Below, piece by piece: positions 1 to 64,000 of a stretch of 64,000 bases of DNA. Origin of the DNA: Castellaniella caeni NBRC 101664 (GTDB lineage: Bacteria > Pseudomonadota > Gammaproteobacteria > Burkholderiales > Burkholderiaceae_B); assembly GCF_001592225.1 (NCBI RefSeq), contig NZ_BCWN01000008.1, positions 1 through 64,000 on the forward strand. Reading direction: 5' to 3'. A model generated the notes under the pieces. It was not told where the DNA came from and did not search any database. It saw only the letters and a program-made list of their open reading frames with translations. The first letter of the stretch is position 1. Every line of letters starts with the position of its first letter. Made by a program: the position numbers and the translations under genes.

Positions 1-90
1 TCGGGTTCGGGTTCGGGTTCGGGTTCGGGTTCGGGTTCGGGTTCGGGTTCGGGTTCGGGTTCGGGTTCGGGTTCGGGTTCGGGTTCGGGC
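1..90 (+). repeat. Hexanucleotide tandem repeat (TCGGGT)n inside the rhs gene
   Basis: Fourteen perfect copies of TCGGGT run from base 1 to 84, followed by a fifteenth variant TCGGGC at 85-90. The array touches the window edge and may be longer. In the rhs frame it encodes alternating Ser-Gly, a flexible linker. A unit of six keeps the frame when copies are gained or lost, so slippage would change linker length without breaking the gene. Confidence 0.95.
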
Positions 91-2973
91 ACCGATGGTA
101 GCCGGGTGCGCCGGGATGGCCGGGGCCGACTGACGGAGATCGAGGGCCTGCGCATCCGTCGGCACCCGGATGGCGGCATCGGACAGCTGGGCCAGGCGCG
201 CGGCGGCTGGCCGGGGCTGCGGCTGGACTACGACCGCGCGGGGCGGCTGCGCACGCGCGGCAGCCAATTGACGGGCACGACTCTGGCGCGCCACGACCAC
301 GCGGGCAGGCCGCAGGCGCTGGACTACGCCAACGGCGACCGGCTGAGCATCCGCTACGACGCGCCGGGCCGACCTGTCGGGCTGCTGCATCAACGTCAGG
401 GCCAGCCGGACGTGCCCATCACCCTGCAATGGCGGGGCCGCCAGGTCAGCCGCCTGACGCACCCGGCGCAGACCGAGTACCTGTTGCATGACGCCACGGG
501 CCGCCTGCAATCCCACACGGTGCACCGGCCACACCCCGATGGCACCCTGCGCTACACGGAATCGTTCAGCTACGACGCGCACGATCGGCTGACGCGGCAC
601 CAGCTGCCCGAAGGCGGCTCGCTGCACTACCGCTGGTCGCCCGTGGGCCGTCTCACGGGTATCGTCTGGGAGACCGCAGCCGGGGCTCGCCAGACGGTCA
701 TCGACACGGTGCCCGGCCAGGCCGGCTACCGCTACGGCAACGGCTTGCACCTGCAAAGCGGCGCCGATGCGCTGGGACGCGCCGACCGGCTGGCGCTCTC
801 CGCCGGGCAGCGCATCCTGTGGGGAGAACGGCGCCAGTACGACAGCCGACACCGCGCCACCCACCAGACGCTGCTCGACCCCGAAGGCGGAGTCCTGCTG
901 CGGCGCATGGCCTACGATGCCCGGGATCGCCTGATCGGCGTACAGGAGACCCCAGCGCCGACCTTCGCCGCCACACAAGCGACCTGGCTGGCCTGGCACG
1001 ACGACGGCAGCCTGATCGCCAGGCGCTCCGAACGTGCTGATGCGAAGCCAGTCAGCACCCAGGCCCCGGATGCCGGGCGATCCGGCGCGCAGCGGCCCGA
1101 TGTCGGCCTGGCCCCGACGGACGCGGCGGAGGCCGGACTGCCCGCCATTCTCCGGGACACGGGCGGCCTGCCTGTCCGGGTGGGCGAGCGCACGCTGCGC
1201 TACAACGCCCAGCGGCGCCTGGCCGAGATACAAGAACAGGGACGGACGATCAGCCGCTACACCTACGACGCACGCGGCCAGCAAATCCGCCAATGGCATG
1301 CGGGACAGGAAATCGAGCGCTACTACCTGGACAATCGCCTGGTGGCGCGCTGGATCAGGCCGCCCGCAGCCTCACAGTCCGCGACATCACAGTCCGTGCC
1401 ATCACAGTCCACGACCTTGCCGTCCGTGCCCTCGCTCTCGCAACAGCGTCCGACGCATCCACAGCCCTCGCATTCGCACTCGCACTCGCACTCGCGCCCA
1501 GGCTTCGGCGTCAGCCAGCGTTACATCTACGCGCAGGAGGTGCCGGTGGGCCTGCTGGAAACCGACACCCAGGGCCGCACGCAGCTGTACTTCATCCACG
1601 CCGACCTGCAAGGCGTCCCCGTACTGATGACCGACCAGGCCCAGCAGGTGCGCTGGCACGCCCTCCACGACATCCTGGGCCGCGCCACGGAGATCACCCT
1701 CACCTCCCCGCAGCCGCAGCCGACAATGCAGCCGACGACGACGCAGCCGCCGCCAGAGACACGGCCACGGGGGCCGCTGTCGCTGCCGCTGCGCTGGCCG
1801 GGTCAGGACGAAGACCCGACGACCGGCTGGCACGACAACGTTTTTCGTACTTATCTGCCCGCGCGCGGCCAGTACCTGGAACCCGATCCCCTGGGGCCCG
1901 TCCCCGGCCAGCAGGCGCTGGGCTATGCGCGCCAGCAGCCCTTGCGCCACATCGACCCGCTGGGTCTGATCCTGCTGGCCTTCGACGGCACCCGCTATGG
2001 CCGCGCCAACCAGAGCAACGTCTGGAAGCTGGCTCAGCGCTACGACGATGGCCCCAGCTTCTATCACGCCGGGCCGGGCAATAACCTGTATCTCGACTGG
2101 GACGCGGTGACGGCGGCCAGCAGCGGCCAGATCGTGCGCAACCAGTGGCAGTCGCTGCTCAATGCCCTGCAACGGGCGCAGGGTTCGGCCACGCCGGTGC
2201 CCATCGACATCCTGGGGTACTCGCGCGGCGCGGCCCTGGCGCGCGACTTCGCCAATCGCATCGCGCGCCAGACGCGCAATGGCTGGTTCTCGTACGACGA
2301 CCCTCTGCGCGGCACCATCGGCCTGTGCGTCGATCTGCGTTTTCTGGGGCTGTTCGACACCGTGGCGCAATTCGGCCTGCTGGGCGCCGCCAACGCGGGC
2401 TACGACCTGTCGATTTCGGGCGCCTGGAGCTGGGTGGCGCACGCCGTCGCGCTGCACGAGTTTCGCAGCCTGTTTCCCCTGGTGTCGGCCACGCAAGGGG
2501 CGGGCGGCAACACGATCGAAGCCCCCTTCATCGGCGCCCACGCCGACATCGGCGGCGGCCTGCTGCTCGACGAGCACGGCCAACCCACGCCCGCTGGCGA
2601 CCTGTCGGACGTGGCGCTGAACTGGATGCGCTGGCAGGCGCTGGCGGCCCTGGTTCCTATGCAGGCACTGGCACCAGAAGACCTGCAGGTGAGCCGTCCC
2701 TGGCTGCACGACGAGCGCATCCCGGCCCAGCGCCTGCTGGGCGGCGACCGCGAACTGCAAGACGCCGACACGCGGGCCCTGGGGCCCCAGGGCCAGGACG
2801 CCGCGCTGGGCGCTGCCCAGCGGGCGCTGTTCGAGACCTTCATCCAGCGCACCAGCGCCTGGCAAATACAGGCGGGCACGGTGGTGGGCGCGGTGAACAT
2901 GACGGGCTACGACGCCTGGCTGGCGGCACAGCTGGGCATGCCCGGCCTTGCATCAACCCCACGATCGCCGTGA
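1..2973 (+). CDS. Rhs-repeat protein with C-terminal DUF2235/Tle1-like lipase domain, 5' partial
   Basis: Large Rhs-family polymorphic toxin whose N-terminus lies before the window. The frame is open from base 1 through a Ser-Gly repeat, so the GTG at 106 is not a credible start. RHS/YD repeats of the type YDAxGR run to about base 1950 and end at the core-boundary motif DPLGL (1954-1968). The following C-terminal domain begins LAFDGTR and carries GYSRG (2215-2229, nucleophile Ser), GLFDTV (Asp) and GAHADIGG (His). These match the Ser-Asp-His triad of DUF2235/Tle1 alpha/beta hydrolases, which are type VI phospholipase effectors in known cases. A low-complexity stretch rich in Ser-Gln and Ser-His (about 1372-1500) interrupts the repeats. 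No immunity gene follows: argS starts 77 bp downstream. The membrane-lipid target is inferred from the family. Confidence 0.88.
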
Positions 2974-3050
2974 AATCGGGCTATCATTTCGGGATGTCTC
3001 ATACCGGCCCGCCGATTCTTCCGCAGGGGGCCGTCACCCATCATTCAGTC

Positions 3051-4733
3051 ATGCTACCAGAGCAACACACCCAGCTCATTACCCTTTTGCGCTCCGTCCT
3101 GGACACCCTGCTGCCGGGCAACACCCTGGACATCACGCTCGAACGCCCCAAAGTGGCCGCGCACGGCGACGTGGCCTGCAACATCGCCATGCAGGCCGCC
3201 CGCAGCGCCCGGCGCAACCCGCGCGAGCTGGCCCAGGCCATCGTCGAGGGCGTGCTGGCGCACCCGGATGCCGCCGCGCTCATCGCCAGCGCCGAAGTGG
3301 CCGGCCCCGGCTTCATCAATTTCCGCCTCTCGGCGGCGGCCCACCAGGCCGTGCTCGAGACCATCGCACGCCAGGGCGAACACTACGGCCACCGGCCCGC
3401 CAACGACGAACGCATTCTGGTCGAGTTCGTCTCGGCCAACCCCACGGGGCCGCTGCACGTGGGCCACGCCCGCCAGGCGGCGCTGGGCGACTCCATCTGC
3501 CGCCTGTTCGCCACGCAGGGCGCGCAGGTCACGCGCGAGTTCTACTACAACGACGCGGGCAACCAGATCAACAACCTGGCCATCAGCGTGCAGGCGCGCG
3601 CCCGGGGCATCGAACCCGACAGCGCCGATTTTCCCGCCGACGGCTACAAGGGCGACTACATCGTCGATATCGCCCGCGACTATCTGGCGCGCGCCACGGT
3701 GCAGGCCAGCGACGGCGAACCCATCCAGGCCAGCGGCGAGATCGACGATCTCGATGCCATCCGCCGCTTTGCCGTGGCCTACCTGCGCCGCGAGCAAGAC
3801 CTCGACCTGCAAGCCTTCAACCTGCGCTTCGACAACTACTATCTCGAAAGCTCGCTCTACACCAGCGGGCGGGTCGAGCGCACGGTGCAGGCGCTCATCG
3901 ATGCCGGGCACACCTATGAGCAGGACGGCGCCCTGTGGCTGCGCACCACCGAACTCGGCACGGGCGACGACAAAGACCGCGTGATGCGCAAGTCCGAAGG
4001 CGGCTACACCTACTTCGTGCCCGACGTGGCCTACCACGTCGCCAAGTGGGAACGCGGCTTTCATCACGCCATCAACATCCAGGGCACCGACCACCACGGC
4101 ACGATCGCCCGGGTGCGCGCCGGCCTGCAAGGGCTGGGGCTGGGCATCCCCGCCGACTACCCGGCCTACGTGCTGCACAAGATGGTGCGCGTGATGCGCG
4201 ACGGCGCCGAGGTCAAGATTTCCAAGCGCGCGGGCAGCTACGTCACGCTGCGCGACCTCATCGACTGGGTGGGGCGCGACGCGGTGCGCTTTTTCCTGGC
4301 CCAGCGCCGCGCCGATTCCGAATTCACCTTCGACATCGACCTCGCCCTGTCGCACAGCGAGGAAAACCCGGTGTACTACATCCAGTACGCCCACGCGCGC
4401 ATCCACTCGCTGCTGCGCCAGCACGAAGGCACCGCCGCCACGCAGGCCGCCGACCCGGCGCTGCTCACGGCACCCAGCGAAATCACCCTGATGCAGCGCC
4501 TGGCCGAATACCCCAACGTGCTCACGCAGGCGGCCCGCGAACTCGCGCCGCACCAGCTGGCCTTCTGGCTGCGCGACTGCGCCGCCGACTTCCACGCCTG
4601 GTACAACGCCGAGCGCATCCTGGTGGACGACGCCGCGCTGATGGCGGCCCGCCTGCGCCTGGCCCGGGCCACGGCCCAGGTCATCGCCAACGGCCTGGGG
4701 CTGCTGGGCGTGCGCGCACCCGAGAAAATGTAA
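3051..4733 (+). CDS. argS: Arginyl-tRNA synthetase
   Basis: Charges tRNA-Arg with arginine in the cytoplasm; class Ia synthetase of 560 residues, the usual length for this group. The N-terminal Add-1 domain is followed by the HIGH-type motif HVGH (about residues 135-138) within [14 protein letters not shown]. The KMSKS-type motif is present as KISKR (about 389-393), and the C-terminus is a DALR anticodon-binding domain. ATG 3051 is chosen because MLPEQHTQL matches the usual N-terminus of beta-proteobacterial ArgS. An in-frame ATG at 2994 would add 19 residues without homology support. The SPOR-domain gene follows after 3 bp, so the two are probably cotranscribed. Confidence 0.97.
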
Positions 4734-4736
4734 GAC

Positions 4737-5450
4737 ATGGCCACACGCAAGAAAAAGTCGTCCGGGGGCACCTGGTTTGGTCTGGCACTGGGCATGGTGC
4801 TGGGGGTGGCGGCCGCCGTGGCCGTGGCGCTTTTCGTCACCAAGGCGCCCATGCCCTTCAAGGACAAAGCCACCCGCACGCCGCCCGCCACCCTGCTGCC
4901 CGACCTGAAAAACGCACCCGACCCCAATATCGCGCTCTACGGCAAGGACGGCCCAGCGGGCACGCGCAACTTTGCGCAAGGGGGCAGCGCCAGCAATCCG
5001 CCCGCCCCGGCGCCCGAACCGGGGGCGGCCCCGGGCTCCGACTCGATCGGCCAGCTGATTGCCGGCTTGCAGCCCCCCGCGCCCCCGCCGCCGCTGGCGC
5101 CACTAAGCAAGGCGCCCAGCGTGGCTGCGCCCACGCCGACCAAGCCCGCGACGGCGGCTGGCAACACCAGGCCAACGACAGCCACGCCGACACCCGGCAG
5201 CAAGGCGGCGGCCAGCGCCAAGGCTACGTATTACCTGCAGACGGGGGCCTTCCGTTCCAAGGCCGAGGCGCAGACGATGCTCGCGCGCGTGGTGCTGCTG
5301 GGCCTGCCGGTGCGCATCGAAGCGGGTGAATCCAATGGCGGCCCGATCAACCGGGTGCGCGTGGGCCCCTTCAAGGGGCTGGATGAAATGAACCGCGCCC
5401 GTACGAAACTGGGCGACGAAAAGATCGACTCATCCATCGTGCGGCCCTGA
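4737..5450 (+). CDS. SPOR-domain membrane protein (FtsN-like)
   Basis: Predicted single-pass inner-membrane protein of 237 residues. It has a short basic cytoplasmic start (ATRKKKSSGG), one transmembrane helix (about residues 12-35) and a long Pro/Ala/Thr-rich periplasmic linker. A C-terminal SPOR domain (about 162-235, YYLQTGAFRSKAEAQ onward) would bind denuded septal glycan. This layout is that of FtsN and related divisome proteins, and the position directly after argS is common in beta-proteobacteria. Whether it is the essential FtsN or another SPOR protein cannot be decided from sequence alone. Confidence 0.88.
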   Translation: MATRKKKSSGGTWFGLALGMVLGVAAAVAVALFVTKAPMPFKDKATRTPPATLLPDLKNAPDPNIALYGKDGPAGTRNFAQGGSASNPPAPAPEPGAAPGSDSIGQLIAGLQPPAPPPPLAPLSKAPSVAAPTPTKPATAAGNTRPTTATPTPGSKAAASAKATYYLQTGAFRSKAEAQTMLARVVLLGLPVRIEAGESNGGPINRVRVGPFKGLDEMNRARTKLGDEKIDSSIVRP

Positions 5451-5513
5451 AGCGATAGCGCAGGCCAGGCCCAATCTGGTTATAGTGTTTCGTGCACTTT
5501 TTGGAGCTTGATC

Positions 5514-6143
5514 ATGATTGCTTTGATTTCCCGTTTCGCCTCGGGCCTGCTGCTGGGCCTGGCCGCGCTGGCCATGGCGCCCGCCCAGGCGGCTTCGTAC
5601 ACGACGCTCGACCCGGCGCAGCCCTCGGACACACCGGGCAAGGTCGAAGTGCTTGAATTCTTCTCTTACTCCTGCCCGCACTGCGCCAAGATCGAGCCGC
5701 TGGTCGAGAAATGGCTGAAGACGATTCCGTCCACGGTGGTGTTCAAGGGCGTGCCGGTGGCGTTCAACGCCAGCATGCGTGACCAGCAGAAGCTGTACTA
5801 CACGCTTGAAGCGCTGGGCCGCCTCGACCTGCATGGGGCGGTGTTCAAGGCCATCCACGAAGAAGGCAAAGACCTGTTCAAGGCGGACGCCATCGCCGAC
5901 TGGGTGGCGACGCAGGGGGTAGACCGCAAGGCCTTCATGGACGCATTCAATTCGTTTGGCGTGCAGACGAAGGTGGCGCGTGCCGACGAACTGACGCAAG
6001 CCTACAAGATCGACGGCACGCCGTCGTTTGCGGTCGGCGGCAAGTTCGTGACCTCACCGGCGCAGACGGGCACCTACCAAGGCGCCATCGACGAAACCGA
6101 CACGCTGGTGAAGCAAATCTTGTCACAAGGGATCGCGCAGTAA
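5514..6143 (+). CDS. dsbA: Thiol:disulfide interchange protein DsbA
   Basis: Periplasmic oxidase that introduces disulfides into exported proteins. The N-terminal signal peptide ends near AQAAS. The thioredoxin fold carries the active site CPHC at about residues 54-57 ([12 protein letters not shown]) and the cis-Pro loop DGTPSF. The length of 209 residues is typical. ATG 5514 is preferred over the in-frame TTG 5508 because a GGAG at 5503-5506 is correctly spaced only from the ATG. A TATAGT hexamer at 5481 could be the -10 of its own promoter. The gene converges on metC. Confidence 0.93.
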
Positions 6144-6145
6144 GC

Positions 6146-6165
6146 GCCTGGGCCTGCGCCCAGGC
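6146..6165. terminator. Hairpin between convergent dsbA and metC
   Basis: Perfect 8-bp stem GCCTGGGC / GCCCAGGC with a CTGC loop, filling most of the 30-bp gap between the two convergent stops. There is no clear T-tract on either strand, so terminator function is inferred from position. Confidence 0.5.
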
Positions 6166-6173
6166 CCACGCAC

Positions 6174-7391
6174 TCAGGCGGCAAACGCCTGCCGCAGGTC
6201 GGCGATCAGATCCGCCGGGTCTTCCAGCCCGATATGCAGGCGCAACACCGTGCCGGTTTTCATGCGCTCGTCGGCCACCCGCGCCCAGTAGCTGTGCGAC
6301 GCCAGGGCGGATGGCTCGACCTGCGTGACCAGGCTTTCGTAGCCGCCCCACGAATAACCAATACCGAACAGGCGCAGGCTGTCGATCACCTGGCGCACCT
6401 GCGGCTCGGTGAAATCCACCGCCACCGACAGCAGGCCGTTGGAGCCCGTGGCATCGCGCTGCCACAGCGCGTGGCCGTGATCGCCCGGCCAGGCGGGGAA
6501 AAACAGGTGCGACACCTGCGGCTGGCGCGCCAGCCACTGACACACCACCATCGCGTGCTCGGCGCAGGTGCGCATGCGCAGGCCCAGGGTGCGGGCGCCG
6601 CGAATGGCCAACCAGGCGTCGTCGGCGCTGACCGTGCTGCCCAGCGCGTAGTGGGTTTCGTGCAGCTTGTGCACCAGGGCGGCGTCTTGGGTGATGGCCG
6701 CGCCCAGCATCAGGTCGGAGTGACCACCGATGTACTTGGTGCCCGCCACCACGGAAATGTCGGCCCCCAGCGCCAGGGGCTGGTAGATGTAGCCCGAGCC
6801 CCAGGTGTTGTCGACGATGACCGTCAGGTTGTGCTGATGCGCCCACTGCGACAGCGCGGGCAGATCGAGCATTTCGAGCAGCAGTGAACCCGGGGATTCG
6901 AGATACAGCACGCGGGTTTCGGGGCGCAGGGCGGCTTGCAGGCGGTCGAGCGAAGGCGCCACGAAATCCATGCTGATGCCCATGCGCGAGAGGATCGTCT
7001 GGTGCAGATAGCGCACCGGGCCGTAGACGCAATCGACCACCAGCGCGTGTTCGCCCTGGCTCAGGCAGGCCATGAGGGCCATGCTGATGGCGGCCATGCC
7101 CGACGGCGCGAGAAACGCGCGCTGGCCGCCTTCGAGCTGACACAGCAGGTCTTCGAGCGCCGCGTGGGTCTGCAGGCCCACCCGGCCATAGGTGGGCGCG
7201 CGCTCGCCGCGCTGCTTGGCGGCCTGCGTGCGATCGAGCACATCCATCGAGGCGAAGCGCACCGTGCTGGTGCGCATCGAAGGCAGGGCCACCGGCCCGG
7301 CGCCGGTAATGGGATCGAGCGGCGCCTGGCCGATGTGCTGCAGCCGGGTGTCGATGCGGTCGGTGGCGTGTTCGGAAGAAGAAGAGGTCAT
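6174..7391 (-). CDS. metC: Cystathionine beta-lyase (PLP-dependent Cys/Met metabolism enzyme)
   Basis: Predicted to cleave cystathionine to homocysteine, pyruvate and ammonia in methionine synthesis. It is a 405-residue Cys/Met-metabolism PLP enzyme. The Schiff-base lysine is about Lys219 in AGTKYIGGHSD, and the cofactor Asp lies in VIVDNTWGSGY. The substrate-binding YGR element is in APTYGRVG and the C-terminal SWGGYESL is typical of MetC. The gene lies 12 bp downstream of the MBL-fold hydrolase on the same strand. Other members of the fold (gamma-synthase, gamma-lyase) cannot be wholly excluded. Confidence 0.85.
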   Translation of the reverse strand: MTSSSSEHATDRIDTRLQHIGQAPLDPITGAGPVALPSMRTSTVRFASMDVLDRTQAAKQRGERAPTYGRVGLQTHAALEDLLCQLEGGQRAFLAPSGMAAISMALMACLSQGEHALVVDCVYGPVRYLHQTILSRMGISMDFVAPSLDRLQAALRPETRVLYLESPGSLLLEMLDLPALSQWAHQHNLTVIVDNTWGSGYIYQPLALGADISVVAGTKYIGGHSDLMLGAAITQDAALVHKLHETHYALGSTVSADDAWLAIRGARTLGLRMRTCAEHAMVVCQWLARQPQVSHLFFPAWPGDHGHALWQRDATGSNGLLSVAVDFTEPQVRQVIDSLRLFGIGYSWGGYESLVTQVEPSALASHSYWARVADERMKTGTVLRLHIGLEDPADLIADLRQAFAA

Positions 7392-7403
7392 GGCGATTGT
7401 GGT

Positions 7404-8480
7404 TCAGGATTGCTGGAAGCGGTACACCCCGTCGGCATCCACCGAACGGGTCAGGGCCCCCTGGAAGTATAGGGCGTGCAAATGGGCGATGGCTTCGCCC
7501 ATGGCAAAGCCCAGCTGGTGCATGTCGAGCTTGCGATGAAACAGCACGGGCAGCAGGTCGAAGGCGCTGCGCGGCTGCACACAGGCGGCTTGAACCTCGG
7601 CCAGGCGTTGGGCGTGATGCGCCTGCTGCTGGGCAATGCGCTGGTGCAGCCCCTTGAAGGGTCGGCCATGCGACGGCAGCACCAGAGCGTCCTCGGGGAG
7701 CACGTCGTAGGCGGTGAGCGAATCGAGATACAGCGGCAGCGGATTGGCCTCGGGTTCGAGGTCGAACACGCTGACGTTGGTGGAAATGCGCGGCAGCACC
7801 ATATCGCCGGAAATCAGCACGTCGAGCGTGGGACACCACAGCGAGACGTGCTCGGGCGCGTGGCCATAGCCCACGATGACGTGCCAGGCGCGGCCGCCGA
7901 TCTGCACTTCCTGGCGATCCAGCAGGCGATGGAAGCGCGGCGGCACGTCGGGCACCAGGCGGGCGTAGTAGTCGTGGCGCTTGCTGATGAGCGCCTGAGC
8001 TTCGGGATCGACCAGGCCATGGCGGGCAAAATGGCGCGCCGCCGCGGCGCCCGCCGGGCCGCTGCCCTCGACGGCGGTATCGGCCACCGAGGCCCCGGCC
8101 CACAGCCGCGCCAGGGCAAAGTCGGCCATGGACATCCACAGCGGCGCCTGCCAGCGGGCGCACAGCCAGTGCGCCAGGCCGACGTGATCAGGGTGCATGT
8201 GGGTAACGATGACGCGCAGCACGGGCAGCCCGTCGAGCGCCTGCTCGAAGGCGGTTTCCCAGCACGCGCGCACCTCGGCGCGGTCGATGCCGCAATCGAC
8301 GACTGTCCAGCCGTCGCGGCCGTCGATGTGGTCGCGCAGCAGCCATAGATTGATGTGATCGAGGGCAAAGGGCAGCGGCATGCGCAGCCAGCGCACGCCG
8401 TCGGCCAGCACTTGTGCCTGGCCCGGTTCGGGCAGCGTCGTGCCCCAGGGGTAGTCCAGTTCTTGTTCTTGCGGATTCAT
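7404..8480 (-). CDS. Metallo-beta-lactamase-fold hydrolase
   Basis: Zinc-dependent MBL-fold enzyme of 358 residues. The metal-binding motif is THMHPDHVG, with His94, His96, Asp98 and His99. Further ligands are expected at GYGHAPEHVSLW and in the C-terminal LPSHGRPFKG. A C-terminal winged-helix-like tail follows, as in LACTB2-type or glyoxalase-II-like family members. It starts 108 bp from liuR in the opposite direction and shares that promoter region. A link to acyl-CoA/leucine catabolism, for instance as a thioesterase-like hydrolase, is plausible but inferred. The substrate is unknown. Confidence 0.85.
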   Translation of the reverse strand: MNPQEQELDYPWGTTLPEPGQAQVLADGVRWLRMPLPFALDHINLWLLRDHIDGRDGWTVVDCGIDRAEVRACWETAFEQALDGLPVLRVIVTHMHPDHVGLAHWLCARWQAPLWMSMADFALARLWAGASVADTAVEGSGPAGAAAARHFARHGLVDPEAQALISKRHDYYARLVPDVPPRFHRLLDRQEVQIGGRAWHVIVGYGHAPEHVSLWCPTLDVLISGDMVLPRISTNVSVFDLEPEANPLPLYLDSLTAYDVLPEDALVLPSHGRPFKGLHQRIAQQQAHHAQRLAEVQAACVQPRSAFDLLPVLFHRKLDMHQLGFAMGEAIAHLHALYFQGALTRSVDADGVYRFQQS

Positions 8481-8526
8481 GCCACGTCTCCTTTATTCGT
8501 ATTCCATATTATGTCAGAGTCTCATC

Positions 8527-8542
8527 TTTACGTTGACGTAAA
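8527..8542. promoter_or_regulatory. Palindromic LiuR-type operator
   Basis: TTTACGTTGACGTAAA is a perfect inverted repeat of two 7-bp arms (TTTACGT / ACGTAAA) around TG. It lies in the divergent gap between the MBL-fold gene and liuR. The TTTACGT/ACGTAAA half-sites agree with the operator type known for LiuR MerR-family regulators. LiuR probably controls both directions from here. Confidence 0.65.
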
Positions 8543-8588
8543 CTGCATGCATAATGAACGCTCACTTTGACTGCGAGGCGCACGCCAC

Positions 8589-9101
8589 ATGAGCCAAGCC
8601 ACCTGGACGATCTCCGAACTGGCCCGAGAGTTCGACGTCACCCCGCGCACCATCCGTTTCTACGAAGACCAGGGCATCGTCAGCCCGACGCGCCAGGGGC
8701 GCAACCGCGTCTATGCCAGCCGCGACCGCACCCGCCTGAAGCTCGCCTTGCGCGGGCGGCGCCTGGGCCTGCAGCTGGCCGAAATCGTCACGCTCATCAA
8801 CCTGTACGACCGCAGCCACGCCAGCACCACGGCCCAGCTGCAGCACTACGCCCAGGTGCTCGACGCCCACCGCCAGAAGCTTGAACAACAGCGCCTCGAC
8901 ATCGACGAAACCCTGAAAGAACTGCGCCGCCAGCAGGCCGATTGCGCGGCGCTGCTGCGCACGCGCCAGGACGCAGCGGCCAACGGGCCGCACGCGGCCA
9001 CCGCCGCCCAGACACCCCCGACACAAGACCCGGCAACGGCCCAAACGGCCAGCCGCCGCGGCGCGTCCCGCGCCGCGAATCTCGAACTCACCCACCGATA
9101 A
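8589..9101 (+). CDS. liuR: MerR-family regulator of leucine/isovalerate catabolism (LiuR)
   Basis: DNA-binding regulator of 170 residues. It has an N-terminal MerR winged helix ([22 protein letters not shown], about 6-75), a coiled-coil dimerisation helix (about 78-125) and a low-complexity Ala/Thr-rich tail. The metal-binding cysteines of classical MerR proteins are absent, as expected for LiuR. It is the first gene before ivd, aceK, thiolase and mccB/mccA and sits directly after a palindromic operator, which supports an autoregulating LiuR. Confidence 0.85.
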
Positions 9102-9127
9102 CGCCGACGCCCGACAGGAGACACACC

Positions 9128-10306
9128 ATGGATCTACCCGGCCTGAACTTTGAACTAGGCTCCGACCTCGACATGCTGCGCGACGCCGTGCGCGACTTCG
9201 CGCAGGCCGAGATCGCGCCGCGCGCCGCCGCCGCCGACCGCGACGACCAGTTCCCCATGGATCTCTGGCGCAAATTCGGCGAACTGGGCCTGCTGGGCGT
9301 GACGGTGGGCGAAGCCTACGGGGGTGCCAACCTGGGCTATCTGGCGCACATGATCGCCATGGAAGAAATCTCGCGCGCCAGCGCCTCGATCGCGCTGTCC
9401 TACGGCGCGCACTCCAACCTGTGCGTCAACCAGATCCACCGCAACGGCACCGAGGCGCAAAAGCGCAAATACCTGCCCGGGCTGATTTCCGGCGAACAGA
9501 TCGGCGCCCTGGCCATGAGCGAACCCGGCGCGGGTTCGGACGTCGTCAGCATGCGCCTGCGCGCCGAGAAGCGCGGCGACCACTACGTGCTCAACGGCAC
9601 CAAGATGTGGATCACCAACGGCCCGGACGCCGACACCCTGGTGGTCTACGCCAAGACCGATCCCGACGCCCGCCAGCGCGGCATCACGGCCTTCATCGTC
9701 GAAAAGGGCTTCGCCGGCTTCTCAGTGGCGCAAAAGCTCGACAAGCTGGGCATGCGCGGCTCGCACACGGGCGAACTGGTGTTCCAGGACTGCGCCGTGC
9801 CCGCCGAGAACATCCTGGGCGAGCTCAATGGCGGGGTCAAGGTGCTCATGAGCGGGCTCGACTACGAGCGCGCCGTGCTGGCCGCCGGCCCCCTGGGCAT
9901 CATGCAGGCCGTCATGGATGTGGTCGTGCCCTACGTGCACGAGCGCAAGCAGTTCGGCCAGGCCATCGGCGAATTCCAGCTCATCCAGGGCAAGCTGGCC
10001 GACCTCTACACCACCCTGCAGGCCTGCCGCGCCTTCTGCTACACCGTGGGCAAGAACCTCGACCGCCTGGGCACGCAGCACGTGCGCCAGGTGCGCAAGG
10101 ATTGCGCGGGCGTCATCCTGTACTGCGCCGAGAAAGCCACCTGGATGGCGGGCGAGGGCATCCAGATCCTGGGGGGCAACGGCTACATCAACGACAACCC
10201 CACCGGGCGCCTGTGGCGCGACGCCAAGCTCTATGAAATCGGCGCGGGCACCAGCGAAATCCGGCGCATGCTGATCGGCCGCGAGCTGTTCAACGAAACG
10301 GCCTGA
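9128..10306 (+). CDS. ivd: Isovaleryl-CoA dehydrogenase
   Basis: FAD-dependent oxidation of isovaleryl-CoA to 3-methylcrotonyl-CoA in leucine breakdown; 392 residues. The acyl-CoA dehydrogenase signature [11 protein letters not shown] is present. The catalytic base is placed as in isovaleryl-CoA dehydrogenase, at Glu247 in [13 protein letters not shown]. The position used by medium-chain enzymes is Gly ([11 protein letters not shown]), a diagnostic swap. AGGAG at 9116-9120 lies 7 nt before ATG 9128 and fixes the start. It is the second gene of the liu operon, and aceK follows after 4 bp. Confidence 0.94.
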
Positions 10307-10310
10307 CGCC

Positions 10311-12167
10311 ATGCGCAACGAAGGCGATCTGCAACGCATCGAACCAGTGGCGCCCCGGGGGCAGCCCCCCGAGGCCGTGGCGCGCATGATTCTCGCGGGC
10401 TTCAACCGCCACTATTCGCTCTTTCGCTACAGCGCACAGCGCGCCAAGGCGCTGTTCGAATCAGGCGACTGGCACGGCATCCAGCAGCTCTCGCGCGAGC
10501 GCATCGAATACTACGACACCCGGGTACGCGAATGCGCCATCATGCTGGGCCAGGCGCTGCGCGGCTCGACCCCCGGGCAGACGGCCGCCGACACGGCGCT
10601 GACGCCCGAGCAGCTCGAATTCTGGCAGGCGGCCAAGACCTGCTACATCGCCCTGCTGGCCAGCCATCTGCAGCCCGAGTGCGCCGAGACCTTCTTCAAC
10701 TCGGTGTCCTGCCGCATCCTGCACCGCAATTATTTCAACAACGATTTCCTCTTCGTGCGCCCGGCCATCGCCACCGACTACATCGATGGCTCGCTCACCA
10801 CCTACCGGTCGTACTACCCGCTCACCGAGGGGCTGCTGCCCTGCCTGGTGCGCCTGGTGGCCGACTTCGGCCTGGCCGCGCCATACCACGACTTGCCCGA
10901 CGATGCCCGCCGCCTGGCGCACAAGGGCCTGCGCCACCTGCGCAACGTGCTGCCGCGCGGCCTGGGCAAGCGCCTGGCGGCCGACTGCCAGATCCAGGTG
11001 CTCAACACCCTGTTCTTTCGCAACAAGGGGGCGTACATCGTCGGGCGCCTGATCAACCAGACGGCCATCCACCCCTTTGCCATCGCGCTGCTGCACACGC
11101 CCTCGGGCCACATCCAGCTCGACGCGCTGCTGCACACCAGCGACGACCTGAGCACGCTGTTCAGCTTCACCCGGGCCTATTTTCTGGTGGACATGGAAGC
11201 ACCGGCGGCCTACGTCGATTTCCTGTCGTCGCTGTTTCCGCGCAAGCCCAAGGCCGAGATCTACACCACGCTGGGGTTGCAAAAGCAGGGCAAGACGCTG
11301 TTCTACCGCGATTTCCTGCACCACCTGGGGCATTCGCGCGACGCCTTCGACCACGCGCCCGGCATCCAGGGCATGGTGATGACGGTCTTCACACTGCCTT
11401 CCTACCCCTACGTCTTCAAGCTCATCCGCGACCGCATCGCCAAAGACGGCATGGACGCCCCCACGGTGCGGCAGAAATACCAGCTGGTGAAAAAGCACGA
11501 CCGGGTCGGGCGCATGGCCGACACCTGGGAATACTCGCTGGTGGCGCTGCCGCGCCAGCGTTTCTCGCCCCAGCTGCTCGACAGCCTGCGCCGCGAAGTC
11601 CCCAGCCTGATCGAAGAAACCGACGATCTCATCGTCTTCAAGCACGTCTACATCGAACGGCGCATGACGCCGCTCAACATCTTCCTGGCGAGCGCCTCGG
11701 ATTCCGCGCTGGAAGCCGCCGTACGGCAATACGGCCAGGCCATCCGCGAACTGGCCGCCGCCAACATCTTCCCGGGCGACATGCTGTACAAGAATTTCGG
11801 CGTCACCCGCCTGGGGCGCGTGGTGTTCTATGACTACGACGAAATACAGCGCATGACGGAAATGCAATTTCGCCGCATCCCTCCGGCCCCCAACGAAGAG
11901 GCAGAAATGTCCGGAGAGCCTTGGTATCCCGTGGGCCCCAACGATGTCTTCCCGGAAGAATTCGCGCATTTCCTGCTGGGCGACGCACGCGTGCGGGCCG
12001 CCTTCCTGAAGCATCATGCCCCGCTTTTACAGGCACAATGGTGGCAGGACTGCCGCACCCGGGCTTCCCAGGGGCGGATCGAGGACATCTTCCCCTACGA
12101 CCCCTCGCGGCGCCTGCATTTCCAAGCGGCGGCATCCAGCCCGGACGCCGTCAAGCACCCCCTTTAA
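10311..12167 (+). CDS. aceK: Isocitrate dehydrogenase kinase/phosphatase
   Basis: Bifunctional enzyme that phosphorylates and dephosphorylates isocitrate dehydrogenase to divide carbon between the TCA cycle and the glyoxylate shunt. At 618 residues it is slightly longer than the E. coli protein. The family N-terminus (ILAGFNRHYSLFRYS), the regulatory region and a C-terminal kinase fold (FPGDMLYKNFGVTRLGR, VVFYDYDEI) are all visible. It lies between ivd (4-bp gap) and the thiolase (15-bp gap) and so reads as part of the leucine operon. Leucine breakdown yields acetyl-CoA, which would need the glyoxylate shunt for growth, so the placement is sensible. Confidence 0.96.
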   Translation: MRNEGDLQRIEPVAPRGQPPEAVARMILAGFNRHYSLFRYSAQRAKALFESGDWHGIQQLSRERIEYYDTRVRECAIMLGQALRGSTPGQTAADTALTPEQLEFWQAAKTCYIALLASHLQPECAETFFNSVSCRILHRNYFNNDFLFVRPAIATDYIDGSLTTYRSYYPLTEGLLPCLVRLVADFGLAAPYHDLPDDARRLAHKGLRHLRNVLPRGLGKRLAADCQIQVLNTLFFRNKGAYIVGRLINQTAIHPFAIALLHTPSGHIQLDALLHTSDDLSTLFSFTRAYFLVDMEAPAAYVDFLSSLFPRKPKAEIYTTLGLQKQGKTLFYRDFLHHLGHSRDAFDHAPGIQGMVMTVFTLPSYPYVFKLIRDRIAKDGMDAPTVRQKYQLVKKHDRVGRMADTWEYSLVALPRQRFSPQLLDSLRREVPSLIEETDDLIVFKHVYIERRMTPLNIFLASASDSALEAAVRQYGQAIRELAAANIFPGDMLYKNFGVTRLGRVVFYDYDEIQRMTEMQFRRIPPAPNEEAEMSGEPWYPVGPNDVFPEEFAHFLLGDARVRAAFLKHHAPLLQAQWWQDCRTRASQGRIEDIFPYDPSRRLHFQAAASSPDAVKHPL

Positions 12168-12182
12168 CACCAGGAGTTCACC

Positions 12183-13364
12183 ATGTCCGATTCCATCGTC
12201 ATCGTCTCCGCCGTCCGCACCCCCATGGGGGGGATGATGGGCAGCCTCTCCGGTCTGTCGGCCCACGAGCTGGGGTCGATCGCCATCCGCGCCGCCGTCG
12301 AGCGCGCGGGCATCCCGGGCGAGGCCGTATCCGAAGTCATCATGGGCAACGTGCTGCAGGCGGGCCAGGGCCAGGCCCCGGCGCGCCAGGCGGCCATCGG
12401 CGCCGGCCTGCCCAAGAGCGTGCCCGCCAGCACGCTGCACAAGGTCTGCGGCTCGGGCCTGAAGGCCGTCATGCTGGCCCACGACCTCATCAAGGCCGAA
12501 TCCGCCGACGTGGTGGTGGCCGGCGGCCAGGAAAGCATGAGCAACGCCCCCTACCTGCTGCTGCGCGGCCGCCAGGGCTACCGCTACGGGCATTCCACCG
12601 TCTACGACCACATGGCGCTCGACGGCCTGGAAGACGCCTACCAGCGCGGCACCGCCATGGGCGTGTTCGCCGAAGACTGCGCCTCCAAGTATCACTTCAG
12701 CCGCGAAGAACAAGACGCCTTCTCGCTCGAATCACTGCGCCGCGCGCGCAAGGCCACCGAAGACGGCAGCTTCAAGTGGGAAATCGCGCCGGTCACGGTC
12801 AAGGGCCGCAAGGGCGATACCGTCATCGACACCGACGAAGGCCCCACCAAGGCCATGCCCGAAAAAATCCCCACCCTCAAGCCCGCCTTCAAGAAAGACG
12901 GCACCATCACCGCCGCCAACGCCTCGTCCATTTCCGACGGCGCCTCGGCCCTGGTGGTGATGCGCGAGTCCAAGGCCAAAGCGCTGGGCGTCAAGCCGCT
13001 GGCGCGCATCGTCGCCCACACGCAGCACGCGCAAGAACCCGAATGGTTCACCACCGCCCCGGTGGGCGCCATCCAGAAAATCTTCGCCAAGACCGGCTGG
13101 ACGGCCAAGGACGTCGATCTCTACGAAATCAATGAAGCCTTCGCCGTGGTCACCATGGCGGCTGAAAAAGAACTCGGCATCCCGCACGAGCGCGTCAACA
13201 TCCACGGCGGCGCCACCGCCCTGGGCCACCCCATCGGCGCATCGGGCGCCCGCCTGCTCACCACGCTGCTCGGCGCCCTGCGCCAGACCGGCGGCAAGCG
13301 CGGCATCGCCTCGCTGTGCATCGGCGGCGGCGAAGCCGTGGCGCTGGCCGTCGAGATGCTGTAA
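12183..13364 (+). CDS. Acetyl-CoA C-acetyltransferase (thiolase)
   Basis: Thiolase II-type enzyme of 393 residues that interconverts two acetyl-CoA and acetoacetyl-CoA. The nucleophile is Cys89 (KVCGSG). His349 lies in [10 protein letters not shown] and the second catalytic cysteine is Cys379 in LCIGGGEA. An AGGAG lies about 7 nt before the ATG. In this operon it would consume acetoacetyl-CoA arising from leucine-derived acetoacetate. The PhaA role in PHB synthesis is also possible, since the same enzyme type serves both. Confidence 0.93.
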
Positions 13365-13497
13365 GCAAGCCCCCGAAGGGCGGCGCCACGAGCGCCGGCC
13401 TTCCACGTGCGGCGGGCCTGCGATACGCCAGGCCCGGCCACGCACCGCACTCTGGCCCTGGCGTCACAGGGCTCCCAACACCATTCCAGGAAACGAC

Positions 13498-15099
13498 ATG
13501 CCGGTCATCGAGTCTCGCGTCAACCCGCGTTCAGCAGAATTCCAGGACAACGCCCGCGCCATGCGTGCGCTCACCGACGACCTGCGGGCCCAGATCGCCC
13601 GCACGGCCCTGGGCGGCAGCGAAGCGGCGCGCGCCAGGCACCTGGCGCGCGGCAAGCTGCTGCCGCGCGAGCGCGTCGAGCGGCTGCTGGACCCCGGCAC
13701 CCCGTTTCTGGAGCTTTCCCCCCTGGCCGCCCACGACGTCTACGACAATGCCTCGCCCGGCGCGGGCCTCATCACCGGCATCGGGCGCGTGAGCGGCACC
13801 GAATGCGTCATCGTCTGCAACGACGCCACCGTCAAGGGCGGCACCTATTACCCGCTGACGGTGAAAAAACACCTGCGCGCCCAAGAGGTCGCCCAGCAAA
13901 ACCACCTGCCCTGCGTGTACCTGGTCGATTCCGGCGGGGCCAACCTGCCCAACCAGGACGAAGTCTTTCCCGACCGCGAACACTTCGGGCGCATCTTCTA
14001 CAACCAGGCCGTGATGTCGTCCATGAACATCGCCCAGCTGGCCGTGGTGATGGGCTCGTGTACGGCGGGCGGCGCCTACGTGCCCGCCATGAGCGACGAA
14101 TCCATCATCGTGCGTAACCAAGGCACCATTTTCCTGGGTGGCCCGCCGCTGGTGAAGGCGGCCACCGGCGAAGAGGTGTCCGCCGAAGACCTGGGCGGCG
14201 GCGACGTACACACCCGGCTCTCGGGCGTGGCCGACCACCTGGCCGAAGACGACACGCACGCCCTGCGCCTGGCGCGCGAGGCCGTCGCGCGCCTGCACCG
14301 CCCGCCCCTGCCCGACGCGGGCCCCTGGGACGAGCCCGTCTACGACCCCGCCGAACTCGACGGCATCATCCCGCAAGACACGCGCAAGCCCTACGACGTG
14401 CGCGAGGTCATCGCGCGCATCGTCGATGGCTCCAACTTCGAAGAGTTCAAGGCGCGCTTCGGCACGACGCTGGTCACCGGCTTTGCCACGATCTACGGCA
14501 TGCCCGTGGGCATCATCGCCAACAACGGCATTCTGTTTTCCGAAGCGGCGCAAAAGGGCACGCACTTCATCGAGCTGTGCTGCCAGCGCAACATCCCCCT
14601 GGTCTTTCTGCAGAACATCAGCGGCTTCATGGTGGGCCGCAAATACGAAAACGAAGGCATCGCGCGCCACGGCGCCAAGATGGTCACGGCGGTTTCCACC
14701 GCCTCGGTGCCCAAATTCACCGTGCTCATCGGCGGTTCGTTTGGCGCGGGCAACTACGGCATGTGCGGGCGCGCCTTCGGCCCCCGGCTGCTGTTCCTGT
14801 GGCCCAACGCGCGCATCTCGGTGATGGGCGGCGAGCAGGCCGCCAGCGTGCTGGCCACGGTGCGCCGCGACAACATCGAACGCAAGGGCGGGCAGTGGTC
14901 GGCGGACGAGGAAGAAGCCTTCAAAGCCCCCATCCGCGCGCAGTACGAACACGAAGGCCACCCGTATTACGCCAGCGCCCGGCTGTGGGACGACGGCATC
15001 ATCGCCCCCTCGGACACGCGCCGCGTGCTGGGCCTGGGGCTGGCCGCCGCCCGCCACGCCCCGGTCGAAGCCACGCGCTTTGGCGTGTTCCGCATGTAA
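13498..15099 (+). CDS. mccB: Methylcrotonyl-CoA carboxylase, carboxyltransferase (beta) subunit
   Basis: Transfers CO2 from biotin to 3-methylcrotonyl-CoA to give 3-methylglutaconyl-CoA. The protein has 533 residues with two crotonase-like carboxyltransferase halves. Visible family motifs are [31 protein letters not shown] (typical of MccB rather than PccB), [14 protein letters not shown] and [14 protein letters not shown] 13498 follows a weak AGGAAA purine stretch. A 133-bp gap separates it from the thiolase. mccA follows after 15 bp. Confidence 0.94.
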
Positions 15100-15114
15100 G
15101 AGCCAGGAGACCTC

Positions 15115-17208
15115 ATGTTCGACAAGATTCTGATCGCCAACCGTGGCGAGATTGCCTGCCGCATCGCGGCCACCGCCCGGCGCCTGGGCATCCGCACCGT
15201 CGCGGTGTATTCCGAAGCCGACGCCGGGGCACGCCACGTGCAGGCCTGCGACGAGGCCGTGTGCATCGGCGGGCCCGAGCCCAAGGCCAGCTATCTGCGC
15301 GCTGACGCCATCCTGCAGGCGGCGCAGCAGACAGGCGCCCAGGCCATCCACCCAGGCTATGGCTTTCTCTCTGAAAACGCCGAGTTTGCCGCAGCCTGCA
15401 CCCAGGCCGGGCTGGCCTTTATCGGCCCCCCAGCCCAGGCGATCGCCTCGATGGGCAGCAAATCGGCGGCCAAGGCGCTGATGGCGACGGCCAATGTGCC
15501 GTTGGTCCCCGGCTACTACGGCGAGCGGCAAGAGCCCGAATTCCTGCAAGAGCAAGCGCGCGCCATCGGCTACCCCGTGCTCATCAAGGCCAGCGCCGGC
15601 GGCGGGGGCAAGGGCATGCGCATCGTCGAGACCGACGCCGCCTTTGCCGACGCCCTGGCCTCCTGCCAGCGCGAGGCCGCCAGCAGCTTCGGCAATCCGC
15701 TGGTGCTCGTCGAACGCTACCTGCAAAAGCCGCGCCACATCGAAATCCAGGTCTTTGCCGACACCCAGGGACAGTGCGTCTACCTGTTCGAGCGCGACTG
15801 CTCGGTGCAACGCCGCTTTCAAAAGGTGGTCGAAGAAGCCCCGGCCCCAGGCATGACGCCCGAGCGGCGCGCGGCCATGGGCGAGGCCGCCGTGGCCGCC
15901 GCCCAGGCCGTGGGCTATGTGGGCGCCGGCACGGTGGAATTCATCGCCGAACCCGATGGGCGCTTCTATTTCATGGAGATGAACACCCGCCTGCAGGTCG
16001 AACACCCCGTCACCGAGGCCATCACGGGCCAGGATCTGGTCGAATGGCAGCTGCGCGTGGCGGCGGGCGAGCCCCTGCCGCTGCGGCAAGACCAGCTGCA
16101 CATCCACGGGCACGCCATCGAGGCGCGCATCTACGCTGAAAACCCCGACAAAGACTTTCTGCCCAGCATCGGCCACCTGGACGTGCTGCGCTGGCCCGCC
16201 CACGTCTCGTTCCAGACGGGCCCGGTGCGCGTGGACGGCGGCGTGCGCGAAGACGACACCATCACCCCGTATTACGACCCGATGATCGCCAAGCTCATCG
16301 TGCACGGCAAGGATCGCGAAGAGGCGCGCCAGCGCATGCGCCACGCCCTGGCCGCCGTGCGGGCGACCGGGCTGCACACCAACATCGCGTTCCTGGGCCG
16401 CCTGATGGGCGACCCGGATTTCGCTGCCGCGCGCCTGGATACCGGGCTGATCCCGCGCGAGCACGAGCGGCTGTCCCCGGCGGCCGCGGCGGCCCCGGAT
16501 GACGCGCTGGCCCTGGCCTGCGCCGCGCTGCTGGGCCGACCCGGACAGCCGGCCTCTGGCCAGGTCATGCAATCCCAGACCGCTCAGTTCCCTGCTGCGC
16601 AACACCCAGCCGCCACACCCGCTGGCAGCCAGGCGCAGGCCCCGACCCTGGCTGCCAGCCCCTGGCTGGCCACCGACGGCTGGCGCGTGGGCGGCGTCTA
16701 CGCGCGCACGCTGCCGCTGCAAGACACGCAAGGCGAGCGCCTGATCCACGCGCGCCGCACCGGCACCGACTGGTTCCTGGCCATCGACGGGGGCGAATTC
16801 CAGGCCTTTTCCTGGCAGGCGGATCACCGCCACCCCGGACAGCTGCGCGTGCGGCTGGGCGGCCACGAGGTGCGCGGCGAGGTCTACCAAAAGGCCTTGC
16901 GGCTGGACGTCTTTGCCGCGGGCCAGCGCACCACGCTCGCCTGGAACGACCCCATCGCCCTGGCCACCGGGCAGGCCGACGCGGCGGGCGGCGGGCTCAC
17001 GGCGCCCATGCCGGGCAAGATCCTGTCGGTCGCCGTGGCGCCTGGCGACACGGTCAAGCAAGGCCAGCCGCTGGTGGTGATGGAAGCCATGAAAATGGAG
17101 CACACCATCGAAGCCCCCCACGACGGCGTTGTACAAGAAGTGTTCTACGCCGTGGGCGACCAGGTGCAGGAAGGCGTGACGCTGATCGGGCTGGAGGCGG
17201 CGGACTGA
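15115..17208 (+). CDS. mccA: Methylcrotonyl-CoA carboxylase, biotin carboxylase/carrier (alpha) subunit
   Basis: Carboxylates its own biotin with bicarbonate and ATP for the MccB subunit; 697 residues. The order is biotin-carboxylase N-domain (FDKILIANRGEIACRI), ATP-grasp (SAGGGGKGMRIV, about 160-170; EMNTRLQVEHPVTE) and biotin-carboxylase C-domain. A linker region with a Gln/Ala/Pro-rich insert (about 480-515) follows, then a C-terminal biotinyl domain with EAMKMEH and biotinylated Lys660. It ends the operon. The enoyl-CoA hydratase (liuC) and HMG-CoA lyase (liuE) often found here are absent. Confidence 0.94.
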   Translation: MFDKILIANRGEIACRIAATARRLGIRTVAVYSEADAGARHVQACDEAVCIGGPEPKASYLRADAILQAAQQTGAQAIHPGYGFLSENAEFAAACTQAGLAFIGPPAQAIASMGSKSAAKALMATANVPLVPGYYGERQEPEFLQEQARAIGYPVLIKASAGGGGKGMRIVETDAAFADALASCQREAASSFGNPLVLVERYLQKPRHIEIQVFADTQGQCVYLFERDCSVQRRFQKVVEEAPAPGMTPERRAAMGEAAVAAAQAVGYVGAGTVEFIAEPDGRFYFMEMNTRLQVEHPVTEAITGQDLVEWQLRVAAGEPLPLRQDQLHIHGHAIEARIYAENPDKDFLPSIGHLDVLRWPAHVSFQTGPVRVDGGVREDDTITPYYDPMIAKLIVHGKDREEARQRMRHALAAVRATGLHTNIAFLGRLMGDPDFAAARLDTGLIPREHERLSPAAAAAPDDALALACAALLGRPGQPASGQVMQSQTAQFPAAQHPAATPAGSQAQAPTLAASPWLATDGWRVGGVYARTLPLQDTQGERLIHARRTGTDWFLAIDGGEFQAFSWQADHRHPGQLRVRLGGHEVRGEVYQKALRLDVFAAGQRTTLAWNDPIALATGQADAAGGGLTAPMPGKILSVAVAPGDTVKQGQPLVVMEAMKMEHTIEAPHDGVVQEVFYAVGDQVQEGVTLIGLEAAD

Positions 17209-17224
17209 AGACTCGCCGCTCAAT

Positions 17225-17261
17225 ACCGGCGTTTGCCTGATAGAATAAGGGAAACGCCGGT
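17225..17261. promoter_or_regulatory. Inverted-repeat operator over an extended -10 promoter of the Xre/RES pair
   Basis: Perfect 10-bp arms ACCGGCGTTT (17225-17234) and AAACGCCGGT (17252-17261) enclose a 17-nt centre containing TGATAGAAT (17238-17246). That is an extended -10 element (TGnTAnAAT). The site lies 22 bp before the antitoxin ATG. This is the expected geometry for autorepression by the Xre-type antitoxin. Confidence 0.6.
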
Positions 17262-17283
17262 TCCACACCGAGGGTCTTGCGCC

Positions 17284-17733
17284 ATGTATGCCGAAGTACT
17301 ACGTCCGCCCGCTTACGCTGCCTACCGCAGCCGCCTCAGCGCCTTGCTGGGCATCCCCGACGATGCCAGCGAAATCCAGATCCACGAGCGCATCGTCCAG
17401 GGCTTCCCCGCCGACCGGCTGATCGAACTCTGCGAGCAGGGCGACATGAGCCCCACCGAGCGCGACCAGATCATCCCCCTGCGCACGCTCAAGAACCGCC
17501 TCGAAAAAAGCCAGCCCCTCACCGTTGCCGAAAGCGACCGGCTTTTCCGGGCGGCCCACATCACGGCAATGGCCGAGACCATCTTTCGCAGCCGCGACAA
17601 GGCCAGGCGCTGGCTCAACAAGCCCAAGACGCGCTTCGACGGCCACAGCCCCGTGAGCATGCTGGCCAGCCTGCAAGGCACCCGCCAGGTAGAAGAAATG
17701 CTCATTCAGCTGGCCGAGGGGTACTCTTTTTGA
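17284..17733 (+). CDS. Xre/MbcA/ParS-type antitoxin
   Basis: Antitoxin of a RES-type (MbcT-like) toxin-antitoxin pair; 149 residues. The N-terminal helical region (YRSRLSALLGIPDDASE) is followed by a DNA-binding Xre-like core (SPTERDQIIPLRTLKNRLEKSQPLTVAESDRLFR). The C-terminal DUF2384/MbcA domain has the family hallmark ARRWLNKPKTRFDGHSPVSML and ends with a toxin-blocking tail. ATG 17284 is chosen because upstream in-frame sequence lies inside the operator hairpin. The stop overlaps the toxin start by 4 nt. Confidence 0.86.
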   Translation: MYAEVLRPPAYAAYRSRLSALLGIPDDASEIQIHERIVQGFPADRLIELCEQGDMSPTERDQIIPLRTLKNRLEKSQPLTVAESDRLFRAAHITAMAETIFRSRDKARRWLNKPKTRFDGHSPVSMLASLQGTRQVEEMLIQLAEGYSF

Positions 17734-18179
17734 TCCTGTGGCGCATCAGCGCGTTTCCCGATCTCAGTGGGCGCGGTGGCCTGTTCGCCTCGGGCCGCTG
17801 GCATCGCGCAGGGCGCCCCATCGTCTACCTGACTGAAACCCCGGCCAGCGCCATGCTCGAAGTGCTGGTGCATCTGGAGATCGACCCCGAAGACGTGCCC
17901 GAACAACTGCGGCTGATGCGCATCCATATCCCCGACGCCCTCGTGACCAGCCAAGATGCCCTGTCCCTGCCCGACGACTGGCCAGAGCGCCAGGCCCTCA
18001 CGCAGCAGATCGGGGACACCTGGCTGGAAGAAGGCGCCACCGCCCTCTTGCGCGTGCCCAGCGCCATCATGCCCCACACAGACAACTGGCTATTCAATCC
18101 AAGCCATCCGCTGTCCGGCCAGGCGACGCTGAGCATCGAAACCCTGCAGCTGGATCAGCGGCTGTTCAGGCGCCGGTAG
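17730..18179 (+). CDS. RES-domain toxin (NAD-degrading family)
   Basis: Toxin of 149 residues; characterised RES toxins deplete NAD+ by ADP-ribosyl-transferase-like chemistry. The frame opens with TTG at 17730 overlapping the antitoxin stop (TTGA), giving LILWRISAFPDLSGRGG, the normal RES N-terminus. No ATG or GTG lies nearby in frame. Conserved elements are LWR, GRWHRAGRPIVYLTETPASA and LEVLVHLE, which supply the Arg/Tyr/Glu pocket, plus the C-terminal NWLFNPSHPL. Translational coupling to the antitoxin through the overlap is likely. Confidence 0.86.
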   Translation: MILWRISAFPDLSGRGGLFASGRWHRAGRPIVYLTETPASAMLEVLVHLEIDPEDVPEQLRLMRIHIPDALVTSQDALSLPDDWPERQALTQQIGDTWLEEGATALLRVPSAIMPHTDNWLFNPSHPLSGQATLSIETLQLDQRLFRRR

Positions 18180-18368
18180 AGGGGCTGCGGCACGAGCTGC
18201 CCATCACGGCCCCAGCGCCGCCGCGCGCAGCGCGAAATCAACCAGGCTGTCGAGGTGCCGGAATGGTTCGCCCAAATTCGTCAGTCGGGCGCTTTGAATT
18301 CGCAGGTTCGCCCGCAGACTTTCGGCAGGCCAAGTACACTAGGCAGAGACACCGCTTTACCAACTGCC

Positions 18369-18836
18369 ATGTACGACATCCTGGTCTATCTGTTCGAAAA
18401 CTATTACACGCCGCAGGCCTGCCCCAAGGCCGAGGTGCTGGCTAGCAAGCTGGCCGCCGTCGGGTTCGAAGACGAGGACATCGACGACGCCCTGAGCTGG
18501 CTGCGCGACCTGGCCAGCACGACCGAGCACTGCGTCACCTTGGGGGCGGTACACCCCCATGCGCACCAGGCCTCGCGGCTGTACACCGACGACGAATACC
18601 AGGCACTGGGCAGCGAGGCCATCGGCTTCATCATGTTTCTCGAAAGCTCGGGCAGCCTGCCCACGGCCTACCGCGAAATCCTCATCGAGGCCGCGCAGTC
18701 GGCCCGTCATTCGCCGCTGTCCATCGCCGAGATCAAGGTGCTGGCGCTGATGGTGCTCTGGAGCCAGCAAGCCGAGGTTGATCATCTGGTGTTCGAAGAA
18801 CTGCTGGCCGACGATCAGAAACGGCCTTTCCACTGA
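18369..18836 (+). CDS. smg: Smg/DUF494 family protein
   Basis: Small protein of 155 residues matching the Smg family ([42 protein letters not shown]). Function is not established. In related beta-proteobacteria smg normally lies between dprA and topB. Here dprA is not next to it: the 189 bp upstream hold no recognisable gene and the Xre/RES pair lies before that. ATG 18369 gives the canonical N-terminus. Confidence 0.88.
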
Positions 18837-18879
18837 CCAGCGGCTCCTGGCTCAAGGCCCTCCGATACGCGATACTGGC

Positions 18880-19887
18880 GTGCCTTCCTTCCCCCCTTAC
18901 GTAGGACGCTTCGCCCCCAGCCCCAGCGGGCCGCTGCACGCGGGTTCGCTGGTGGCGGCGCTGGCCAGCTATCTGGACGCGCGCGCCCAGCACGGGCACT
19001 GGCTGGTGCGCATCGAAGACATCGATGAACCACGCACGGTGCCGGGCGCCGACCGCATCATTTTGCGGCAGCTGCAGGCCCTGGGCCTGCACTGGGACGC
19101 CGCCCCCGTCTGGCAGACGCAGCGCCACGCGCTGTACGCGCAGGCGTTCGCCCGGCTGCGGGCGGCGAACCGCGTCTACGCCTGCCACTGCACGCGACGC
19201 GAACTGCCGCCCGGGCCTTACCCGGGCACGTGCCGCCCGACCATGGTGGGAGCCAGCGCCCACGCCGGGCGGCACGCCCCCGCGAGCCCCCCGAGCGACG
19301 AGGGCCCACTGTTCGCATCCGTAGTAGTGGATGATAAGCCGAACGACGGTGTGCCAAATACCGCTTTGCCACGCGATCCAGCCCAGTCAGGCAAGCCACC
19401 GCCGCAGACACCTCGCGCCCGCAAAGCAGCCTGGCGCTTTCTGGTGGAATCGGGCATCGAAACCTTTCGCGACCGCTGGCTGGGCACGCAAAGTCAGGAC
19501 GTGGCCGCCGCCGTGGGCGACTTCATCATTCGTCGCGCCGACGGCTTGTGGGCCTACCAGCTGGTCGTGGTGGTGGACGACGCGCGGCAGGGCGTGACGG
19601 ACATCGTGCGCGGCGCCGACCTGCTGGATTCCACCGCCCGGCAACAGCACCTGGCGCGCGCGCTGGGCCTGCGCTATCCACGCGTGATGCACGTGCCGCT
19701 GATCCTGGACGCCGCCGGGCGCAAGCTGTCCAAGCAGAACCACGCTCCGGCCCTCAACCTGGACGCGCCGCTGGAATGCCTGCAACAGGCCTGGCAGGCC
19801 CTGGGATTCGCGCGGCTGTCCGTCGCCACCCTCGACGCATTCTGGCCGCAGGCAACCGCCCAATGGGCGCGGCGCTTCGTGCCATAA
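18880..19887 (+). CDS. gluQ: Glutamyl-Q tRNA(Asp) synthetase (GluQRS) with an internal insert
   Basis: Class I synthetase paralogue that attaches glutamate to queuosine-34 of tRNA-Asp; it lacks the anticodon-binding domain of GltX. Motifs: HIGH-like [19 protein letters not shown], zinc-binding Cys-x-Cys...Tyr-x3-Cys ([19 protein letters not shown]) and KMSKS-like GRKLSKQN. The GTG at 18880 gives the usual start ([14 protein letters not shown]) with 335 residues. That is longer than usual because of an extra stretch after the zinc site (about residues 123-180), with different codon character. It converges on the next gene with a 5-bp gap. Confidence 0.9.
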
Positions 19888-19892
19888 AGCCC

Positions 19893-22361
19893 CTACAGCG
19901 GTTTTTGTCGCGCATCCAGCAGACCGGCCAGCAGGGCGCGGCCATCGGGCATGACACGCAGCACGCCATAACGGGCGGCGGCGTAGCGGGCGCCCTGGCC
20001 TTCGGGGAACAGCCAGCTGGAAGCGCCCCAGTCGGGACGGGCGCCGCGCCAGTGGAAGGCCAGGGCGTGGACATCGGGCGGCAGCGCGACGGGCGGCGCG
20101 GGCGACACGGCTTGCAGCTGCGCCACCCCCTGGGCATCGACCCGCAGCACGAGCCAGCCGCGGCCCGAGGCCTGCACGGCAGATTGCACCTGGGGATGAC
20201 CCCGCAGCCAGCCGATGGCGGACTGGCGCACGGCATAATCCAGCGCCATGTAGTCGCCCTGCAGCAGCGAACGCGGATCCACCGGCGCCAGCGCCAGGAT
20301 CACGGGCTGGCCTTGGGTCAGAATGGCCTGGTGGCGGTAAACCTGCGCCTGCGCCATGCCCAGCACCAGTACGCCGCCCAGCACGCAAACCAGGGCGCGC
20401 CAGGACTGGCGCGAGGCACTGGCGACCGCCTTCGCCTCGGAGGCAAGCGGCGCACCCCGATTGCGCCGCCACAGGATCAGCGCCACGCCCGCCAGCCAGG
20501 CGGCGGTGACGGCCAGCTGGGTGGCCTTGGCGACGAGGCTGACACCGTTGGCGGCATTCAGGTAATACGCCGCCAGGCCGCACACGCCCAGCGCCACCGA
20601 CAGGCCCATCAAAGGACGATGCCGCGTCAGGCGCCCCAGCACAAGACCCGTCAAGGCCACCGACAGGGCGGGGATGTCGATCCAGCCCAGGCTGGCGGCG
20701 CAGAGGGCCAGCGGCAGCCCCAGGCGCAAAGACGCGGACGGCGCGGGGCGGCGCGTTGCCAGCCGGGCCCCCAGCAAGAGCCCAGGCAACAGGGCGCACA
20801 GCCACAGGGCCGCCAAGCCGTCCCAGGGGCCATCCCAGGCGGACACACCGGCCCACTGCTCGATGAGCCCCGCCAGAAGGGCGGCCACGGCCATCAATGC
20901 CCAAGCCAAGGGCCGCCAGGCGGCGCGGTGGTCGGCGCGCAGCGCCCAGACCCACAGGCCGACCCCCAGGGCCAGGCAAAACCAGAGGCGAACCGCCAGA
21001 TGCGCCGTCCCGACCCCTTGCGCATCCGCCTGCCAGCCGAAGTCATGGACAAGCGGGCTGATGAGCCAAAGCGCCGCCAGCAGCGTCAACCACGCCGTCA
21101 GCAAGCGCACCACCGGCTGGCGCAGGCCAACATAAACACACAGCCCAAAGACCAGCACGACAGGCAGCCGCCACGCGGCATGGGCGTCCGCATCCATGAG
21201 CACCAGCGCCGCCACGGCGGCCAGCAGCACGCCCAGCACAGCAAGCACGGCGCCGACCTCGTGGCCCAGAGCGCTGGCCGTGCCGCGATCCAGCCACAGC
21301 GCGGGCACGACCAGCAAAACCGCCACGAGCAGGGCGTCGCCCGCCGACGTGAGATCGAAGCTGGCGGCCAGCCAAACCCCCAGCAACAGCACCACCGGGA
21401 CGAGCACGCCGACGCGCAGCACGGTGAGATACCAGGGCACGGACGCCGCAGACAGACCATCCCGGGATGCCTGCCGCAGCCGCAGCACGTGCCGCACGGC
21501 CCACAAGCCCAGCAGCAACAGCAGCACGGCCAGGCCCAGCGCCGCGTCGATGGAGTCGAGCACGGGCAGGCTGGCCACCCCCAGCACGCCGATCCCCGCC
21601 AGCAGGGCCAGGGCCACCACGGCCGCGTCCCGGCGCCACCAGGCATAGGCGGCATACACGGCCAGCGTCGGCACCAGGCCGACCAGCAGCGGCGGCACGA
21701 TACGCGACGCGGCGTCCAGACTGACCGCCTGCACCGCCGCGCCGAACGCCCAGCCCAGCAGCACCGCCGCCAGCACCCGCCGCACGATGCGCCAGCGATC
21801 CGGCAGCCAGGCCCGCAGCCCTTCCGCCGCGGCCAGCAGCGCGCCATTGAGCAGCACCAGCGCCGACGCGGCGGCCCCGGAGCCGCTCTCGGGCCACCGC
21901 CACCAGATGGACGCCGCCGCGGCGCCGGTGTACGCCCAGAGGGCCAGATTGAGCAACGCCACCCAGAGCAACACCAGCGGCACCGCGCGCCAGCAGGCCA
22001 GCCAGGGCACGACGAGCACGGCCCACACGGCGAACAATTGCCAGGCATCGGCCCCTGTTTGATATATTTGCCCTATCAGTGCCAGCAAGGCACCCGTTGC
22101 GACAGCAGCCAGGCTCGCCACCAGCGAGGCCCAGCGGCTGGCGCGCCAGGCCAGCCCCGCAGCCAGCAGCACCAGCACCGCCAAGACCCCCTGAACCAGC
22201 GCCAGACGGGCGTTTGCCCCCATCTGCGGCCAGTTCGCGGCCACCCAGGACAGCAGCGCCGTGCCGCCCAACAGGGCAGCCAGCCAGGCCAGCCCCTGGG
22301 CCAGTTCCTGGCGCCAAGGGGCCGGGCTGAGCGGTGGCGCCCCGGGTTCGGTGACTTGCAT
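19893..22361 (-). CDS. Large polytopic membrane protein (DUF2157/DUF4401/GDYXXLXY domains)
   Basis: Predicted inner-membrane protein of 822 residues. The DUF2157-like N-terminus (LAQGLAWLAALLGGTALL) is followed by more than twenty hydrophobic segments in two halves, the second DUF4401-like. A C-terminal GDYXXLXY domain has the namesake motif LLQGDYMALDYAVR and ends outside the membrane. Function is unknown for the whole family. ATG 22361 (MQVTEPG) is preferred over longer in-frame forms that run into the topB promoter. The gene is divergent from topB by 64 bp. Confidence 0.8.
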   Translation of the reverse strand: MQVTEPGAPPLSPAPWRQELAQGLAWLAALLGGTALLSWVAANWPQMGANARLALVQGVLAVLVLLAAGLAWRASRWASLVASLAAVATGALLALIGQIYQTGADAWQLFAVWAVLVVPWLACWRAVPLVLLWVALLNLALWAYTGAAAASIWWRWPESGSGAAASALVLLNGALLAAAEGLRAWLPDRWRIVRRVLAAVLLGWAFGAAVQAVSLDAASRIVPPLLVGLVPTLAVYAAYAWWRRDAAVVALALLAGIGVLGVASLPVLDSIDAALGLAVLLLLLGLWAVRHVLRLRQASRDGLSAASVPWYLTVLRVGVLVPVVLLLGVWLAASFDLTSAGDALLVAVLLVVPALWLDRGTASALGHEVGAVLAVLGVLLAAVAALVLMDADAHAAWRLPVVLVFGLCVYVGLRQPVVRLLTAWLTLLAALWLISPLVHDFGWQADAQGVGTAHLAVRLWFCLALGVGLWVWALRADHRAAWRPLAWALMAVAALLAGLIEQWAGVSAWDGPWDGLAALWLCALLPGLLLGARLATRRPAPSASLRLGLPLALCAASLGWIDIPALSVALTGLVLGRLTRHRPLMGLSVALGVCGLAAYYLNAANGVSLVAKATQLAVTAAWLAGVALILWRRNRGAPLASEAKAVASASRQSWRALVCVLGGVLVLGMAQAQVYRHQAILTQGQPVILALAPVDPRSLLQGDYMALDYAVRQSAIGWLRGHPQVQSAVQASGRGWLVLRVDAQGVAQLQAVSPAPPVALPPDVHALAFHWRGARPDWGASSWLFPEGQGARYAAARYGVLRVMPDGRALLAGLLDARQKPL

Positions 22362-22425
22362 GCTAAGAGGCCCCCTCGTATGATCCGCGCTATTGTGGTC
22401 GCACAACGGCCACCCATGGAACCAC

Positions 22426-25122
22426 ATGACTAAAACTCTGATTATTGCTGAAAAGCCGTCGGTCGCTCTGGACATCTCCCGCGCCCTGGGGGGGTTTACC
22501 CGCGAAGGCGACTACTTTGAAAGCGAGCAGTTCGTGCTGTCCTCCAGCGTTGGGCACCTGCTCAGCCTCGTGGCGCCCAACGACCCGGTGCGCGGCAAGT
22601 GGAGTTTTGCGCAGCTGCCCGTCATCCCGCCCCAGTTCGAGCTGGGGCCCACCGACAAGCGCTCGGCCGAACGCCTGAAACTGCTGGTCAAGCTGCTCAA
22701 ACGCAAAGACGTGGGCGCCGTCATCAACGCCTGCGACGCGGGGCGCGAGGGCGAGCTCATCTTCCGCTACATCGTGCAGTACGCGGGGGTGAAAAAACCC
22801 ATCCAGCGCCTGTGGCTGCGCTCGATGACGCAGGCCGCCATCCGCGAGGCCTTCGCCAACCTGCGCGACGACGAAACCATGAAGCCGCTCGAAGCCGCCG
22901 CCCGCTCGCGCGCCGAAGCCGACTGGCTGGTGGGCATCAACGGCACGCGCGCCATGACCGCGTTCAACAGCAAGGACGGCGGCTTTTTCAAGACCCCGGT
23001 GGGCCGCGTGCAGACCCCCACCCTGGCCATCGTGATGGAGCGCGAAGACCGCATCCGTCAGTTCGTGCCGCGCGACTACTGGGAAGTCCACGCCACCTTC
23101 GTGGCCGCCGCCGGGCTGTACGAAGGCCGCTGGTTCGACCCGCAGTTCAAGAAAAACGAGCAAGACCCCGACGCCCGCGACTCGCGCCTGTGGTCGGCCA
23201 GCGCCGCGCAAAGCATCGTGGCGGCCTGTCGCGGCGAAACCGGCACGGTGACGGAAGAATCCAAGCCCACCACCCAGCTCTCGCCCGCACTGTTCGACCT
23301 GACCTCGCTGCAGCGCGAAGCCAACTCGCGCTTCGGTTTTTCGGCCAAGACCACGCTGTCGCTGGCGCAAACCCTGTACGAACGCCACAAGGCCCTGACC
23401 TACCCGCGTACCGATTCACGCTACCTGCCGCAAGACTACGTCAGCACCGTGCAGCAGACCATGCAGGTGCTCTCGCACAGCGAGTCGGGCGTCACGCGTT
23501 CTACCCAGCCCTTTGCCACCCAGGTGGTCGAGCATGGCTGGGTCAAGCCCAACCGGCGCATTTTCGACGACAAAAAGGTCTCCGACCACTTTGCCATCAT
23601 CCCCACCCTGCAGGTGCCGCGCGAACTCTCCGATGCCGAGTTCAAGATCTACGAACTCATCACCCGACGCTTCCTGGCGGTGTTTTTCCCGGCAGCCGAG
23701 TTCCGCGTCACCACGCGCATCACCCAAGTCTCGGGCCATTCGTTCAAGACCGAAGGCAAGGTGCTGGTTGCGCCCGGCTGGCTGGCCATCTATGGCCGCG
23801 AAGCGCAAGGCGCCGAGGGTTCGCTGGTGGCGGTGGCCGACGGCGAACCCGTGCGCACCGAAGACATCGAAGCACGCGGGCTGGTCACCAAGCCGCCCGC
23901 CCGCTTCAACGAAGCCACGCTGCTGTCGGCCATGGAGGGCGCGGGCAAGCTGGTGGACGACGAGGCCCTGCGCGAAGCCATGTCCGAGCGCGGCCTGGGC
24001 ACCCCGGCCACGCGCGCGGCCATCATCGAAGGCCTGATCAACGAAACCTATCTGCGCCGCGAAGGGCGCGACCTCATCCCCAGCGCCAAGGCGCGCCAGC
24101 TGATGACGCTGCTTGCGGGCCTGGGGGTCAACGAACTCACCTCGCCCGAACTGACCGGCGAATGGGAGCACCAGCTCAAGCTCATCGAACAACGCCAGCT
24201 GGATCGCGCGTCGTTCATGCGCGAAATCGCGCAGATGACGCAGATCATCGTCAAGCGCGCCAAAGAATACGAGCGCGACACGGTGCCCGGCGACTACGCC
24301 ACTTTGCAGACGCCCTGCCCCAAGTGCGGCGCCGTGGTCAAGGAAAACTACCGCCGTTACGCCTGCACGAACTGCGATTTTTCCATCGGCAAGCACCCGG
24401 GCGGACGCACCTTCGAGGTGCCCGAGGTCGAAGAACTGCTGCAAAAGCGCGAAATCGGGCCGCTCACGGGCTTCATCAGCAAGATGGGGCGCCCCTTTGC
24501 CGCCGTGCTGCGCATCACCGACGAGTTCAAGCTTGAATTCGACTTTGGCCAGAAGGACGACGAAGACGCCGAAGCGGTCGATTTCTCGGGCCAGACGCCG
24601 CTGGGGGACTGCCCCAAGTGTGGCGGCAAGGTCTACGAGCACGGCATGAACTACCTCTGCGAGCATGCCACGGGCCCCAACAAAACCTGCGACTTCCGCA
24701 GCGGCAAGGTCATCCTGCAGCAGGAAATCCCCGCCGAGCAGATGACGCAGCTGCTGGCCACCGGCAAGACCAAGCTCTTCGACGGCTTCGTGTCCAGCCG
24801 CACCAACCGCAAGTTCAAGGCCTATCTGGTGCGCCAGAAAGACGGCAAGATCGGCTTCGAATTCGAGGCGCGGGCCCCCAAGCCTGGGGCCAAGGGCGCG
24901 GCGGCCAAGACGGGGGCGGCGGCCAAGACCACGGCAAGCACCGCAAAGGCGACGGGCGCAAGCGCCAAAGCCGGCACAGCCAAGGCTGCGGCCAGCGGGG
25001 CCGCGGGCAAGGCCACCGCCAAACCGGCGACGCGCGCCCCTGCGGCCCGCAAACCGGCGGTCAAGAAAGCCACGACCAGCAAAAAGGCCGTCACCCAAGA
25101 GGACGACGGCCCGGCATTCTGA
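22426..25122 (+). CDS. topB: DNA topoisomerase III
   Basis: Type IA topoisomerase that decatenates and relaxes single-stranded-containing DNA; 898 residues. The Toprim domain starts LIIAEKPSVALD, with acidic residues in NACDAGREGE. The catalytic Tyr is Tyr326 in YPRTDSRYL. Two C-terminal zinc-finger units are visible: CPKCGAVV...CTNCDF, and CPKCGGKV with a later Cys pair. The last ~80 residues are an Ala/Lys-rich basic tail of the histone-H1-like kind (AKTGAAAKTTASTAKATGAS), probably a nonspecific DNA-binding extension. Confidence 0.96.
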   Translation: MTKTLIIAEKPSVALDISRALGGFTREGDYFESEQFVLSSSVGHLLSLVAPNDPVRGKWSFAQLPVIPPQFELGPTDKRSAERLKLLVKLLKRKDVGAVINACDAGREGELIFRYIVQYAGVKKPIQRLWLRSMTQAAIREAFANLRDDETMKPLEAAARSRAEADWLVGINGTRAMTAFNSKDGGFFKTPVGRVQTPTLAIVMEREDRIRQFVPRDYWEVHATFVAAAGLYEGRWFDPQFKKNEQDPDARDSRLWSASAAQSIVAACRGETGTVTEESKPTTQLSPALFDLTSLQREANSRFGFSAKTTLSLAQTLYERHKALTYPRTDSRYLPQDYVSTVQQTMQVLSHSESGVTRSTQPFATQVVEHGWVKPNRRIFDDKKVSDHFAIIPTLQVPRELSDAEFKIYELITRRFLAVFFPAAEFRVTTRITQVSGHSFKTEGKVLVAPGWLAIYGREAQGAEGSLVAVADGEPVRTEDIEARGLVTKPPARFNEATLLSAMEGAGKLVDDEALREAMSERGLGTPATRAAIIEGLINETYLRREGRDLIPSAKARQLMTLLAGLGVNELTSPELTGEWEHQLKLIEQRQLDRASFMREIAQMTQIIVKRAKEYERDTVPGDYATLQTPCPKCGAVVKENYRRYACTNCDFSIGKHPGGRTFEVPEVEELLQKREIGPLTGFISKMGRPFAAVLRITDEFKLEFDFGQKDDEDAEAVDFSGQTPLGDCPKCGGKVYEHGMNYLCEHATGPNKTCDFRSGKVILQQEIPAEQMTQLLATGKTKLFDGFVSSRTNRKFKAYLVRQKDGKIGFEFEARAPKPGAKGAAAKTGAAAKTTASTAKATGASAKAGTAKAAASGAAGKATAKPATRAPAARKPAVKKATTSKKAVTQEDDGPAF

Positions 25123-25133
25123 GGCGCGGCCAA

Positions 25134-25155
25134 GCCAGCGGGGCGCCCCGCTGGC
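25134..25155. terminator. Perfect palindrome between convergent topB and dctM
   Basis: A 22-bp perfect palindrome with arms GCCAGCGGGGC / GCCCCGCTGGC sits in the 36-bp gap between the two stops, flanked by GAGGCG/CGCCTC. It could form a strong hairpin in either transcript. No T-tract is seen. Confidence 0.55.
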
Positions 25156-25158
25156 GCC

Positions 25159-26436
25159 TCATTGATAGACGAGATCGCGGAAATACAGCGACAAGCCTGG
25201 CCAGTAGGTGATGGCCATCAGACACAGCAGCACCACGCCCACGAAGGGCAGCAGTGGGCGGATGAGTTTTTCGATGGGCACCTTGGCCACCGTGCAGGCG
25301 GCAAACAGGTTCACGCCAAAGGGTGGCGTCACCATGCCCAGCGCCAGGTTGACCACCATCACCACGCCAAAATGGGCGGGATCGACCCCGAACTGCGTGG
25401 CCACGGGCAACAGCAGCGGCGCCAGCACCACGATGGAGGCCGAGGTTTCAATGAACATGCCGATGAAAAAGAGCGCCACGTTCACCCCCAGCAGGAAGGT
25501 GATTTCACTGCTGAACAAGTGCCCCAGCCACTCGCCCAGCATCATGGGCACCCCGGCGCGGTTGAGCAGGAAGCCGAACACCCCCGCATTGGCGATGATG
25601 AACATGATGATGGCGGTAGACACCACCGAACGGTGGAACGTGCGCCCCAACGTGGCGAACGACAGGCGCCGGTAGATGAAGATGCCCACGAACAGGGCAT
25701 AGACCACGGCCACCGCCGAGGCCTCGGTGGGCGTAAAGATGCCGCCGTAGATGCCGCCCAGGATGATGACCGGCATGAGCAAGGCCCACCAGGCCTTCTT
25801 GAAGGACGTCCACACCGGCAGGCGGTTTTCACCGTCGTGCGTGCCCAGGCCGTTGCGCCGCGCATACAGCCAGACGTACAGCATGAGCGCCAGCACGATG
25901 AGCAGGCCCGGCCCGATGCCGGAAATGAACACCTCGCCCACCGAGGTGTCGGTGGACACCGCGTACAGAATCATGGGAATGGACGGCGGGATGATGACGC
26001 CCAGTTCGGCGGCGGACGCCTGCAAAGAAGCGGCAAAGGGCGCCGGGTAGCCGTGTTTGACCATGACGGGGATGAGGATGGCCCCCACGGCAAAGGTGGT
26101 GGCCACGCTGGAGCCCGCCACGGCGGCGAAGATCATGCAGGTGAGCACGCAGCTGCAGGCCAGGCCGCCTTGCACGCCGCCCACCACGCTTTTGGCGAAT
26201 TCGACCATGCGCTCGGAGATGCCGCCTTCTTCCATGAGGTTGCCCGCCAGGATGAAGAAGGGCACGGCCACCAGCGGATATTTGTCGAGTGCGGCATACA
26301 GCTGCTGGGCGATGACGAGCCAGGTCATGTGCCCGTCGAAGCCCACCCCTACCATGGCGGCCAGCCCAATGGACACGGCGACCGGCACGGTGAGGCCGAA
26401 AAACAGCAGCATGGAGACGACCATCAGTTGCGACAT
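25159..26436 (-). CDS. TRAP transporter large permease (DctM)
   Basis: Twelve-helix TRAP-T membrane subunit of 425 residues that drives sodium-coupled uptake of an organic acid delivered by the DctP protein. DctM family hallmarks are GLAAMVG, PLVAVPFFILAGNLMEEGGIS, ASAAELGVIIPPSIPMILYAV, GGIFTPTEASAVAVVYA and LGMVTPPFGVNLF. It is last in a dctP-dctQ-dctM run on the minus strand, 15 bp after dctQ. The substrate cannot be read from the sequence. Confidence 0.93.
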   Translation of the reverse strand: MSQLMVVSMLLFFGLTVPVAVSIGLAAMVGVGFDGHMTWLVIAQQLYAALDKYPLVAVPFFILAGNLMEEGGISERMVEFAKSVVGGVQGGLACSCVLTCMIFAAVAGSSVATTFAVGAILIPVMVKHGYPAPFAASLQASAAELGVIIPPSIPMILYAVSTDTSVGEVFISGIGPGLLIVLALMLYVWLYARRNGLGTHDGENRLPVWTSFKKAWWALLMPVIILGGIYGGIFTPTEASAVAVVYALFVGIFIYRRLSFATLGRTFHRSVVSTAIIMFIIANAGVFGFLLNRAGVPMMLGEWLGHLFSSEITFLLGVNVALFFIGMFIETSASIVVLAPLLLPVATQFGVDPAHFGVVMVVNLALGMVTPPFGVNLFAACTVAKVPIEKLIRPLLPFVGVVLLCLMAITYWPGLSLYFRDLVYQ

Positions 26437-26451
26437 GGTCAGGGGTTCCGG

Positions 26452-26940
26452 TCAGACGGTTTCAATGTGGAGGCGGCGCGGGCCTTCGGCCCAATAGGCC
26501 AGCGCGCCAAACAGCGCCAGCAAGGCCCCCGTGGGAATGGAGAGGTAGATCCAGGAGATGGACACCCCCAGGCTGGGCGTGCTTTGAAAGCGCACACGCC
26601 AGCTCATGTCGGCGCCGATCCAGACGAGAAAGCCCAGGAAGCCCACCACGATGAGCAGCACGAGGTGTTCGAGCAGCCGCGCCTTGCGCGGTGCCAGCAG
26701 GTTGTGCAGCAGATCGACGCCCAGCATGGCGCCCTGGCGAAAGGCCAGGGCCATGCCCAGCATGACGGCCCAGATGATGGCCGCGCGCGTCCACGCCTCG
26801 GACCAGGCCGAGGGGGAAGCCAGGATGAAGCGCGCCAGCACCTGATAGAAGCCCGCCGCCACGGCGGACCACATCAGGGCCTGCGCCACCCAGGACACCA
26901 GGCGGGAGAGGCTGCGATCGATGAGACCGAAGGCGCGCAT
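26452..26940 (-). CDS. TRAP transporter small permease (DctQ)
   Basis: Four-helix TRAP small subunit of 162 residues that bridges the large permease and binding protein. The DctQ pattern is visible in WSEAWTRAAIIWAVMLGMALAFRQGAMLGVDLL. The gene lies 4 bp after dctP and 15 bp before dctM, so the three genes form one tripartite transporter unit. Confidence 0.9.
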   Translation of the reverse strand: MRAFGLIDRSLSRLVSWVAQALMWSAVAAGFYQVLARFILASPSAWSEAWTRAAIIWAVMLGMALAFRQGAMLGVDLLHNLLAPRKARLLEHLVLLIVVGFLGFLVWIGADMSWRVRFQSTPSLGVSISWIYLSIPTGALLALFGALAYWAEGPRRLHIETV

Positions 26941-26944
26941 GGAT

Positions 26945-27925
26945 TTACTGCGTGTTGCGGATGGATTCGACCAGTTCTTTACCGAACTGCTTGTAGTACT
27001 GCGGGTAGACCGGCTCGACCGCCTTCACGAAGGCAGCGTGATCGACCGTATTGATCTGCATGCCATGGGCCTTGAGGGTTTCGAGGCCGTCTTTTTCGAC
27101 CTGATCGACGTACTGGCGCATGCCCTGGGCTGCGGCCACGGCGGCAGCCTTGAACTTGGCCTTGTCGGCGTCGGACAGGCCGTCATACACGGAAGGTGAC
27201 ATGAGCACCAGCGCCGGCGCATACACGTGCGCGGTGAGCGACAGGTACTTTTGCAGCTGCCACATCTTCACCGAGACGATCACCGACAGGGGGTTTTCCT
27301 GGCCGTCGATGGTGCCCTGCTGCAAGGCGGTGGCGACTTCGGGCCAGGCCATGGGCGTGGCCAGCACGCCCAGCTGCCGGAAGGCGGCAATGTGGATGGG
27401 ATTTTCGGTCGTGCGGATTTTCAGGCCCTTGATATCGGCGGGCTCTTTGACCGGGCGCACGTTGTTGGTGAGGTGGCGAAAGCCCTGCTCGCCCCAGGCG
27501 AGCGCGATCAGGCCACGCTTGGGAAACTCGGCCAGCATGTCCTGGCCGATCTTGCCGTCCATCACCTTGCGCGCCTGGGCCAGGTCGCGGAACAGGAAGG
27601 GGATGTCGAACACGCCGGTTTGCGGCACGAAGTTGAGCGTGGCCCCCGTGGACACGAGCGCCATGTCGATGGTGCCCAGCTGCAGGCCTTCGATGACTTC
27701 GCGTTCACCGCCCAGCTGGCTGTTGGGGAACTGCTGGATTTTGAAGTCGGGCGTGCTGGCTTCGAGCGTCTTGGCAAAGGCCGCGGCCCCGGCGCCGTAG
27801 TGCGAATTTTCGGACAGCGCATAGGCCATCTTGAGCGTGGTCTGGGCCAGCACCGGCGTGGCGGCGGTAAGCCCGGCCAGCGCGGCGGCGGCCAGCCAGC
27901 CCAGCAATTTCTTCCTCTGATACAT
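26945..27925 (-). CDS. TRAP transporter substrate-binding protein (DctP)
   Basis: Periplasmic binding protein of 326 residues with a signal peptide ending near TPVLAQ. DctP-family features are FPNSQLGGEREVIEGLQLGTIDMA, LAWGEQGFRHLTNN, IKGLKIRTTENPIH with the carboxylate-binding Arg (KIRTTENP), and VATALQQGTIDGQENPLS. It starts 66 bp after the stop of the acetolactate-synthase-like gene on the same strand, so cotranscription with it is possible. Likely ligand: a carboxylic or sulfonic acid, unproven. Confidence 0.92.
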   Translation of the reverse strand: MYQRKKLLGWLAAAALAGLTAATPVLAQTTLKMAYALSENSHYGAGAAAFAKTLEASTPDFKIQQFPNSQLGGEREVIEGLQLGTIDMALVSTGATLNFVPQTGVFDIPFLFRDLAQARKVMDGKIGQDMLAEFPKRGLIALAWGEQGFRHLTNNVRPVKEPADIKGLKIRTTENPIHIAAFRQLGVLATPMAWPEVATALQQGTIDGQENPLSVIVSVKMWQLQKYLSLTAHVYAPALVLMSPSVYDGLSDADKAKFKAAAVAAAQGMRQYVDQVEKDGLETLKAHGMQINTVDHAAFVKAVEPVYPQYYKQFGKELVESIRNTQ

Positions 27926-27991
27926 GAATGTCTCCCTGAAACTAAACGAATAATAATGGAATCAATGGCTGCAAGGCGCCCGCGCGGCGGC

Positions 27992-29803
27992 TTATTCTTC
28001 GACGTACCAGGTGTCTTCGGACAGCATCACCTGCTGATGGCCATAGCCCGCCGGCATCATGGGAAAACAGTTTTGCAGCGGCACCACGGCCACGTCCAGA
28101 AAGTAGGGCCCGTCGTGCGCCAGGCAATCGGCCAGGGCCGCGTCGAGGTCGCGCGGGTGCTCGACGCGCGCCGCCCCCCAGCCGAAGGCCTTGGCCAGGG
28201 CGACGAAATCGGGGATGGACGCGTTGTAGCTGTGGCTGTAGCGCCCCTCGTGGATGAGTTCCTGCCACTGGCGCACCATGCCCATGTGGCCGTTGTTGCA
28301 CAGCACCACCTTGACCGGCGCATGGTGCTGCATGGCGGTCGCCAGTTCCTGGATGTTCATGAGCACCGAGGCGTCACCGCTGATGCACACCACGGTCTTG
28401 TCGGCGTGCGCCACCTGGGCGCCAATGGCCGCGGGCAGGCCGTAGCCCATGGTGCCCGCCCCGCCCGAGGTCAGCCAGCGGTTGGGGTGGTCGCGCTGGA
28501 TGTACTGCGCAGCCCACATCTGGTGCTGGCCCACGTCGGTGGCGACGATGGCGTCGCGCCCGGCGATCAGGCGGTTGACGCGCTGCATCAGGTCTTGCGG
28601 CAGGATGACCTCGTCAGAGGGTTCCACCTTGAGGCATTCTTTGGCCTGCCACACGCCGATGCGCTGCCACCATTCGTCGAGACGGCCCGCTTCGAGTGAA
28701 TACTGGTTCAGTTCTTTGTGCAAGGCGCGCAGCAGCGGATAGCAGTCGCCCACCAGCGCCACGTCGGCGCGCACCACCTTGTTGATGGAAGCGGGGTCGA
28801 TGTCCAGGTGGATTTTTTCGGCATGCGGGCAGAAGTCGGACAGGCGCCCGGTGATGCGGTCGTCGAAGCGCGCGCCCACGCAGATGATGAGGTCGGCGTG
28901 GTGCATGGCCAGGTTGGCCTGCAGGGTGCCGTGCATGCCCAGCATGCCGAGAAACTGCGCATCCGCCGCCGGGTAGGCGCCCAGGCCCATGAGCGTGAGG
29001 GTGCAGGGCGCCCCGCTGGCCTGCACCAGCGAGCGAAACGCGTGGCAGGCGTCCACCCCCGAGTTGATGAGGCCGCCCCCGCCATAGAACACCGGGCGGC
29101 GCGCCTTGGCGATGAGCGCGGCGGCACGCTTGATGGCCGCTTCGGTGGCGGGCGGCAGGGTTTCGACACCGCCCTCGGGGGGCTCGGCGGCAGGCGTGGC
29201 GTGCTCGGGCGGCACCAGGGCGATCTGCAGGTCTTTGGGGAAATCGAGCAGTACCGGCCCCGGACGCCCGGCCCGGGTGAGGCGCACGGCCTTGGCGGTG
29301 AGTTCAGCGATGTCTTCGACGCGGCGCACCTGGGCGTTCCATTTGGTGACCGGGCGCGAAATGCCCACGGCATCGCACTCTTGGAAGGCATCGGTGCCGA
29401 TGGCGCCGGTGGCCACCTGGCCGCTGATGCACAGCACGGGGATGGAGTCGCACAGGGCGTCGAGCAGTCCGGTGGTGGTGTTGGACATGCCCGGGCCCGA
29501 GGTGACGAAGACCACGCCCGGTTTGCCGGTGGTGCGCGCGTAGCCTTCGGCGGCGTGCATGGCCGCCTGTTCGTGGCGCACCAGGATGTGGCGGATGCGC
29601 GGCTCGGCATACAGGGCGTCGTACAGCGGCAGCACGGCACCGCCGGGATAGCCGAAGACGGTGTCCACCCCCAGCGCAATCAGGGTATCGAGCAGAATCT
29701 GCGCGCCGTTGCGGCCAGCGGGATTGGCGGAGGAAGAAGCGGCGCGCAAAGGCGCGGGAGCGAGGGCATTCACGAGCGGAACCTGGGACGAAAGATTGAA
29801 CAT
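27992..29803 (-). CDS. Acetolactate synthase large-subunit-like ThDP enzyme
   Basis: Thiamin-diphosphate enzyme of 603 residues close to IlvB: it would condense two pyruvates (or pyruvate and 2-oxobutyrate). Seen are [15 protein letters not shown], the activating Glu in [16 protein letters not shown], the FAD-type central domain ([10 protein letters not shown]) and ThDP-Mg binding [11 protein letters not shown]...[11 protein letters not shown] at 29803 is the preferred start; an upstream in-frame ATG at 29878 is possible. No IlvH small subunit is adjacent. It sits head-to-tail with a TRAP operon, so a catabolic or side role rather than the housekeeping ilvBH enzyme is plausible. Confidence 0.85.
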
Positions 29804-30126
29804 GGGCCGTGCCCCGCGAGGCGCCGCACAGGCGCGGCCTGCGGCACGGACAACGGCGGCACGGAAAAATTCATACATGAACGAATCAGTGTATCCCTTT
29901 TCCCAGGCAACCTTGCCAGCTGCCGCACGGCCTGTCACCGCACTGATCGCCGCTGTGCCCCCCGCCGCCCGGCCTGGGGCCACGGTGTCTGTCCAGGCCA
30001 ATGCCCCTACACCGCCACGGGATATCCCCGGCTGGCAAAAGCATCATTGTGCTGTAGGATGGCGTTTCTGTTTGCAAATATTTTTCAACGACACCGGTTT
30101 TCCGTCTTTGATTGCCGCCTCTGTTC
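29804..30126. other. Divergent intergenic region between the ALS-like gene and TRAP dctQ
   Basis: About 320 bp with no convincing gene. An imperfect dyad (ATACA...TGTAT around 29876-29898) lies near the alternative ALS-like start. The stretch 30060-30110 before dctQ is AT-rich. No clear promoter hexamer pair was recognised, but both flanking genes must start from here. Confidence 0.5.
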
Positions 30127-30648
30127 ATGCCTGACGATCACGCACCCGACCCCGTCCCCCTGCTCGACCCACCCCCCGACCCCGCCCTGCGCGTGTCGCT
30201 GCGCTTTGAAGACTGGCTGACCGTCCTCAGCCTGGCGGCCCTTGCCTGCATCACGCTGGCCAACGTCATCGTGCGCTACCTCACCGCCGAATCCTTCGCC
30301 TGGACGGAAGAAATCTCCATCTTCCTGCTGGTGGTGCTCACCCTGGGGGCGGGCTCGTCGGCCTTCGTGCGGCGGCTGCACATCCGCATCGAAATGCTGG
30401 CCGACGGCGGCACGCGCGCGCGCCAGCGCCGCTTTGCCCTGATCTCAGACGGTGTCTGCCTGCTGTTTTTCGCCGGGCTCACGGTGCTGCTGGCGCGCAT
30501 GGCGCTGGATGAATACAACTGGGGCGACACCTCGCCCGCCATCGGCATTCCCACCTGGTGGTATTCGATGTGGCTGCCCGTCCTCTCGGCGGTGATCACG
30601 CTGCGCCTGGGCGGCATGGTGGCGCGCTGCTGGAGGCAACGGCCATGA
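30127..30648 (+). CDS. TRAP transporter small permease (DctQ)
   Basis: Small TRAP membrane subunit of 173 residues with four predicted helices and a Pro-rich cytoplasmic start. The family pattern FAWTEEISIFLLVVLTLGAGSSAF is visible, followed by RRLHIRIEML. ATG 30127 is chosen; a TTG at 30112 would add five residues. The stop overlaps the dctM start (ATGA), indicating translational coupling. Confidence 0.9.
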   Translation: MPDDHAPDPVPLLDPPPDPALRVSLRFEDWLTVLSLAALACITLANVIVRYLTAESFAWTEEISIFLLVVLTLGAGSSAFVRRLHIRIEMLADGGTRARQRRFALISDGVCLLFFAGLTVLLARMALDEYNWGDTSPAIGIPTWWYSMWLPVLSAVITLRLGGMVARCWRQRP

Positions 30649-31943
30649 TCCCCTCGCTGCTGTTTGGCCTGTTCGTCGTGCTCATGGTGGTGGGCGTGCC
30701 CGTGGGCGTAGCCCTGGGCGCGGCCGGCACGCTGGCCATTGCCCTGGCCAACCCCGATACCCACTGGTTCGGCCTCATGGCCGTGTCGCAAAGCTTCTAC
30801 GCCGGACTGGCCAAGTATCCGCTTTTGGCCATCCCCATGTTCGTGCTGGTGGGCTCGATCTTCGACCGCTCGGGGGTGGCGGCCAAGCTGGTGCGCCTGG
30901 CGCAATCCATCACCGGCAACGGCCCCGGCATGCTGGCCGTGGTGGCCATCAGCGTGGCCATGTTCCTGGGCGGCATCTCGGGCTCGGGGCCGGCCTGCGC
31001 CGCCGCCGTGGGCGCCATCATGATCGGCGCCATGAACCGCGCGGGCTACCCGCGCGCCTATTCGGCCAGCGTGGTGGCCGCCGGGGCGGCCACCGACATT
31101 CTCATCCCGCCATCCATCGCCATGATCGTGTATTCGATCCTCGTGCCCGAGGCCTCGGTGCCCGCGCTGTTTGCCGCCGGCATGCTGCCGGGCATCCTGG
31201 CCGGCATCGGGCTCATCATCCCCGCGGTCTGGCTGGCCCGGCGCCACAACATGGGCGCCGAATCACGCAAAGAGCCGCGCCCGCCCTTCTGGCGCAGCCT
31301 GTTCGAGGCCATCCCCGGGCTGGCCGCGCCGGTCATCATCCTGGGCGGCATGCGTATGGGCTATTTCACGCCCACCGAGGCCGCCGTGGTGGCGGTGTTC
31401 TACGGGCTGTTCATCGGCATATTCGTGCACCGCACCATGCGCTGGCGCGACCTGTTCCCCATCTTTCGCGAAGCGGGCGAGCTCTCGGCGGTCATCATGC
31501 TGATCGTGACGCTGGCGGGCATTTTCGCCTGGTCGCTGTCCACGCTGTCCATCATCGACCCCATCACCCACGCCATCGTCAACGCGGGCCTGGGAGAATA
31601 CGGGGTGATGACGTTGCTCATCCTGCTGCTGATCGTGGCGGGCATGTTTCTGGACGGCATCTCGATATTTCTCATTTTCGTGCCGCTCATCCAGCCGGTG
31701 GCCCTGGCCTTTCACTGGGACATGGTCTGGCTGGGGGTGGTGCTCACGCTCATGGTGGCGGTGGGGCAGTTCACGCCGCCGGTGGCGGTGAACCTGATGG
31801 TGTCGAGCAAGATCGCGCAGATCCCCATGGAAAGCACGGTGCCCTGGGTGCTGTGGCTGGTGGCCGGCATGCTGTGCACGCTGGTGCTGGTGGTGCTGTT
31901 TCCACAGATTGCGCTGTGGTTGCCGCATTATTTGGGGTATTGA
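30645..31943 (+). CDS. TRAP transporter large permease (DctM)
   Basis: Large TRAP subunit of 432 residues. Visible family signatures are YPLLAIPMFVLVGSIFDRSG, GGISGSGPACAAAVGAIM, AAGAATDILIPPSIAMIVYS, MGYFTPTEAAVVAVFYG and VGQFTPPVAVNLMV. It overlaps dctQ by 4 nt. Its binding protein is not immediately adjacent: dctP follows only after a 326-bp repeat-rich spacer. Confidence 0.93.
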   Translation: MIPSLLFGLFVVLMVVGVPVGVALGAAGTLAIALANPDTHWFGLMAVSQSFYAGLAKYPLLAIPMFVLVGSIFDRSGVAAKLVRLAQSITGNGPGMLAVVAISVAMFLGGISGSGPACAAAVGAIMIGAMNRAGYPRAYSASVVAAGAATDILIPPSIAMIVYSILVPEASVPALFAAGMLPGILAGIGLIIPAVWLARRHNMGAESRKEPRPPFWRSLFEAIPGLAAPVIILGGMRMGYFTPTEAAVVAVFYGLFIGIFVHRTMRWRDLFPIFREAGELSAVIMLIVTLAGIFAWSLSTLSIIDPITHAIVNAGLGEYGVMTLLILLLIVAGMFLDGISIFLIFVPLIQPVALAFHWDMVWLGVVLTLMVAVGQFTPPVAVNLMVSSKIAQIPMESTVPWVLWLVAGMLCTLVLVVLFPQIALWLPHYLGY

Positions 31944-31957
31944 GTTGTTGAAGGGTG

Positions 31958-32018
31958 TTCTTTAGGGATACCTCACCAGGAGGGAGTTCGGGGGGGTTCT
32001 TTAGGGATACCTCGCCAG
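31958..32018 (+). repeat. Direct repeat, two 23-bp copies
   Basis: GTTCTTTAGGGATACCTC followed by A/G and CCAG occurs at 31958-31980 and 31996-32018 with a single mismatch and a 38-bp period. It lies directly after the dctM stop. The second copy leads into a long inverted repeat. Confidence 0.85.
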
Positions 32019-32118
32019 GGTGCTCAGGGGCTTGGGGGCACAGGGTCGCATGTTTGCGGCTGCGCCGACGGTGTGGGGGTGGGCTCCAACAGTGCCCCCA
32101 AGCCCCTGAACACCCTGG
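32015..32118. repeat. Long inverted repeat in the dctM-dctP spacer
   Basis: Arms of 26 bp at 32015-32040 and 32093-32118 are complementary with one mismatch (core CAGGGGCTTGGGGGCA / TGCCCCCAAGCCCCTG), enclosing 52 nt. The RNA could form a long stable stem between the permease and binding-protein cistrons. It may act as a processing or stability element that sets different expression levels, or be a mobile intergenic repeat. Both are inference. Confidence 0.8.
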
Positions 32119-32153
32119 CTGACGAGGTGCGGGGCACTGAAACTCCTTTTGCT

Positions 32154-32195
32154 TGGCTACTGAATGCTGGCTACTGAATGCTGGCTACTGAATGC
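32154..32195 (+). repeat. Tandem repeat, three perfect 14-bp units
   Basis: TGGCTACTGAATGC occurs three times without interruption, followed by degenerate GCTGGGTGC units. It lies about 75 bp before the dctP start codon. The rest of the 31944-32269 spacer holds no gene. Confidence 0.93.
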
Positions 32196-32269
32196 TGGGT
32201 GCTGGGTGCCGGGCGTCAGCAGGAGCACGTTTTGATGATGATTAAAATTTTCACAGAGGAGACTGACCC

Positions 32270-33295
32270 ATGTATTTGAAACGATATATCGGCGCGGCGG
32301 CGCTGGCTTTGACGGCGCTGGCGACGACGCTGCCCGCCCAGGCGGCCAATTACAAGTCCGAATACAAACTGTCGATCGTGGTCGGCACCAATTTCCCCTG
32401 GGGCCAGGGGGCGGTGATCTGGTCCGATCTGGTGCGCGAGCGCACCAACGGGCGCATCAACATCAAGGTGTACCCGGGCACGTCGCTGGTGCAGGGCGAC
32501 CAGACGCGCGAATTCACGGCTATCCGCCAGGGGGTGATCGACATGGCGGTGGGTTCGACCATCAACTGGTCGCCGCAGGTGAAAGAGCTGAACCTGTTCT
32601 CGCTGCCCTTCCTGATGCCGGATTACCCGGCCATCGACGCGCTGACGCACGGCGAGGTGGGCAAGCAGCTGTTCGGCATCCTGGGCAAGAAAGGCGTGGT
32701 GCCGCTCGCCTGGGGTGAGAACGGCTACCGCCAGCTGTCGAACTCGGTGCGCGAGGTCAAGGCGCCCGAAGACATCAAGGGCATGAAGCTGCGCGTGGTG
32801 GGTTCGCCGCTGTACATCGATACGTTCACGGCACTGGGGGCCAACCCCACGCAGATGAGCTGGGCCGATGCGCAGCCGGCGCTGGCCAGCGGCGCGGTGG
32901 ACGGGCAGGAAAATCCGCTGTCGATCTACGCCGGGGCCAAGCTGTATGACGTGGGGCAAAAGTACCTGAGCCTGTGGAATTACGTGGCCGATCCGCTGAT
33001 TTTCGTGGTGAACAAGGACGTCTGGGCCTCGTGGTCGGCGGACGATCAGAAGATCGTGCGCGAAGCGGCCATCGAGGCCGGGCAGCGCGAGACGGTGATC
33101 GCGCGCAAGGGGGTGACGAACACGGACGATTCGCTGCTCAAGGAAATCGAGGGTCACGGGGTGACGGTGACGGTGCTGTCGCCGGATCAGATCGCGGCGT
33201 TCGCCAAGGTGACGCAGCCGGTGTTCGACAAGTGGGCCAAGCAGATCGGGCCCGATCTGGTGAAGCAAGCGCAGGCGGACATCGCCAAGCGGTAA
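32270..33295 (+). CDS. TRAP transporter substrate-binding protein (DctP)
   Basis: Periplasmic binding protein of 341 residues with a signal peptide cleaved near PAQAAN. DctP-family features: VYPGTSLVQGDQTREFTAIRQG, LAWGENGYRQLSN, the ligand-carboxylate region IKGMKLRVVGSPLY with its Arg, and LASGAVDGQENPLSIY. It probably partners the dctQM pair upstream. AGAGGAG before ATG 32270 is a good ribosome-binding site, so it can be translated independently of the permeases. Confidence 0.92.
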   Translation: MYLKRYIGAAALALTALATTLPAQAANYKSEYKLSIVVGTNFPWGQGAVIWSDLVRERTNGRINIKVYPGTSLVQGDQTREFTAIRQGVIDMAVGSTINWSPQVKELNLFSLPFLMPDYPAIDALTHGEVGKQLFGILGKKGVVPLAWGENGYRQLSNSVREVKAPEDIKGMKLRVVGSPLYIDTFTALGANPTQMSWADAQPALASGAVDGQENPLSIYAGAKLYDVGQKYLSLWNYVADPLIFVVNKDVWASWSADDQKIVREAAIEAGQRETVIARKGVTNTDDSLLKEIEGHGVTVTVLSPDQIAAFAKVTQPVFDKWAKQIGPDLVKQAQADIAKR

Positions 33296-33304
33296 TTCGC
33301 CATC

Positions 33305-33327
33305 GGCACTGCGTTCAGTGCCTTCTT
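33305..33327 (+). terminator. Rho-independent-like terminator after dctP
   Basis: Perfect 7-bp stem GGCACTG / CAGTGCC with a CGTT loop is followed by TTCTT, 10 bp after the dctP stop. A second hairpin (GCGCCGCCA / TGGCGGCGC, 33337-33363) lies just beyond. The rest of the gap to 33520 holds nothing recognised. Confidence 0.65.
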
Positions 33328-33520
33328 GGCTGAGCAGCGCCGCCAGGGCATTCTTGGCGGCGCTGTCGCCGGGGCAGGCCTGCCAAGCAGGCAAGCCGAG
33401 ACACATCGCCTCCATCCGATTTGTGCCGCCCGGGGTTCGGCGGGCGACCCCGACTGGCATCGATGGTGAGGCGTACGCGCGTATGATGGCAGCCGGTTAG
33501 CGCTGCCTGATGCCCCACTC

Positions 33521-34273
33521 ATGGAAATCACCTTTCAAGTTGTCGTTCTGCTGTTTTTCGTGGCCATCATTGCGGGCACGATCGATGCCATTGCGGGCGG
33601 CGGCGGGCTGATCACGATTCCCACGCTGCTGGCGGTGGGCCTGCCGCCAGGGCAGGCGATTGCGACCAACAAGGTGGGCGGGATTGCCGGATCGGCCGCG
33701 GCAACGCTGCACTTTTTGCGCATCCGGCAAATCAACCTGAAGCACAGCCGCTGGATGATGCTGGGCACGTTTCTGGGCTCGCTGGCAGGCGGCATCGCGC
33801 TCACGCGCATCGACAGCAGCCTGCTCAAGCAGGTGATTCCCATCCTGCTGATCGGTTTCGCGCTGTACTTTCTGCTGTCGCCCAAGGTGGGTGCCGAAGA
33901 TCATAAAGAGCGCCTGACGATGGCGGTGTACGCGGCCACGCTGGCGCCGCTGCTGGGCTTTTACGACGGCTTCTTCGGGCCGGGCGTGGGCACGTTTCTG
34001 GCGATTTCGTGCGTGACGCTGCTGGGCATGAACCTGGTGAAGGCGACGGCGCACGCCAAGCTGCTGAACCTGTGCAGCAACTTGGCGGCGCTGATCTTTT
34101 TCGCGCTGCACGGCAACATCATCTGGGCCTACGGACTGCCCATGCTGGCAGGCCAGTGGGTGGGCGGCACGATCGGCGCGCGCCTGGTGGTCAAGCGCGG
34201 CCAGCAGCTCATCCGGGTGCTGATGGTGATCATGGCCATCGTGATTTCGGTGAAGATGCTGATGACGCCTTGA
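33521..34273 (+). CDS. TSUP-family sulfite/organosulfur exporter (TauE/SafE)
   Basis: Inner-membrane protein of 250 residues with about eight helices. It belongs to the TauE/SafE family that exports sulfite, sulfoacetate or related anions. Family motifs in both repeats: DAIAGGGGLITIPTLLAVGLPPG and GFYDGFFGPGVGTFL. It stands alone downstream of the TRAP dctP gene. A functional pairing with that transporter (sulfonate in, sulfite out) is possible but not shown. Confidence 0.88.
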   Translation: MEITFQVVVLLFFVAIIAGTIDAIAGGGGLITIPTLLAVGLPPGQAIATNKVGGIAGSAAATLHFLRIRQINLKHSRWMMLGTFLGSLAGGIALTRIDSSLLKQVIPILLIGFALYFLLSPKVGAEDHKERLTMAVYAATLAPLLGFYDGFFGPGVGTFLAISCVTLLGMNLVKATAHAKLLNLCSNLAALIFFALHGNIIWAYGLPMLAGQWVGGTIGARLVVKRGQQLIRVLMVIMAIVISVKMLMTP

Positions 34274-34354
34274 CGTGACGATCACTCACCCAACCGGGCG
34301 AAGACCGGGCGCGTAGAATGAATTCGATTGGCGCGTATTCACAAGAGGCTCTCC

Positions 34355-35218
34355 ATGACTCAAACACCCAACGCCGCGGCTTCCGGCACGTTTCTGATCG
34401 GCGGCGACATCCCTGTCCACCGGCTGGCCTATGGGGCCATGCGCATCACCGGCCCAGGCATCTGGGGCGACCCCAAAGACCGGCGGGCGGCGCTGGCCAC
34501 CTTGCGGCGGCTGCCCGAGCTGGGGGTCAACTTCATCGACACCGCCGACAGCTATGGGCCGTTCGTCAGCGAAGACCTGATCCGCGAGGCCTTGCATCCC
34601 TATCCCGGCATGCTGGTCGCCACCAAGGGCGGGCTGCTGCGCCACGGGCCCGATAAATGGGTGCCGCTGGCCGACCCCGGTTACTTGCGCCAGTGTGTGC
34701 TGCTGAGCCTGCGTCGTCTGGGCGTCGAACGCATCGATCTCTGGCAGCTGCACCGGCTGGATCACGGCGACGCGCGCCAGGCGCAGCTGCAGGTGATCGC
34801 CGACATGCGCCAAGAAGGGCTCATCCGCCACGTGGGCCTGAGCGAAGTGCGCCCGGCGGACATCGAAGAGGCGCAACGGTATTTTCCGGTGGCCACGGTG
34901 CAAAACCAATACAACCTGGGCGAGCGCAAGAGCGAGGCGGTGCTGGATTACTGCACGCAGCACGGCATCGGCTTCATCCCCTGGTATCCGCTCAACGCGG
35001 GCAAGCTGGCGCATCCGGGCTCGGTTCTGGACACCATCGCGCAAGCCCACGGCGTGACGCCCAGCGCCATCGCATTGGCCTGGCTGCTGAAGCGCTCACC
35101 CGTGATGCTGCCGATTCCAGGCACCAGCAGTCCCGAGCACCTGGCGCAAAACGTGGCGGCAGCCCAGGTGCGGCTGTCCGATCACGAGTTCGAGACCCTG
35201 GGAAAGCAGGCGGTGTAG
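34355..35218 (+). CDS. Aldo/keto reductase
   Basis: NADPH-dependent aldo/keto reductase of 287 residues. The catalytic tetrad is recognisable: Asp in FIDTADSYG, Tyr in the same motif, Lys in VATKGG and His in LWQLHRLD. The cofactor-binding C-terminus is [18 protein letters not shown] 34355 is preferred; it is preceded by an AAGAGG purine stretch. Physiological substrate unknown. Confidence 0.9.
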
Positions 35219-35307
35219 TTGCACACTGCCAAGCGCCCCGGCGAGCAGCCGAGCATTCGCGGTAGACTGCGGGCTTGCGGCCTGGGGCCGATTGTTCAGG
35301 ATTCGCC

Positions 35308-35862
35308 ATGGCCTTGCGCGCCACCATTTACAAAGCAGAAATCAACGTGGCCGACAATGACCGCGGCTATTACGGCAGCCATGCCGTCACGCTGGCGCGG
35401 CATCCGTCCGAGACGGACGAGCGCCTGATGGTGCGTCTGCTGGCCTATGCGCTCTGGGTCGAGGCCGACGAGCGGCTGGTGTTCACGCGCGGCCTGAGCG
35501 ACACCGACGAGCCCGACCTCTGGAACCTGGATCTCACCGGCGCCGTACAGCAATGGGTGGAAGTGGGCCTGCCCGACGAACGCCGCCTGCTCAAGGCCTG
35601 CGGGCGCGCTACCCAGGTGGTCGTGCTGGCCTATGGCCGCGGGGTGGACATCTGGTGGGCGGGCGTGCGCGACAAGCTGACGCGCGCGCCCAACCTGCAG
35701 GTGTACGCCCTGGATGCCGAGGCGAGCAAGGCGCTGGCCAGTCTGGCCGAACGCTCGATGACCCTGAGCGTGAACATCACCGACCGCAACGCCTGGGTGT
35801 CCTGCGACCGTGGCGATGTCAGCCTGGACGTGCACTGCCTGCGCGAAGCCACGGTGCGCTGA
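35308..35862 (+). CDS. yaeQ: YaeQ family protein
   Basis: Protein of 184 residues matching YaeQ from end to end: MALRATIYKAEINVADNDRGYYG, HPSETDERLMVRLLAYAL, GLSDTDEPDLWNLDLTG and NITDRNAWVS. The fold is PD-(D/E)XK nuclease-like in structural classifications, with Glu/Asp residues in the expected order. No activity is assigned. Its stop is 1 bp from the convergent porin stop. Confidence 0.92.
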   Translation: MALRATIYKAEINVADNDRGYYGSHAVTLARHPSETDERLMVRLLAYALWVEADERLVFTRGLSDTDEPDLWNLDLTGAVQQWVEVGLPDERRLLKACGRATQVVVLAYGRGVDIWWAGVRDKLTRAPNLQVYALDAEASKALASLAERSMTLSVNITDRNAWVSCDRGDVSLDVHCLREATVR

Positions 35863-35863
35863 A

Positions 35864-37045
35864 TCAGAACATGTGCATCATGCCCAGCCCTGCCTCACGG
35901 CCATCCAGGCCATCCACATAGCCCAGGTTTTTGCCGTACGAGGCATAGACATAGGCGTACGTGCGCTTGGACAGCGGGTACTGGTAGTTGACGTGATACG
36001 TGTCGATGTTGCCGGCCAGATCGCCCCAGCCGCCGGCCGCCTGCGACGCGTCCAGGTTGGACGAAGAATGGTTCCACCCGGCATACAGCACGCCGCCGCC
36101 CACCGGGGTGCTGACCCCCAGGTGGAAATCGTTGGACTTGAAGTTCTCGTAGTTTTCGATGTTCAGCGCCCGCCCACTGATGGCGCCGACATAGTCATTG
36201 GTGTAATACCCCATGCCCAGCTTGCCGTGCTGGTCATGGCCATAGGCCAGCGCCAACTTCACGATTTCAAAATCGTAGGTCACGCCGATGTTCCAGTTGA
36301 CGACCGCCGACTTGCTGAATGCCGTCGTGTTGAAGTCGCCCATCGTGACCTCGCCCCGGCTGGCGCGGTCGTAGCTCAGGCCGATCGCCAGGGGGCCCTG
36401 CTCGTACTTGAGGCCGGCGGACGTGAAATTGGAACGGTTGGCCTCATTGCCCTGATCGACCCCGGCGCTGCGTTCGATGGAGGTCTTGGGCGTGGCGTAC
36501 ATGACGATGGCCGTCAACCCCGCGAAATTGGGCGAGGTGTACTTGAACGAATTGTCGATCCGGGTGCCGGCGTTCTTGGCGGGGCCGCCAAAGGCCTGAT
36601 CCATCGACCCCATGCCCAGCCCGGTGGTGCCGTCGCCGTTCTCGACGATGCCGACGTCCACGCCCGCGTTGTACTGACGGCCCATCGTGACGCTGCCCCA
36701 GTCATCGCTGGCCAACCCCACGAACGCCTGCCGGCTGAACTGGCGCGTGTCGTCGCTGAACCCCCCGCTGCCGATACTGAACCCCTGTTCGAGTGTGAAC
36801 ACCGCCCGCAGGCCGCCTCCCAGGTCTTCGGCCCCTTTCAGACCAAAGCGGTTGGCCGCCAGCGTGCCGCCCACCAGCCCGGACTGAGACACACGGACGT
36901 CGTTGTCATGCCGCTGCAGCCGATGCTCCAGATAGCCATAACCCGAATCGATGATGCCATACAAAGTGACCGACGTTTCGGCCTGCGCGGCACCAGCCAC
37001 CAGCACACCCACCATCCATGCGCTCAGGCATAGTGTTTTTTTCAT
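35864..37045 (-). CDS. Gram-negative porin (Omp32/OmpC type)
   Basis: Outer-membrane trimeric beta-barrel porin of 393 residues. The signal peptide ends AGAAQAE and the first strand SVTLYGIIDSGYGY is the beta-proteobacterial signature. The mature part shows FGLKGAEDLGGGLRAVFTLEQGF, RQAFVGLASDDWGSVTMGRQY and a terminal aromatic residue (GLGMMHMF) used by the Bam machinery. ATG 37045 has a strong GGAGGAG ribosome-binding site. Its upstream region carries a 45-bp block also found before the acyl-CoA dehydrogenase gene, so this porin is probably induced with that pathway. Confidence 0.93.
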   Translation of the reverse strand: MKKTLCLSAWMVGVLVAGAAQAETSVTLYGIIDSGYGYLEHRLQRHDNDVRVSQSGLVGGTLAANRFGLKGAEDLGGGLRAVFTLEQGFSIGSGGFSDDTRQFSRQAFVGLASDDWGSVTMGRQYNAGVDVGIVENGDGTTGLGMGSMDQAFGGPAKNAGTRIDNSFKYTSPNFAGLTAIVMYATPKTSIERSAGVDQGNEANRSNFTSAGLKYEQGPLAIGLSYDRASRGEVTMGDFNTTAFSKSAVVNWNIGVTYDFEIVKLALAYGHDQHGKLGMGYYTNDYVGAISGRALNIENYENFKSNDFHLGVSTPVGGGVLYAGWNHSSSNLDASQAAGGWGDLAGNIDTYHVNYQYPLSKRTYAYVYASYGKNLGYVDGLDGREAGLGMMHMF

Positions 37046-37161
37046 GATCAAATGCTCCTCCAAGGTTGATGACATTGCCAAACCACCTGTCGGCACAGCT
37101 TTGCATGACAGGCTTTACACACACCACTGAAACCACTGAACGGCACGGACTGCACTGCGCC

Positions 37162-37227
37162 CATGCTAAGGCGGGAGCCTGTTTCTGAATTGACTGATTC
37201 CGACATATAGATACGTATTTCCGACAG
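37162..37227 (-). promoter_or_regulatory. Conserved regulatory block upstream of the porin gene
   Basis: The 45-bp block 37162-37206 (CATGCTAAG...AATTGACTG...TTCCGACAT on the plus strand) is identical at 39 of 45 positions to 48893-48937. The TTCCGACA element recurs 21 bp further upstream (37219-37226), that is two helical turns. Read toward the porin it is GTCGGAA...GTCAATT...TTAGCAT, and TTAGCAT is a plausible -10 region. It ends 116 bp before the porin start. Confidence 0.65.
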
Positions 37228-37310
37228 TCATAGCGGAAAATACCCAGTGATTACCCCAACTCAACCGACAATTGGCGCTAAATTACAAATAAATGTCGTA
37301 TTTAGTCAAA

Positions 37311-38918
37311 TCAACAAGGTGCTGAGCCTTGTGTCAGCGTCAGAACGCTGAGGCGCAAGTCCAGGGTCTGGCGACTGGCGGAAAACCGCGTGGCCAGCCA
37401 CGGCCCCGACTCGTCATCGAACGGCAGGGCATACAAGGGAAAGCAGCTGGACGCAATATGCAAACGCAGGCAGTGGCCCGCAAGCTGCCGGTAGCCGATC
37501 TCGCCCAGGCAGACGTGGATCGGCCCGGACGCGGACAGCGTCCGGCGTGGCGCCTGCAGCAGAATGCGGCTGACCCCGTCGGGGCCGACGTCGCACAGGG
37601 TTACCACCACCTGGCACGCCCGCGCTGTGGAACGCAGCGCCAGCCTGACGCCCACGGGCCCCACCCAATCCACGGCGCACGCCAGTGGATCGGAGGTGAA
37701 ACTGAGCACGTCCTCGCGCACCGTCAGGCTTTGCGCATCGCCGGGGTTCAAGAGGGGGCGCCACCAGTCGGTCTGCACGACTGGCACGGGGTGCCCGGGG
37801 TCGTGCGTCCAGTCCAGGCGCGTGAATGCACCCGCCGGACGCTCGCGCAGGGTATGTGCGCGGCCCACCGGCGCCGCAACCAGATACCAGCGCCGCGGGA
37901 TGCAGGTGGCGGGCGGCCAGGTGGGCGCCCAACGCGGCCCTTGGCCCGTCAGCTCCCACGAAACTGGCGGCAAATGGGTGGACAGGCCTTCCAGATGCGC
38001 CCGCAGGAAATCGATCACGGGATCGAGCGTACGATCCAGCCAGCGGGCCTGCGCCTGGGGGTCGGCCAGATGATCGGCCTGCGGCCCGGCAAACGCGAAG
38101 AGGTCATCCATGTGGTCGCTTGCCGTGGCATACAGCACCTGCTGGTGTCCGACGCCAGCCGCCGTGCGCCACTGGCGCAGCTGTGCCACCGCGAACAGGT
38201 CGAACCAGCCCACCCAATGCAGGGTCGGGACGGCCCCCAGCACGCCGCGCAACGCGGCGGCCAGCGCCGTCCACGGCGGCCCGCCCTGGCGCAGCAGAAA
38301 GCTCTGCGCCCGGCTGCCGTGTATCAACTGCCGCCACGGCCGGGCGCCCCAGTCGATCGTCGCGTCCGCCGCATCCGGCGCGCCCCAGGTCGTACGCGCC
38401 CATTCGACCATGGGGCCCAGCCGCAGCACGCCCCCCTGGCAGGCGAAATCCCAAGGGACGCAACTGCTGACCCGGCTGACGAGCGCACGAACCGCCCAAT
38501 GGCGGCTTGCCACGGCGGCCCAGGCCGTGAAGCCGTAATACGAGTTACCCCAGCAGGCTACCTTGCCATTGGCCCAGGGCTGCACAACCAGCCAGTCCAG
38601 CGTGTCATAGGCATCTTCGACTTCGTGCACGAATGGCGCAGCCTGGCCTTGCGACTGCCCCAGGCCGCGCACGTCCTGCACGACCACCGCAAACCCGGCG
38701 GCACACAGGCGCACGGCGACCTTCGGCACGGGCGACGCCGCCGCCTGGCGGCCATAGGGGGTACGGATCAAGACCGCCGCCACACGCCTGCGGGCGCGTG
38801 GCCGGTAGACGTCGGTCATGAGCACAATGCCGTCACGCATCCGCACCCCGAGCGACACGTCCGGCGCAGGCGCAACGGGCAGCCCCGTCGGCACTCGGCT
38901 CACCTCTGCCTCACTCAT
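37311..38918 (-). CDS. CocE/NonD-family alpha/beta hydrolase (X-Pro dipeptidyl-peptidase S15 type)
   Basis: Serine hydrolase of 535 residues. The N-terminal S15 alpha/beta domain (VRMRDGIVLMTDVYRP) carries the nucleophile in WGNSYYGFTAW (Ser about 125) and a His in ASDHMDDLF. The C-terminal jelly-roll PepX_C domain binds substrate. Family members hydrolyse esters, amides or acyl-peptides. ATG 38918 overlaps the end of the EamA gene by 8 bp, indicating coupling. It is the last gene of a run that starts with the peptide-type ABC transporter, so it may act on an imported ester or amide. Confidence 0.86.
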   Translation of the reverse strand: MSEAEVSRVPTGLPVAPAPDVSLGVRMRDGIVLMTDVYRPRARRRVAAVLIRTPYGRQAAASPVPKVAVRLCAAGFAVVVQDVRGLGQSQGQAAPFVHEVEDAYDTLDWLVVQPWANGKVACWGNSYYGFTAWAAVASRHWAVRALVSRVSSCVPWDFACQGGVLRLGPMVEWARTTWGAPDAADATIDWGARPWRQLIHGSRAQSFLLRQGGPPWTALAAALRGVLGAVPTLHWVGWFDLFAVAQLRQWRTAAGVGHQQVLYATASDHMDDLFAFAGPQADHLADPQAQARWLDRTLDPVIDFLRAHLEGLSTHLPPVSWELTGQGPRWAPTWPPATCIPRRWYLVAAPVGRAHTLRERPAGAFTRLDWTHDPGHPVPVVQTDWWRPLLNPGDAQSLTVREDVLSFTSDPLACAVDWVGPVGVRLALRSTARACQVVVTLCDVGPDGVSRILLQAPRRTLSASGPIHVCLGEIGYRQLAGHCLRLHIASSCFPLYALPFDDESGPWLATRFSASRQTLDLRLSVLTLTQGSAPC

Positions 38919-39822
38919 GGGCGCCCCACCGCACCAGGACGATGCCCGCCAACACCAACAGGCCGCCAAACTGCTGCAGGGGGCCGGGCGTCTCAGCCAA
39001 CAGCAGCCAGGCCCAGAGCGCGGCAAACAGCACCTCGGACAGGCTGACGAATGAGGCAATGGTCGGGCCCAGCCGCTGCGCGGCGGCAACCCCGGTGAGG
39101 TAGGCCAGCGCGGCGGCAATGGCACCCAGTTCGGCCACCGCGCCCCACCAGGGAATGGCAGTACCCAGCAAGGTGACGTCGGCGCGCTCCCAGCGCACCT
39201 CGACCAGGCCGGTCGCGCCCGCCAGCGCCAGCGCCACGACACCGACGACCAGCCCGCTGGCGGCAAACGCCACGGGCGGCAGGCGGCGATCCACCTTGCC
39301 TGCGGCAATGACGAAATACGCCGCGACGCACAAGGCGGCAACGCAGCCCCACCCCACGCCGACCGGGTTGATCACGACGCCGCCGCCGATGATGCCCAGC
39401 ACCAGGATCAGGCCAACCATGGCCACCCCCGCACCGCCGACCGTCAGGCGACCGGGCTTCTGTCCATACCGCAGCCAGGCCCAGCCCACCACCAGCACGA
39501 CGCCGCAATATTCCAGCAGCAGGGCCACGGCCACCGACAGCTGCTGCACCGCCAGGTAATACGCCAGCTGACAGCCGACCACGGCCACGACGCCGAACAG
39601 CAGGATTTCCAGGGCGTGGCGGCGCAGCAGATACCAGCGGCCCCGCAACTCGCGCACGGCAAAGGGCAACAAGACGAGGGCGCCCACCGTGATGCGCCAG
39701 ATGGCCGCAGCGGCGGGCGACCACCCGGCATTGAACAGGCCCTTGGCAAAGACCCCCGAGGTAGCAAACGATGCCGCCGACAGCACAGCCAGCCCCAGCC
39801 CGGCCCAATGGGCAACCTTCAC
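38911..39822 (-). CDS. EamA/DMT-family transporter
   Basis: Inner-membrane drug/metabolite-type transporter of 303 residues with ten predicted helices in two EamA repeats (AVLSAASFATSGVFAKGLFNAGW; LGAIAAALAYLTGVAAAQRLGPTIAS). Such proteins usually export amino acids or small metabolites. It lies 77 bp after the fused ABC ATPase gene and overlaps the CocE gene, in one direction. Confidence 0.88.
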   Translation of the reverse strand: MKVAHWAGLGLAVLSAASFATSGVFAKGLFNAGWSPAAAAIWRITVGALVLLPFAVRELRGRWYLLRRHALEILLFGVVAVVGCQLAYYLAVQQLSVAVALLLEYCGVVLVVGWAWLRYGQKPGRLTVGGAGVAMVGLILVLGIIGGGVVINPVGVGWGCVAALCVAAYFVIAAGKVDRRLPPVAFAASGLVVGVVALALAGATGLVEVRWERADVTLLGTAIPWWGAVAELGAIAAALAYLTGVAAAQRLGPTIASFVSLSEVLFAALWAWLLLAETPGPLQQFGGLLVLAGIVLVRWGAHE

Positions 39823-39899
39823 GCAACGCCCTCCGCTTTTCCTCCGCCCCGGCCACGATCCACGACGCCGACCCTCCGCCCGGCCCGGGCGGAGAATTT

Positions 39900-41675
39900 C
39901 TAGGCTTCGAGCGCCTCGACCAGGTTGGGCGTGTTTTCGACCAGCGATTTGGTGTACGGGTGCGCTTTTTCGGAAAACGCCGCCTCGACCGTACTGAGTT
40001 CGACGATCCGCCCCCGCTGCAACACCGCGACGCGCTGCGCCACATTGCGCACCAGCGCGATATTGTGCGTGATGAACAGCAGGCTCAGCCCGCTTTCGCT
40101 TTGCAGGCGGCGCAAGAGTTCGACCAGGGCCGATTGCACGGACACGTCCAGAGCGGACGTGATTTCATCGCACACCAGAATTTCGGGATTCGTCATCAAG
40201 GCGCGGGCCACGGCCACCCGCTGGCGCTCGCCGCCGCTGAGCTGATCCGGATAGCGGCCCGCCATGTCGCCGCGCAAGGCGGCGCGCTCCAGGTTTTCCG
40301 CCACCAGCGCCTCGGTGTCGGCCACGTCGATGCGCAGCGCCTGCAAGGGCTGCAGCAGCAGCTCGCGCACGGTGCGCCGCGGGTTCAGCGATTCGTAGGG
40401 ATCTTGAAAAATATATTGAATCCGGCTGCGCTGCTGGGCGCTGCGATCGAAGCTGCTGTGCGCCAGGGGCGCGCCCCGGTACAGCAGCTCGCCGTCAAAT
40501 TGATGGTGCAGGCCCGCCACAATGCGCGACAGCGTCGTCTTGCCGCTGCCGGACTCCCCCAACAAGGCCAGGCATTCACCAGCGCGCAGCTGCAAATTGA
40601 CGTCCTGCAAAATGACCTTCTTGCCATAGCGCCCCTGGATGCGGCGCAAGTCCAGCAACACGTCGTTGCCCTGGCTGACGACCGGCGCCGCGCCAGCGGC
40701 GCGCGGCGGCAGGGCCACCAGGGGATGCAGACAGCGGACGAAGCCGCGCTCGCCCGTCGGCACCAGTGGCGGCGCCTCTCGGTGGCAGGCCTCGGTGGCA
40801 ATGGGGCAGCGTGGTGCGAACGCGCAGCCCGCCGGGCGCGACAGGGGCGAAGGGGCGTGCCCCTCGATGCCCAGCATCGGGCGGCGCGCGCGCAGGTCGG
40901 GCACGGCCTGCAGCAGCATGCGGGTATAGGGATGGCGCGGCCGGGTGAGTACGTCGCGCAAGGGGCCGAACTCCACGACCTGGCCGGAATACATGACGGC
41001 AATCGCATCGGCCAGGTCGGCCACCGTCGCCATGTCGTGGCTGATGTACACCCCGGCGCACTGATACGACCGGCAAAGCTCGCGCACCGTCTGCAAGACG
41101 GTGGCCTGCGTCGTCACGTCCAGCCCGGTGGTGGGCTCGTCCATCACGATGAGGCGCGGCCTGGGGATGAAGGCCATGGCGATGGCGATGCGCTGCTGCT
41201 GCCCGCCCGAGAGCTGGTGCGGATAGCGCTGGCGAAAGGCGTCGTCGTCGGGCAGTGCCACCTCGCGCATCACGTCGCGAATCCGCTGCGCCCCGGCGGC
41301 GGGCGAGACGTCGTGCGGCAGACACTCCAGCAGCTGCGTCTGCAGCGACAAGGCCGGGTTGAGCGACGCCGCGGGCGATTGCGGAATGTAGCTGACGACG
41401 TGGCCGCGCAACTGCTGCAGGCCGCGCTTGCGCGCCGCCACGATGTCCTGCCCCGCCACCAGGATGGAGCCGCCCGAGATGTACGTGCCCGACTTGCAAT
41501 AATTCAGCAGCGACAGGGCCAGCGTCGTCTTGCCCGAGCCGGATTCCCCGACCACGCCCAGGATTTCGCCCGGGCGCACTTGAAGGCTGACGTCGCGCAC
41601 GATATCGGCCTCGGAGGGCCGACCCGTGATGCGCAGGTCGCGCACGTCCAGTGTGACATCGCTTGTCATGTTCAT
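39900..41675 (-). CDS. Peptide-type ABC transporter ATP-binding protein, two ATPase domains fused (DppD-DppF)
   Basis: Double ATPase of 591 residues that powers a peptide/opine/nickel-type importer. The first domain has Walker A GESGSGKT (43-50), signature LSGGQQQR and Walker B LIVMDEPT. It ends in the oligopeptide-type C-terminal extension with cysteines (CAFAPRCPIATEACH), an iron-sulfur-like motif. The second domain has Walker A at about 372-379, LSGGERQR and ILVCDEIT. ATG 41675 overlaps the permease stop by 4 nt. DppD and DppF are usually separate genes; the fused form resembles GsiA/YejF. Confidence 0.93.
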   Translation of the reverse strand: MNMTSDVTLDVRDLRITGRPSEADIVRDVSLQVRPGEILGVVGESGSGKTTLALSLLNYCKSGTYISGGSILVAGQDIVAARKRGLQQLRGHVVSYIPQSPAASLNPALSLQTQLLECLPHDVSPAAGAQRIRDVMREVALPDDDAFRQRYPHQLSGGQQQRIAIAMAFIPRPRLIVMDEPTTGLDVTTQATVLQTVRELCRSYQCAGVYISHDMATVADLADAIAVMYSGQVVEFGPLRDVLTRPRHPYTRMLLQAVPDLRARRPMLGIEGHAPSPLSRPAGCAFAPRCPIATEACHREAPPLVPTGERGFVRCLHPLVALPPRAAGAAPVVSQGNDVLLDLRRIQGRYGKKVILQDVNLQLRAGECLALLGESGSGKTTLSRIVAGLHHQFDGELLYRGAPLAHSSFDRSAQQRSRIQYIFQDPYESLNPRRTVRELLLQPLQALRIDVADTEALVAENLERAALRGDMAGRYPDQLSGGERQRVAVARALMTNPEILVCDEITSALDVSVQSALVELLRRLQSESGLSLLFITHNIALVRNVAQRVAVLQRGRIVELSTVEAAFSEKAHPYTKSLVENTPNLVEALEA

Positions 41676-42544
41676 GATTCCACTCCCCGCCCGATCCCGG
41701 CGGATGCCCGGGCAACACCGTCCGTGATGAGATTCGTGCCGACCGTCAGAATGGCGATCGCCAGCACCGGCAGCAAGACCGGCCAGATCTGCGCGGTCAC
41801 GCCCACCCGGTTCTCGTTGATCATCAGGCCCCAGTCGGCCATGGGCGGCTGGATGCCCAGGCCCAGGAAGTTCAGCCCGGCAATGATGCCGATGGAATAG
41901 GTCAGCCGCAGGCCGAACTCGACGGCCAGCGTGCCCGTCGTATTCGGCAGGATTTCCGTCAGCAGGATTTTCCAGCGCGGCATGCCGATGGCTTCGGCAC
42001 TCTTGACGAAGTCGCGCTCGACGACCGTCAGGGCCGCACCGCGGACGATACGCGCCACCCGTGGCAGGTGGGTCAGGCCGACCAGCAAGACCAGCAGCCA
42101 CATCCGCGGGCCCAGGATGCTGAGAAACAGCAAGGCCAGCACGATGGAGGGAAAGGCCAGGACGATGTCGCCCGCGCGCATGATGATTTCATCCGGCCAG
42201 CCCCGCCGGTAGGCGGCATGCACGCCCAGAGCCGCTCCCAGTCCGACGCCGAGAAACGTGGCCAACAGCGACAGGGTCAGCAGCAGGTGGCCGCCATCGA
42301 GAAAGCGGCTGAAAACGTCGCGCCCCAGGTTGTCCGTGCCGAACAAGGTGCCGACGGCCTCGGGGTCGAAGGGAATGCCGACGAACTCCGTGGATGAGTA
42401 CGGCGTGACAAACGGCCCGATGGCCACCACGGCCAGCACCAGCAGCACCATGCACAGGCCGATCTGCGTGCGGCGCTGGCACAGCGCCTGTGAGAGCAGT
42501 CCGCAGCGGCGGACGGCACGACTTTGTTGAGTGAGCGTCGTCAT
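41672..42544 (-). CDS. Peptide-type ABC transporter permease (DppC-like)
   Basis: Membrane subunit of 290 residues. DppC features are a long N-terminal segment with one helix, then the BPD_transp_1 core with the EAA loop (SAEAIGMPRWKILLTEILPNT) that docks on the ATPase. It overlaps DppB by 4 nt and the ATPase gene by 4 nt, in a tightly coupled operon. Confidence 0.92.
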   Translation of the reverse strand: MTTLTQQSRAVRRCGLLSQALCQRRTQIGLCMVLLVLAVVAIGPFVTPYSSTEFVGIPFDPEAVGTLFGTDNLGRDVFSRFLDGGHLLLTLSLLATFLGVGLGAALGVHAAYRRGWPDEIIMRAGDIVLAFPSIVLALLFLSILGPRMWLLVLLVGLTHLPRVARIVRGAALTVVERDFVKSAEAIGMPRWKILLTEILPNTTGTLAVEFGLRLTYSIGIIAGLNFLGLGIQPPMADWGLMINENRVGVTAQIWPVLLPVLAIAILTVGTNLITDGVARASAGIGRGVES

Positions 42545-43488
42545 TTTCCAGCCGTCCTTACTTTCGGGTTTGCGAGCAGGCCGATCACGTCAGCCAGCAA
42601 GTTGACGCCGACCGTGATGGCCGCAATGATCAGAGTCAGGAATTGAATGACCGGCAGATCCCGGTTTGCCACGGCATCCACCAGGGCATTGCCGATGCCG
42701 GGGTAGCGGAACAGAAACTCGACCACGACGGCACCACCCATCATGTAGGCCAGCTGCAGCGCCACCACCTGCACCACCGGCCCCAGCGCATTGGGCAGGC
42801 CGTGGCGCAGCAGCACGGTGCGCTCGCGCACCCCCTTGAGCCGCGCCTGCTGCACGTACTGGCTCTCCAGCACTTCCAGCATGGTGGCGCGCATCGAGCG
42901 CACGATGTACGGCCCCACCGACAGCGCCAGTGTGATGGCCGGCAGCACCAGCTGCGAAGGCTGCGACCAGGCCGGCCCGGTGCCCACATAGACGGCGGGC
43001 AGCCAATTGAGCACGCCCGTTGCGAAGACGATCACCAGGATCATGCCGACGACGAATTCAGGCACGGCGGCAAACACCAGCGTGAAGAAGGCCACTGCGT
43101 GATCGGCCACGCGGTCGCGCTGCAGCGCGCTCCAGGCCCCCAGCAACAGAGCGATCGGGGTGCCGATGATGGCCGCGGCCAGCATCAGCACGACCGAGTT
43201 GCGAAACAGGGGGCCGATGACATCGACGACTGCCCGGCCATTGGCGAGCGAATTGCCGAAGTCGAGCGTGACGACCCCGTGCAGCCAGGACAGGTACTGC
43301 ATCAGGGCCGGCTGATCCAGATGCAGCTGGGTACGCAGCGCGGCCAGGCGCTCTGGCGTTGCCTGGCGGCCCAGGATGGCCTGCGCCGCGTCGCCGGGCA
43401 GGGTCTGCGTCGCCAGGAAGATGATGGCCGAAATGATCAGCAGCACCAGCACGCCGATGAGCAGCCGCCGAATGATGAGCACAGTCAT
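42541..43488 (-). CDS. Peptide-type ABC transporter permease (DppB-like)
   Basis: Membrane subunit of 315 residues starting IIRRLLIGVLVLLIISAIIF, typical of DppB/GsiC proteins. The EAA loop is QQARLKGVRERTVLLRHGLPNALGP. The LPGDAAQAILG periplasmic loop is characteristic of the family. Ten bases separate it from the binding-protein gene. Confidence 0.92.
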   Translation of the reverse strand: MTVLIIRRLLIGVLVLLIISAIIFLATQTLPGDAAQAILGRQATPERLAALRTQLHLDQPALMQYLSWLHGVVTLDFGNSLANGRAVVDVIGPLFRNSVVLMLAAAIIGTPIALLLGAWSALQRDRVADHAVAFFTLVFAAVPEFVVGMILVIVFATGVLNWLPAVYVGTGPAWSQPSQLVLPAITLALSVGPYIVRSMRATMLEVLESQYVQQARLKGVRERTVLLRHGLPNALGPVVQVVALQLAYMMGGAVVVEFLFRYPGIGNALVDAVANRDLPVIQFLTLIIAAITVGVNLLADVIGLLANPKVRTAGK

Positions 43489-43498
43489 GCGACGCCCC

Positions 43499-45085
43499 TC
43501 ACTGAGCCAGCCACACTTGACGCAGGCGGAAGCTGGTCAGGCCGATGCCGCTCTTGTCGGGCTGCAGGCCGTGCACCTTCTTGTTGTAGGCATCCAGCGC
43601 GTTGGGAAAACCCCAGATGATGAAGCTGCCCCGCTCGTGCTCGATCTTCTGCGCCTGCTGGATCAACTGGCAGCGTTTTTCGGCATCCGCCGTCTGCATG
43701 GCCTCGCCGACGAGGGACACCCATTCGGGGTCGTTCCAGTGCGTTTCGTTGTACGGCGCGTCGGGCAGGGAGCTTTGCTGAATCTGGTTGATGTAGCCGT
43801 GCGTGTAGTAGAAATCCTGGGCGAACGTCCACTTCAGGTATTGGTCGCCATAGAACACGCCCGGATCGACCCGGTTGACGTGCACCGTCACACCCGCCGC
43901 CTTGGCCTGCTGGGCAAACACCTGCGCCGCCTCGACGAAGCCCGCCCCCACCGGCGAGGTCACCAGTTCGACCTCCAGGTTTTCCTTGCCCGCTTCCTTC
44001 AGCAGCTGCTTGGCCTTGGCGATGTCCTGCGTGCGCTGTGGGATATCCTTGGCAAAGCACGCGTCATAGCGCGAAAACAGGTCGTTGCCGATGTCGCCGC
44101 GCCCCGCCAGCACCTGGGCCACCATCTGCTTGCGGTTGACGATCAGCCGGAACGCCTGGCGCACGCGCGGATCCGTGAACGGTTCTTTGTCCACGCGCAT
44201 GGTGAAGGGCACAAAGCCCGCTGTATGGCTCTCCAGCACACGCATCTGCGGGTTGGCCTGCACGATGCGCACCTGCCCCAGCGGCACGGCCTCGATGGCA
44301 TCGACCTGGTTGCTCAGCAAGGCGTTGACACGCGCCGTATCGTCCTGGAAGTCCACGATGGTGACGCTGTCGAGATAGGGCTGGCCCGCGCGCCAGTAGT
44401 GGGGGTTGCGCACGAAGGTACTTTGCTGCCCCGGCACGAAGCTCTTGAGCATATAGGGGCCGGAGCTGACAGGTTTGGCCGGATCGTAGTCGGCGGGCAC
44501 GATGCCGAAGAAATAGTTGGACACCATCTCTTCAAAATCGACGACAGGCTTGGAAAAATGGAATTCCAGCGTGTGGTCATCCACCTTGACGAAGGCGTCG
44601 CGCTGCAGATAGCGCAGCGGCACCGTCCCCGTGGTGGGGTGCTGCGGGTCGCTCATGCGCAGGAAGCTGGCGATCACGTCATCCAGGGTGATGGGCCGCC
44701 CGTCGCTGAACTGGATCCCCTCGCGCAGCGTGACCGTCCAGACCGTGGCATCCGCATTGGCGGTAACCGAGCTTGCCAAGGACGGCTGCACATGCTGATC
44801 CGGATCCATCTCCAGCAGCCGGTCGAACAATTGCAGCACCCGCGCCTCGTCGGGGTGCGTGATGGGGCGATGCGCATCGAGCGTATCCTTTTCCGACCCG
44901 CCGGCCACGCCCACGGTCAGCGAGCCGCCGCGCACGGGCTGCGCGGCGGCCGCCTCTGGTGCCGCGGCCTGTGCGCCCACCGGCGCCACGGCCAGCAGCG
45001 TCGCGGCCAACAAGCCCGGCAACGCGCCACGCAGGCTGCGCCCCGGGAAAAAAGAAAGTGCCTGCTTCAATTTCAATATGGACAT
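43499..45085 (-). CDS. Peptide-type ABC transporter substrate-binding protein (SBP family 5)
   Basis: Periplasmic binding protein of 528 residues. The signal peptide ends about VGAQA, then follows an SBP_bac_5 domain with DAHRPITHPDEARVLQLFDRLLEMD, VWTVTLREGIQFSDGRPITLDDVIASFLR and SSGPYMLKSF. Family 5 proteins bind peptides, nickel, glutathione, opines or, in some cases, quaternary amines. It is the first gene of the ABC operon, preceded by CAGGAGACAAGC before ATG 45085. In context it may import the substrate of the CoA-dependent pathway next door; this is inference. Confidence 0.92.
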   Translation of the reverse strand: MSILKLKQALSFFPGRSLRGALPGLLAATLLAVAPVGAQAAAPEAAAAQPVRGGSLTVGVAGGSEKDTLDAHRPITHPDEARVLQLFDRLLEMDPDQHVQPSLASSVTANADATVWTVTLREGIQFSDGRPITLDDVIASFLRMSDPQHPTTGTVPLRYLQRDAFVKVDDHTLEFHFSKPVVDFEEMVSNYFFGIVPADYDPAKPVSSGPYMLKSFVPGQQSTFVRNPHYWRAGQPYLDSVTIVDFQDDTARVNALLSNQVDAIEAVPLGQVRIVQANPQMRVLESHTAGFVPFTMRVDKEPFTDPRVRQAFRLIVNRKQMVAQVLAGRGDIGNDLFSRYDACFAKDIPQRTQDIAKAKQLLKEAGKENLEVELVTSPVGAGFVEAAQVFAQQAKAAGVTVHVNRVDPGVFYGDQYLKWTFAQDFYYTHGYINQIQQSSLPDAPYNETHWNDPEWVSLVGEAMQTADAEKRCQLIQQAQKIEHERGSFIIWGFPNALDAYNKKVHGLQPDKSGIGLTSFRLRQVWLAQ

Positions 45086-45217
45086 GCTTGTCTCCTGGTG
45101 ACCGGCTGCCCGCCTGGTGGCTGCTTTGCCGTTGCGTCACTTATTGATTGTTCTGCTGCTTTGGGCCCGCTTGACGCCTGCACGCGCCAGGCGGGTGGGG
45201 AACGACAATACGACGGT

Positions 45218-45352
45218 TCAGGGCGCGGCCACGATGCGCGGCCCGGCCCGGCGCCCTTGCGCCATCGGTGAGGCCGCCCGCGTCATGCGTAGGGCCGCGG
45301 TTCTCAAGGCGGCGGGGTCGATGCCCTGGGCGTTGCGCGAGGAGCTGCTCAT
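45218..45352 (-). CDS. Possible 44-residue leader peptide or small protein
   Basis: An ATG at 45352 with a TTTGGAGAC ribosome-binding site about 9 nt upstream opens a 44-residue frame (MSSSSRNAQGIDPAALRTAA...GPRIVAAP). It lies between the end of the acyl-CoA synthetase gene and the binding-protein gene. No domain is recognised, there is no signal peptide, and it is Ala/Arg-rich. It could be a leader peptide, a small protein or chance. The remaining stretch 45086-45217 holds nothing recognised. Confidence 0.3.
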   Translation of the reverse strand: MSSSSRNAQGIDPAALRTAALRMTRAASPMAQGRRAGPRIVAAP

Positions 45353-45366
45353 GATGGATGTCTCCA

Positions 45367-45383
45367 AAGAAGTCTGACTTCTT
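45367..45383. promoter_or_regulatory. Perfect palindrome, candidate operator for the ABC operon
   Basis: AAGAAGTC-T-GACTTCTT is a perfect 8-bp dyad with a one-base centre. The centre is too tight for a hairpin loop, so a protein-binding site is more likely. It lies 15 bp before the small ORF, in an otherwise AT-rich stretch (45367-45420) of a 400-bp spacer. Confidence 0.45.
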
Positions 45384-45484
45384 GTTTTTGATTTCTTGTT
45401 CTTGTGGTTTTGCGAGGATGATGACTGCGCGCGCTGCGCCAGGGCAAGTGCGCGCAGGTACTGATTGGATGTCGGTCAAGTCTC

Positions 45485-47575
45485 CTATTGCAGGCGCAGC
45501 AAGGCATCTACCGCCACGACGCCCTTGCCGCGCGGGCGCACGATGAGCGGGTTGATGTCCAGCTCGGCGACGTCGTCCCAGTGGGCCAGGGCAAAATCGG
45601 CCACCGCCATGACGGCATCGACCACGGCATCCAGGTCGCCCACCGGGCGATTGCGAAACCCCTTGAACAGCAGGATGCCCTTGAGCGAATCCAGCGCCTG
45701 GCGCACCATGGCCGGGGTCGTCGGCAACAGGACGGTGGCGCTGTCGTTGAGCAGATTGACCAGGATGCCGCCGGTGCCGATCACCAGCGCCGGGCCGCAC
45801 AGGGGGTCGCGCTTGATGCCGATGATGAGCTCGCCCACCCCGTCCTGAATCATCGGTTCGATGAGGAAGCGATCGGCCCGGATGCCCGCCTGTTGCAGCT
45901 TGCCGACCATGTCGGCGGCGGCACCCTGCACGCTGGCGACGTCGCCCAGGTTCAGGGCCACGGCGCCCAGCTCGGTCTTGTGGGCCAGATTGTCGCCCAC
46001 GGCCTTGAGCACGACCGGAAACCCCACCTGCGCCGCCACCTCGCCCACCTGGGCCGTCTCGGCCACGCGGCTGCCGGGGTTGGGCAGGCCAAAGCGCCCC
46101 AGCAACTGCTTGGAATCCCATTCGTTGAGCATGCGGATGTCGCCATCCAGCACCCGCGCGGCGCGCAGCTGCAGAAGATCGGGCGTCTGCATGGCGAGCA
46201 CTTCACGGCGGCGCCGCGCATGGCGCACGAACCCGGCCAGCGCGGAGACGCCATCGCTCATGCCCTGCAGCGGCGCGATGCCCGCCCGCGCGAGGCGCGC
46301 CCGGGCGTCCTCGGGCAGCAGCTCGCTGAAGTTGCTGATGACGGCCACGGTCTTGTGCTGACCGGCGCGGGCGGCGATCAAGGCATCCACCGCCACCTGC
46401 CACTCGCGGTCGTCGCCCGTCGGCCCACGCGGAAAATCGAGCACCATGAGCACGATGTCGAAGTCGGCGCGCATCATGGTGGCAAATACGGCCTCGCTGG
46501 CCTGCGCCTGCCCCCAGACCGAGGTGTTGTAGTCCAACGGATTGGAGCGCGTGGCAAAGGGCGGCAGCCAGGCGTCCAGCGCCGCCACGTGGTCAGCGCT
46601 CAGCGCGGGCAGATCGAGCGCATGCTGGGCCAGGCAATCGGCCAGCATGGCGCTGTCGCCGCCCGAGCAGGTGAGCACGCCCACCCGCGAGCCGGCGGGC
46701 TGCTCGCACAGGGCCGCCAGCTTCAGGGCTTCGACCATTTCGCTCAGGGAATGCACGCGGATGATGCCCAGGCGGTCGAACAGCGCCTGGTACATGTCGT
46801 CCTGCCCCGCCAGCGAGCTGGTGTGGCTCAGGGTGAGCTGCGTGCCGACTTCGGACACGCCGGCCTTGAGCACCACCAGGGCGATACCCTTACGCAGGGC
46901 CGCCAGCGCGGCCCGGCTGAAGGCCTCGACGTCGCGCAGGCCCTCGATGTAGAAACCGATGGCACGCACACGCCCGTCTTCGACCAGCGGCTCGATGTAG
47001 TCGCCTACTTCGAGCACGGCCTGGTTACCCACGCTGATGACGTGTGTGATGGGCAGCGAACGGTCGTGCATGGTGAGGTTGAGGGACACGTTGCCGCTCT
47101 GGCTGATGATGGCCACCCCCTGATCGACCCGCCCGCCCGCCAGCCGGTCGGGCCACAGGGCCGCGCCGTCGGCGAAGTTGAGCACGCCGTAGCAGTTGGG
47201 CCCAACCAGCGCCATGTCGCCAGCGGCCCGCACCAGCTCGTCTTGCAGCGCCTTGCCCTGCACGCCGGTCTCGGCGAAACCGGCGGCATAGCACACCGCC
47301 CCGCCGCAGCCCTGTTCGCGCAGGGCCCGCACCACGGGCACGGCGGCCGCCGCGTTGACGGCCACGAACGCGGCATCCGGCACACCCGGCAGGGCGTCGA
47401 TCGAGGGATAGCACTTGATTCCGGCGATCTCGTCGTACTTGGGGTTGACCACCCAGACCTCGCCGGCAAAGCCGATGTCGCGGGTGTTGCGGATCGGCAG
47501 CTCCAGGTTGGAACCGCCCACCATCACGATGCTGCGGGGTGCCAGCAAGCGGCGCAGGTTTTCTGCCTTGTTCAT
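45485..47575 (-). CDS. NDP-forming acyl-CoA synthetase (acetate-CoA ligase family)
   Basis: Single-chain acyl-CoA synthetase of 696 residues that activates a carboxylic acid with CoA and a nucleoside triphosphate through a phosphohistidine. Order: CoA-binding Rossmann domain (RSIVMVGGSNLEL, NPKYDEIAG, VGPNCYGVLNF), succinyl-CoA-ligase-like domain (IISQSGNVSLNL) with phospho-His about His251 in LSHTSSLAG, and a C-terminal ATP-grasp domain (FPVVLKAVGDNLAHKTELGAV). It lies 16 bp after the acyl-CoA dehydrogenase gene, so it likely feeds that enzyme. Here it would take the place of CaiC or CaiB. Confidence 0.9.
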   Translation of the reverse strand: MNKAENLRRLLAPRSIVMVGGSNLELPIRNTRDIGFAGEVWVVNPKYDEIAGIKCYPSIDALPGVPDAAFVAVNAAAAVPVVRALREQGCGGAVCYAAGFAETGVQGKALQDELVRAAGDMALVGPNCYGVLNFADGAALWPDRLAGGRVDQGVAIISQSGNVSLNLTMHDRSLPITHVISVGNQAVLEVGDYIEPLVEDGRVRAIGFYIEGLRDVEAFSRAALAALRKGIALVVLKAGVSEVGTQLTLSHTSSLAGQDDMYQALFDRLGIIRVHSLSEMVEALKLAALCEQPAGSRVGVLTCSGGDSAMLADCLAQHALDLPALSADHVAALDAWLPPFATRSNPLDYNTSVWGQAQASEAVFATMMRADFDIVLMVLDFPRGPTGDDREWQVAVDALIAARAGQHKTVAVISNFSELLPEDARARLARAGIAPLQGMSDGVSALAGFVRHARRRREVLAMQTPDLLQLRAARVLDGDIRMLNEWDSKQLLGRFGLPNPGSRVAETAQVGEVAAQVGFPVVLKAVGDNLAHKTELGAVALNLGDVASVQGAAADMVGKLQQAGIRADRFLIEPMIQDGVGELIIGIKRDPLCGPALVIGTGGILVNLLNDSATVLLPTTPAMVRQALDSLKGILLFKGFRNRPVGDLDAVVDAVMAVADFALAHWDDVAELDINPLIVRPRGKGVVAVDALLRLQ

Positions 47576-47591
47576 GGGGCCCTCATCACCG

Positions 47592-48830
47592 TCAGTTTGC
47601 AACGCCTGCCAGCGCGGTGGCCACGGGCCCCGCGGCCTGCACCTGGGCCGCGGACGCACCGCCCTGCCAGCCGGTATAGACGTCCAGCCCGCGCTTCTTG
47701 ATCTGCCCGCTGATCACCACGCGCTGGATTTCGGAGGTGCCTTCCCAGATGCGATCCACGCGGGTGTCGCGCCACAGGCGTTCGACGGGCTGCTCGCGCA
47801 TGTAGCCGCGCCCGCCCAGAATCTGCACGGCGCGGTCGCACACGCGGCCCACCATCTCGGAACAATGCAGCTTGAGCGCCGAGGCGTGCGCGTGGTTGCG
47901 CTTGCGATCCGTGCTCTGGTCGATTTCCCAGCTCAGGCGGTACAGCAGCGACTTGGCGGCCATGATTTCCACCGCCATGTCGGCCAGCATGAACTCGATG
48001 GCCTGAAAATCACGGATGGGCTGGCCGAACTGGATGCGTTCGGCGGCGTACTTGTTGGCTTCTTCGGTGGCGCGGATGGCCCCGCCCACGCAGCGGGCGG
48101 CGATGCCCAGGCGCGCCTCGACGAACCAGTCCTTGGTCATCTGGTAGCCTTCGCCGATCTTGCCCAGCATCTTGTCCTCGCCCACCACGACGTCCTTGAA
48201 GGTGAACTCGGGGTGCTTGAAGGCGAAGTGGTGCGTATACAGGGGCGTACGCTTGACCTCGACGCCTGGCAGGTTCTTGTCCACGAAGAACACCGCCGAC
48301 TTGTCGGGGTCGCCATCCACATGGGCGTGCACCAGGATGTAGTCGGCCACGTCGCCCACGGTGACGAACCATTTCTCGCCATTGATGCGCCAGCCGCCCG
48401 CCACCTTGTCGGCGCGCGTCGCGCACTGCGCCGGGTCGGAACCCGCATTGGCCTCGGTGATGGCATAGGCGTCGCGGCGCTTGCCCTGGCACGTGGGGAT
48501 CAGGTACTGCGCCTTTTGCTCGGGCGTGGCAAAGCGCATGGGATAGGAGGGATACCAGAGCGCATCCCAGATGGCGCCCGTGGCCCGGCCCAGCTGTTCA
48601 TTGAGCAGGGTCTGCTCGAAGATGGTGAAGCCCTGGCCGCCGTCTTCCTTGCTGTGGTTGGGCGCGTTAAAGCCCCAATCGAGCACGGCCTGGGTGATCT
48701 TCTTGTGCGTGGCGGGGCTGATGCCGTCGTTTTCCTCGCATTCCATTTCGTGCGGAAACAGCACCTGCTCGGTAAACGCCTGGGCTTTGGCCTGCAATTC
48801 CTGGTGGGCCTTCGAGAGGGTGAAATCCAT
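47592..48830 (-). CDS. Acyl-CoA dehydrogenase
   Basis: FAD-dependent acyl-CoA dehydrogenase of 412 residues. Signatures: YAITEANAGSDPAQC (FAD/substrate), WFVTVGDVADY, VQILGGRGYMREQPVERLWRD and the catalytic Glu in IWEGTSEIQRVV, at the medium-chain-type position. It is not close to E. coli CaiA in sequence. It is first in an operon with the acyl-CoA synthetase and divergent from caiD, with a shared regulatory region. Plausible role: oxidation of gamma-butyrobetainyl-CoA or a similar short acyl-CoA to the enoyl-CoA. The exact substrate is unproven. Confidence 0.9.
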   Translation of the reverse strand: MDFTLSKAHQELQAKAQAFTEQVLFPHEMECEENDGISPATHKKITQAVLDWGFNAPNHSKEDGGQGFTIFEQTLLNEQLGRATGAIWDALWYPSYPMRFATPEQKAQYLIPTCQGKRRDAYAITEANAGSDPAQCATRADKVAGGWRINGEKWFVTVGDVADYILVHAHVDGDPDKSAVFFVDKNLPGVEVKRTPLYTHHFAFKHPEFTFKDVVVGEDKMLGKIGEGYQMTKDWFVEARLGIAARCVGGAIRATEEANKYAAERIQFGQPIRDFQAIEFMLADMAVEIMAAKSLLYRLSWEIDQSTDRKRNHAHASALKLHCSEMVGRVCDRAVQILGGRGYMREQPVERLWRDTRVDRIWEGTSEIQRVVISGQIKKRGLDVYTGWQGGASAAQVQAAGPVATALAGVAN

Positions 48831-48892
48831 GATCGAACTCCTTCGATGATAGGGAGAGGGGGGTGTCGCGCCATGGGCCGACGGGTTGCAAC

Positions 48893-48957
48893 CATGCTAA
48901 GTCGGAAGCGTGTTTTTCAATTGACTGTTTCCGACATCAGCAGACTGATTCTCGACA
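48893..48957 (-). promoter_or_regulatory. Conserved regulatory block upstream of the acyl-CoA dehydrogenase operon
   Basis: The block 48893-48937 matches the porin upstream block at 39 of 45 positions without gaps, in the same orientation relative to the gene. A related half-site (TCTCGACA, 48950-48957) lies 21 bp beyond TTCCGACA (48929-48936), the same spacing as at the porin. It ends 62 bp before the start codon at 48830. Confidence 0.68.
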
Positions 48958-49025
48958 AACCAGCAAAATCAGGCTTAGTAATAACCCTTATCTTTCAAGC
49001 ACATGGCGCTTGGATATAAATGCAC

Positions 49026-49041
49026 GTCGGAATTGGTCAAT
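49026..49041 (+). promoter_or_regulatory. Core of the shared regulatory motif upstream of caiD
   Basis: GTCGGAATTGGTCAAT, in the opposite orientation, matches the core GTCGGAA-(T/A)CA-GTCAAT found before the porin and the acyl-CoA dehydrogenase. It lies 78 bp before the caiD ATG. The divergent gap 48831-49119 thus holds one copy facing each way. Confidence 0.5.
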
Positions 49042-49119
49042 AAAAACCATCGCCCGCCTGCTACCGTACGCAGCATGAGCGCCACGCCGCTTTCCGCCCA
49101 CGTTCCAGAAGGGTCTCCC

Positions 49120-49905
49120 ATGAATGATGAAGTCCATATCCGCCACGACGAGGGCATCTGCTGGATCACCCTCGATCGCCCCAAGGCCAACGCCATCAAC
49201 TGCGCCGCCAGCCGCGCGCTGTATGAGGCGCTGCGGGCCTACGAGGCCGACCCCGCCCTGCGCGTCGCCATCCTCACGGGCGCCGGAGAGCGCTTTTTCA
49301 GCGCCGGCTGGGATCTGAAAGCGGCGGCCCAGGGCGAGGCGGTGGACGCCGATCACGGCCCCGGCGGCTTTGGCGGTATCACCGAATACTTCAGCCGCAC
49401 CAAGCCCGTGATCGCCGCAGTCAATGGCCTGGCGGTCGGCGGCGGCTTCGAGGTGGCGCTCGCCTGCGACCTGATCGTCTGCGCCGAACACGCACAGTTT
49501 TTCCTGCCCGAGACGACCATTGGCATCGTGCCGGACTCCGGCGGCGTTTTTCGCCTAAGCCGCCGTCTGCCCCGCGCCCTGGCGCTGGACATGATCCTGA
49601 CGGGGCGGCGCATGGCCGCCGACGAGGCCTTGCGCTGGGGGCTGGTCAACCAGGTCGTGGCCGGGCCCGAGCTGCCCGCCGCCGCGCGTGCGCTGGCGCA
49701 AGGCCTGCTGCGCAGCGCCCCGCTGGCGCAGCGCGCCGCCTTGCAGCTGCTGTCGGCCACCGAGGCGATGAACCTGTCCGAGGCCTTTCACCACCAACGC
49801 CACGGCACGCTGCCCGTCTACCGCCAGATGCTGCGTTCGCAAGACGCGCAAGAAGGCATCGCCGCCTTCTCTGAAGGCCGCGAGCCGGTCTGGGCGGGGA
49901 TTTGA
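49120..49905 (+). CDS. caiD: Carnitinyl-CoA dehydratase (CaiD-like crotonase)
   Basis: Crotonase-fold enzyme predicted to interconvert L-carnitinyl-CoA and crotonobetainyl-CoA. It has 261 residues, the same length as E. coli CaiD. It shares with that protein long matching stretches such as ITLDRPKANAI, FFSAGWDLKAAA-GEA, DLIVCA and GIVPDSGG. Both active-site Glu positions are kept (VGGGFEVAL, LPETTIGIVPD). ATG 49120 gives the CaiD N-terminus. The gene heads a caiD-SDR-caiE operon divergent from the acyl-CoA dehydrogenase. A relative acting on another hydroxyacyl-CoA cannot be excluded. Confidence 0.85.
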   Translation: MNDEVHIRHDEGICWITLDRPKANAINCAASRALYEALRAYEADPALRVAILTGAGERFFSAGWDLKAAAQGEAVDADHGPGGFGGITEYFSRTKPVIAAVNGLAVGGGFEVALACDLIVCAEHAQFFLPETTIGIVPDSGGVFRLSRRLPRALALDMILTGRRMAADEALRWGLVNQVVAGPELPAAARALAQGLLRSAPLAQRAALQLLSATEAMNLSEAFHHQRHGTLPVYRQMLRSQDAQEGIAAFSEGREPVWAGI

Positions 49906-50000
49906 GCCACGCGCCCCCGGCGCGTCCAGGCTTTGCCCTTCGGCGCACGGGGCAAGCGAATCCCCTCACCCGCAGAACCCGCCCTAAAAGGATTCTCATC

Positions 50001-50783
50001 ATGCAAAAGATTTTCGATTCCCGGCTCTTCGACGGCCAGACCGCCCTGGTGACGGGCGGGGGCAGCGGCATCGGCCTGGCCATCGCCCGGCAGCTGGGCG
50101 CGCTGGGCGCCCGCGTGATCATCGCGGCACGCGACGCCGAGCGCCTCGAAGAAGCCGCGCGCCAGCTGCGCGACGACGGGCTGGACGTGCGCGCCGATGC
50201 CGTCAACATCCGCGACATGGACTCGGTCAGCGCCCTGTTCGAGCGCCTGGAGCAGGCCGGGGACGCCATCGACGTGCTGGTGAACAACGCGGGCGGGCAG
50301 TTCGCCGCCCCGGCGCTGGACATCAGCCCCAACGGCTTTCGATCCGTCGTCGATCTCAACCTGCAGGGCACGTTTCAGATGAGCCAGCGCTATGCCCGGC
50401 ACTGCCGCGACCACCAGCACGGCGGCAGCATCCTGAACATCGTGCTCTGCCAGGAGCAGGGCATCCCCGGCATGGCCCACGCGGCGGCCGCCCGCGCCGG
50501 CGTGGTGAACCTGACCAAGACCCTGGCCTGGGAATGGGCGCCCCTGGGCATCCGCGTCAACGCCGTGGCACCCGGCACCATCCGCACTTCGGGGCTGGAC
50601 AAATACGACCCAGCCCAGCTCGCGCAAGGCGTCGAAAAGCTGCCCATCGCCCGCATGGGCACCCCCGAAGAGGTGGCCTGCAGCGTGGCCTATCTGTGCT
50701 CGCCCGCCGCGAGCTTCATCACCGGCATCTGCCTGGCGCAGGACGGCGGCGAGCACCTGACGGGCGCCTCGCCGCAGTGCTGA
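50001..50783 (+). CDS. SDR-family enoyl-CoA-reductase-like protein lacking the canonical Tyr/Lys
   Basis: Rossmann-fold SDR of 260 residues with cofactor motif TGGGSGIG (residues about 17-24) and NNAGG. The usual YxxxK catalytic pair is replaced: the segment reads [17 protein letters not shown]. This resembles peroxisomal trans-2-enoyl-CoA reductase (PECR) and dienoyl-CoA reductases, as do [16 protein letters not shown] and SPAASFITG. An NADPH-dependent reduction of crotonobetainyl-CoA or another enoyl-CoA is therefore suggested. ATG 50001 follows an AAAAGGA site. It lies between caiD and caiE. Enoyl-reductase function is inference from motif similarity. Confidence 0.8.
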
Positions 50784-50814
50784 AGGCGGCACCCCCACTT
50801 TTCTGGAGCATCCC

Positions 50815-51417
50815 ATGCCCTGCTACCGTTTTGAAGGCCTGACCCCCGTCATCCACCCGACGGCCTACGTGCACCCGACCGCCGTGCTGATTGGCGACGT
50901 CATCGTCGGCCCCGGAGTCTACGTGGCCCCACTGGCCAGCCTGCGCGGCGACTATGGCCGCCTGATTCTGGAAGAAGGCGCCAATCTGCAGGATCACTGC
51001 ATGATGCACGGCTACTGCGAAATGGACACCATCGTGCACGCCCACGGCCACATCGGCCACGGCGCGATCCTGCACGGCTGCGTCGTCGGGCGCAATGCGC
51101 TGGTGGGCATGAACAGCGTCATCATGGATGGCGCCGTGATCGGCGAAGACAGCATCGTGGCGGCCATGAGCTTCGTGCGCGCCGGTTTTCAGGGCGAACC
51201 GCGCCAGCTGCTGATGGGCTCGCCAGCGCGCGTGAAGCGCGCAGTGACGGACGAAGAACTGCACTGGAAAGGCCTGAACACCCAGGAATACCAGGCCCTG
51301 GCGCGCCGCTGCCAGACAAGCCTGCAGCCCTGCGAACCGCTGACCGAGCCCGAGGCAGGCCGGCCCCGGCTGCAGGGGGTCACCCAGGTGCAGCCCAGCG
51401 CCGCCCAGACGCGATAG
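50815..51417 (+). CDS. caiE: CaiE-like gamma-carbonic-anhydrase-family protein
   Basis: Left-handed beta-helix hexapeptide protein of 200 residues, close to E. coli CaiE (196 residues): the opening [22 protein letters not shown], then [30 protein letters not shown] and [13 protein letters not shown]. His residues in the hexapeptide turns could hold zinc as in gamma carbonic anhydrases. CaiE is reported to support CaiD and CoA-transferase activity, perhaps through cofactor supply. A thioesterase relative (PaaY) is the main alternative, but the CaiD neighbour favours CaiE. It converges on the regulator gene with a 3-bp gap. Confidence 0.85.
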
Positions 51418-51420
51418 CGC

Positions 51421-52410
51421 TCAAGACACGCGCGCGGCCCCTGGTCGCTCGGCGCTGGGGGCGCAGCCATAGTGCTTGCGATAGGCCCGGGAAAAATGGG
51501 CGACCGCCGCAAAACCGCAAGCCAGCGCCACTTCGGCCACGCTCAGGCGCGACTCTTGCAGCAAGGCCCGCGCACGCTCGAGGCGCAATTGCAGGTAGTA
51601 GGCGGCGGGCGTGTGCCGCAGGTGCTGGCGAAACAGGCGCTCGAGCTGGCGCAGCGACACGTTCGCCGCGCGCGCCAGGGCCTCCTGGCTGAGGGGCTCG
51701 TCCAGGTGGTTTTCCATCTGTTCAAGCACCTGCAACAGGCGCGGATGATAGACGCCCAGCCGCGCGGCAAGATCGATGCGCTGCGTGTCCGACTTCTGGC
51801 GGATGCCGCTCTTGATGAACTGCTCGCAGACGCTGATGGCCAGTTCGTGCCCGAACCCCACCTGAATCACGTGCAACATCAGGTCGAGGGCCGCCGTACC
51901 GCCCGCGCAGGTAATCAGGTTGCGGTCGATCTCGAACAGTTCGTTGCTCACGTCCAGCGCGGGAAACTGCTCACGAAACGCGGGGATGGCTTCCCAGTGC
52001 AAGGTGATGCGGTGGTTCTTGATGAGGCCGGCGGCCTGCAGCAGATAGCAACCGGTATCCACGGCCCCCAGCAGCGGCCCCTGGCGGGCGATTTTCTGCA
52101 GCCAGGCAATCAGCGCCGGGTCAAGATAGCGTTCGGGATGAAAGCTGGAGCACACGAACAGGTTCACCGGCGCGGGCTCGTCCGCGATGGCGATGCACGG
52201 CTGCAGCGTCAGCTGGTTGCTGGCCTGCACGGGCGCGCCATCCCCGCTCAGCAGGCGCCAGCGGAAGCATTCGCGGCGCGCCATGCGATTGGCCACACGC
52301 ATGGGCTCGATGGCCGACAGCAGCGCCACCATGCTGAACTCGGGGATCAGCAGGAAGGAGACGGTGATGACCCCATCGGGCGCAGGCCGCAACGCCATGG
52401 CATCTTGCAC
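51421..52410 (-). CDS. GlxA/CdhR-type AraC-family regulator with GATase1-like domain
   Basis: Transcriptional regulator of 329 residues. The N-terminal DJ-1/PfpI (class I GATase-like) sensor domain (about 13-185) has GAVDTGCYLLQAAGL, a Cys in the elbow position, and CAGGTAALDLMLHVI. It is followed by a C-terminal double HTH AraC domain (VSLRQLERLFRQHL, ALACGFAAVAHFSRAYRKHYG). This class includes CdhR (carnitine dehydrogenase) and GbdR (glycine betaine) regulators, which respond to quaternary amines. That agrees with caiD/caiE next door. It is the best candidate to bind the shared GTCGGAA...GTCAAT motif. Confidence 0.88.
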   Translation of the reverse strand: MQDAMALRPAPDGVITVSFLLIPEFSMVALLSAIEPMRVANRMARRECFRWRLLSGDGAPVQASNQLTLQPCIAIADEPAPVNLFVCSSFHPERYLDPALIAWLQKIARQGPLLGAVDTGCYLLQAAGLIKNHRITLHWEAIPAFREQFPALDVSNELFEIDRNLITCAGGTAALDLMLHVIQVGFGHELAISVCEQFIKSGIRQKSDTQRIDLAARLGVYHPRLLQVLEQMENHLDEPLSQEALARAANVSLRQLERLFRQHLRHTPAAYYLQLRLERARALLQESRLSVAEVALACGFAAVAHFSRAYRKHYGCAPSAERPGAARVS

Positions 52411-52446
52411 AGAACACCTCTCTCAGTCTTGGCCCGCCGCGGGCGG

Positions 52447-53943
52447 CTATTTGAATGCGGTCTCGATGAAGCTGCGCAGCTTGCGCGAGTGCAGGCGTTC
52501 GCTGGGCATGTTGCGTAGGCGTTCGAGCGCGCGGATGCCGATGTGCAGGTGCTGGTTGACCTGCGTGCGGTAGAAGGCGCTGGCCATGCCGGGCAGCTTC
52601 AGCTCGCCATGCAGGGGCTTGTCGGACACGCACAACAGCGTGCCATAAGGCACGCGGAAACGAAAGCCGTTGGCGGCAATCGTGGCGGATTCCATGTCCA
52701 GCGCGATCGCCCGCGATTGCGACAGCCGCTGCACGGGTTCTTGCTGGTCACGGAGTTCCCAGTTGCGGTTGTCGATGGTGGCCACGGTGCCGGTGCGCAT
52801 GATTTTTTTGAGTTCCCAGCCCGACAGGCCGGCGACTTCGGCCACGGCGTCTTCGAGCGCCACCTGCACTTCGGCCAGCGGCGGCACAGGCACCCACAGC
52901 GGCAGATCGTCGTCCAGCACGTGATCTTGGCGCACGTAGCCGTGGGCCAGCACGTAGTCGCCCAGGCGCTGGGTGGTGCGCAGGCCCGCGCAGTGCCCCA
53001 GCATCAGCCACGCCGAGGGCCGCAGCACGGCCACGTGGTCGGTGATGGTCTTGGCGTTGGACGGCCCCACACCGATATTGATGAGGGTGATGCCCGTGTG
53101 GCCTTCGCGCTTGAGGTGGTAGGTGGGCATCTGCGGCGTGAAGGCCATGCGCGGGGCCTTTTGCGCGGCACTTTGCGCCGTGACCACGTGGTTGCCCGGC
53201 TCGACCAGCTCGGTGTAGCCACCCGCGCCCGCCGCCAGCGTGCTGCGCGCCCATTTGACGAACTCGTCCACGTAGAACTGGTAGTTAGTGAACAGCACGA
53301 AGTCCTGGAAATGCACCGGCGAGGTGCCGGTGTAGTGCTGCAGGCGCTGCAGCGAGTAATCGATGCGCGGCCCGGTAAAGGGCGCCAGGGGCCGCGGCTG
53401 GTTGGCGCGCCCGCGCCAGGTGCCGTTGACGATGGCGTCGTCGGTGACGGCGAGGTCGGGCACGTCGAAGTGGTCGCGCAGGGTGTGGCCGGGCACTTCG
53501 GAGTATTCGCCCTGTGCGTACTCGCCCTCGGGAAACGCGAAGTGCAGCGGAATCGGCAGGTCGGACTCGCCGATCTCGATGGGCACGCGGTGGTTGCGCA
53601 GCAAAAGGCGCACCTGCTCGCGCAGATAGTCGCGAAACAGCGCCGGGCGCGTGACGGTGGTCATGTAGACGCCCGGCTCGACCAAGTGGCCGTACGACAG
53701 GCGGCTATCGACGTCCGGATAGGTATTGATGCGGATGCGGATGGCCGGATAGCAGGCGCGCACCCGCTGTCCTACTTCGAGCGCGCCCTGGCTGTACTGA
53801 TGAAAGGCGTCGCGAATGAAGGCGGTATTGCGCTGATACAGCGCGATCAACTGCTCGACCGCCGCATCGGCGTCGTCGTAGCTGGCAAACGGCACCAGGG
53901 GTGGCAGGCGCGTCGGACGCGCGGTATCCATGTACTTTTCCAT
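52447..53943 (-). CDS. amn: AMP nucleosidase
   Basis: Hydrolyses AMP to adenine and ribose 5-phosphate in purine salvage; 498 residues. The AMP nucleosidase N-terminal regulatory domain (about 1-175) is followed by the nucleoside-phosphorylase-like catalytic domain with NIGVGPSNAKTITDH, LMLGHCAGLRTTQRLGDYVLAHGYVRQDH and the ribose-binding DMESATIAANG. The end TQVNQHLHIGIRALERLR is diagnostic. ATG 53943 (MEKYMDTARP) is chosen because further upstream in-frame sequence lacks similarity. Confidence 0.93.
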   Translation of the reverse strand: MEKYMDTARPTRLPPLVPFASYDDADAAVEQLIALYQRNTAFIRDAFHQYSQGALEVGQRVRACYPAIRIRINTYPDVDSRLSYGHLVEPGVYMTTVTRPALFRDYLREQVRLLLRNHRVPIEIGESDLPIPLHFAFPEGEYAQGEYSEVPGHTLRDHFDVPDLAVTDDAIVNGTWRGRANQPRPLAPFTGPRIDYSLQRLQHYTGTSPVHFQDFVLFTNYQFYVDEFVKWARSTLAAGAGGYTELVEPGNHVVTAQSAAQKAPRMAFTPQMPTYHLKREGHTGITLINIGVGPSNAKTITDHVAVLRPSAWLMLGHCAGLRTTQRLGDYVLAHGYVRQDHVLDDDLPLWVPVPPLAEVQVALEDAVAEVAGLSGWELKKIMRTGTVATIDNRNWELRDQQEPVQRLSQSRAIALDMESATIAANGFRFRVPYGTLLCVSDKPLHGELKLPGMASAFYRTQVNQHLHIGIRALERLRNMPSERLHSRKLRSFIETAFK

Positions 53944-54307
53944 CGCCTGATTATGGCAGGGATGCCATCGGTTCACCACACACCGGACGGCAAAAGAAAA
54001 GGGTGGGTCATGCGATGATCGCAAGGCGTCCAGCATGGTCAGGGCAAAGAGCCGTTTTGCGAGCGATTTGGCACAGGTACTGCGGCGTATCGGCAAAGGG
54101 AAAACAGGAGAGCGCTTAGATACCCTATTTTCTGATATCAGCTACTGGGAGAAGTAACTCACCGAACACGCCGCCGACATCTTCGCGCACGGCCCACGAC
54201 ATTGGACACCCTGCTTGAAGGCTGGCGCACGCCAACCCGACAATTGGACATTCACATGGCCTTGCGGCTCTGGCAGCTGGATAGCGAGGCAGACGCCTCG
54301 TGCCAGC
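53944..54307. other. Intergenic region with possible gene remnant, boundary of an AT-richer patch
   Basis: No complete gene is recognised. A 40-codon frame (54035-54157, plus strand; MVRAKSRFASDLAQVLRRIG...ISYWEK, stop TAA) has a protein-like composition and could be the tail of a lost gene. Composition shifts toward AT near 54110. From there to about 56300 the DNA is visibly less GC-rich than its neighbours, consistent with acquired DNA. Confidence 0.4.
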
Positions 54308-54970
54308 TCACCAGATATCCCCAGGATTTAGTCGCCCCTGACGATGGAGTTCGTAGGCGACAAAAGGGGACTCTCTTTTCAAGGCTTTCAACGAATAGTC
54401 CCTGTCCCAATAGCATTCAGCATCTTGGGCTCGTTGATGCCTGAAGTCATTGAGTCCAAGCCGGGCAATCGTCCCACGGACTCTCAGTTCAGCATCTGTG
54501 TTCACGACTGCACGACCAGGGATCACCTGGAACCCGACAAGCTCGAGAGCAAAATACTCATTACCGATTTCAAACGGATCAAGCACCGTGCTGAGGTTGT
54601 TTTTTCTGGCGTTCAACCGGCTGCAGCACAGCCGATAATTTGACCACTCGTATGCCGCACGCCAATTTCTTGATTTTGGGGCGAAATGATCTGCAGATCG
54701 GGCCCCCGTGACAGGATGAATCCGAAAACAGGAATAAGCGCACACCTCATGGTAGGCTGACATCAGGTCATCCAGCGCCTCAGTCCAGTAAGAAGGCAAG
54801 CTCTCAGGCGGAATATCCGCTTCAGTACAAGCAATCTGCTGGTAAGGCTTACCCGACATCCTGGGATATGGGGGCGGCTTGCCAACCATCTCCGCAATAG
54901 CCCGCAACCCAGGCTGGCGCACCTTCTGGTCAAACGTCTTGGGCTCTGGGGCTAGCAGGACAGGCAACAT
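54308..54970 (-). CDS. HNH-type nuclease, PtuB-like (Septu defence module)
   Basis: Predicted effector nuclease of 220 residues. The core CAYSCFRIHP...SADHFAPKSRNWRAAYEWSNYRLCCSRLNARKNN (about 77-124) follows the PtuB/retron-Ec78 HNH pattern. The general-base His is His95 in DHFAPK, with the YEWSNYRL element and Asn120 behind it. The zinc cysteines are altered: Cys77 and Cys81 are spaced by three, and the last CxxC is CCSRLN. It starts 9 bp after the PtuA-like ATPase gene. Predicted role: nucleic-acid cleavage on phage infection when released or triggered by the ATPase. Confidence 0.72.
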   Translation of the reverse strand: MLPVLLAPEPKTFDQKVRQPGLRAIAEMVGKPPPYPRMSGKPYQQIACTEADIPPESLPSYWTEALDDLMSAYHEVCAYSCFRIHPVTGARSADHFAPKSRNWRAAYEWSNYRLCCSRLNARKNNLSTVLDPFEIGNEYFALELVGFQVIPGRAVVNTDAELRVRGTIARLGLNDFRHQRAQDAECYWDRDYSLKALKRESPFVAYELHRQGRLNPGDIW

Positions 54971-54979
54971 GTCTGGATA

Positions 54980-56215
54980 TCAATCTATTTTGACCTGAGC
55001 ATCTCGAAATTCTGCCCATCGCACCCAGAACCGATCGGTATCGCCCAACACTGCTCGAAGCCGCTGATCAACACACGCAATCGCCGCATGGCTTGGAGAG
55101 GGGGAACGCAACAGCTCTAGCGCTTTCTGAATGGCCTCTTCGGCCTCGACAGAACCGCGTGGTTCTTTCAAGTCAAAAGCAGGGCTCGTCAGCCAGTTAT
55201 CGATTTCGCCTCGTCGATAGTACTCGCGCTTGCGCAACACCACCTGATGTTGCTCTAGATCCAGATCAAACCAGGCATCGCAAGCTGCACGAAAAACAGG
55301 TTCGACCGAGGCCAGTACCAAGGGAGAATGCGTCACTGCGATCAACTGCGTTTTCGTATCATGAGCACCCGTCAGTGCATCCATCACCTTCAAGAGTGCA
55401 GGTACCACACGACGCTGCCACTGCGGATGCAAGTGACTCTCGATTTCATCGACCAAGAAAACAATTTCGTGCGTAGGTGGTTCACCGCGCAACTTGGCTG
55501 CCTCTACATGGCGATGCCAAGCCCAAGTCAGCAGATAGGCCAAAGCAATGATCCGACGGATGCCAGACGATGCATGAATGAGCGGGACATCCTCACCATA
55601 GGGCATGCGTAGCGTAGGGGTGGGCCCCTTATCCTTAATGGTGACTTCACGAGGTTGGCCGGGCACGATGCGCTCTTCTCCCGAAGGGGACAAGGCACCC
55701 AACACCTGAGTCAGCACTTTGAATCGAGAGTCCCCCCCCGCCTGCCACAACAGCCAGTCTTCAAAGACCCCCTTGCAATATTCATTTCCGATCCAGACTT
55801 CATCAGGTGAGAAAAGAAAGGCATTGGGACGATCTGGCGCATCCTCAGTCCAATAATTGCGCTTCGGATCCCAGACCGAAAACCCACCATCCACTTGAGC
55901 ATAAAGAATCAGGCCGGGAATGGGAGGGCGGCTGGCCTTTACAGTCCATCGAACGCGATCAGCTTCGTATCGACTGGTGAAGTTGTACGAGGGCTTGGTC
56001 TTCTTGGTGTATTTATAAGCGATCTCAGCCTCAGCTCCTGGCTGGGGAACCACCATCTCGCGGGCCCAGGTGCGTGTCAGTGCCCACCAGGCCACATCCA
56101 GCAGAAAGCTCTTTCCAAGGCCGTTATCCCCCGTGATCAGATTCAGGCGCTTGGCAAGATCCATCTCCATGACAGGGGCAGGCCCCACATTCTTAAGATG
56201 AATAGATTCGAGCAT
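54980..56215 (-). CDS. AAA-family ATPase, PtuA-like (Septu defence module)
   Basis: ABC/SMC-like ATPase of 411 residues. Walker A is GDNGLGKS (29-36) and the N-terminus MLESIHLKNVGPAP is the usual AAA_15/21 start. The signature-like segment HASSGIRRIIALAYLLTW is near 213. Walker B is IVFLVDEIESHLHPQWQ near 250 and the H-loop is VTHSPLVLAS. Together with the adjacent HNH gene it matches the PtuA-PtuB Septu architecture. No reverse transcriptase or msr-msd RNA is nearby, so it is not a retron. AT-richer codon use than the flanking genes suggests horizontal gain. Confidence 0.75.
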   Translation of the reverse strand: MLESIHLKNVGPAPVMEMDLAKRLNLITGDNGLGKSFLLDVAWWALTRTWAREMVVPQPGAEAEIAYKYTKKTKPSYNFTSRYEADRVRWTVKASRPPIPGLILYAQVDGGFSVWDPKRNYWTEDAPDRPNAFLFSPDEVWIGNEYCKGVFEDWLLWQAGGDSRFKVLTQVLGALSPSGEERIVPGQPREVTIKDKGPTPTLRMPYGEDVPLIHASSGIRRIIALAYLLTWAWHRHVEAAKLRGEPPTHEIVFLVDEIESHLHPQWQRRVVPALLKVMDALTGAHDTKTQLIAVTHSPLVLASVEPVFRAACDAWFDLDLEQHQVVLRKREYYRRGEIDNWLTSPAFDLKEPRGSVEAEEAIQKALELLRSPSPSHAAIACVDQRLRAVLGDTDRFWVRWAEFRDAQVKID

Positions 56216-56327
56216 TGACGTCCCCTTCCAATCCCTACCCCATGGCCGTCAGGTTCAATACCCCTACGACAAGAGATCACGCAACCCGCATGAGTCTTGA
56301 AGTATATTCGATGCCCCCGCGACACCC

Positions 56328-57653
56328 TCACGCCCGCCGATGCACTTCCCGCCCGGCCGCATACGTGGCGGCCACGGCCCGGTCGTCGCCCAGCATCGCG
56401 AAGGCAAAGAGCAGCTCTTCGAGCGATTCGGTGCGTGCGGTGCGACGGGCCAATAGGGGGGTGGCTGTGGGGTTCAATACGATGAAATCCGCCTCGGCGC
56501 CGGCCTCCAGCGTGCCGATCTGGCCGGTGAGCCCCAGGTGCTTGGCGGCGCCTTGGGTCGCCTGCCAGAACATGCGCCGCGCCGTCAGGTGGTGGCCCGA
56601 CAGGCGCGCCACCTTGTGCGCCTCGTTCATCGTCTGCAGCATCGAAAACGACGAGCCGCCGCCCACGTCCGTCGCCAGGGTGACGGGCGTGCCGAAGTCC
56701 TGCGCGGCGGCATGGTCGAACAGGCCGCTGCCCAGAAACTGGTTGGAGGTCGGGCAGTGGGCCGCGACCGCCCCGGAATCGCGCAGGCGGCGGCGGTCGT
56801 CATCGTCCAGCCAGACGCAGTGCCCGTAGACGGCACGCGGGCGCAGCAGGCCATAGCGGTCGTAAATGTCCAGATAGCTGCGGTGGCCGGGGAAGAGGTC
56901 CATCACCCACTTCACCTCGTCGCGGTTTTCCGCCACGTGCGACTGGATGAAGACGTCGGGATAGGCCTGCGCCAGTTCGCGGCAACGGCCCAGCTGCTCG
57001 GGCGTGGAGGTGGGCGCAAAGCGCGGCGTCAGGGCATACAGCTGGCGCCCCGTGCCGTGCCAGCGCCGCAGCAGCATCTCGCTGTCGCGCGCGCCGGACT
57101 CGGCGGTGTCGCGCAGGTAGTCCGGGCAGTTGCGATCCATCATCACCTTGCCCGCGATCATGCGCAGGTTGCGTGCATGGCTTTCCTCGAAGAAGGCCTG
57201 GGCCGACCCGGGGTGCACGGTGCAGTAGACCATCGCGGTCGTCGTGCCGCAGCGCATCAGTTCATCCAGGAAGAATTGCGCCACGTCCTGCGCATAGGCC
57301 GGGTCTTCAAAGCGCCGCTCGGTGGGAAACGTATAGGTTTCCAGCCAGGGCAGCAGGCCCGGCGCGGGCGAGGCGATCATGTCGGTCTGCGGGTAGTGGA
57401 TGTGCGTGTCGATGAAGCCCGGGGTGATGAGGTGCCCGCGCCAGTCGTGTACCGCCGTGCCCGTCGGCAGCTGGCCGATCAGCTGGTCGTAACCGCCGCA
57501 GTGGGTGATGTGGCCGTCGCGCACCACCAGCAGGCCGTCGCGCACCCATTCACAGGCTTCGTCCTCGGCCTTGGGGGTATCACGAAAATACAGCAGCTGC
57601 GCGCGATAGGCCTGTGCTTCGGACACAGCCTGGGCGTTGGTCGGTGAGGTCAT
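56328..57653 (-). CDS. guaD: Guanine deaminase
   Basis: Amidohydrolase that converts guanine to xanthine; 441 residues. Metal ligands lie in PGFIDTHIHYPQTDM (His84, His86), followed by the substrate loop ASPAPGLLPWLETYTFPTE that is specific to guanine deaminase. Later elements are HVAENRDEVKWV, YGHCVWLDD and the metal Asp in LATDVGGGSSFSML. It supplies xanthine to the xanthine dehydrogenase encoded just upstream. A terminator-like hairpin separates it from xdhC, so it may have its own promoter in 57654-57770. Confidence 0.95.
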   Translation of the reverse strand: MTSPTNAQAVSEAQAYRAQLLYFRDTPKAEDEACEWVRDGLLVVRDGHITHCGGYDQLIGQLPTGTAVHDWRGHLITPGFIDTHIHYPQTDMIASPAPGLLPWLETYTFPTERRFEDPAYAQDVAQFFLDELMRCGTTTAMVYCTVHPGSAQAFFEESHARNLRMIAGKVMMDRNCPDYLRDTAESGARDSEMLLRRWHGTGRQLYALTPRFAPTSTPEQLGRCRELAQAYPDVFIQSHVAENRDEVKWVMDLFPGHRSYLDIYDRYGLLRPRAVYGHCVWLDDDDRRRLRDSGAVAAHCPTSNQFLGSGLFDHAAAQDFGTPVTLATDVGGGSSFSMLQTMNEAHKVARLSGHHLTARRMFWQATQGAAKHLGLTGQIGTLEAGAEADFIVLNPTATPLLARRTARTESLEELLFAFAMLGDDRAVAATYAAGREVHRRA

Positions 57654-57769
57654 GAATGTCTCCTTGGTGTCTTGCTTGGGGCCCGACGGGCGCAGGCCGC
57701 CCCGGGCTGGTGGGCCGACGTCAGCAACGGCTGCGCCCCTGGCGCGGGCTGCACGATGCGGCGATCGAC

Positions 57770-57804
57770 GCCGAAGAAAATGCCGACGTCAATATGGCGT
57801 CGGC
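57770..57804 (-). terminator. Intrinsic terminator after xdhC
   Basis: Read on the minus strand, a 7-bp stem GCCGACG / CGTCGGC (57782-57804, 9-nt loop) starts 1 bp after the xdhC stop and is followed by ATTTTCTT. This is the layout of a Rho-independent terminator for the xdhABC operon. It could attenuate read-through into guaD. Confidence 0.65.
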
Positions 57805-57805
57805 G

Positions 57806-58843
57806 TCAATGCGCCAGCGCGACATCGGCCGGGGCCGACAGGGCCTCGCGGCGGGCCAGCTGCGTTCTCAGGCGCATCAGCTGCGCAGCCACCGACACGG
57901 CGATCACGGCGGGCTGCTTGCCTTCGATGCCGGGCTCGCCGATGGGACAGGTGATGCGCGCGTAGCGTTCGGGGGCGATGCCCCGGGCATCGAAGCGCTG
58001 GCGAAATTTGTGCCACTTGGTGGCCGAACCGATCAGGCCGACGTACGCGCAGTCGTCGCGCTTCATCAGCTGTTCGCACAGGTGCTGGTCGAGCGCGTGG
58101 TCGTGCGTCATGACCAGATAGCAGCTGCCCGCGGGCGCCTCGTCGATCACGGCTTCGGGCGTGTCGGTGGCCTCGATCGTGACGTTGGCGGCCACCGTGT
58201 CGGGGAACAGGTCTTCGCGGGCGTCCACCCAAGTGACCCGGCAGGGCAAGGTGCCCAGGATCGAGACCAGGGCCTTGCCGACGTGACCGGCGCCAAACAC
58301 GACCACGTTCAGCGCATCAGGCACCAGCGGCTCGGTGAACACCGGGCAGTCGCGCGGGTCGGTCGGATCAAGCAGACGGCTGGCCTGAAAGCGGTTGATC
58401 GGGTGCGAGGCGGCGGTGGGCTCGTGCAGGCTGACCCAGGCGGGCAGCTGCGCGCGCCCCAGGCCCACCTCGCGCTCCAGTGGCTCTTGCCGCCGCAGGC
58501 GCGCCTGCGCCTCTTGCAGCCAGACGCGATCCGACTCGCGCAGGCGCTCGAACAAGAGCGTGACCAGCCCGCCGCAACACTGCCCCAGCGAGGCCGCCAG
58601 CGGCATGTCCCGCACCCAGCGGTCGGCCACTTCGGCCTTGGCCAGGTGCTCGCGGGCCACCCGCGTGGCCTGCCATTCGAGCTGGCCGCCACCGATGGTG
58701 AGCCACTGATGCTGTGCCGACACCAGCATCTTGGCACCGGCTTCGCGCGGGGCCGAGCCGCGCACCGAGGCCACGCTGATCAGCACCACAGGCTGCTGGC
58801 GCTCGATGCACCACAGCGCCTGATCGATCCATGCGGTTACCAT
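57806..58843 (-). CDS. xdhC: Xanthine dehydrogenase accessory protein XdhC
   Basis: Protein of 345 residues that binds molybdenum cofactor, promotes its sulfuration and inserts it into XdhB. The N-terminal XdhC/CoxI domain (VVLISVASVRGSAPREAGAKMLV, GQCCGGLVTLLFE) carries a conserved double Cys. The C-terminal Rossmann domain shows LNVVVFGAGHVGKALV and YVGLIGSATKWHKF. ATG 58843 overlaps the xdhB stop (TGATG), which fixes the start and implies coupling. Confidence 0.95.
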   Translation of the reverse strand: MVTAWIDQALWCIERQQPVVLISVASVRGSAPREAGAKMLVSAQHQWLTIGGGQLEWQATRVAREHLAKAEVADRWVRDMPLAASLGQCCGGLVTLLFERLRESDRVWLQEAQARLRRQEPLEREVGLGRAQLPAWVSLHEPTAASHPINRFQASRLLDPTDPRDCPVFTEPLVPDALNVVVFGAGHVGKALVSILGTLPCRVTWVDAREDLFPDTVAANVTIEATDTPEAVIDEAPAGSCYLVMTHDHALDQHLCEQLMKRDDCAYVGLIGSATKWHKFRQRFDARGIAPERYARITCPIGEPGIEGKQPAVIAVSVAAQLMRLRTQLARREALSAPADVALAH

Positions 58844-61218
58844 CACACCGCGCCGCGTTGCCGCAGGCCCTCGACCGCACGCAAAATGGCTTCGGGGGTG
58901 GCGGGCGCGCACAGATCGGGCACCCCCTTGCCATCGCCCAGCGCAGCCACGGCATCGGTGATCGCATTGAAGACGCTCACCCCGTGCACCAGCGGCGGTT
59001 CACCCACGGCCTTGGAATGGTGGATGGAATCGACGTGGTTGCGCGCTTTGAACAGCTTGACGCGGAAATCACGCGGGCAGTCGCTGATGGCCGGAATCTT
59101 GTAGGTGGATGGCGCGTGCGTCGTCAGCCGCCCGTCTTCGCGCCAGACCAGTTCTTCGGTGGTCAGCCACCCCATGCCCTGGATGTAGCCGCCTTCGATC
59201 TGGCCGATGTCGATGGCCGGATTGATGGAGGCCCCCACGTCATGCAGGATGTCGGCGCGCAGCAGCTTCCATTCACCCGTGAGGGTATCGACCACCACTT
59301 CCGAGACCGCCGCCCCGAAGGCATAGTAGAAGAAGGGGTTGCCCCGGCTGGTGGCCTTGTCCCAGCTGATGTCCGGCGTCTTGTAGAAGCCGTCCGACCA
59401 CAGCTGCACGCGATCCCAGTAGGCTTCTTCGACCAGCTGCGCAAAGGGCACCGTCTTGCCGTTGACGCTTACCTGGCGCCAGGCAAACACCACGTCGTCG
59501 GCGCTGCCGCCATACTTGCGCGCGGCGAAGTCGGCCAGCCGGGTGCGCAGCGTGAGCGCCGCGTCTTCCGCCGCCTTGCCATTGAGATCGGAGCCCGTGG
59601 ACGCCGCCGTGGCCGACGTGTTGATGACTTTGTAGGTATCGGTGGCCGTGACGCGCACGCACTCCAGGTCGAGCCCCAAGGTGTTCGCCACGATCTGCGC
59701 CACCTTGGTGTTCAGGCCCTGGCCCATCTCGATGCCGCCGTGGTTGAGCAGCACCGAGCCGTCGCGATAGATGTGCACCAGGGCACCGGCCTGGTTGAAG
59801 GCGGGCACGTTGAACGAGATGCCGAACTTCACCGGCGTGAGCGCCAGGCCTTTTTTCAGCACCGGGCTGCGGGCGTTGAACGCGCGCACCGCGGCGCGCC
59901 GCGCGCGGTAGTCCGAGCTGGCTTCGAGCTCGCGGATGATGGGCTCCAGCAGATTGCCCGCCACCACTTCGCCATAGGGCGTGGTGTTGCGCGTCTTGGT
60001 GCCGTACAGATTGAGCAGGCGCACGTCCAGCGGATCCTTGCCCAGCTGGCGCGCCACGCGGTCGAGCAGCACCTCGGTGATGAGCGCCCCTTGCGGCGCG
60101 CCAAAGCCGCGAAACGCGGTGGCCGACTGCGTGTTGACCTTGCCGCACATGGTGTGGATGTCGGCGGCCGGAATGTAGTAAGCGTTGTCGAAGTGCGCCA
60201 GCGCGCGGCTGGCCACGGCCTCGGACAGATCGGCGGAAAAGCCCGAGTGCAGCGTCATGTCGAGCTTCACGCCCAGGATGCGGCCCTCGGTGTCGAAGCC
60301 CACGTCGTACTCGTAGTAGAAGCCGTGGCGCTTGCCGGTGATCATCATGTCGTCGTCGCGATCGACGCGCAGCTTGACGGGCCGGTGCAGGCGCGCGGCG
60401 CACACCGAGGCCACGCAGGCAAACAGCGCCGACTGCGATTCTTTGCCGCCAAAGCCGCCGCCCAGGCGGCGGCACTCGACCTCGACCTGATGGCGCTGCC
60501 AGCCCAGGGCGTGGGCCACGGCGTGCTGCATTTCGGTGGGGTGCTGGGTCGAGCACAACACCTGCATGCCGTCTTTTTCACGCGGGATGGCGTAGGCGAT
60601 CTGGCCTTCCAGGTAAAACTGTTCTTGCCCGCCGCACGAGAAATTGCCGGTCAGGCGCACCGGCGCCGAGGCCAGCGCCTGCTGCACGTCGCCCTGGATG
60701 AGGCGCAGTTCGTCGGTGGTGCCCGCGCCGGCATCCTTGGCCTGCTTGGGCGTCAGCAGAAACGGCAATTCTTCGTAGCTGATCTTGCCCAGGCGGGCCG
60801 CGTTGCGGGCCTGATCCACGGTCTTGGCCACCACGGCAAACAGCGGCTGGCCGATGTACTGCACCACGCCATCGGCCAGGATGGGGTCGTCTTCGATCAC
60901 CGGGCCGCAGTCGTTGACACCCGGGATGTCCTTGGCCGTGAGCACCGCCAGCACGCCGGGCGCCTGGCGCACGGCGTCGAGATCCATTTGCGTGACGCGC
61001 GCATGGGGCTTGTCGGACAGGCCCAGCGCGGCGTACACGGTATTGCGCAGCTCGGGGATGTCGTCGGTATAGACGGCCTCGCCGCTGACGTGCAGAACCG
61101 CCGATTCGTGCGGGCTGGCCGCCCCCGCGGCGGGTTCACCCACCGCCGGATGGGGGATGCTGTCGTTGCTGATGGCCAGCCGGTCGAGCTCGACCGGCAG
61201 ATTGACACGCATGTTCAT
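58843..61218 (-). CDS. xdhB: Xanthine dehydrogenase, molybdopterin-binding large subunit
   Basis: Molybdenum subunit of 791 residues that hydroxylates hypoxanthine and xanthine to urate. Mo-cofactor and active-site features: GGQEQFYLEGQ, GGGFGGKESQ, the substrate Arg in TAFRGFGAPQG, GGIEMGQGLNTK and the catalytic Glu in KAVGEPPL. The family often has His where this protein has Gln in GGQEQF. ATG 61218 is set by GAGGAG 7 nt upstream rather than the TTG at 61236. It overlaps xdhC by 1 nt and follows xdhA after 10 bp. Confidence 0.95.
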   Translation of the reverse strand: MNMRVNLPVELDRLAISNDSIPHPAVGEPAAGAASPHESAVLHVSGEAVYTDDIPELRNTVYAALGLSDKPHARVTQMDLDAVRQAPGVLAVLTAKDIPGVNDCGPVIEDDPILADGVVQYIGQPLFAVVAKTVDQARNAARLGKISYEELPFLLTPKQAKDAGAGTTDELRLIQGDVQQALASAPVRLTGNFSCGGQEQFYLEGQIAYAIPREKDGMQVLCSTQHPTEMQHAVAHALGWQRHQVEVECRRLGGGFGGKESQSALFACVASVCAARLHRPVKLRVDRDDDMMITGKRHGFYYEYDVGFDTEGRILGVKLDMTLHSGFSADLSEAVASRALAHFDNAYYIPAADIHTMCGKVNTQSATAFRGFGAPQGALITEVLLDRVARQLGKDPLDVRLLNLYGTKTRNTTPYGEVVAGNLLEPIIRELEASSDYRARRAAVRAFNARSPVLKKGLALTPVKFGISFNVPAFNQAGALVHIYRDGSVLLNHGGIEMGQGLNTKVAQIVANTLGLDLECVRVTATDTYKVINTSATAASTGSDLNGKAAEDAALTLRTRLADFAARKYGGSADDVVFAWRQVSVNGKTVPFAQLVEEAYWDRVQLWSDGFYKTPDISWDKATSRGNPFFYYAFGAAVSEVVVDTLTGEWKLLRADILHDVGASINPAIDIGQIEGGYIQGMGWLTTEELVWREDGRLTTHAPSTYKIPAISDCPRDFRVKLFKARNHVDSIHHSKAVGEPPLVHGVSVFNAITDAVAALGDGKGVPDLCAPATPEAILRAVEGLRQRGAV

Positions 61219-61228
61219 GATGGGCTCC

Positions 61229-62713
61229 TCAAGCAAGTTCGGCCAAGTTGGCCGTATTCACCTGATGCGTCGCCAGGGGCGCCCCAGGGGCAGTTTCGAG
61301 ATAAAAGCGGTACAGCAGATTGCGCGAGGCGAGCAGGCGGTATTCACTGCTGGCGCGCATGTCGGTGAGCGGCTTGAAATCCTGGCCGATGGCCTGCATG
61401 GCGGCACGCACGTGGGCTTCATCCCAGGGCTGGCCCTGCACGGCGGCTTCGGTCGCCCGCGCGCGGCTGGGCGTGGCGGCCACCCCGCCAAAACCGGTGC
61501 GCAGCTGTTGCACGCGGCCTGTTTCGTCGAGCACCACGGCAAAGGCGGCGCAGACGGCGGAAATGTCCTGGTCGAAGCGCTTGGACAGCTTATAGGCGCG
61601 AAACCGGCGCCCCGCCACCTTGACCGGCACGCGCAGGCCTTGGACGAACTCGCCCGGCTCGGCGGCGTTCTTCTGATAGGCCAGGTAGAAATCTTCGAGC
61701 GGCATCTCGCGCACACGATTACCCTGGCGCAGGATGATTTGCGTGCCCAGGGCAATGAGCGCGGGCATGGAGTCGCCGATGGGCGAGCCATTGGCCACGT
61801 TGCCGCCCAGGGTGCCTGCGTTGCGGATGGGGAACGAGGCAAAGCGCTGGCGCAGCTCGGCCAGTTCGGGCACGTGCGCCACCAGGGCATCGTAGGCATC
61901 GTTGAGCAAGGCGCCCGCACCGATGACGAGATCGTCGCCTTCGGGGTGGATGTCGCGCAGTTCGCGCACCTGGCCGATGTAGATGAGGTGCGGCAGGTCG
62001 CGGTGCTGCTTGGTCACCCACAGGCCGACGTCGGTGCTGCCCGCCAGAATGCGGGCATCGGGATACCGCAGGCGCAGCTGGGCCAGCTGGGCCAGGGTGC
62101 GCGGCGCATGAAAGGTGTGCCCGTCGTAGGTGTACGAGAACACGTCGTCGCGCTGCAGGGCGGCCAGCGCCTTGGCGAGCGCGGCGCGGTCGAACTCGAC
62201 CGCCGGGTATTGGTACATTTCGCCCGCGGCGCGCACGATGGGCTGGTAGCCCGTGCAGCGGCACAGATTGCCCGACAGGGCATCGTCGATTTCAGCGCGC
62301 GTGGGCGCGTCGCCGCTGGGGTCATGCGCCAGGTACATGCCCCACAGGGACATCACGAAGCCGGGCGTGCAAAAGCCGCACTGCGAGCCGTGGCAATCGA
62401 CCATGGCCTGCTGCACGGGATGCAGCGAGCCGTCGGGCTGGCGCAGGTCTTCGACCGTGTAGAGTGCCTTGCCGTCGAGCGTGGGCAGGAACTGGATGCA
62501 GGAGTTGACGGCGCGCATGGCAACGCCGCCCTGGCCGTCGGGCTCGGCCACCAGGACGGTACAGGCGCCGCAGTCACCTTCAGCGCAGCCTTCCTTGGTG
62601 CCCATGCAGTTCAGATCTTCGCGCAGATACTGCAGCACCGTGCGCGTGGTGGGCTGGTCGGTGACCTCGTGAACCTCGCCACGATACTGGAAGCGAATGG
62701 CTGTTGTCTCCAT
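61229..62713 (-). CDS. xdhA: Xanthine dehydrogenase, FeS/FAD small subunit
   Basis: Electron-transfer subunit of 494 residues. The N-terminal plant-type [2Fe-2S] domain has Cys43, Cys48 and Cys51 (EGCAEGDCGACTV). The second [2Fe-2S] domain has CGFCTPGF and CRCTGY. The FAD-binding domain (AGSTDVGLWVTKQHR, FPIRNAGTLGGNVANGSPIGD) and the CO-dehydrogenase-type C-terminal domain follow. It is first in xdhABC. AAAGG precedes ATG 62713. Confidence 0.96.
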   Translation of the reverse strand: METTAIRFQYRGEVHEVTDQPTTRTVLQYLREDLNCMGTKEGCAEGDCGACTVLVAEPDGQGGVAMRAVNSCIQFLPTLDGKALYTVEDLRQPDGSLHPVQQAMVDCHGSQCGFCTPGFVMSLWGMYLAHDPSGDAPTRAEIDDALSGNLCRCTGYQPIVRAAGEMYQYPAVEFDRAALAKALAALQRDDVFSYTYDGHTFHAPRTLAQLAQLRLRYPDARILAGSTDVGLWVTKQHRDLPHLIYIGQVRELRDIHPEGDDLVIGAGALLNDAYDALVAHVPELAELRQRFASFPIRNAGTLGGNVANGSPIGDSMPALIALGTQIILRQGNRVREMPLEDFYLAYQKNAAEPGEFVQGLRVPVKVAGRRFRAYKLSKRFDQDISAVCAAFAVVLDETGRVQQLRTGFGGVAATPSRARATEAAVQGQPWDEAHVRAAMQAIGQDFKPLTDMRASSEYRLLASRNLLYRFYLETAPGAPLATHQVNTANLAELA

Positions 62714-62789
62714 CGTGATACCTTTTATAGTGATGCTGGATATGCGGCCAAGATAGCATCAAGCTGCCAAGCCCGGCATTCTCAATTCA

Positions 62790-62804
62790 TGATGGTCATT
62801 ATCA
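62790..62804. promoter_or_regulatory. LysR-type box between xdhA and the LysR gene
   Basis: TGATGGTCATTATCA is a TGAT-N7-ATCA dyad containing the T-N11-A core typical of LysR-family binding sites. It lies directly before the preferred LysR start at 62807 and about 77 bp upstream of xdhA. It overlaps two alternative LysR start codons (62789, 62792). Confidence 0.5.
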
Positions 62805-62806
62805 AG

Positions 62807-63742
62807 ATGGACAGTCACCTGTTACGCACCCTGCAGATTCTGCTCACCGAGCAAAGCGTGTCGCGCGCGGCCATCAAGCTGGGCCTGTCGCAGCCGGCCA
62901 TCAGTAATTCGTTGCGTCGCTTGCGCGACCTGACCGGCGACCCGATTCTGGTGCGCAGCAAAACGGGGATGGTGCCCACCGAACGCGGGCTGGAACTGCT
63001 GGCGCACGCCAACGACGCGCTGGCCGCCATCGAACGCATCACGCAACCCCCCGGGGCGTTTGACCCGGCGCAATCGACGCGTGAATTTCACTTGGGGGCG
63101 CCAGACTATCTGGATGCCATGTTCTTGCCGAACATCGCCGAAATTTTGCGCCGCGAAGCACCCCATGCAAAATTCATCGTACACCCGATCAACGCCGATT
63201 ACGACTACGCGGGCGGGCTCGAAGACGGGGGGCTGGACGTGGTCATCGGCAACTGGCTCGAACCCCCGCCACAGATGCACATGGCGCGCCTTTTCGACGA
63301 CGAAGTGGTCTGCATGGTGGGCAGCCAGAACCCGGTGGCGCACCGCGAACTGAACCTCAAGCAATACCTCGAACTGCCCCACCTCGCACCCTTTCCGTAC
63401 GTTTCCGAACGACAAAGCTTCATCGACGGCTACCTGGCCGCCGAAGGCCTGCGGCGCAACATCCAGATGACCATCCCCTACTTCGGGCAGGTGGCCGGCA
63501 TGCTGCTGCGCACCGACCTCATCTTCACCACCGGGCGGCAGTTCGCGCAGCATTACGCGCGCTATCTGCCCATCACCGTGCTGCCCTCGCCCTTCGCCTT
63601 TCCGCCCATGCGCTTCTACCTGCTGTGGCACCGCCGCTGCCATGGCGCCCCCGAAGTCATCTGGCTGCGCCAGTGCATCGTGCGCGTGGCCTCGATGCTG
63701 CAGGCCAGCCTGAACAGCCGGGCCAACATCAGCACAGATTGA
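62807..63742 (+). CDS. LysR-family transcriptional regulator of the purine cluster
   Basis: LTTR of 311 residues. The winged HTH at the N-terminus (LLTEQSVSRAAIKLGLSQPAISNSLRRLRDLTGDPILVR) is followed by a PBP2-type ligand domain from about residue 95. It is divergent from xdhABC and precedes the purine permease gene, so it likely responds to a purine intermediate and controls both. ATG 62807 (MDSHLLRTLQ) gives the usual N-terminus; ATGs at 62789 and 62792 would add up to six residues and overlap the candidate operator. Confidence 0.88.
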   Translation: MDSHLLRTLQILLTEQSVSRAAIKLGLSQPAISNSLRRLRDLTGDPILVRSKTGMVPTERGLELLAHANDALAAIERITQPPGAFDPAQSTREFHLGAPDYLDAMFLPNIAEILRREAPHAKFIVHPINADYDYAGGLEDGGLDVVIGNWLEPPPQMHMARLFDDEVVCMVGSQNPVAHRELNLKQYLELPHLAPFPYVSERQSFIDGYLAAEGLRRNIQMTIPYFGQVAGMLLRTDLIFTTGRQFAQHYARYLPITVLPSPFAFPPMRFYLLWHRRCHGAPEVIWLRQCIVRVASMLQASLNSRANISTD

Positions 63743-63754
63743 TAATCGTCATCA
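63740..63754. promoter_or_regulatory. Second LysR-type box, upstream of the purine permease gene
   Basis: TGATAATCGTCATCA repeats the TGAT-N7-ATCA pattern seen at 62790-62804. It begins in the LysR stop codon and lies 121 bp before the permease ATG. Confidence 0.45.
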
Positions 63755-63875
63755 GGGCCAGTCGCGCACAGCCCAAAACCTTGTCCCTAGAATGGTTCAG
63801 GCCAGTCCCGTCCGGGGCTGCGCCCACCCCATAAAGTCGGCCCACGAGCCGACGCCCATTCAGGAGACAAGGCTC

Positions 63876-64000
63876 ATGAGCGAGCAGGAACAGGTATTGC
63901 CTGCGGGTTTCCAAACCGCCGCAAGCGTGGCAGCCTCCACATCCCCCATTGCCCAACCCGCCGACGGCTGGCTGGAGCAGCACTTTCAACTCTCGGCGCG
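63876..64000 (+). CDS. Purine permease of the AzgA/NCS2 type, 3' partial
   Basis: Only the first 41 codons lie in the window. The segment WLEQHFQLSAR matches the start of AzgA-type adenine/guanine/hypoxanthine permeases, where the corresponding segment precedes the first transmembrane helix. CAGGAG lies about 9 nt before ATG 63876. The purine-catabolic neighbours (guaD, xdhABC, amn) support the call. Confidence 0.7.
   Translation, partial: MSEQEQVLPAGFQTAASVAASTSPIAQPADGWLEQHFQLSA

Follow-up and report, generated by a model that had tools for sequence, protein, structure and literature searches.

The window analyzed here, a 64,000-nucleotide stretch of the Castellaniella caeni NBRC 101664 genome (contig NZ_BCWN01000008.1, positions 1–64,000), contains two divergent gene groups together with an importer, a porin, and a regulator. 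On the reverse strand lie genes for an acyl-CoA dehydrogenase (47592–48830) and an ADP-forming-type acyl-CoA synthetase (45485–47575) with CoA-binding, succinyl-CoA-ligase-like, and ATP-grasp parts. An SBP5-type ABC importer on the same strand (39900–45085), consisting of a binding protein, two permeases, and a double ATPase, is encoded between the CoA synthetase gene and the EamA, CocE, and porin genes. The porin (35864–37045, reverse strand) is an outer-membrane protein of the Porin_4 type, 66% identical to a paralogue in the same genome (C14:67026). The forward strand carries a CaiD-like enoyl-CoA hydratase (49120–49905), an SDR-family dehydrogenase (49992–50783 as scanned, a range that does not open with a start codon), and a CaiE protein (50815–51417). 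A GATase-1-like AraC-family regulator resembling GbdR and CdhR, the activator proposed below (51421–52410, reverse strand), is flanked by the CaiE and AMP nucleosidase genes. CaiE exceeds its equivalog cut-off (368.5 versus 305 bits); the hydratase has the crotonobetainyl-CoA hydratase (CaiD) equivalog as its best model, at 335 bits versus a cut-off of 500, and the dehydrogenase reaches 175 bits versus 540 for crotonobetainyl-CoA dehydrogenase (CaiA).

The porin and dehydrogenase genes share a 45-bp upstream block. In an ungapped comparison, positions 37162–37206 and 48893–48937 are identical at 39 of 45 positions, as claimed in an earlier note on this DNA, and form the top-scoring direct 45-mer pair in the window (direct pairs scored, offsets of at least 50). 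Over the 44-bp core, 38 matches were observed against a mean of 11.4 with one side shuffled, and none of 20,000 shuffles reached 38. Read in gene sense, the block contains tandem half-sites with a 21-bp period, TGTCG-N16-TGTCG-N7-TCAAT, the proximal one beginning 37 bp ahead of a TAGCAT -10 at both genes. The second element placed by the earlier note 21 bp further upstream is thus present at both sites, and its reading of the block as operator plus -10 agrees with this layout. The predicted porin promoter/operator (37163–37226, reverse strand) consists of a distal TGTCGGAA and a proximal TGTCGGAATCAGTCAAT half-site, 21 bp apart in period, followed by the -10; the predicted dehydrogenase promoter/operator (48894–48957, reverse strand) has the same layout. 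These are the two places in the window where TGTCG-N16-TGTCG occurs exactly. The predicted promoter/operator of the caiD-like gene (49004–49067, forward strand) reads TGGCG-N16-CGTCG-N7-TCAAT with a TACCGT -10, two mismatches from the composite pattern, and contains the GTCGGAA-N3-GTCAAT core that the note had located at 49026–49041, facing caiD. A fourth predicted operator, absent from the earlier note, is TGGCG-N16-TGTCG-N7-GTCAAA (37273–37316, forward strand). It lies divergently upstream of the porin promoter, directly adjoining the CocE-like gene at its 3' end; it has no -10 at the expected place, and no recognized gene faces it. A sigma-70 consensus scan of 44900–49200 returned no promoter, which is in keeping with activator-dependent promoters, though no proof of them.

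The sites are nearly restricted to these promoters. A profile built from eight sites (R1), three of them the porin, dehydrogenase, and caiD sites of the window, with sites and -10s initially chosen by eye, gave four matches at E ≤ 5 in the 3.28-Mb genome. These are the four window operators: the three training sites at the porin (E = 1.2e-7), dehydrogenase (2.2e-6), and caiD (1.1e-5), and 37273–37316, which was not a training site (0.0028 genome-wide). Columns 2, 4, 5, 23, 25, 26, 34, 36, and 37 of the eight aligned sites are invariant. The core GTCGGAA-N3-GTCAAT occurs exactly at four places genome-wide: the porin, dehydrogenase, and caiD sites and a single place on contig C22. Elsewhere in the genome, no match to the composite pattern has fewer than three mismatches, and the reversed control pattern yields none. 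If the full layout is defined as a pair with at most two mismatches plus TnAA plus TANNNT at column 59 or 60, the 373,295 bases of the window and 19 further stretches contain eight examples, precisely the eight defining sites. With its -10-like hexamer and AT-rich core, the motif could in principle be a core promoter, another common genome element, or a chance match; its near-exclusivity to this locus, instead of the random occurrence that would have counted against the earlier note, and its conservation in other lineages make this exceedingly improbable. A matrix trained on five foreign sites alone ranks the window operators 1, 2, 3, and 6 in the window, with 37273–37316 on top, although this matrix favors A+T-rich places because the background is G+C-rich. 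The profile from the same five sites (R2) has a single match genome-wide, 37276–37313 (E = 0.17). Run on the window, it reports this stretch at E = 0.0034, the porin site at 0.61, and one further position at 2.2, but neither the dehydrogenase nor the caiD site at E ≤ 5.

Several further candidates were set aside. Five three-mismatch composite matches on other contigs were taken as chance level. Two three-mismatch matches on contig C7 (37819, reverse strand, and 38107, forward strand) looked like a further divergent pair. One falls within a pyridine-nucleotide-disulphide oxidoreductase gene, the other is 0.16 kb ahead of a heavy-metal E1-E2 ATPase gene, and the stretch (L064) has no full-layout site, so both were dropped. 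The exact core also occurs in genomes G002, G009, G012, G026, and G058. None of the five stretches around the cores of C22, G002, G009, G026, and G058 (L066–L070) has a full-layout site, and L067 and L068 each hold one two-mismatch pair with a -10 and no TnAA. L015, L016, and L021 contain exact TGTCG pairs that come without TnAA and without a -10 at column 59 or 60 and were excluded from the counts; L016 also holds four pairs with one or two mismatches that have a -10 and no TnAA. The spectrum of TGTCG spacings in L014–L021, several of which are closely related, shows a small peak at 21 bp (four pairs, with spacing 6 next at three).

Tandem operators precede the orthologues of the acyl-CoA dehydrogenase and caiD genes in the same-genus genome G003 and in Photobacterium (L013), whose dehydrogenases are 90% and 85% identical to that of the window. 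Both encode the regulator, 63–64% identical, within 3 kb of the dehydrogenase. In a Cellvibrionales MAG, a tandem operator lies ahead of an acyl-CoA dehydrogenase gene (PF02771), beside a regulator relative of 49% identity. The check for conservation before orthologues suggested by the earlier note was borne out for the dehydrogenase and caiD and failed for the porin: no R1 match at E ≤ 5 lies near the listed porin matches in the nine other genomes of the genus, and the operator-bearing porin was seen in this species only. The transport genes also differ. A BCCT transporter gene adjoins the operon in G003 and Photobacterium (the two proteins are 77% identical), and a search that recovers the G003 protein finds no BCCT in this genome at E ≤ 1e-20; the porin and ABC importer occupy the place where the relatives have the BCCT. 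The dehydrogenase was sought at E ≤ 1e-150 in 268 family genomes and in samples of 369 class and 398 phylum genomes, with at most 4–6 candidates scored per listed genome. Among the candidates listed, it was found in its own genome and, within the family, in G003. In a Paracoccaceae plasmid relative (55%), a CoA synthetase gene adjoins the dehydrogenase gene, and other regulators are annotated.

Comparison of the porin and dehydrogenase/caiD control regions revealed one shared diagonal of 154 bp at offset 11731, identical at 94 of 154 positions and equaled by none of 20,000 shuffles. It takes in both divergent operators, with 37273–37316 matching the caiD operator at 28 of 44 positions. Because this one diagonal spans both operators, the porin control region probably arose as a copy of its divergent dehydrogenase/caiD counterpart, in a direction that we infer, and the two blocks are probably not two independent sites. 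The 46 bp separating the paired operators are weakly similar (17/46; 2,341 of 20,000 shuffles were as good), and the main support for a duplication therefore comes from the operators and from their identical divergent spacing, 47 bp at both window regions versus 39 in G003 and 36 in Photobacterium. A duplicated DNA segment would by itself account for the diagonal and the spacing, leaving a porin copy with no regulatory role. Identity is nevertheless focused on the operator and promoter stretches (38/44 and 28/44) and falls to 17/46 in the sequence that separates them, the pattern that selection for the sites would leave; the porin copy has intact half-sites and an intact -10, and its site, a training site, has the best R1 score genome-wide. 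Duplication alone is an unlikely explanation, and we favor a porin promoter that would still be regulated. A short stretch 40–74 bp ahead of the porin start codon is weakly similar to the leader sequence of paralogue C14:67026 (local score 27); on this basis, the captured control region might tentatively be taken to end between 37119 and 37162.

The regulator matches PF01965 (28.9 bits, cut-off 26.6) and PF12833 (90.6 bits, cut-off 33.6), the DJ-1/PfpI-type N-terminal domain and AraC-type C-terminal HTH of the GATase-1-like AraC group. The tandem (T/G)GTCG half-sites with a 21-bp period at its presumed targets also fit this group; we infer that these promoters are its targets. It scores 341 bits against a cut-off of 480 for the GbdR equivalog NF052371 and does not lie divergent from a caiX-cdhCAB carnitine dehydrogenase operon as CdhR does; no carnitine dehydrogenase was found among the window proteins scanned. 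At P. aeruginosa caiX-cdhR, involved in carnitine catabolism, the CdhR half-site is given as GGTCGC with a 15-bp spacer, hence a 21-bp period, and CdhR sites are described as very similar to those of GbdR, SouR, and ArgR (PMC5806209). The ARG box of ArgR in P. aeruginosa and P. alloputida is given as TGTCGCN6GNAA, repeated after 5 bp (PMC10963909). The window operators share with the CdhR operator, as described, a GATase-1-like AraC regulator and tandem direct half-sites of 21-bp period. With the ARG box they share the tandem arrangement, the period, AA at positions 15–16 (A36-A37 of the site alignment), and one less conserved repeat. They differ from the ARG box at position 13 of the proximal half-site (T in 8/8 sites versus G), at position 6 (G, C, or T versus C), and in their target genes (PMC10963909). 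The CdhR site is described upstream of the promoter of the carnitine dehydrogenase operon, a class I position (PMC5806209). Here, by contrast, the proximal half-site extends as far as the -35 zone, and the presumed targets are CoA-dependent genes together with a porin. The box type itself is not new but of the CdhR/ArgR kind. As site sequence and spacing match these published AraC-family boxes, the GbdR-like 51421–52410 protein likely acts as activator via the shared operators; this protein, the GlxA/CdhR-like regulator that the note proposed, is also encoded within 3 kb of the operators, both in the window and in G003 and Photobacterium. CdhR and GbdR are described as recognizing very similar, even overlapping sites (PMC5806209), and the regulator query has eight other matches in this genome, some to the DNA-binding domain only, any of which could bind a similar box. 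One of them, paralogue C25:24632, is 46% identical and might occupy the operators instead. Against such a substitute, to which we give little credence, the operators and the 51421–52410 regulator co-occur in all three lineages where the pathway was seen, and the 20-kb stretch around the paralogue (L065) has no full-layout site and no R1 match at E ≤ 2, only one two-mismatch pair with a -10 and no TnAA.

The locus resembles the enterobacterial cai operon in its CaiE above cut-off, its CaiD-like hydratase and acyl-CoA dehydrogenase, and the CaiT-like BCCT of G003. Unlike that operon, the CaiD, CaiA, and CaiT models stay below their cut-offs, and an ADP-forming-type CoA synthetase, an SDR, and a nearby GATase-1-like AraC regulator are present here. 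The enterobacterial cai operon uses CaiF. The bbu gamma-butyrobetaine cluster of Emergencia timonensis is alike by description in combining an acyl-CoA dehydrogenase and a betaine/carnitine/choline transporter in an inducible cluster; it differs in its class III CoA transferases, ferredoxin, and thioesterase and in being reported only in Clostridiales (PMC8364193). No described version of the present system was recognized among literature titles and the opening lines of abstracts.

Taken together, the shared block probably serves as operator/promoter for a GATase-1-like AraC activator, with the 51421–52410 protein as the likeliest candidate. This activator would drive both the pathway and the porin, whose control region is probably a duplicate. 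Two activator monomers would bind the tandem half-sites (TGTCG...TnAA), two helical turns apart, in response to a carnitine/betaine-like compound or a CoA derivative thereof. With its proximal half-site extending into the -35 zone, the operator would let the activator aid RNA polymerase at weak promoters, driving the acyl-CoA dehydrogenase and CoA synthetase genes leftward, the CaiD-like hydratase, SDR, and CaiE genes rightward, and the porin as an outer-membrane entry for the substrate. An extra porin copy would have captured the duplicated control region in a lineage with an ABC instead of a BCCT importer. A fuller version of this promoter capture, somewhat less likely than not, is that the lineage copied the whole divergent control region ahead of the extra porin, the ABC importer (for which the composite-pattern, R1, and full-layout scans found no operator of its own) replaced an ancestral BCCT, outer-membrane entry thus joined a CoA-dependent betaine/carnitine regulon, and the orphan 37273–37316 was kept as a working second site, for example in looping. 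The analysis thus puts forward a candidate regulator, operator, and target set for an uncharacterized CoA-dependent pathway, carnitine-like in kind and rare among the sampled genomes, and it presents a clear case of an outer-membrane porin seemingly recruited to a catabolic regulon by the duplication of a control region.

The blocks upstream of the porin gene (35864-37045, minus strand) and the acyl-CoA dehydrogenase gene (47592-48830, minus strand) are identical at 39 of 45 positions (37162-37206 and 48893-48937), the count given in the earlier note, and form the top-scoring direct 45-mer pair of the window. In gene sense (minus strand), the porin block reads TGTCGGAAATACGTATCTATA-TGTCGGAATCAGTCAATT...TTAGCAT and the dehydrogenase block TGTCGAGAATCAGTCTGCTGA-TGTCGGAAACAGTCAATT...TTAGCAT. 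Both consist of tandem half-sites with a period of 21 bp, in agreement with the second element noticed earlier 21 bp upstream of each. A third site faces the CaiD-like gene (49120-49905, plus strand) at 49004-49067 on the plus strand (TGGCG-N16-CGTCG-N7-TCAAT...TACCGT), at the same distance from its -10 as the two blocks. Across eight sites from several genomes, nine columns are invariant, and the proximal TGTCG starts 37 bp (five sites) or 38 bp (three sites) before the -10. Given a 17-bp spacer, the -35 hexamer would occupy columns 36-41, so the proximal half-site would extend into it. We infer a class II activator layout at these promoters; a sigma-70 consensus promoter was not found in 44900-49200.

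The motif is nearly exclusive to these genes. TGTCGGAANNAGTCAATT occurs exactly at two places in the genome (3.28 Mb, 60 contigs), both being the porin and dehydrogenase blocks, and with up to three mismatches at 12, versus 6 for a reversed control. A composite pattern of 18 fixed positions, made from the window sites themselves and thus informative only as to the absence of others, gave eight genome matches at up to three mismatches and none for its reversed control: the porin and dehydrogenase sites at zero, caiD at two, and five on other contigs at three. A profile of the eight sites, three of them from the window, was run against the whole genome; its four matches at E<=5 all lie in the window, three at training sites (37164-37226, E=1.2e-7; 48895-48957, E=2.2e-6; 49004-49065, E=1.1e-5) and one outside the training set (37273-37316, E=0.0028). 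Nine other genomes of the genus yielded two training sites in one of them, G003, plus five weaker matches (E 0.087-0.48). The full layout (a TGTCG pair with up to two mismatches, TnAA, and TANNNT at column 59 or 60) is confined to the eight defining sites within 373,295 bases (the window and 19 stretches).

Trained on five foreign sites, a 38-column matrix puts the four sites of the window at ranks 1, 2, 3 and 6 over 64 kb; its background is G+C-rich, which gives A+T-rich stretches an advantage. An Infernal profile of the same five sites, a weaker performer than the matrix, has a single match in the whole genome (37276-37313, E=0.17); searched against the window alone, it reports 37276-37313 (E=0.0034), 37185-37226 (0.61) and 34390-34415 (2.2), and at E<=5 neither the dehydrogenase nor the caiD site.

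The cluster running from the CoA synthetase (45485-47575, minus strand) to the regulator (51421-52410, minus strand) keeps its gene order in G003, with identities of 66% for the synthetase, 90% for the dehydrogenase, 65% for CaiD, 75% for the SDR (49992-50783, plus strand), 78% for CaiE (50815-51417, plus strand) and 64% for the regulator. As the earlier note had proposed checking, the motif precedes orthologues: tandem sites flank the dehydrogenase/CaiD gap, one on each side, in both G003 (stretch L061, 8584 minus and 8623 plus) and Photobacterium sp. JCM 19050 (stretch L013, 7738 plus and 7702 minus). Identities in Photobacterium are 63% (regulator), 67% (SDR), 62% (CaiD) and 85% (dehydrogenase); its CoA synthetase aligns in three pieces (52-67%), and no CaiE match was found within the 16-kb stretch. 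In a Cellvibrionales MAG (L014), one tandem site (11013, plus strand) lies between a regulator relative (49%) and the beginning of a gene for an acyl-CoA dehydrogenase (PF02771 at 57.7 bits), where the contig ends. At E<=1e-150 the dehydrogenase is rare, matching 2/268 family, 1/369 sampled class and 1/398 sampled phylum genomes, the single match in the latter two being this genome.

The dehydrogenase has 412 aa versus 388 aa in G003, where a stop lies inside the match, giving the window protein a C-terminal extension. Several genes of the Photobacterium cluster (L013 1218-3768, class III CoA-transferase-like; 8986-11074, CoA synthetase; 11308-12983, BCCT) do not fit in a single reading frame, for which errors in the draft assembly may be the cause. 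A TRAP-type binding protein (32270-33295), at which no operator was found, may belong to the pathway neighbourhood, since its G003 counterpart is 82% identical and is found close to the cluster in that genome.

The candidate regulator combines a DJ-1/PfpI-type domain with an AraC HTH; among NCBIfam models GbdR scores highest on it, with 341 bits, short of the cut-off (480). Pseudomonas aeruginosa CdhR half-sites are GGTCGC with a 15-bp spacer and are said to closely resemble GbdR, SouR and ArgR sites (PMC5806209), and the ARG box consists of tandem TGTCGCN6GNAA copies 5 bp apart (PMC10963909). CdhR sites, the ARG box and the window sites share the 21-bp period, and the invariant A36-A37 corresponds to the AA of the ARG box, at positions 15-16 of the proximal half-site. 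SphR, from the wider AraC group, departs from this pattern, with consensus TGNCCSNNRNNSNCC and 6-8 bp between (PMC3900636). The GlxA/CdhR-like assignment proposed earlier thus gains from box type and from linkage; the genome holds eight other matches to this regulator, some covering the DNA-binding domain only, so assigning the operator to 51421-52410 rests on linkage. A second GbdR-like regulator (contig C25, 24632-25594; 46% identical) lies beside serine hydroxymethyltransferase- and sarcosine-oxidase-type genes, judged by eye, and is perhaps a glycine-betaine-type regulator.

At an offset of 11731, the control region of the porin and that of dehydrogenase/caiD form an ungapped alignment, with successive parts matching at 38/44, 11/20, 17/46 and 28/44 positions, 94/154 in total, which none of 20,000 shuffles reached; taken by themselves, the central 46 bp are weakly alike (2,341/20,000 shuffles as good). 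When the motif columns are set aside, 28/43 positions still agree between the porin site and the dehydrogenase site, and 19/43 or fewer in every other pair. Distal half-sites lie 47 bp apart in both window pairs, versus 39 in G003 and 36 in Photobacterium. The simplest reading is a duplicated divergent control region, of which the dehydrogenase/caiD copy should be ancestral because it is common to other lineages. Conservation of the porin arm was not borne out: no eight-site profile match at E<=5 lies near any listed porin hit in the nine other genomes of the genus. The genome has three matching porins including this one, which is 66% identical to that at C14:67026.

A BCCT transporter adjoins the operon in G003 (L061 3430-5055) and Photobacterium (L013 11308-12983), the two being 77% identical over 384 residues; the G003 one is CaiT-like by score (448.5, cut-off 541). 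At E<=1e-20, a search that recovers G003's own BCCT gave no match in the Castellaniella caeni genome. In its place, 37311-45085 carries an SBP5-type ABC importer, an EamA-family transporter and a CocE-like hydrolase. The importer (39900-45085, minus strand) sits between synthetase and porin, and no operator of its own was found; it might be transcribed from the dehydrogenase promoter across a gap of 0.4 kb.

The observation is real. The activator would drive the dehydrogenase and CoA synthetase leftward, CaiD, the SDR and CaiE rightward, and, 12 kb off, the porin leftward. CaiE above cut-off, CaiD as best model (below cut-off) and the CaiT score of the G003 BCCT point to a carnitine- or betaine-like acid as the putative substrate. 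Of the undescribed regulon proposed earlier, joining a porin to a CoA-dependent pathway, the predicted regulon itself is new, and its regulator and operator are of a type already known; recruitment of the porin would be its unusual feature.
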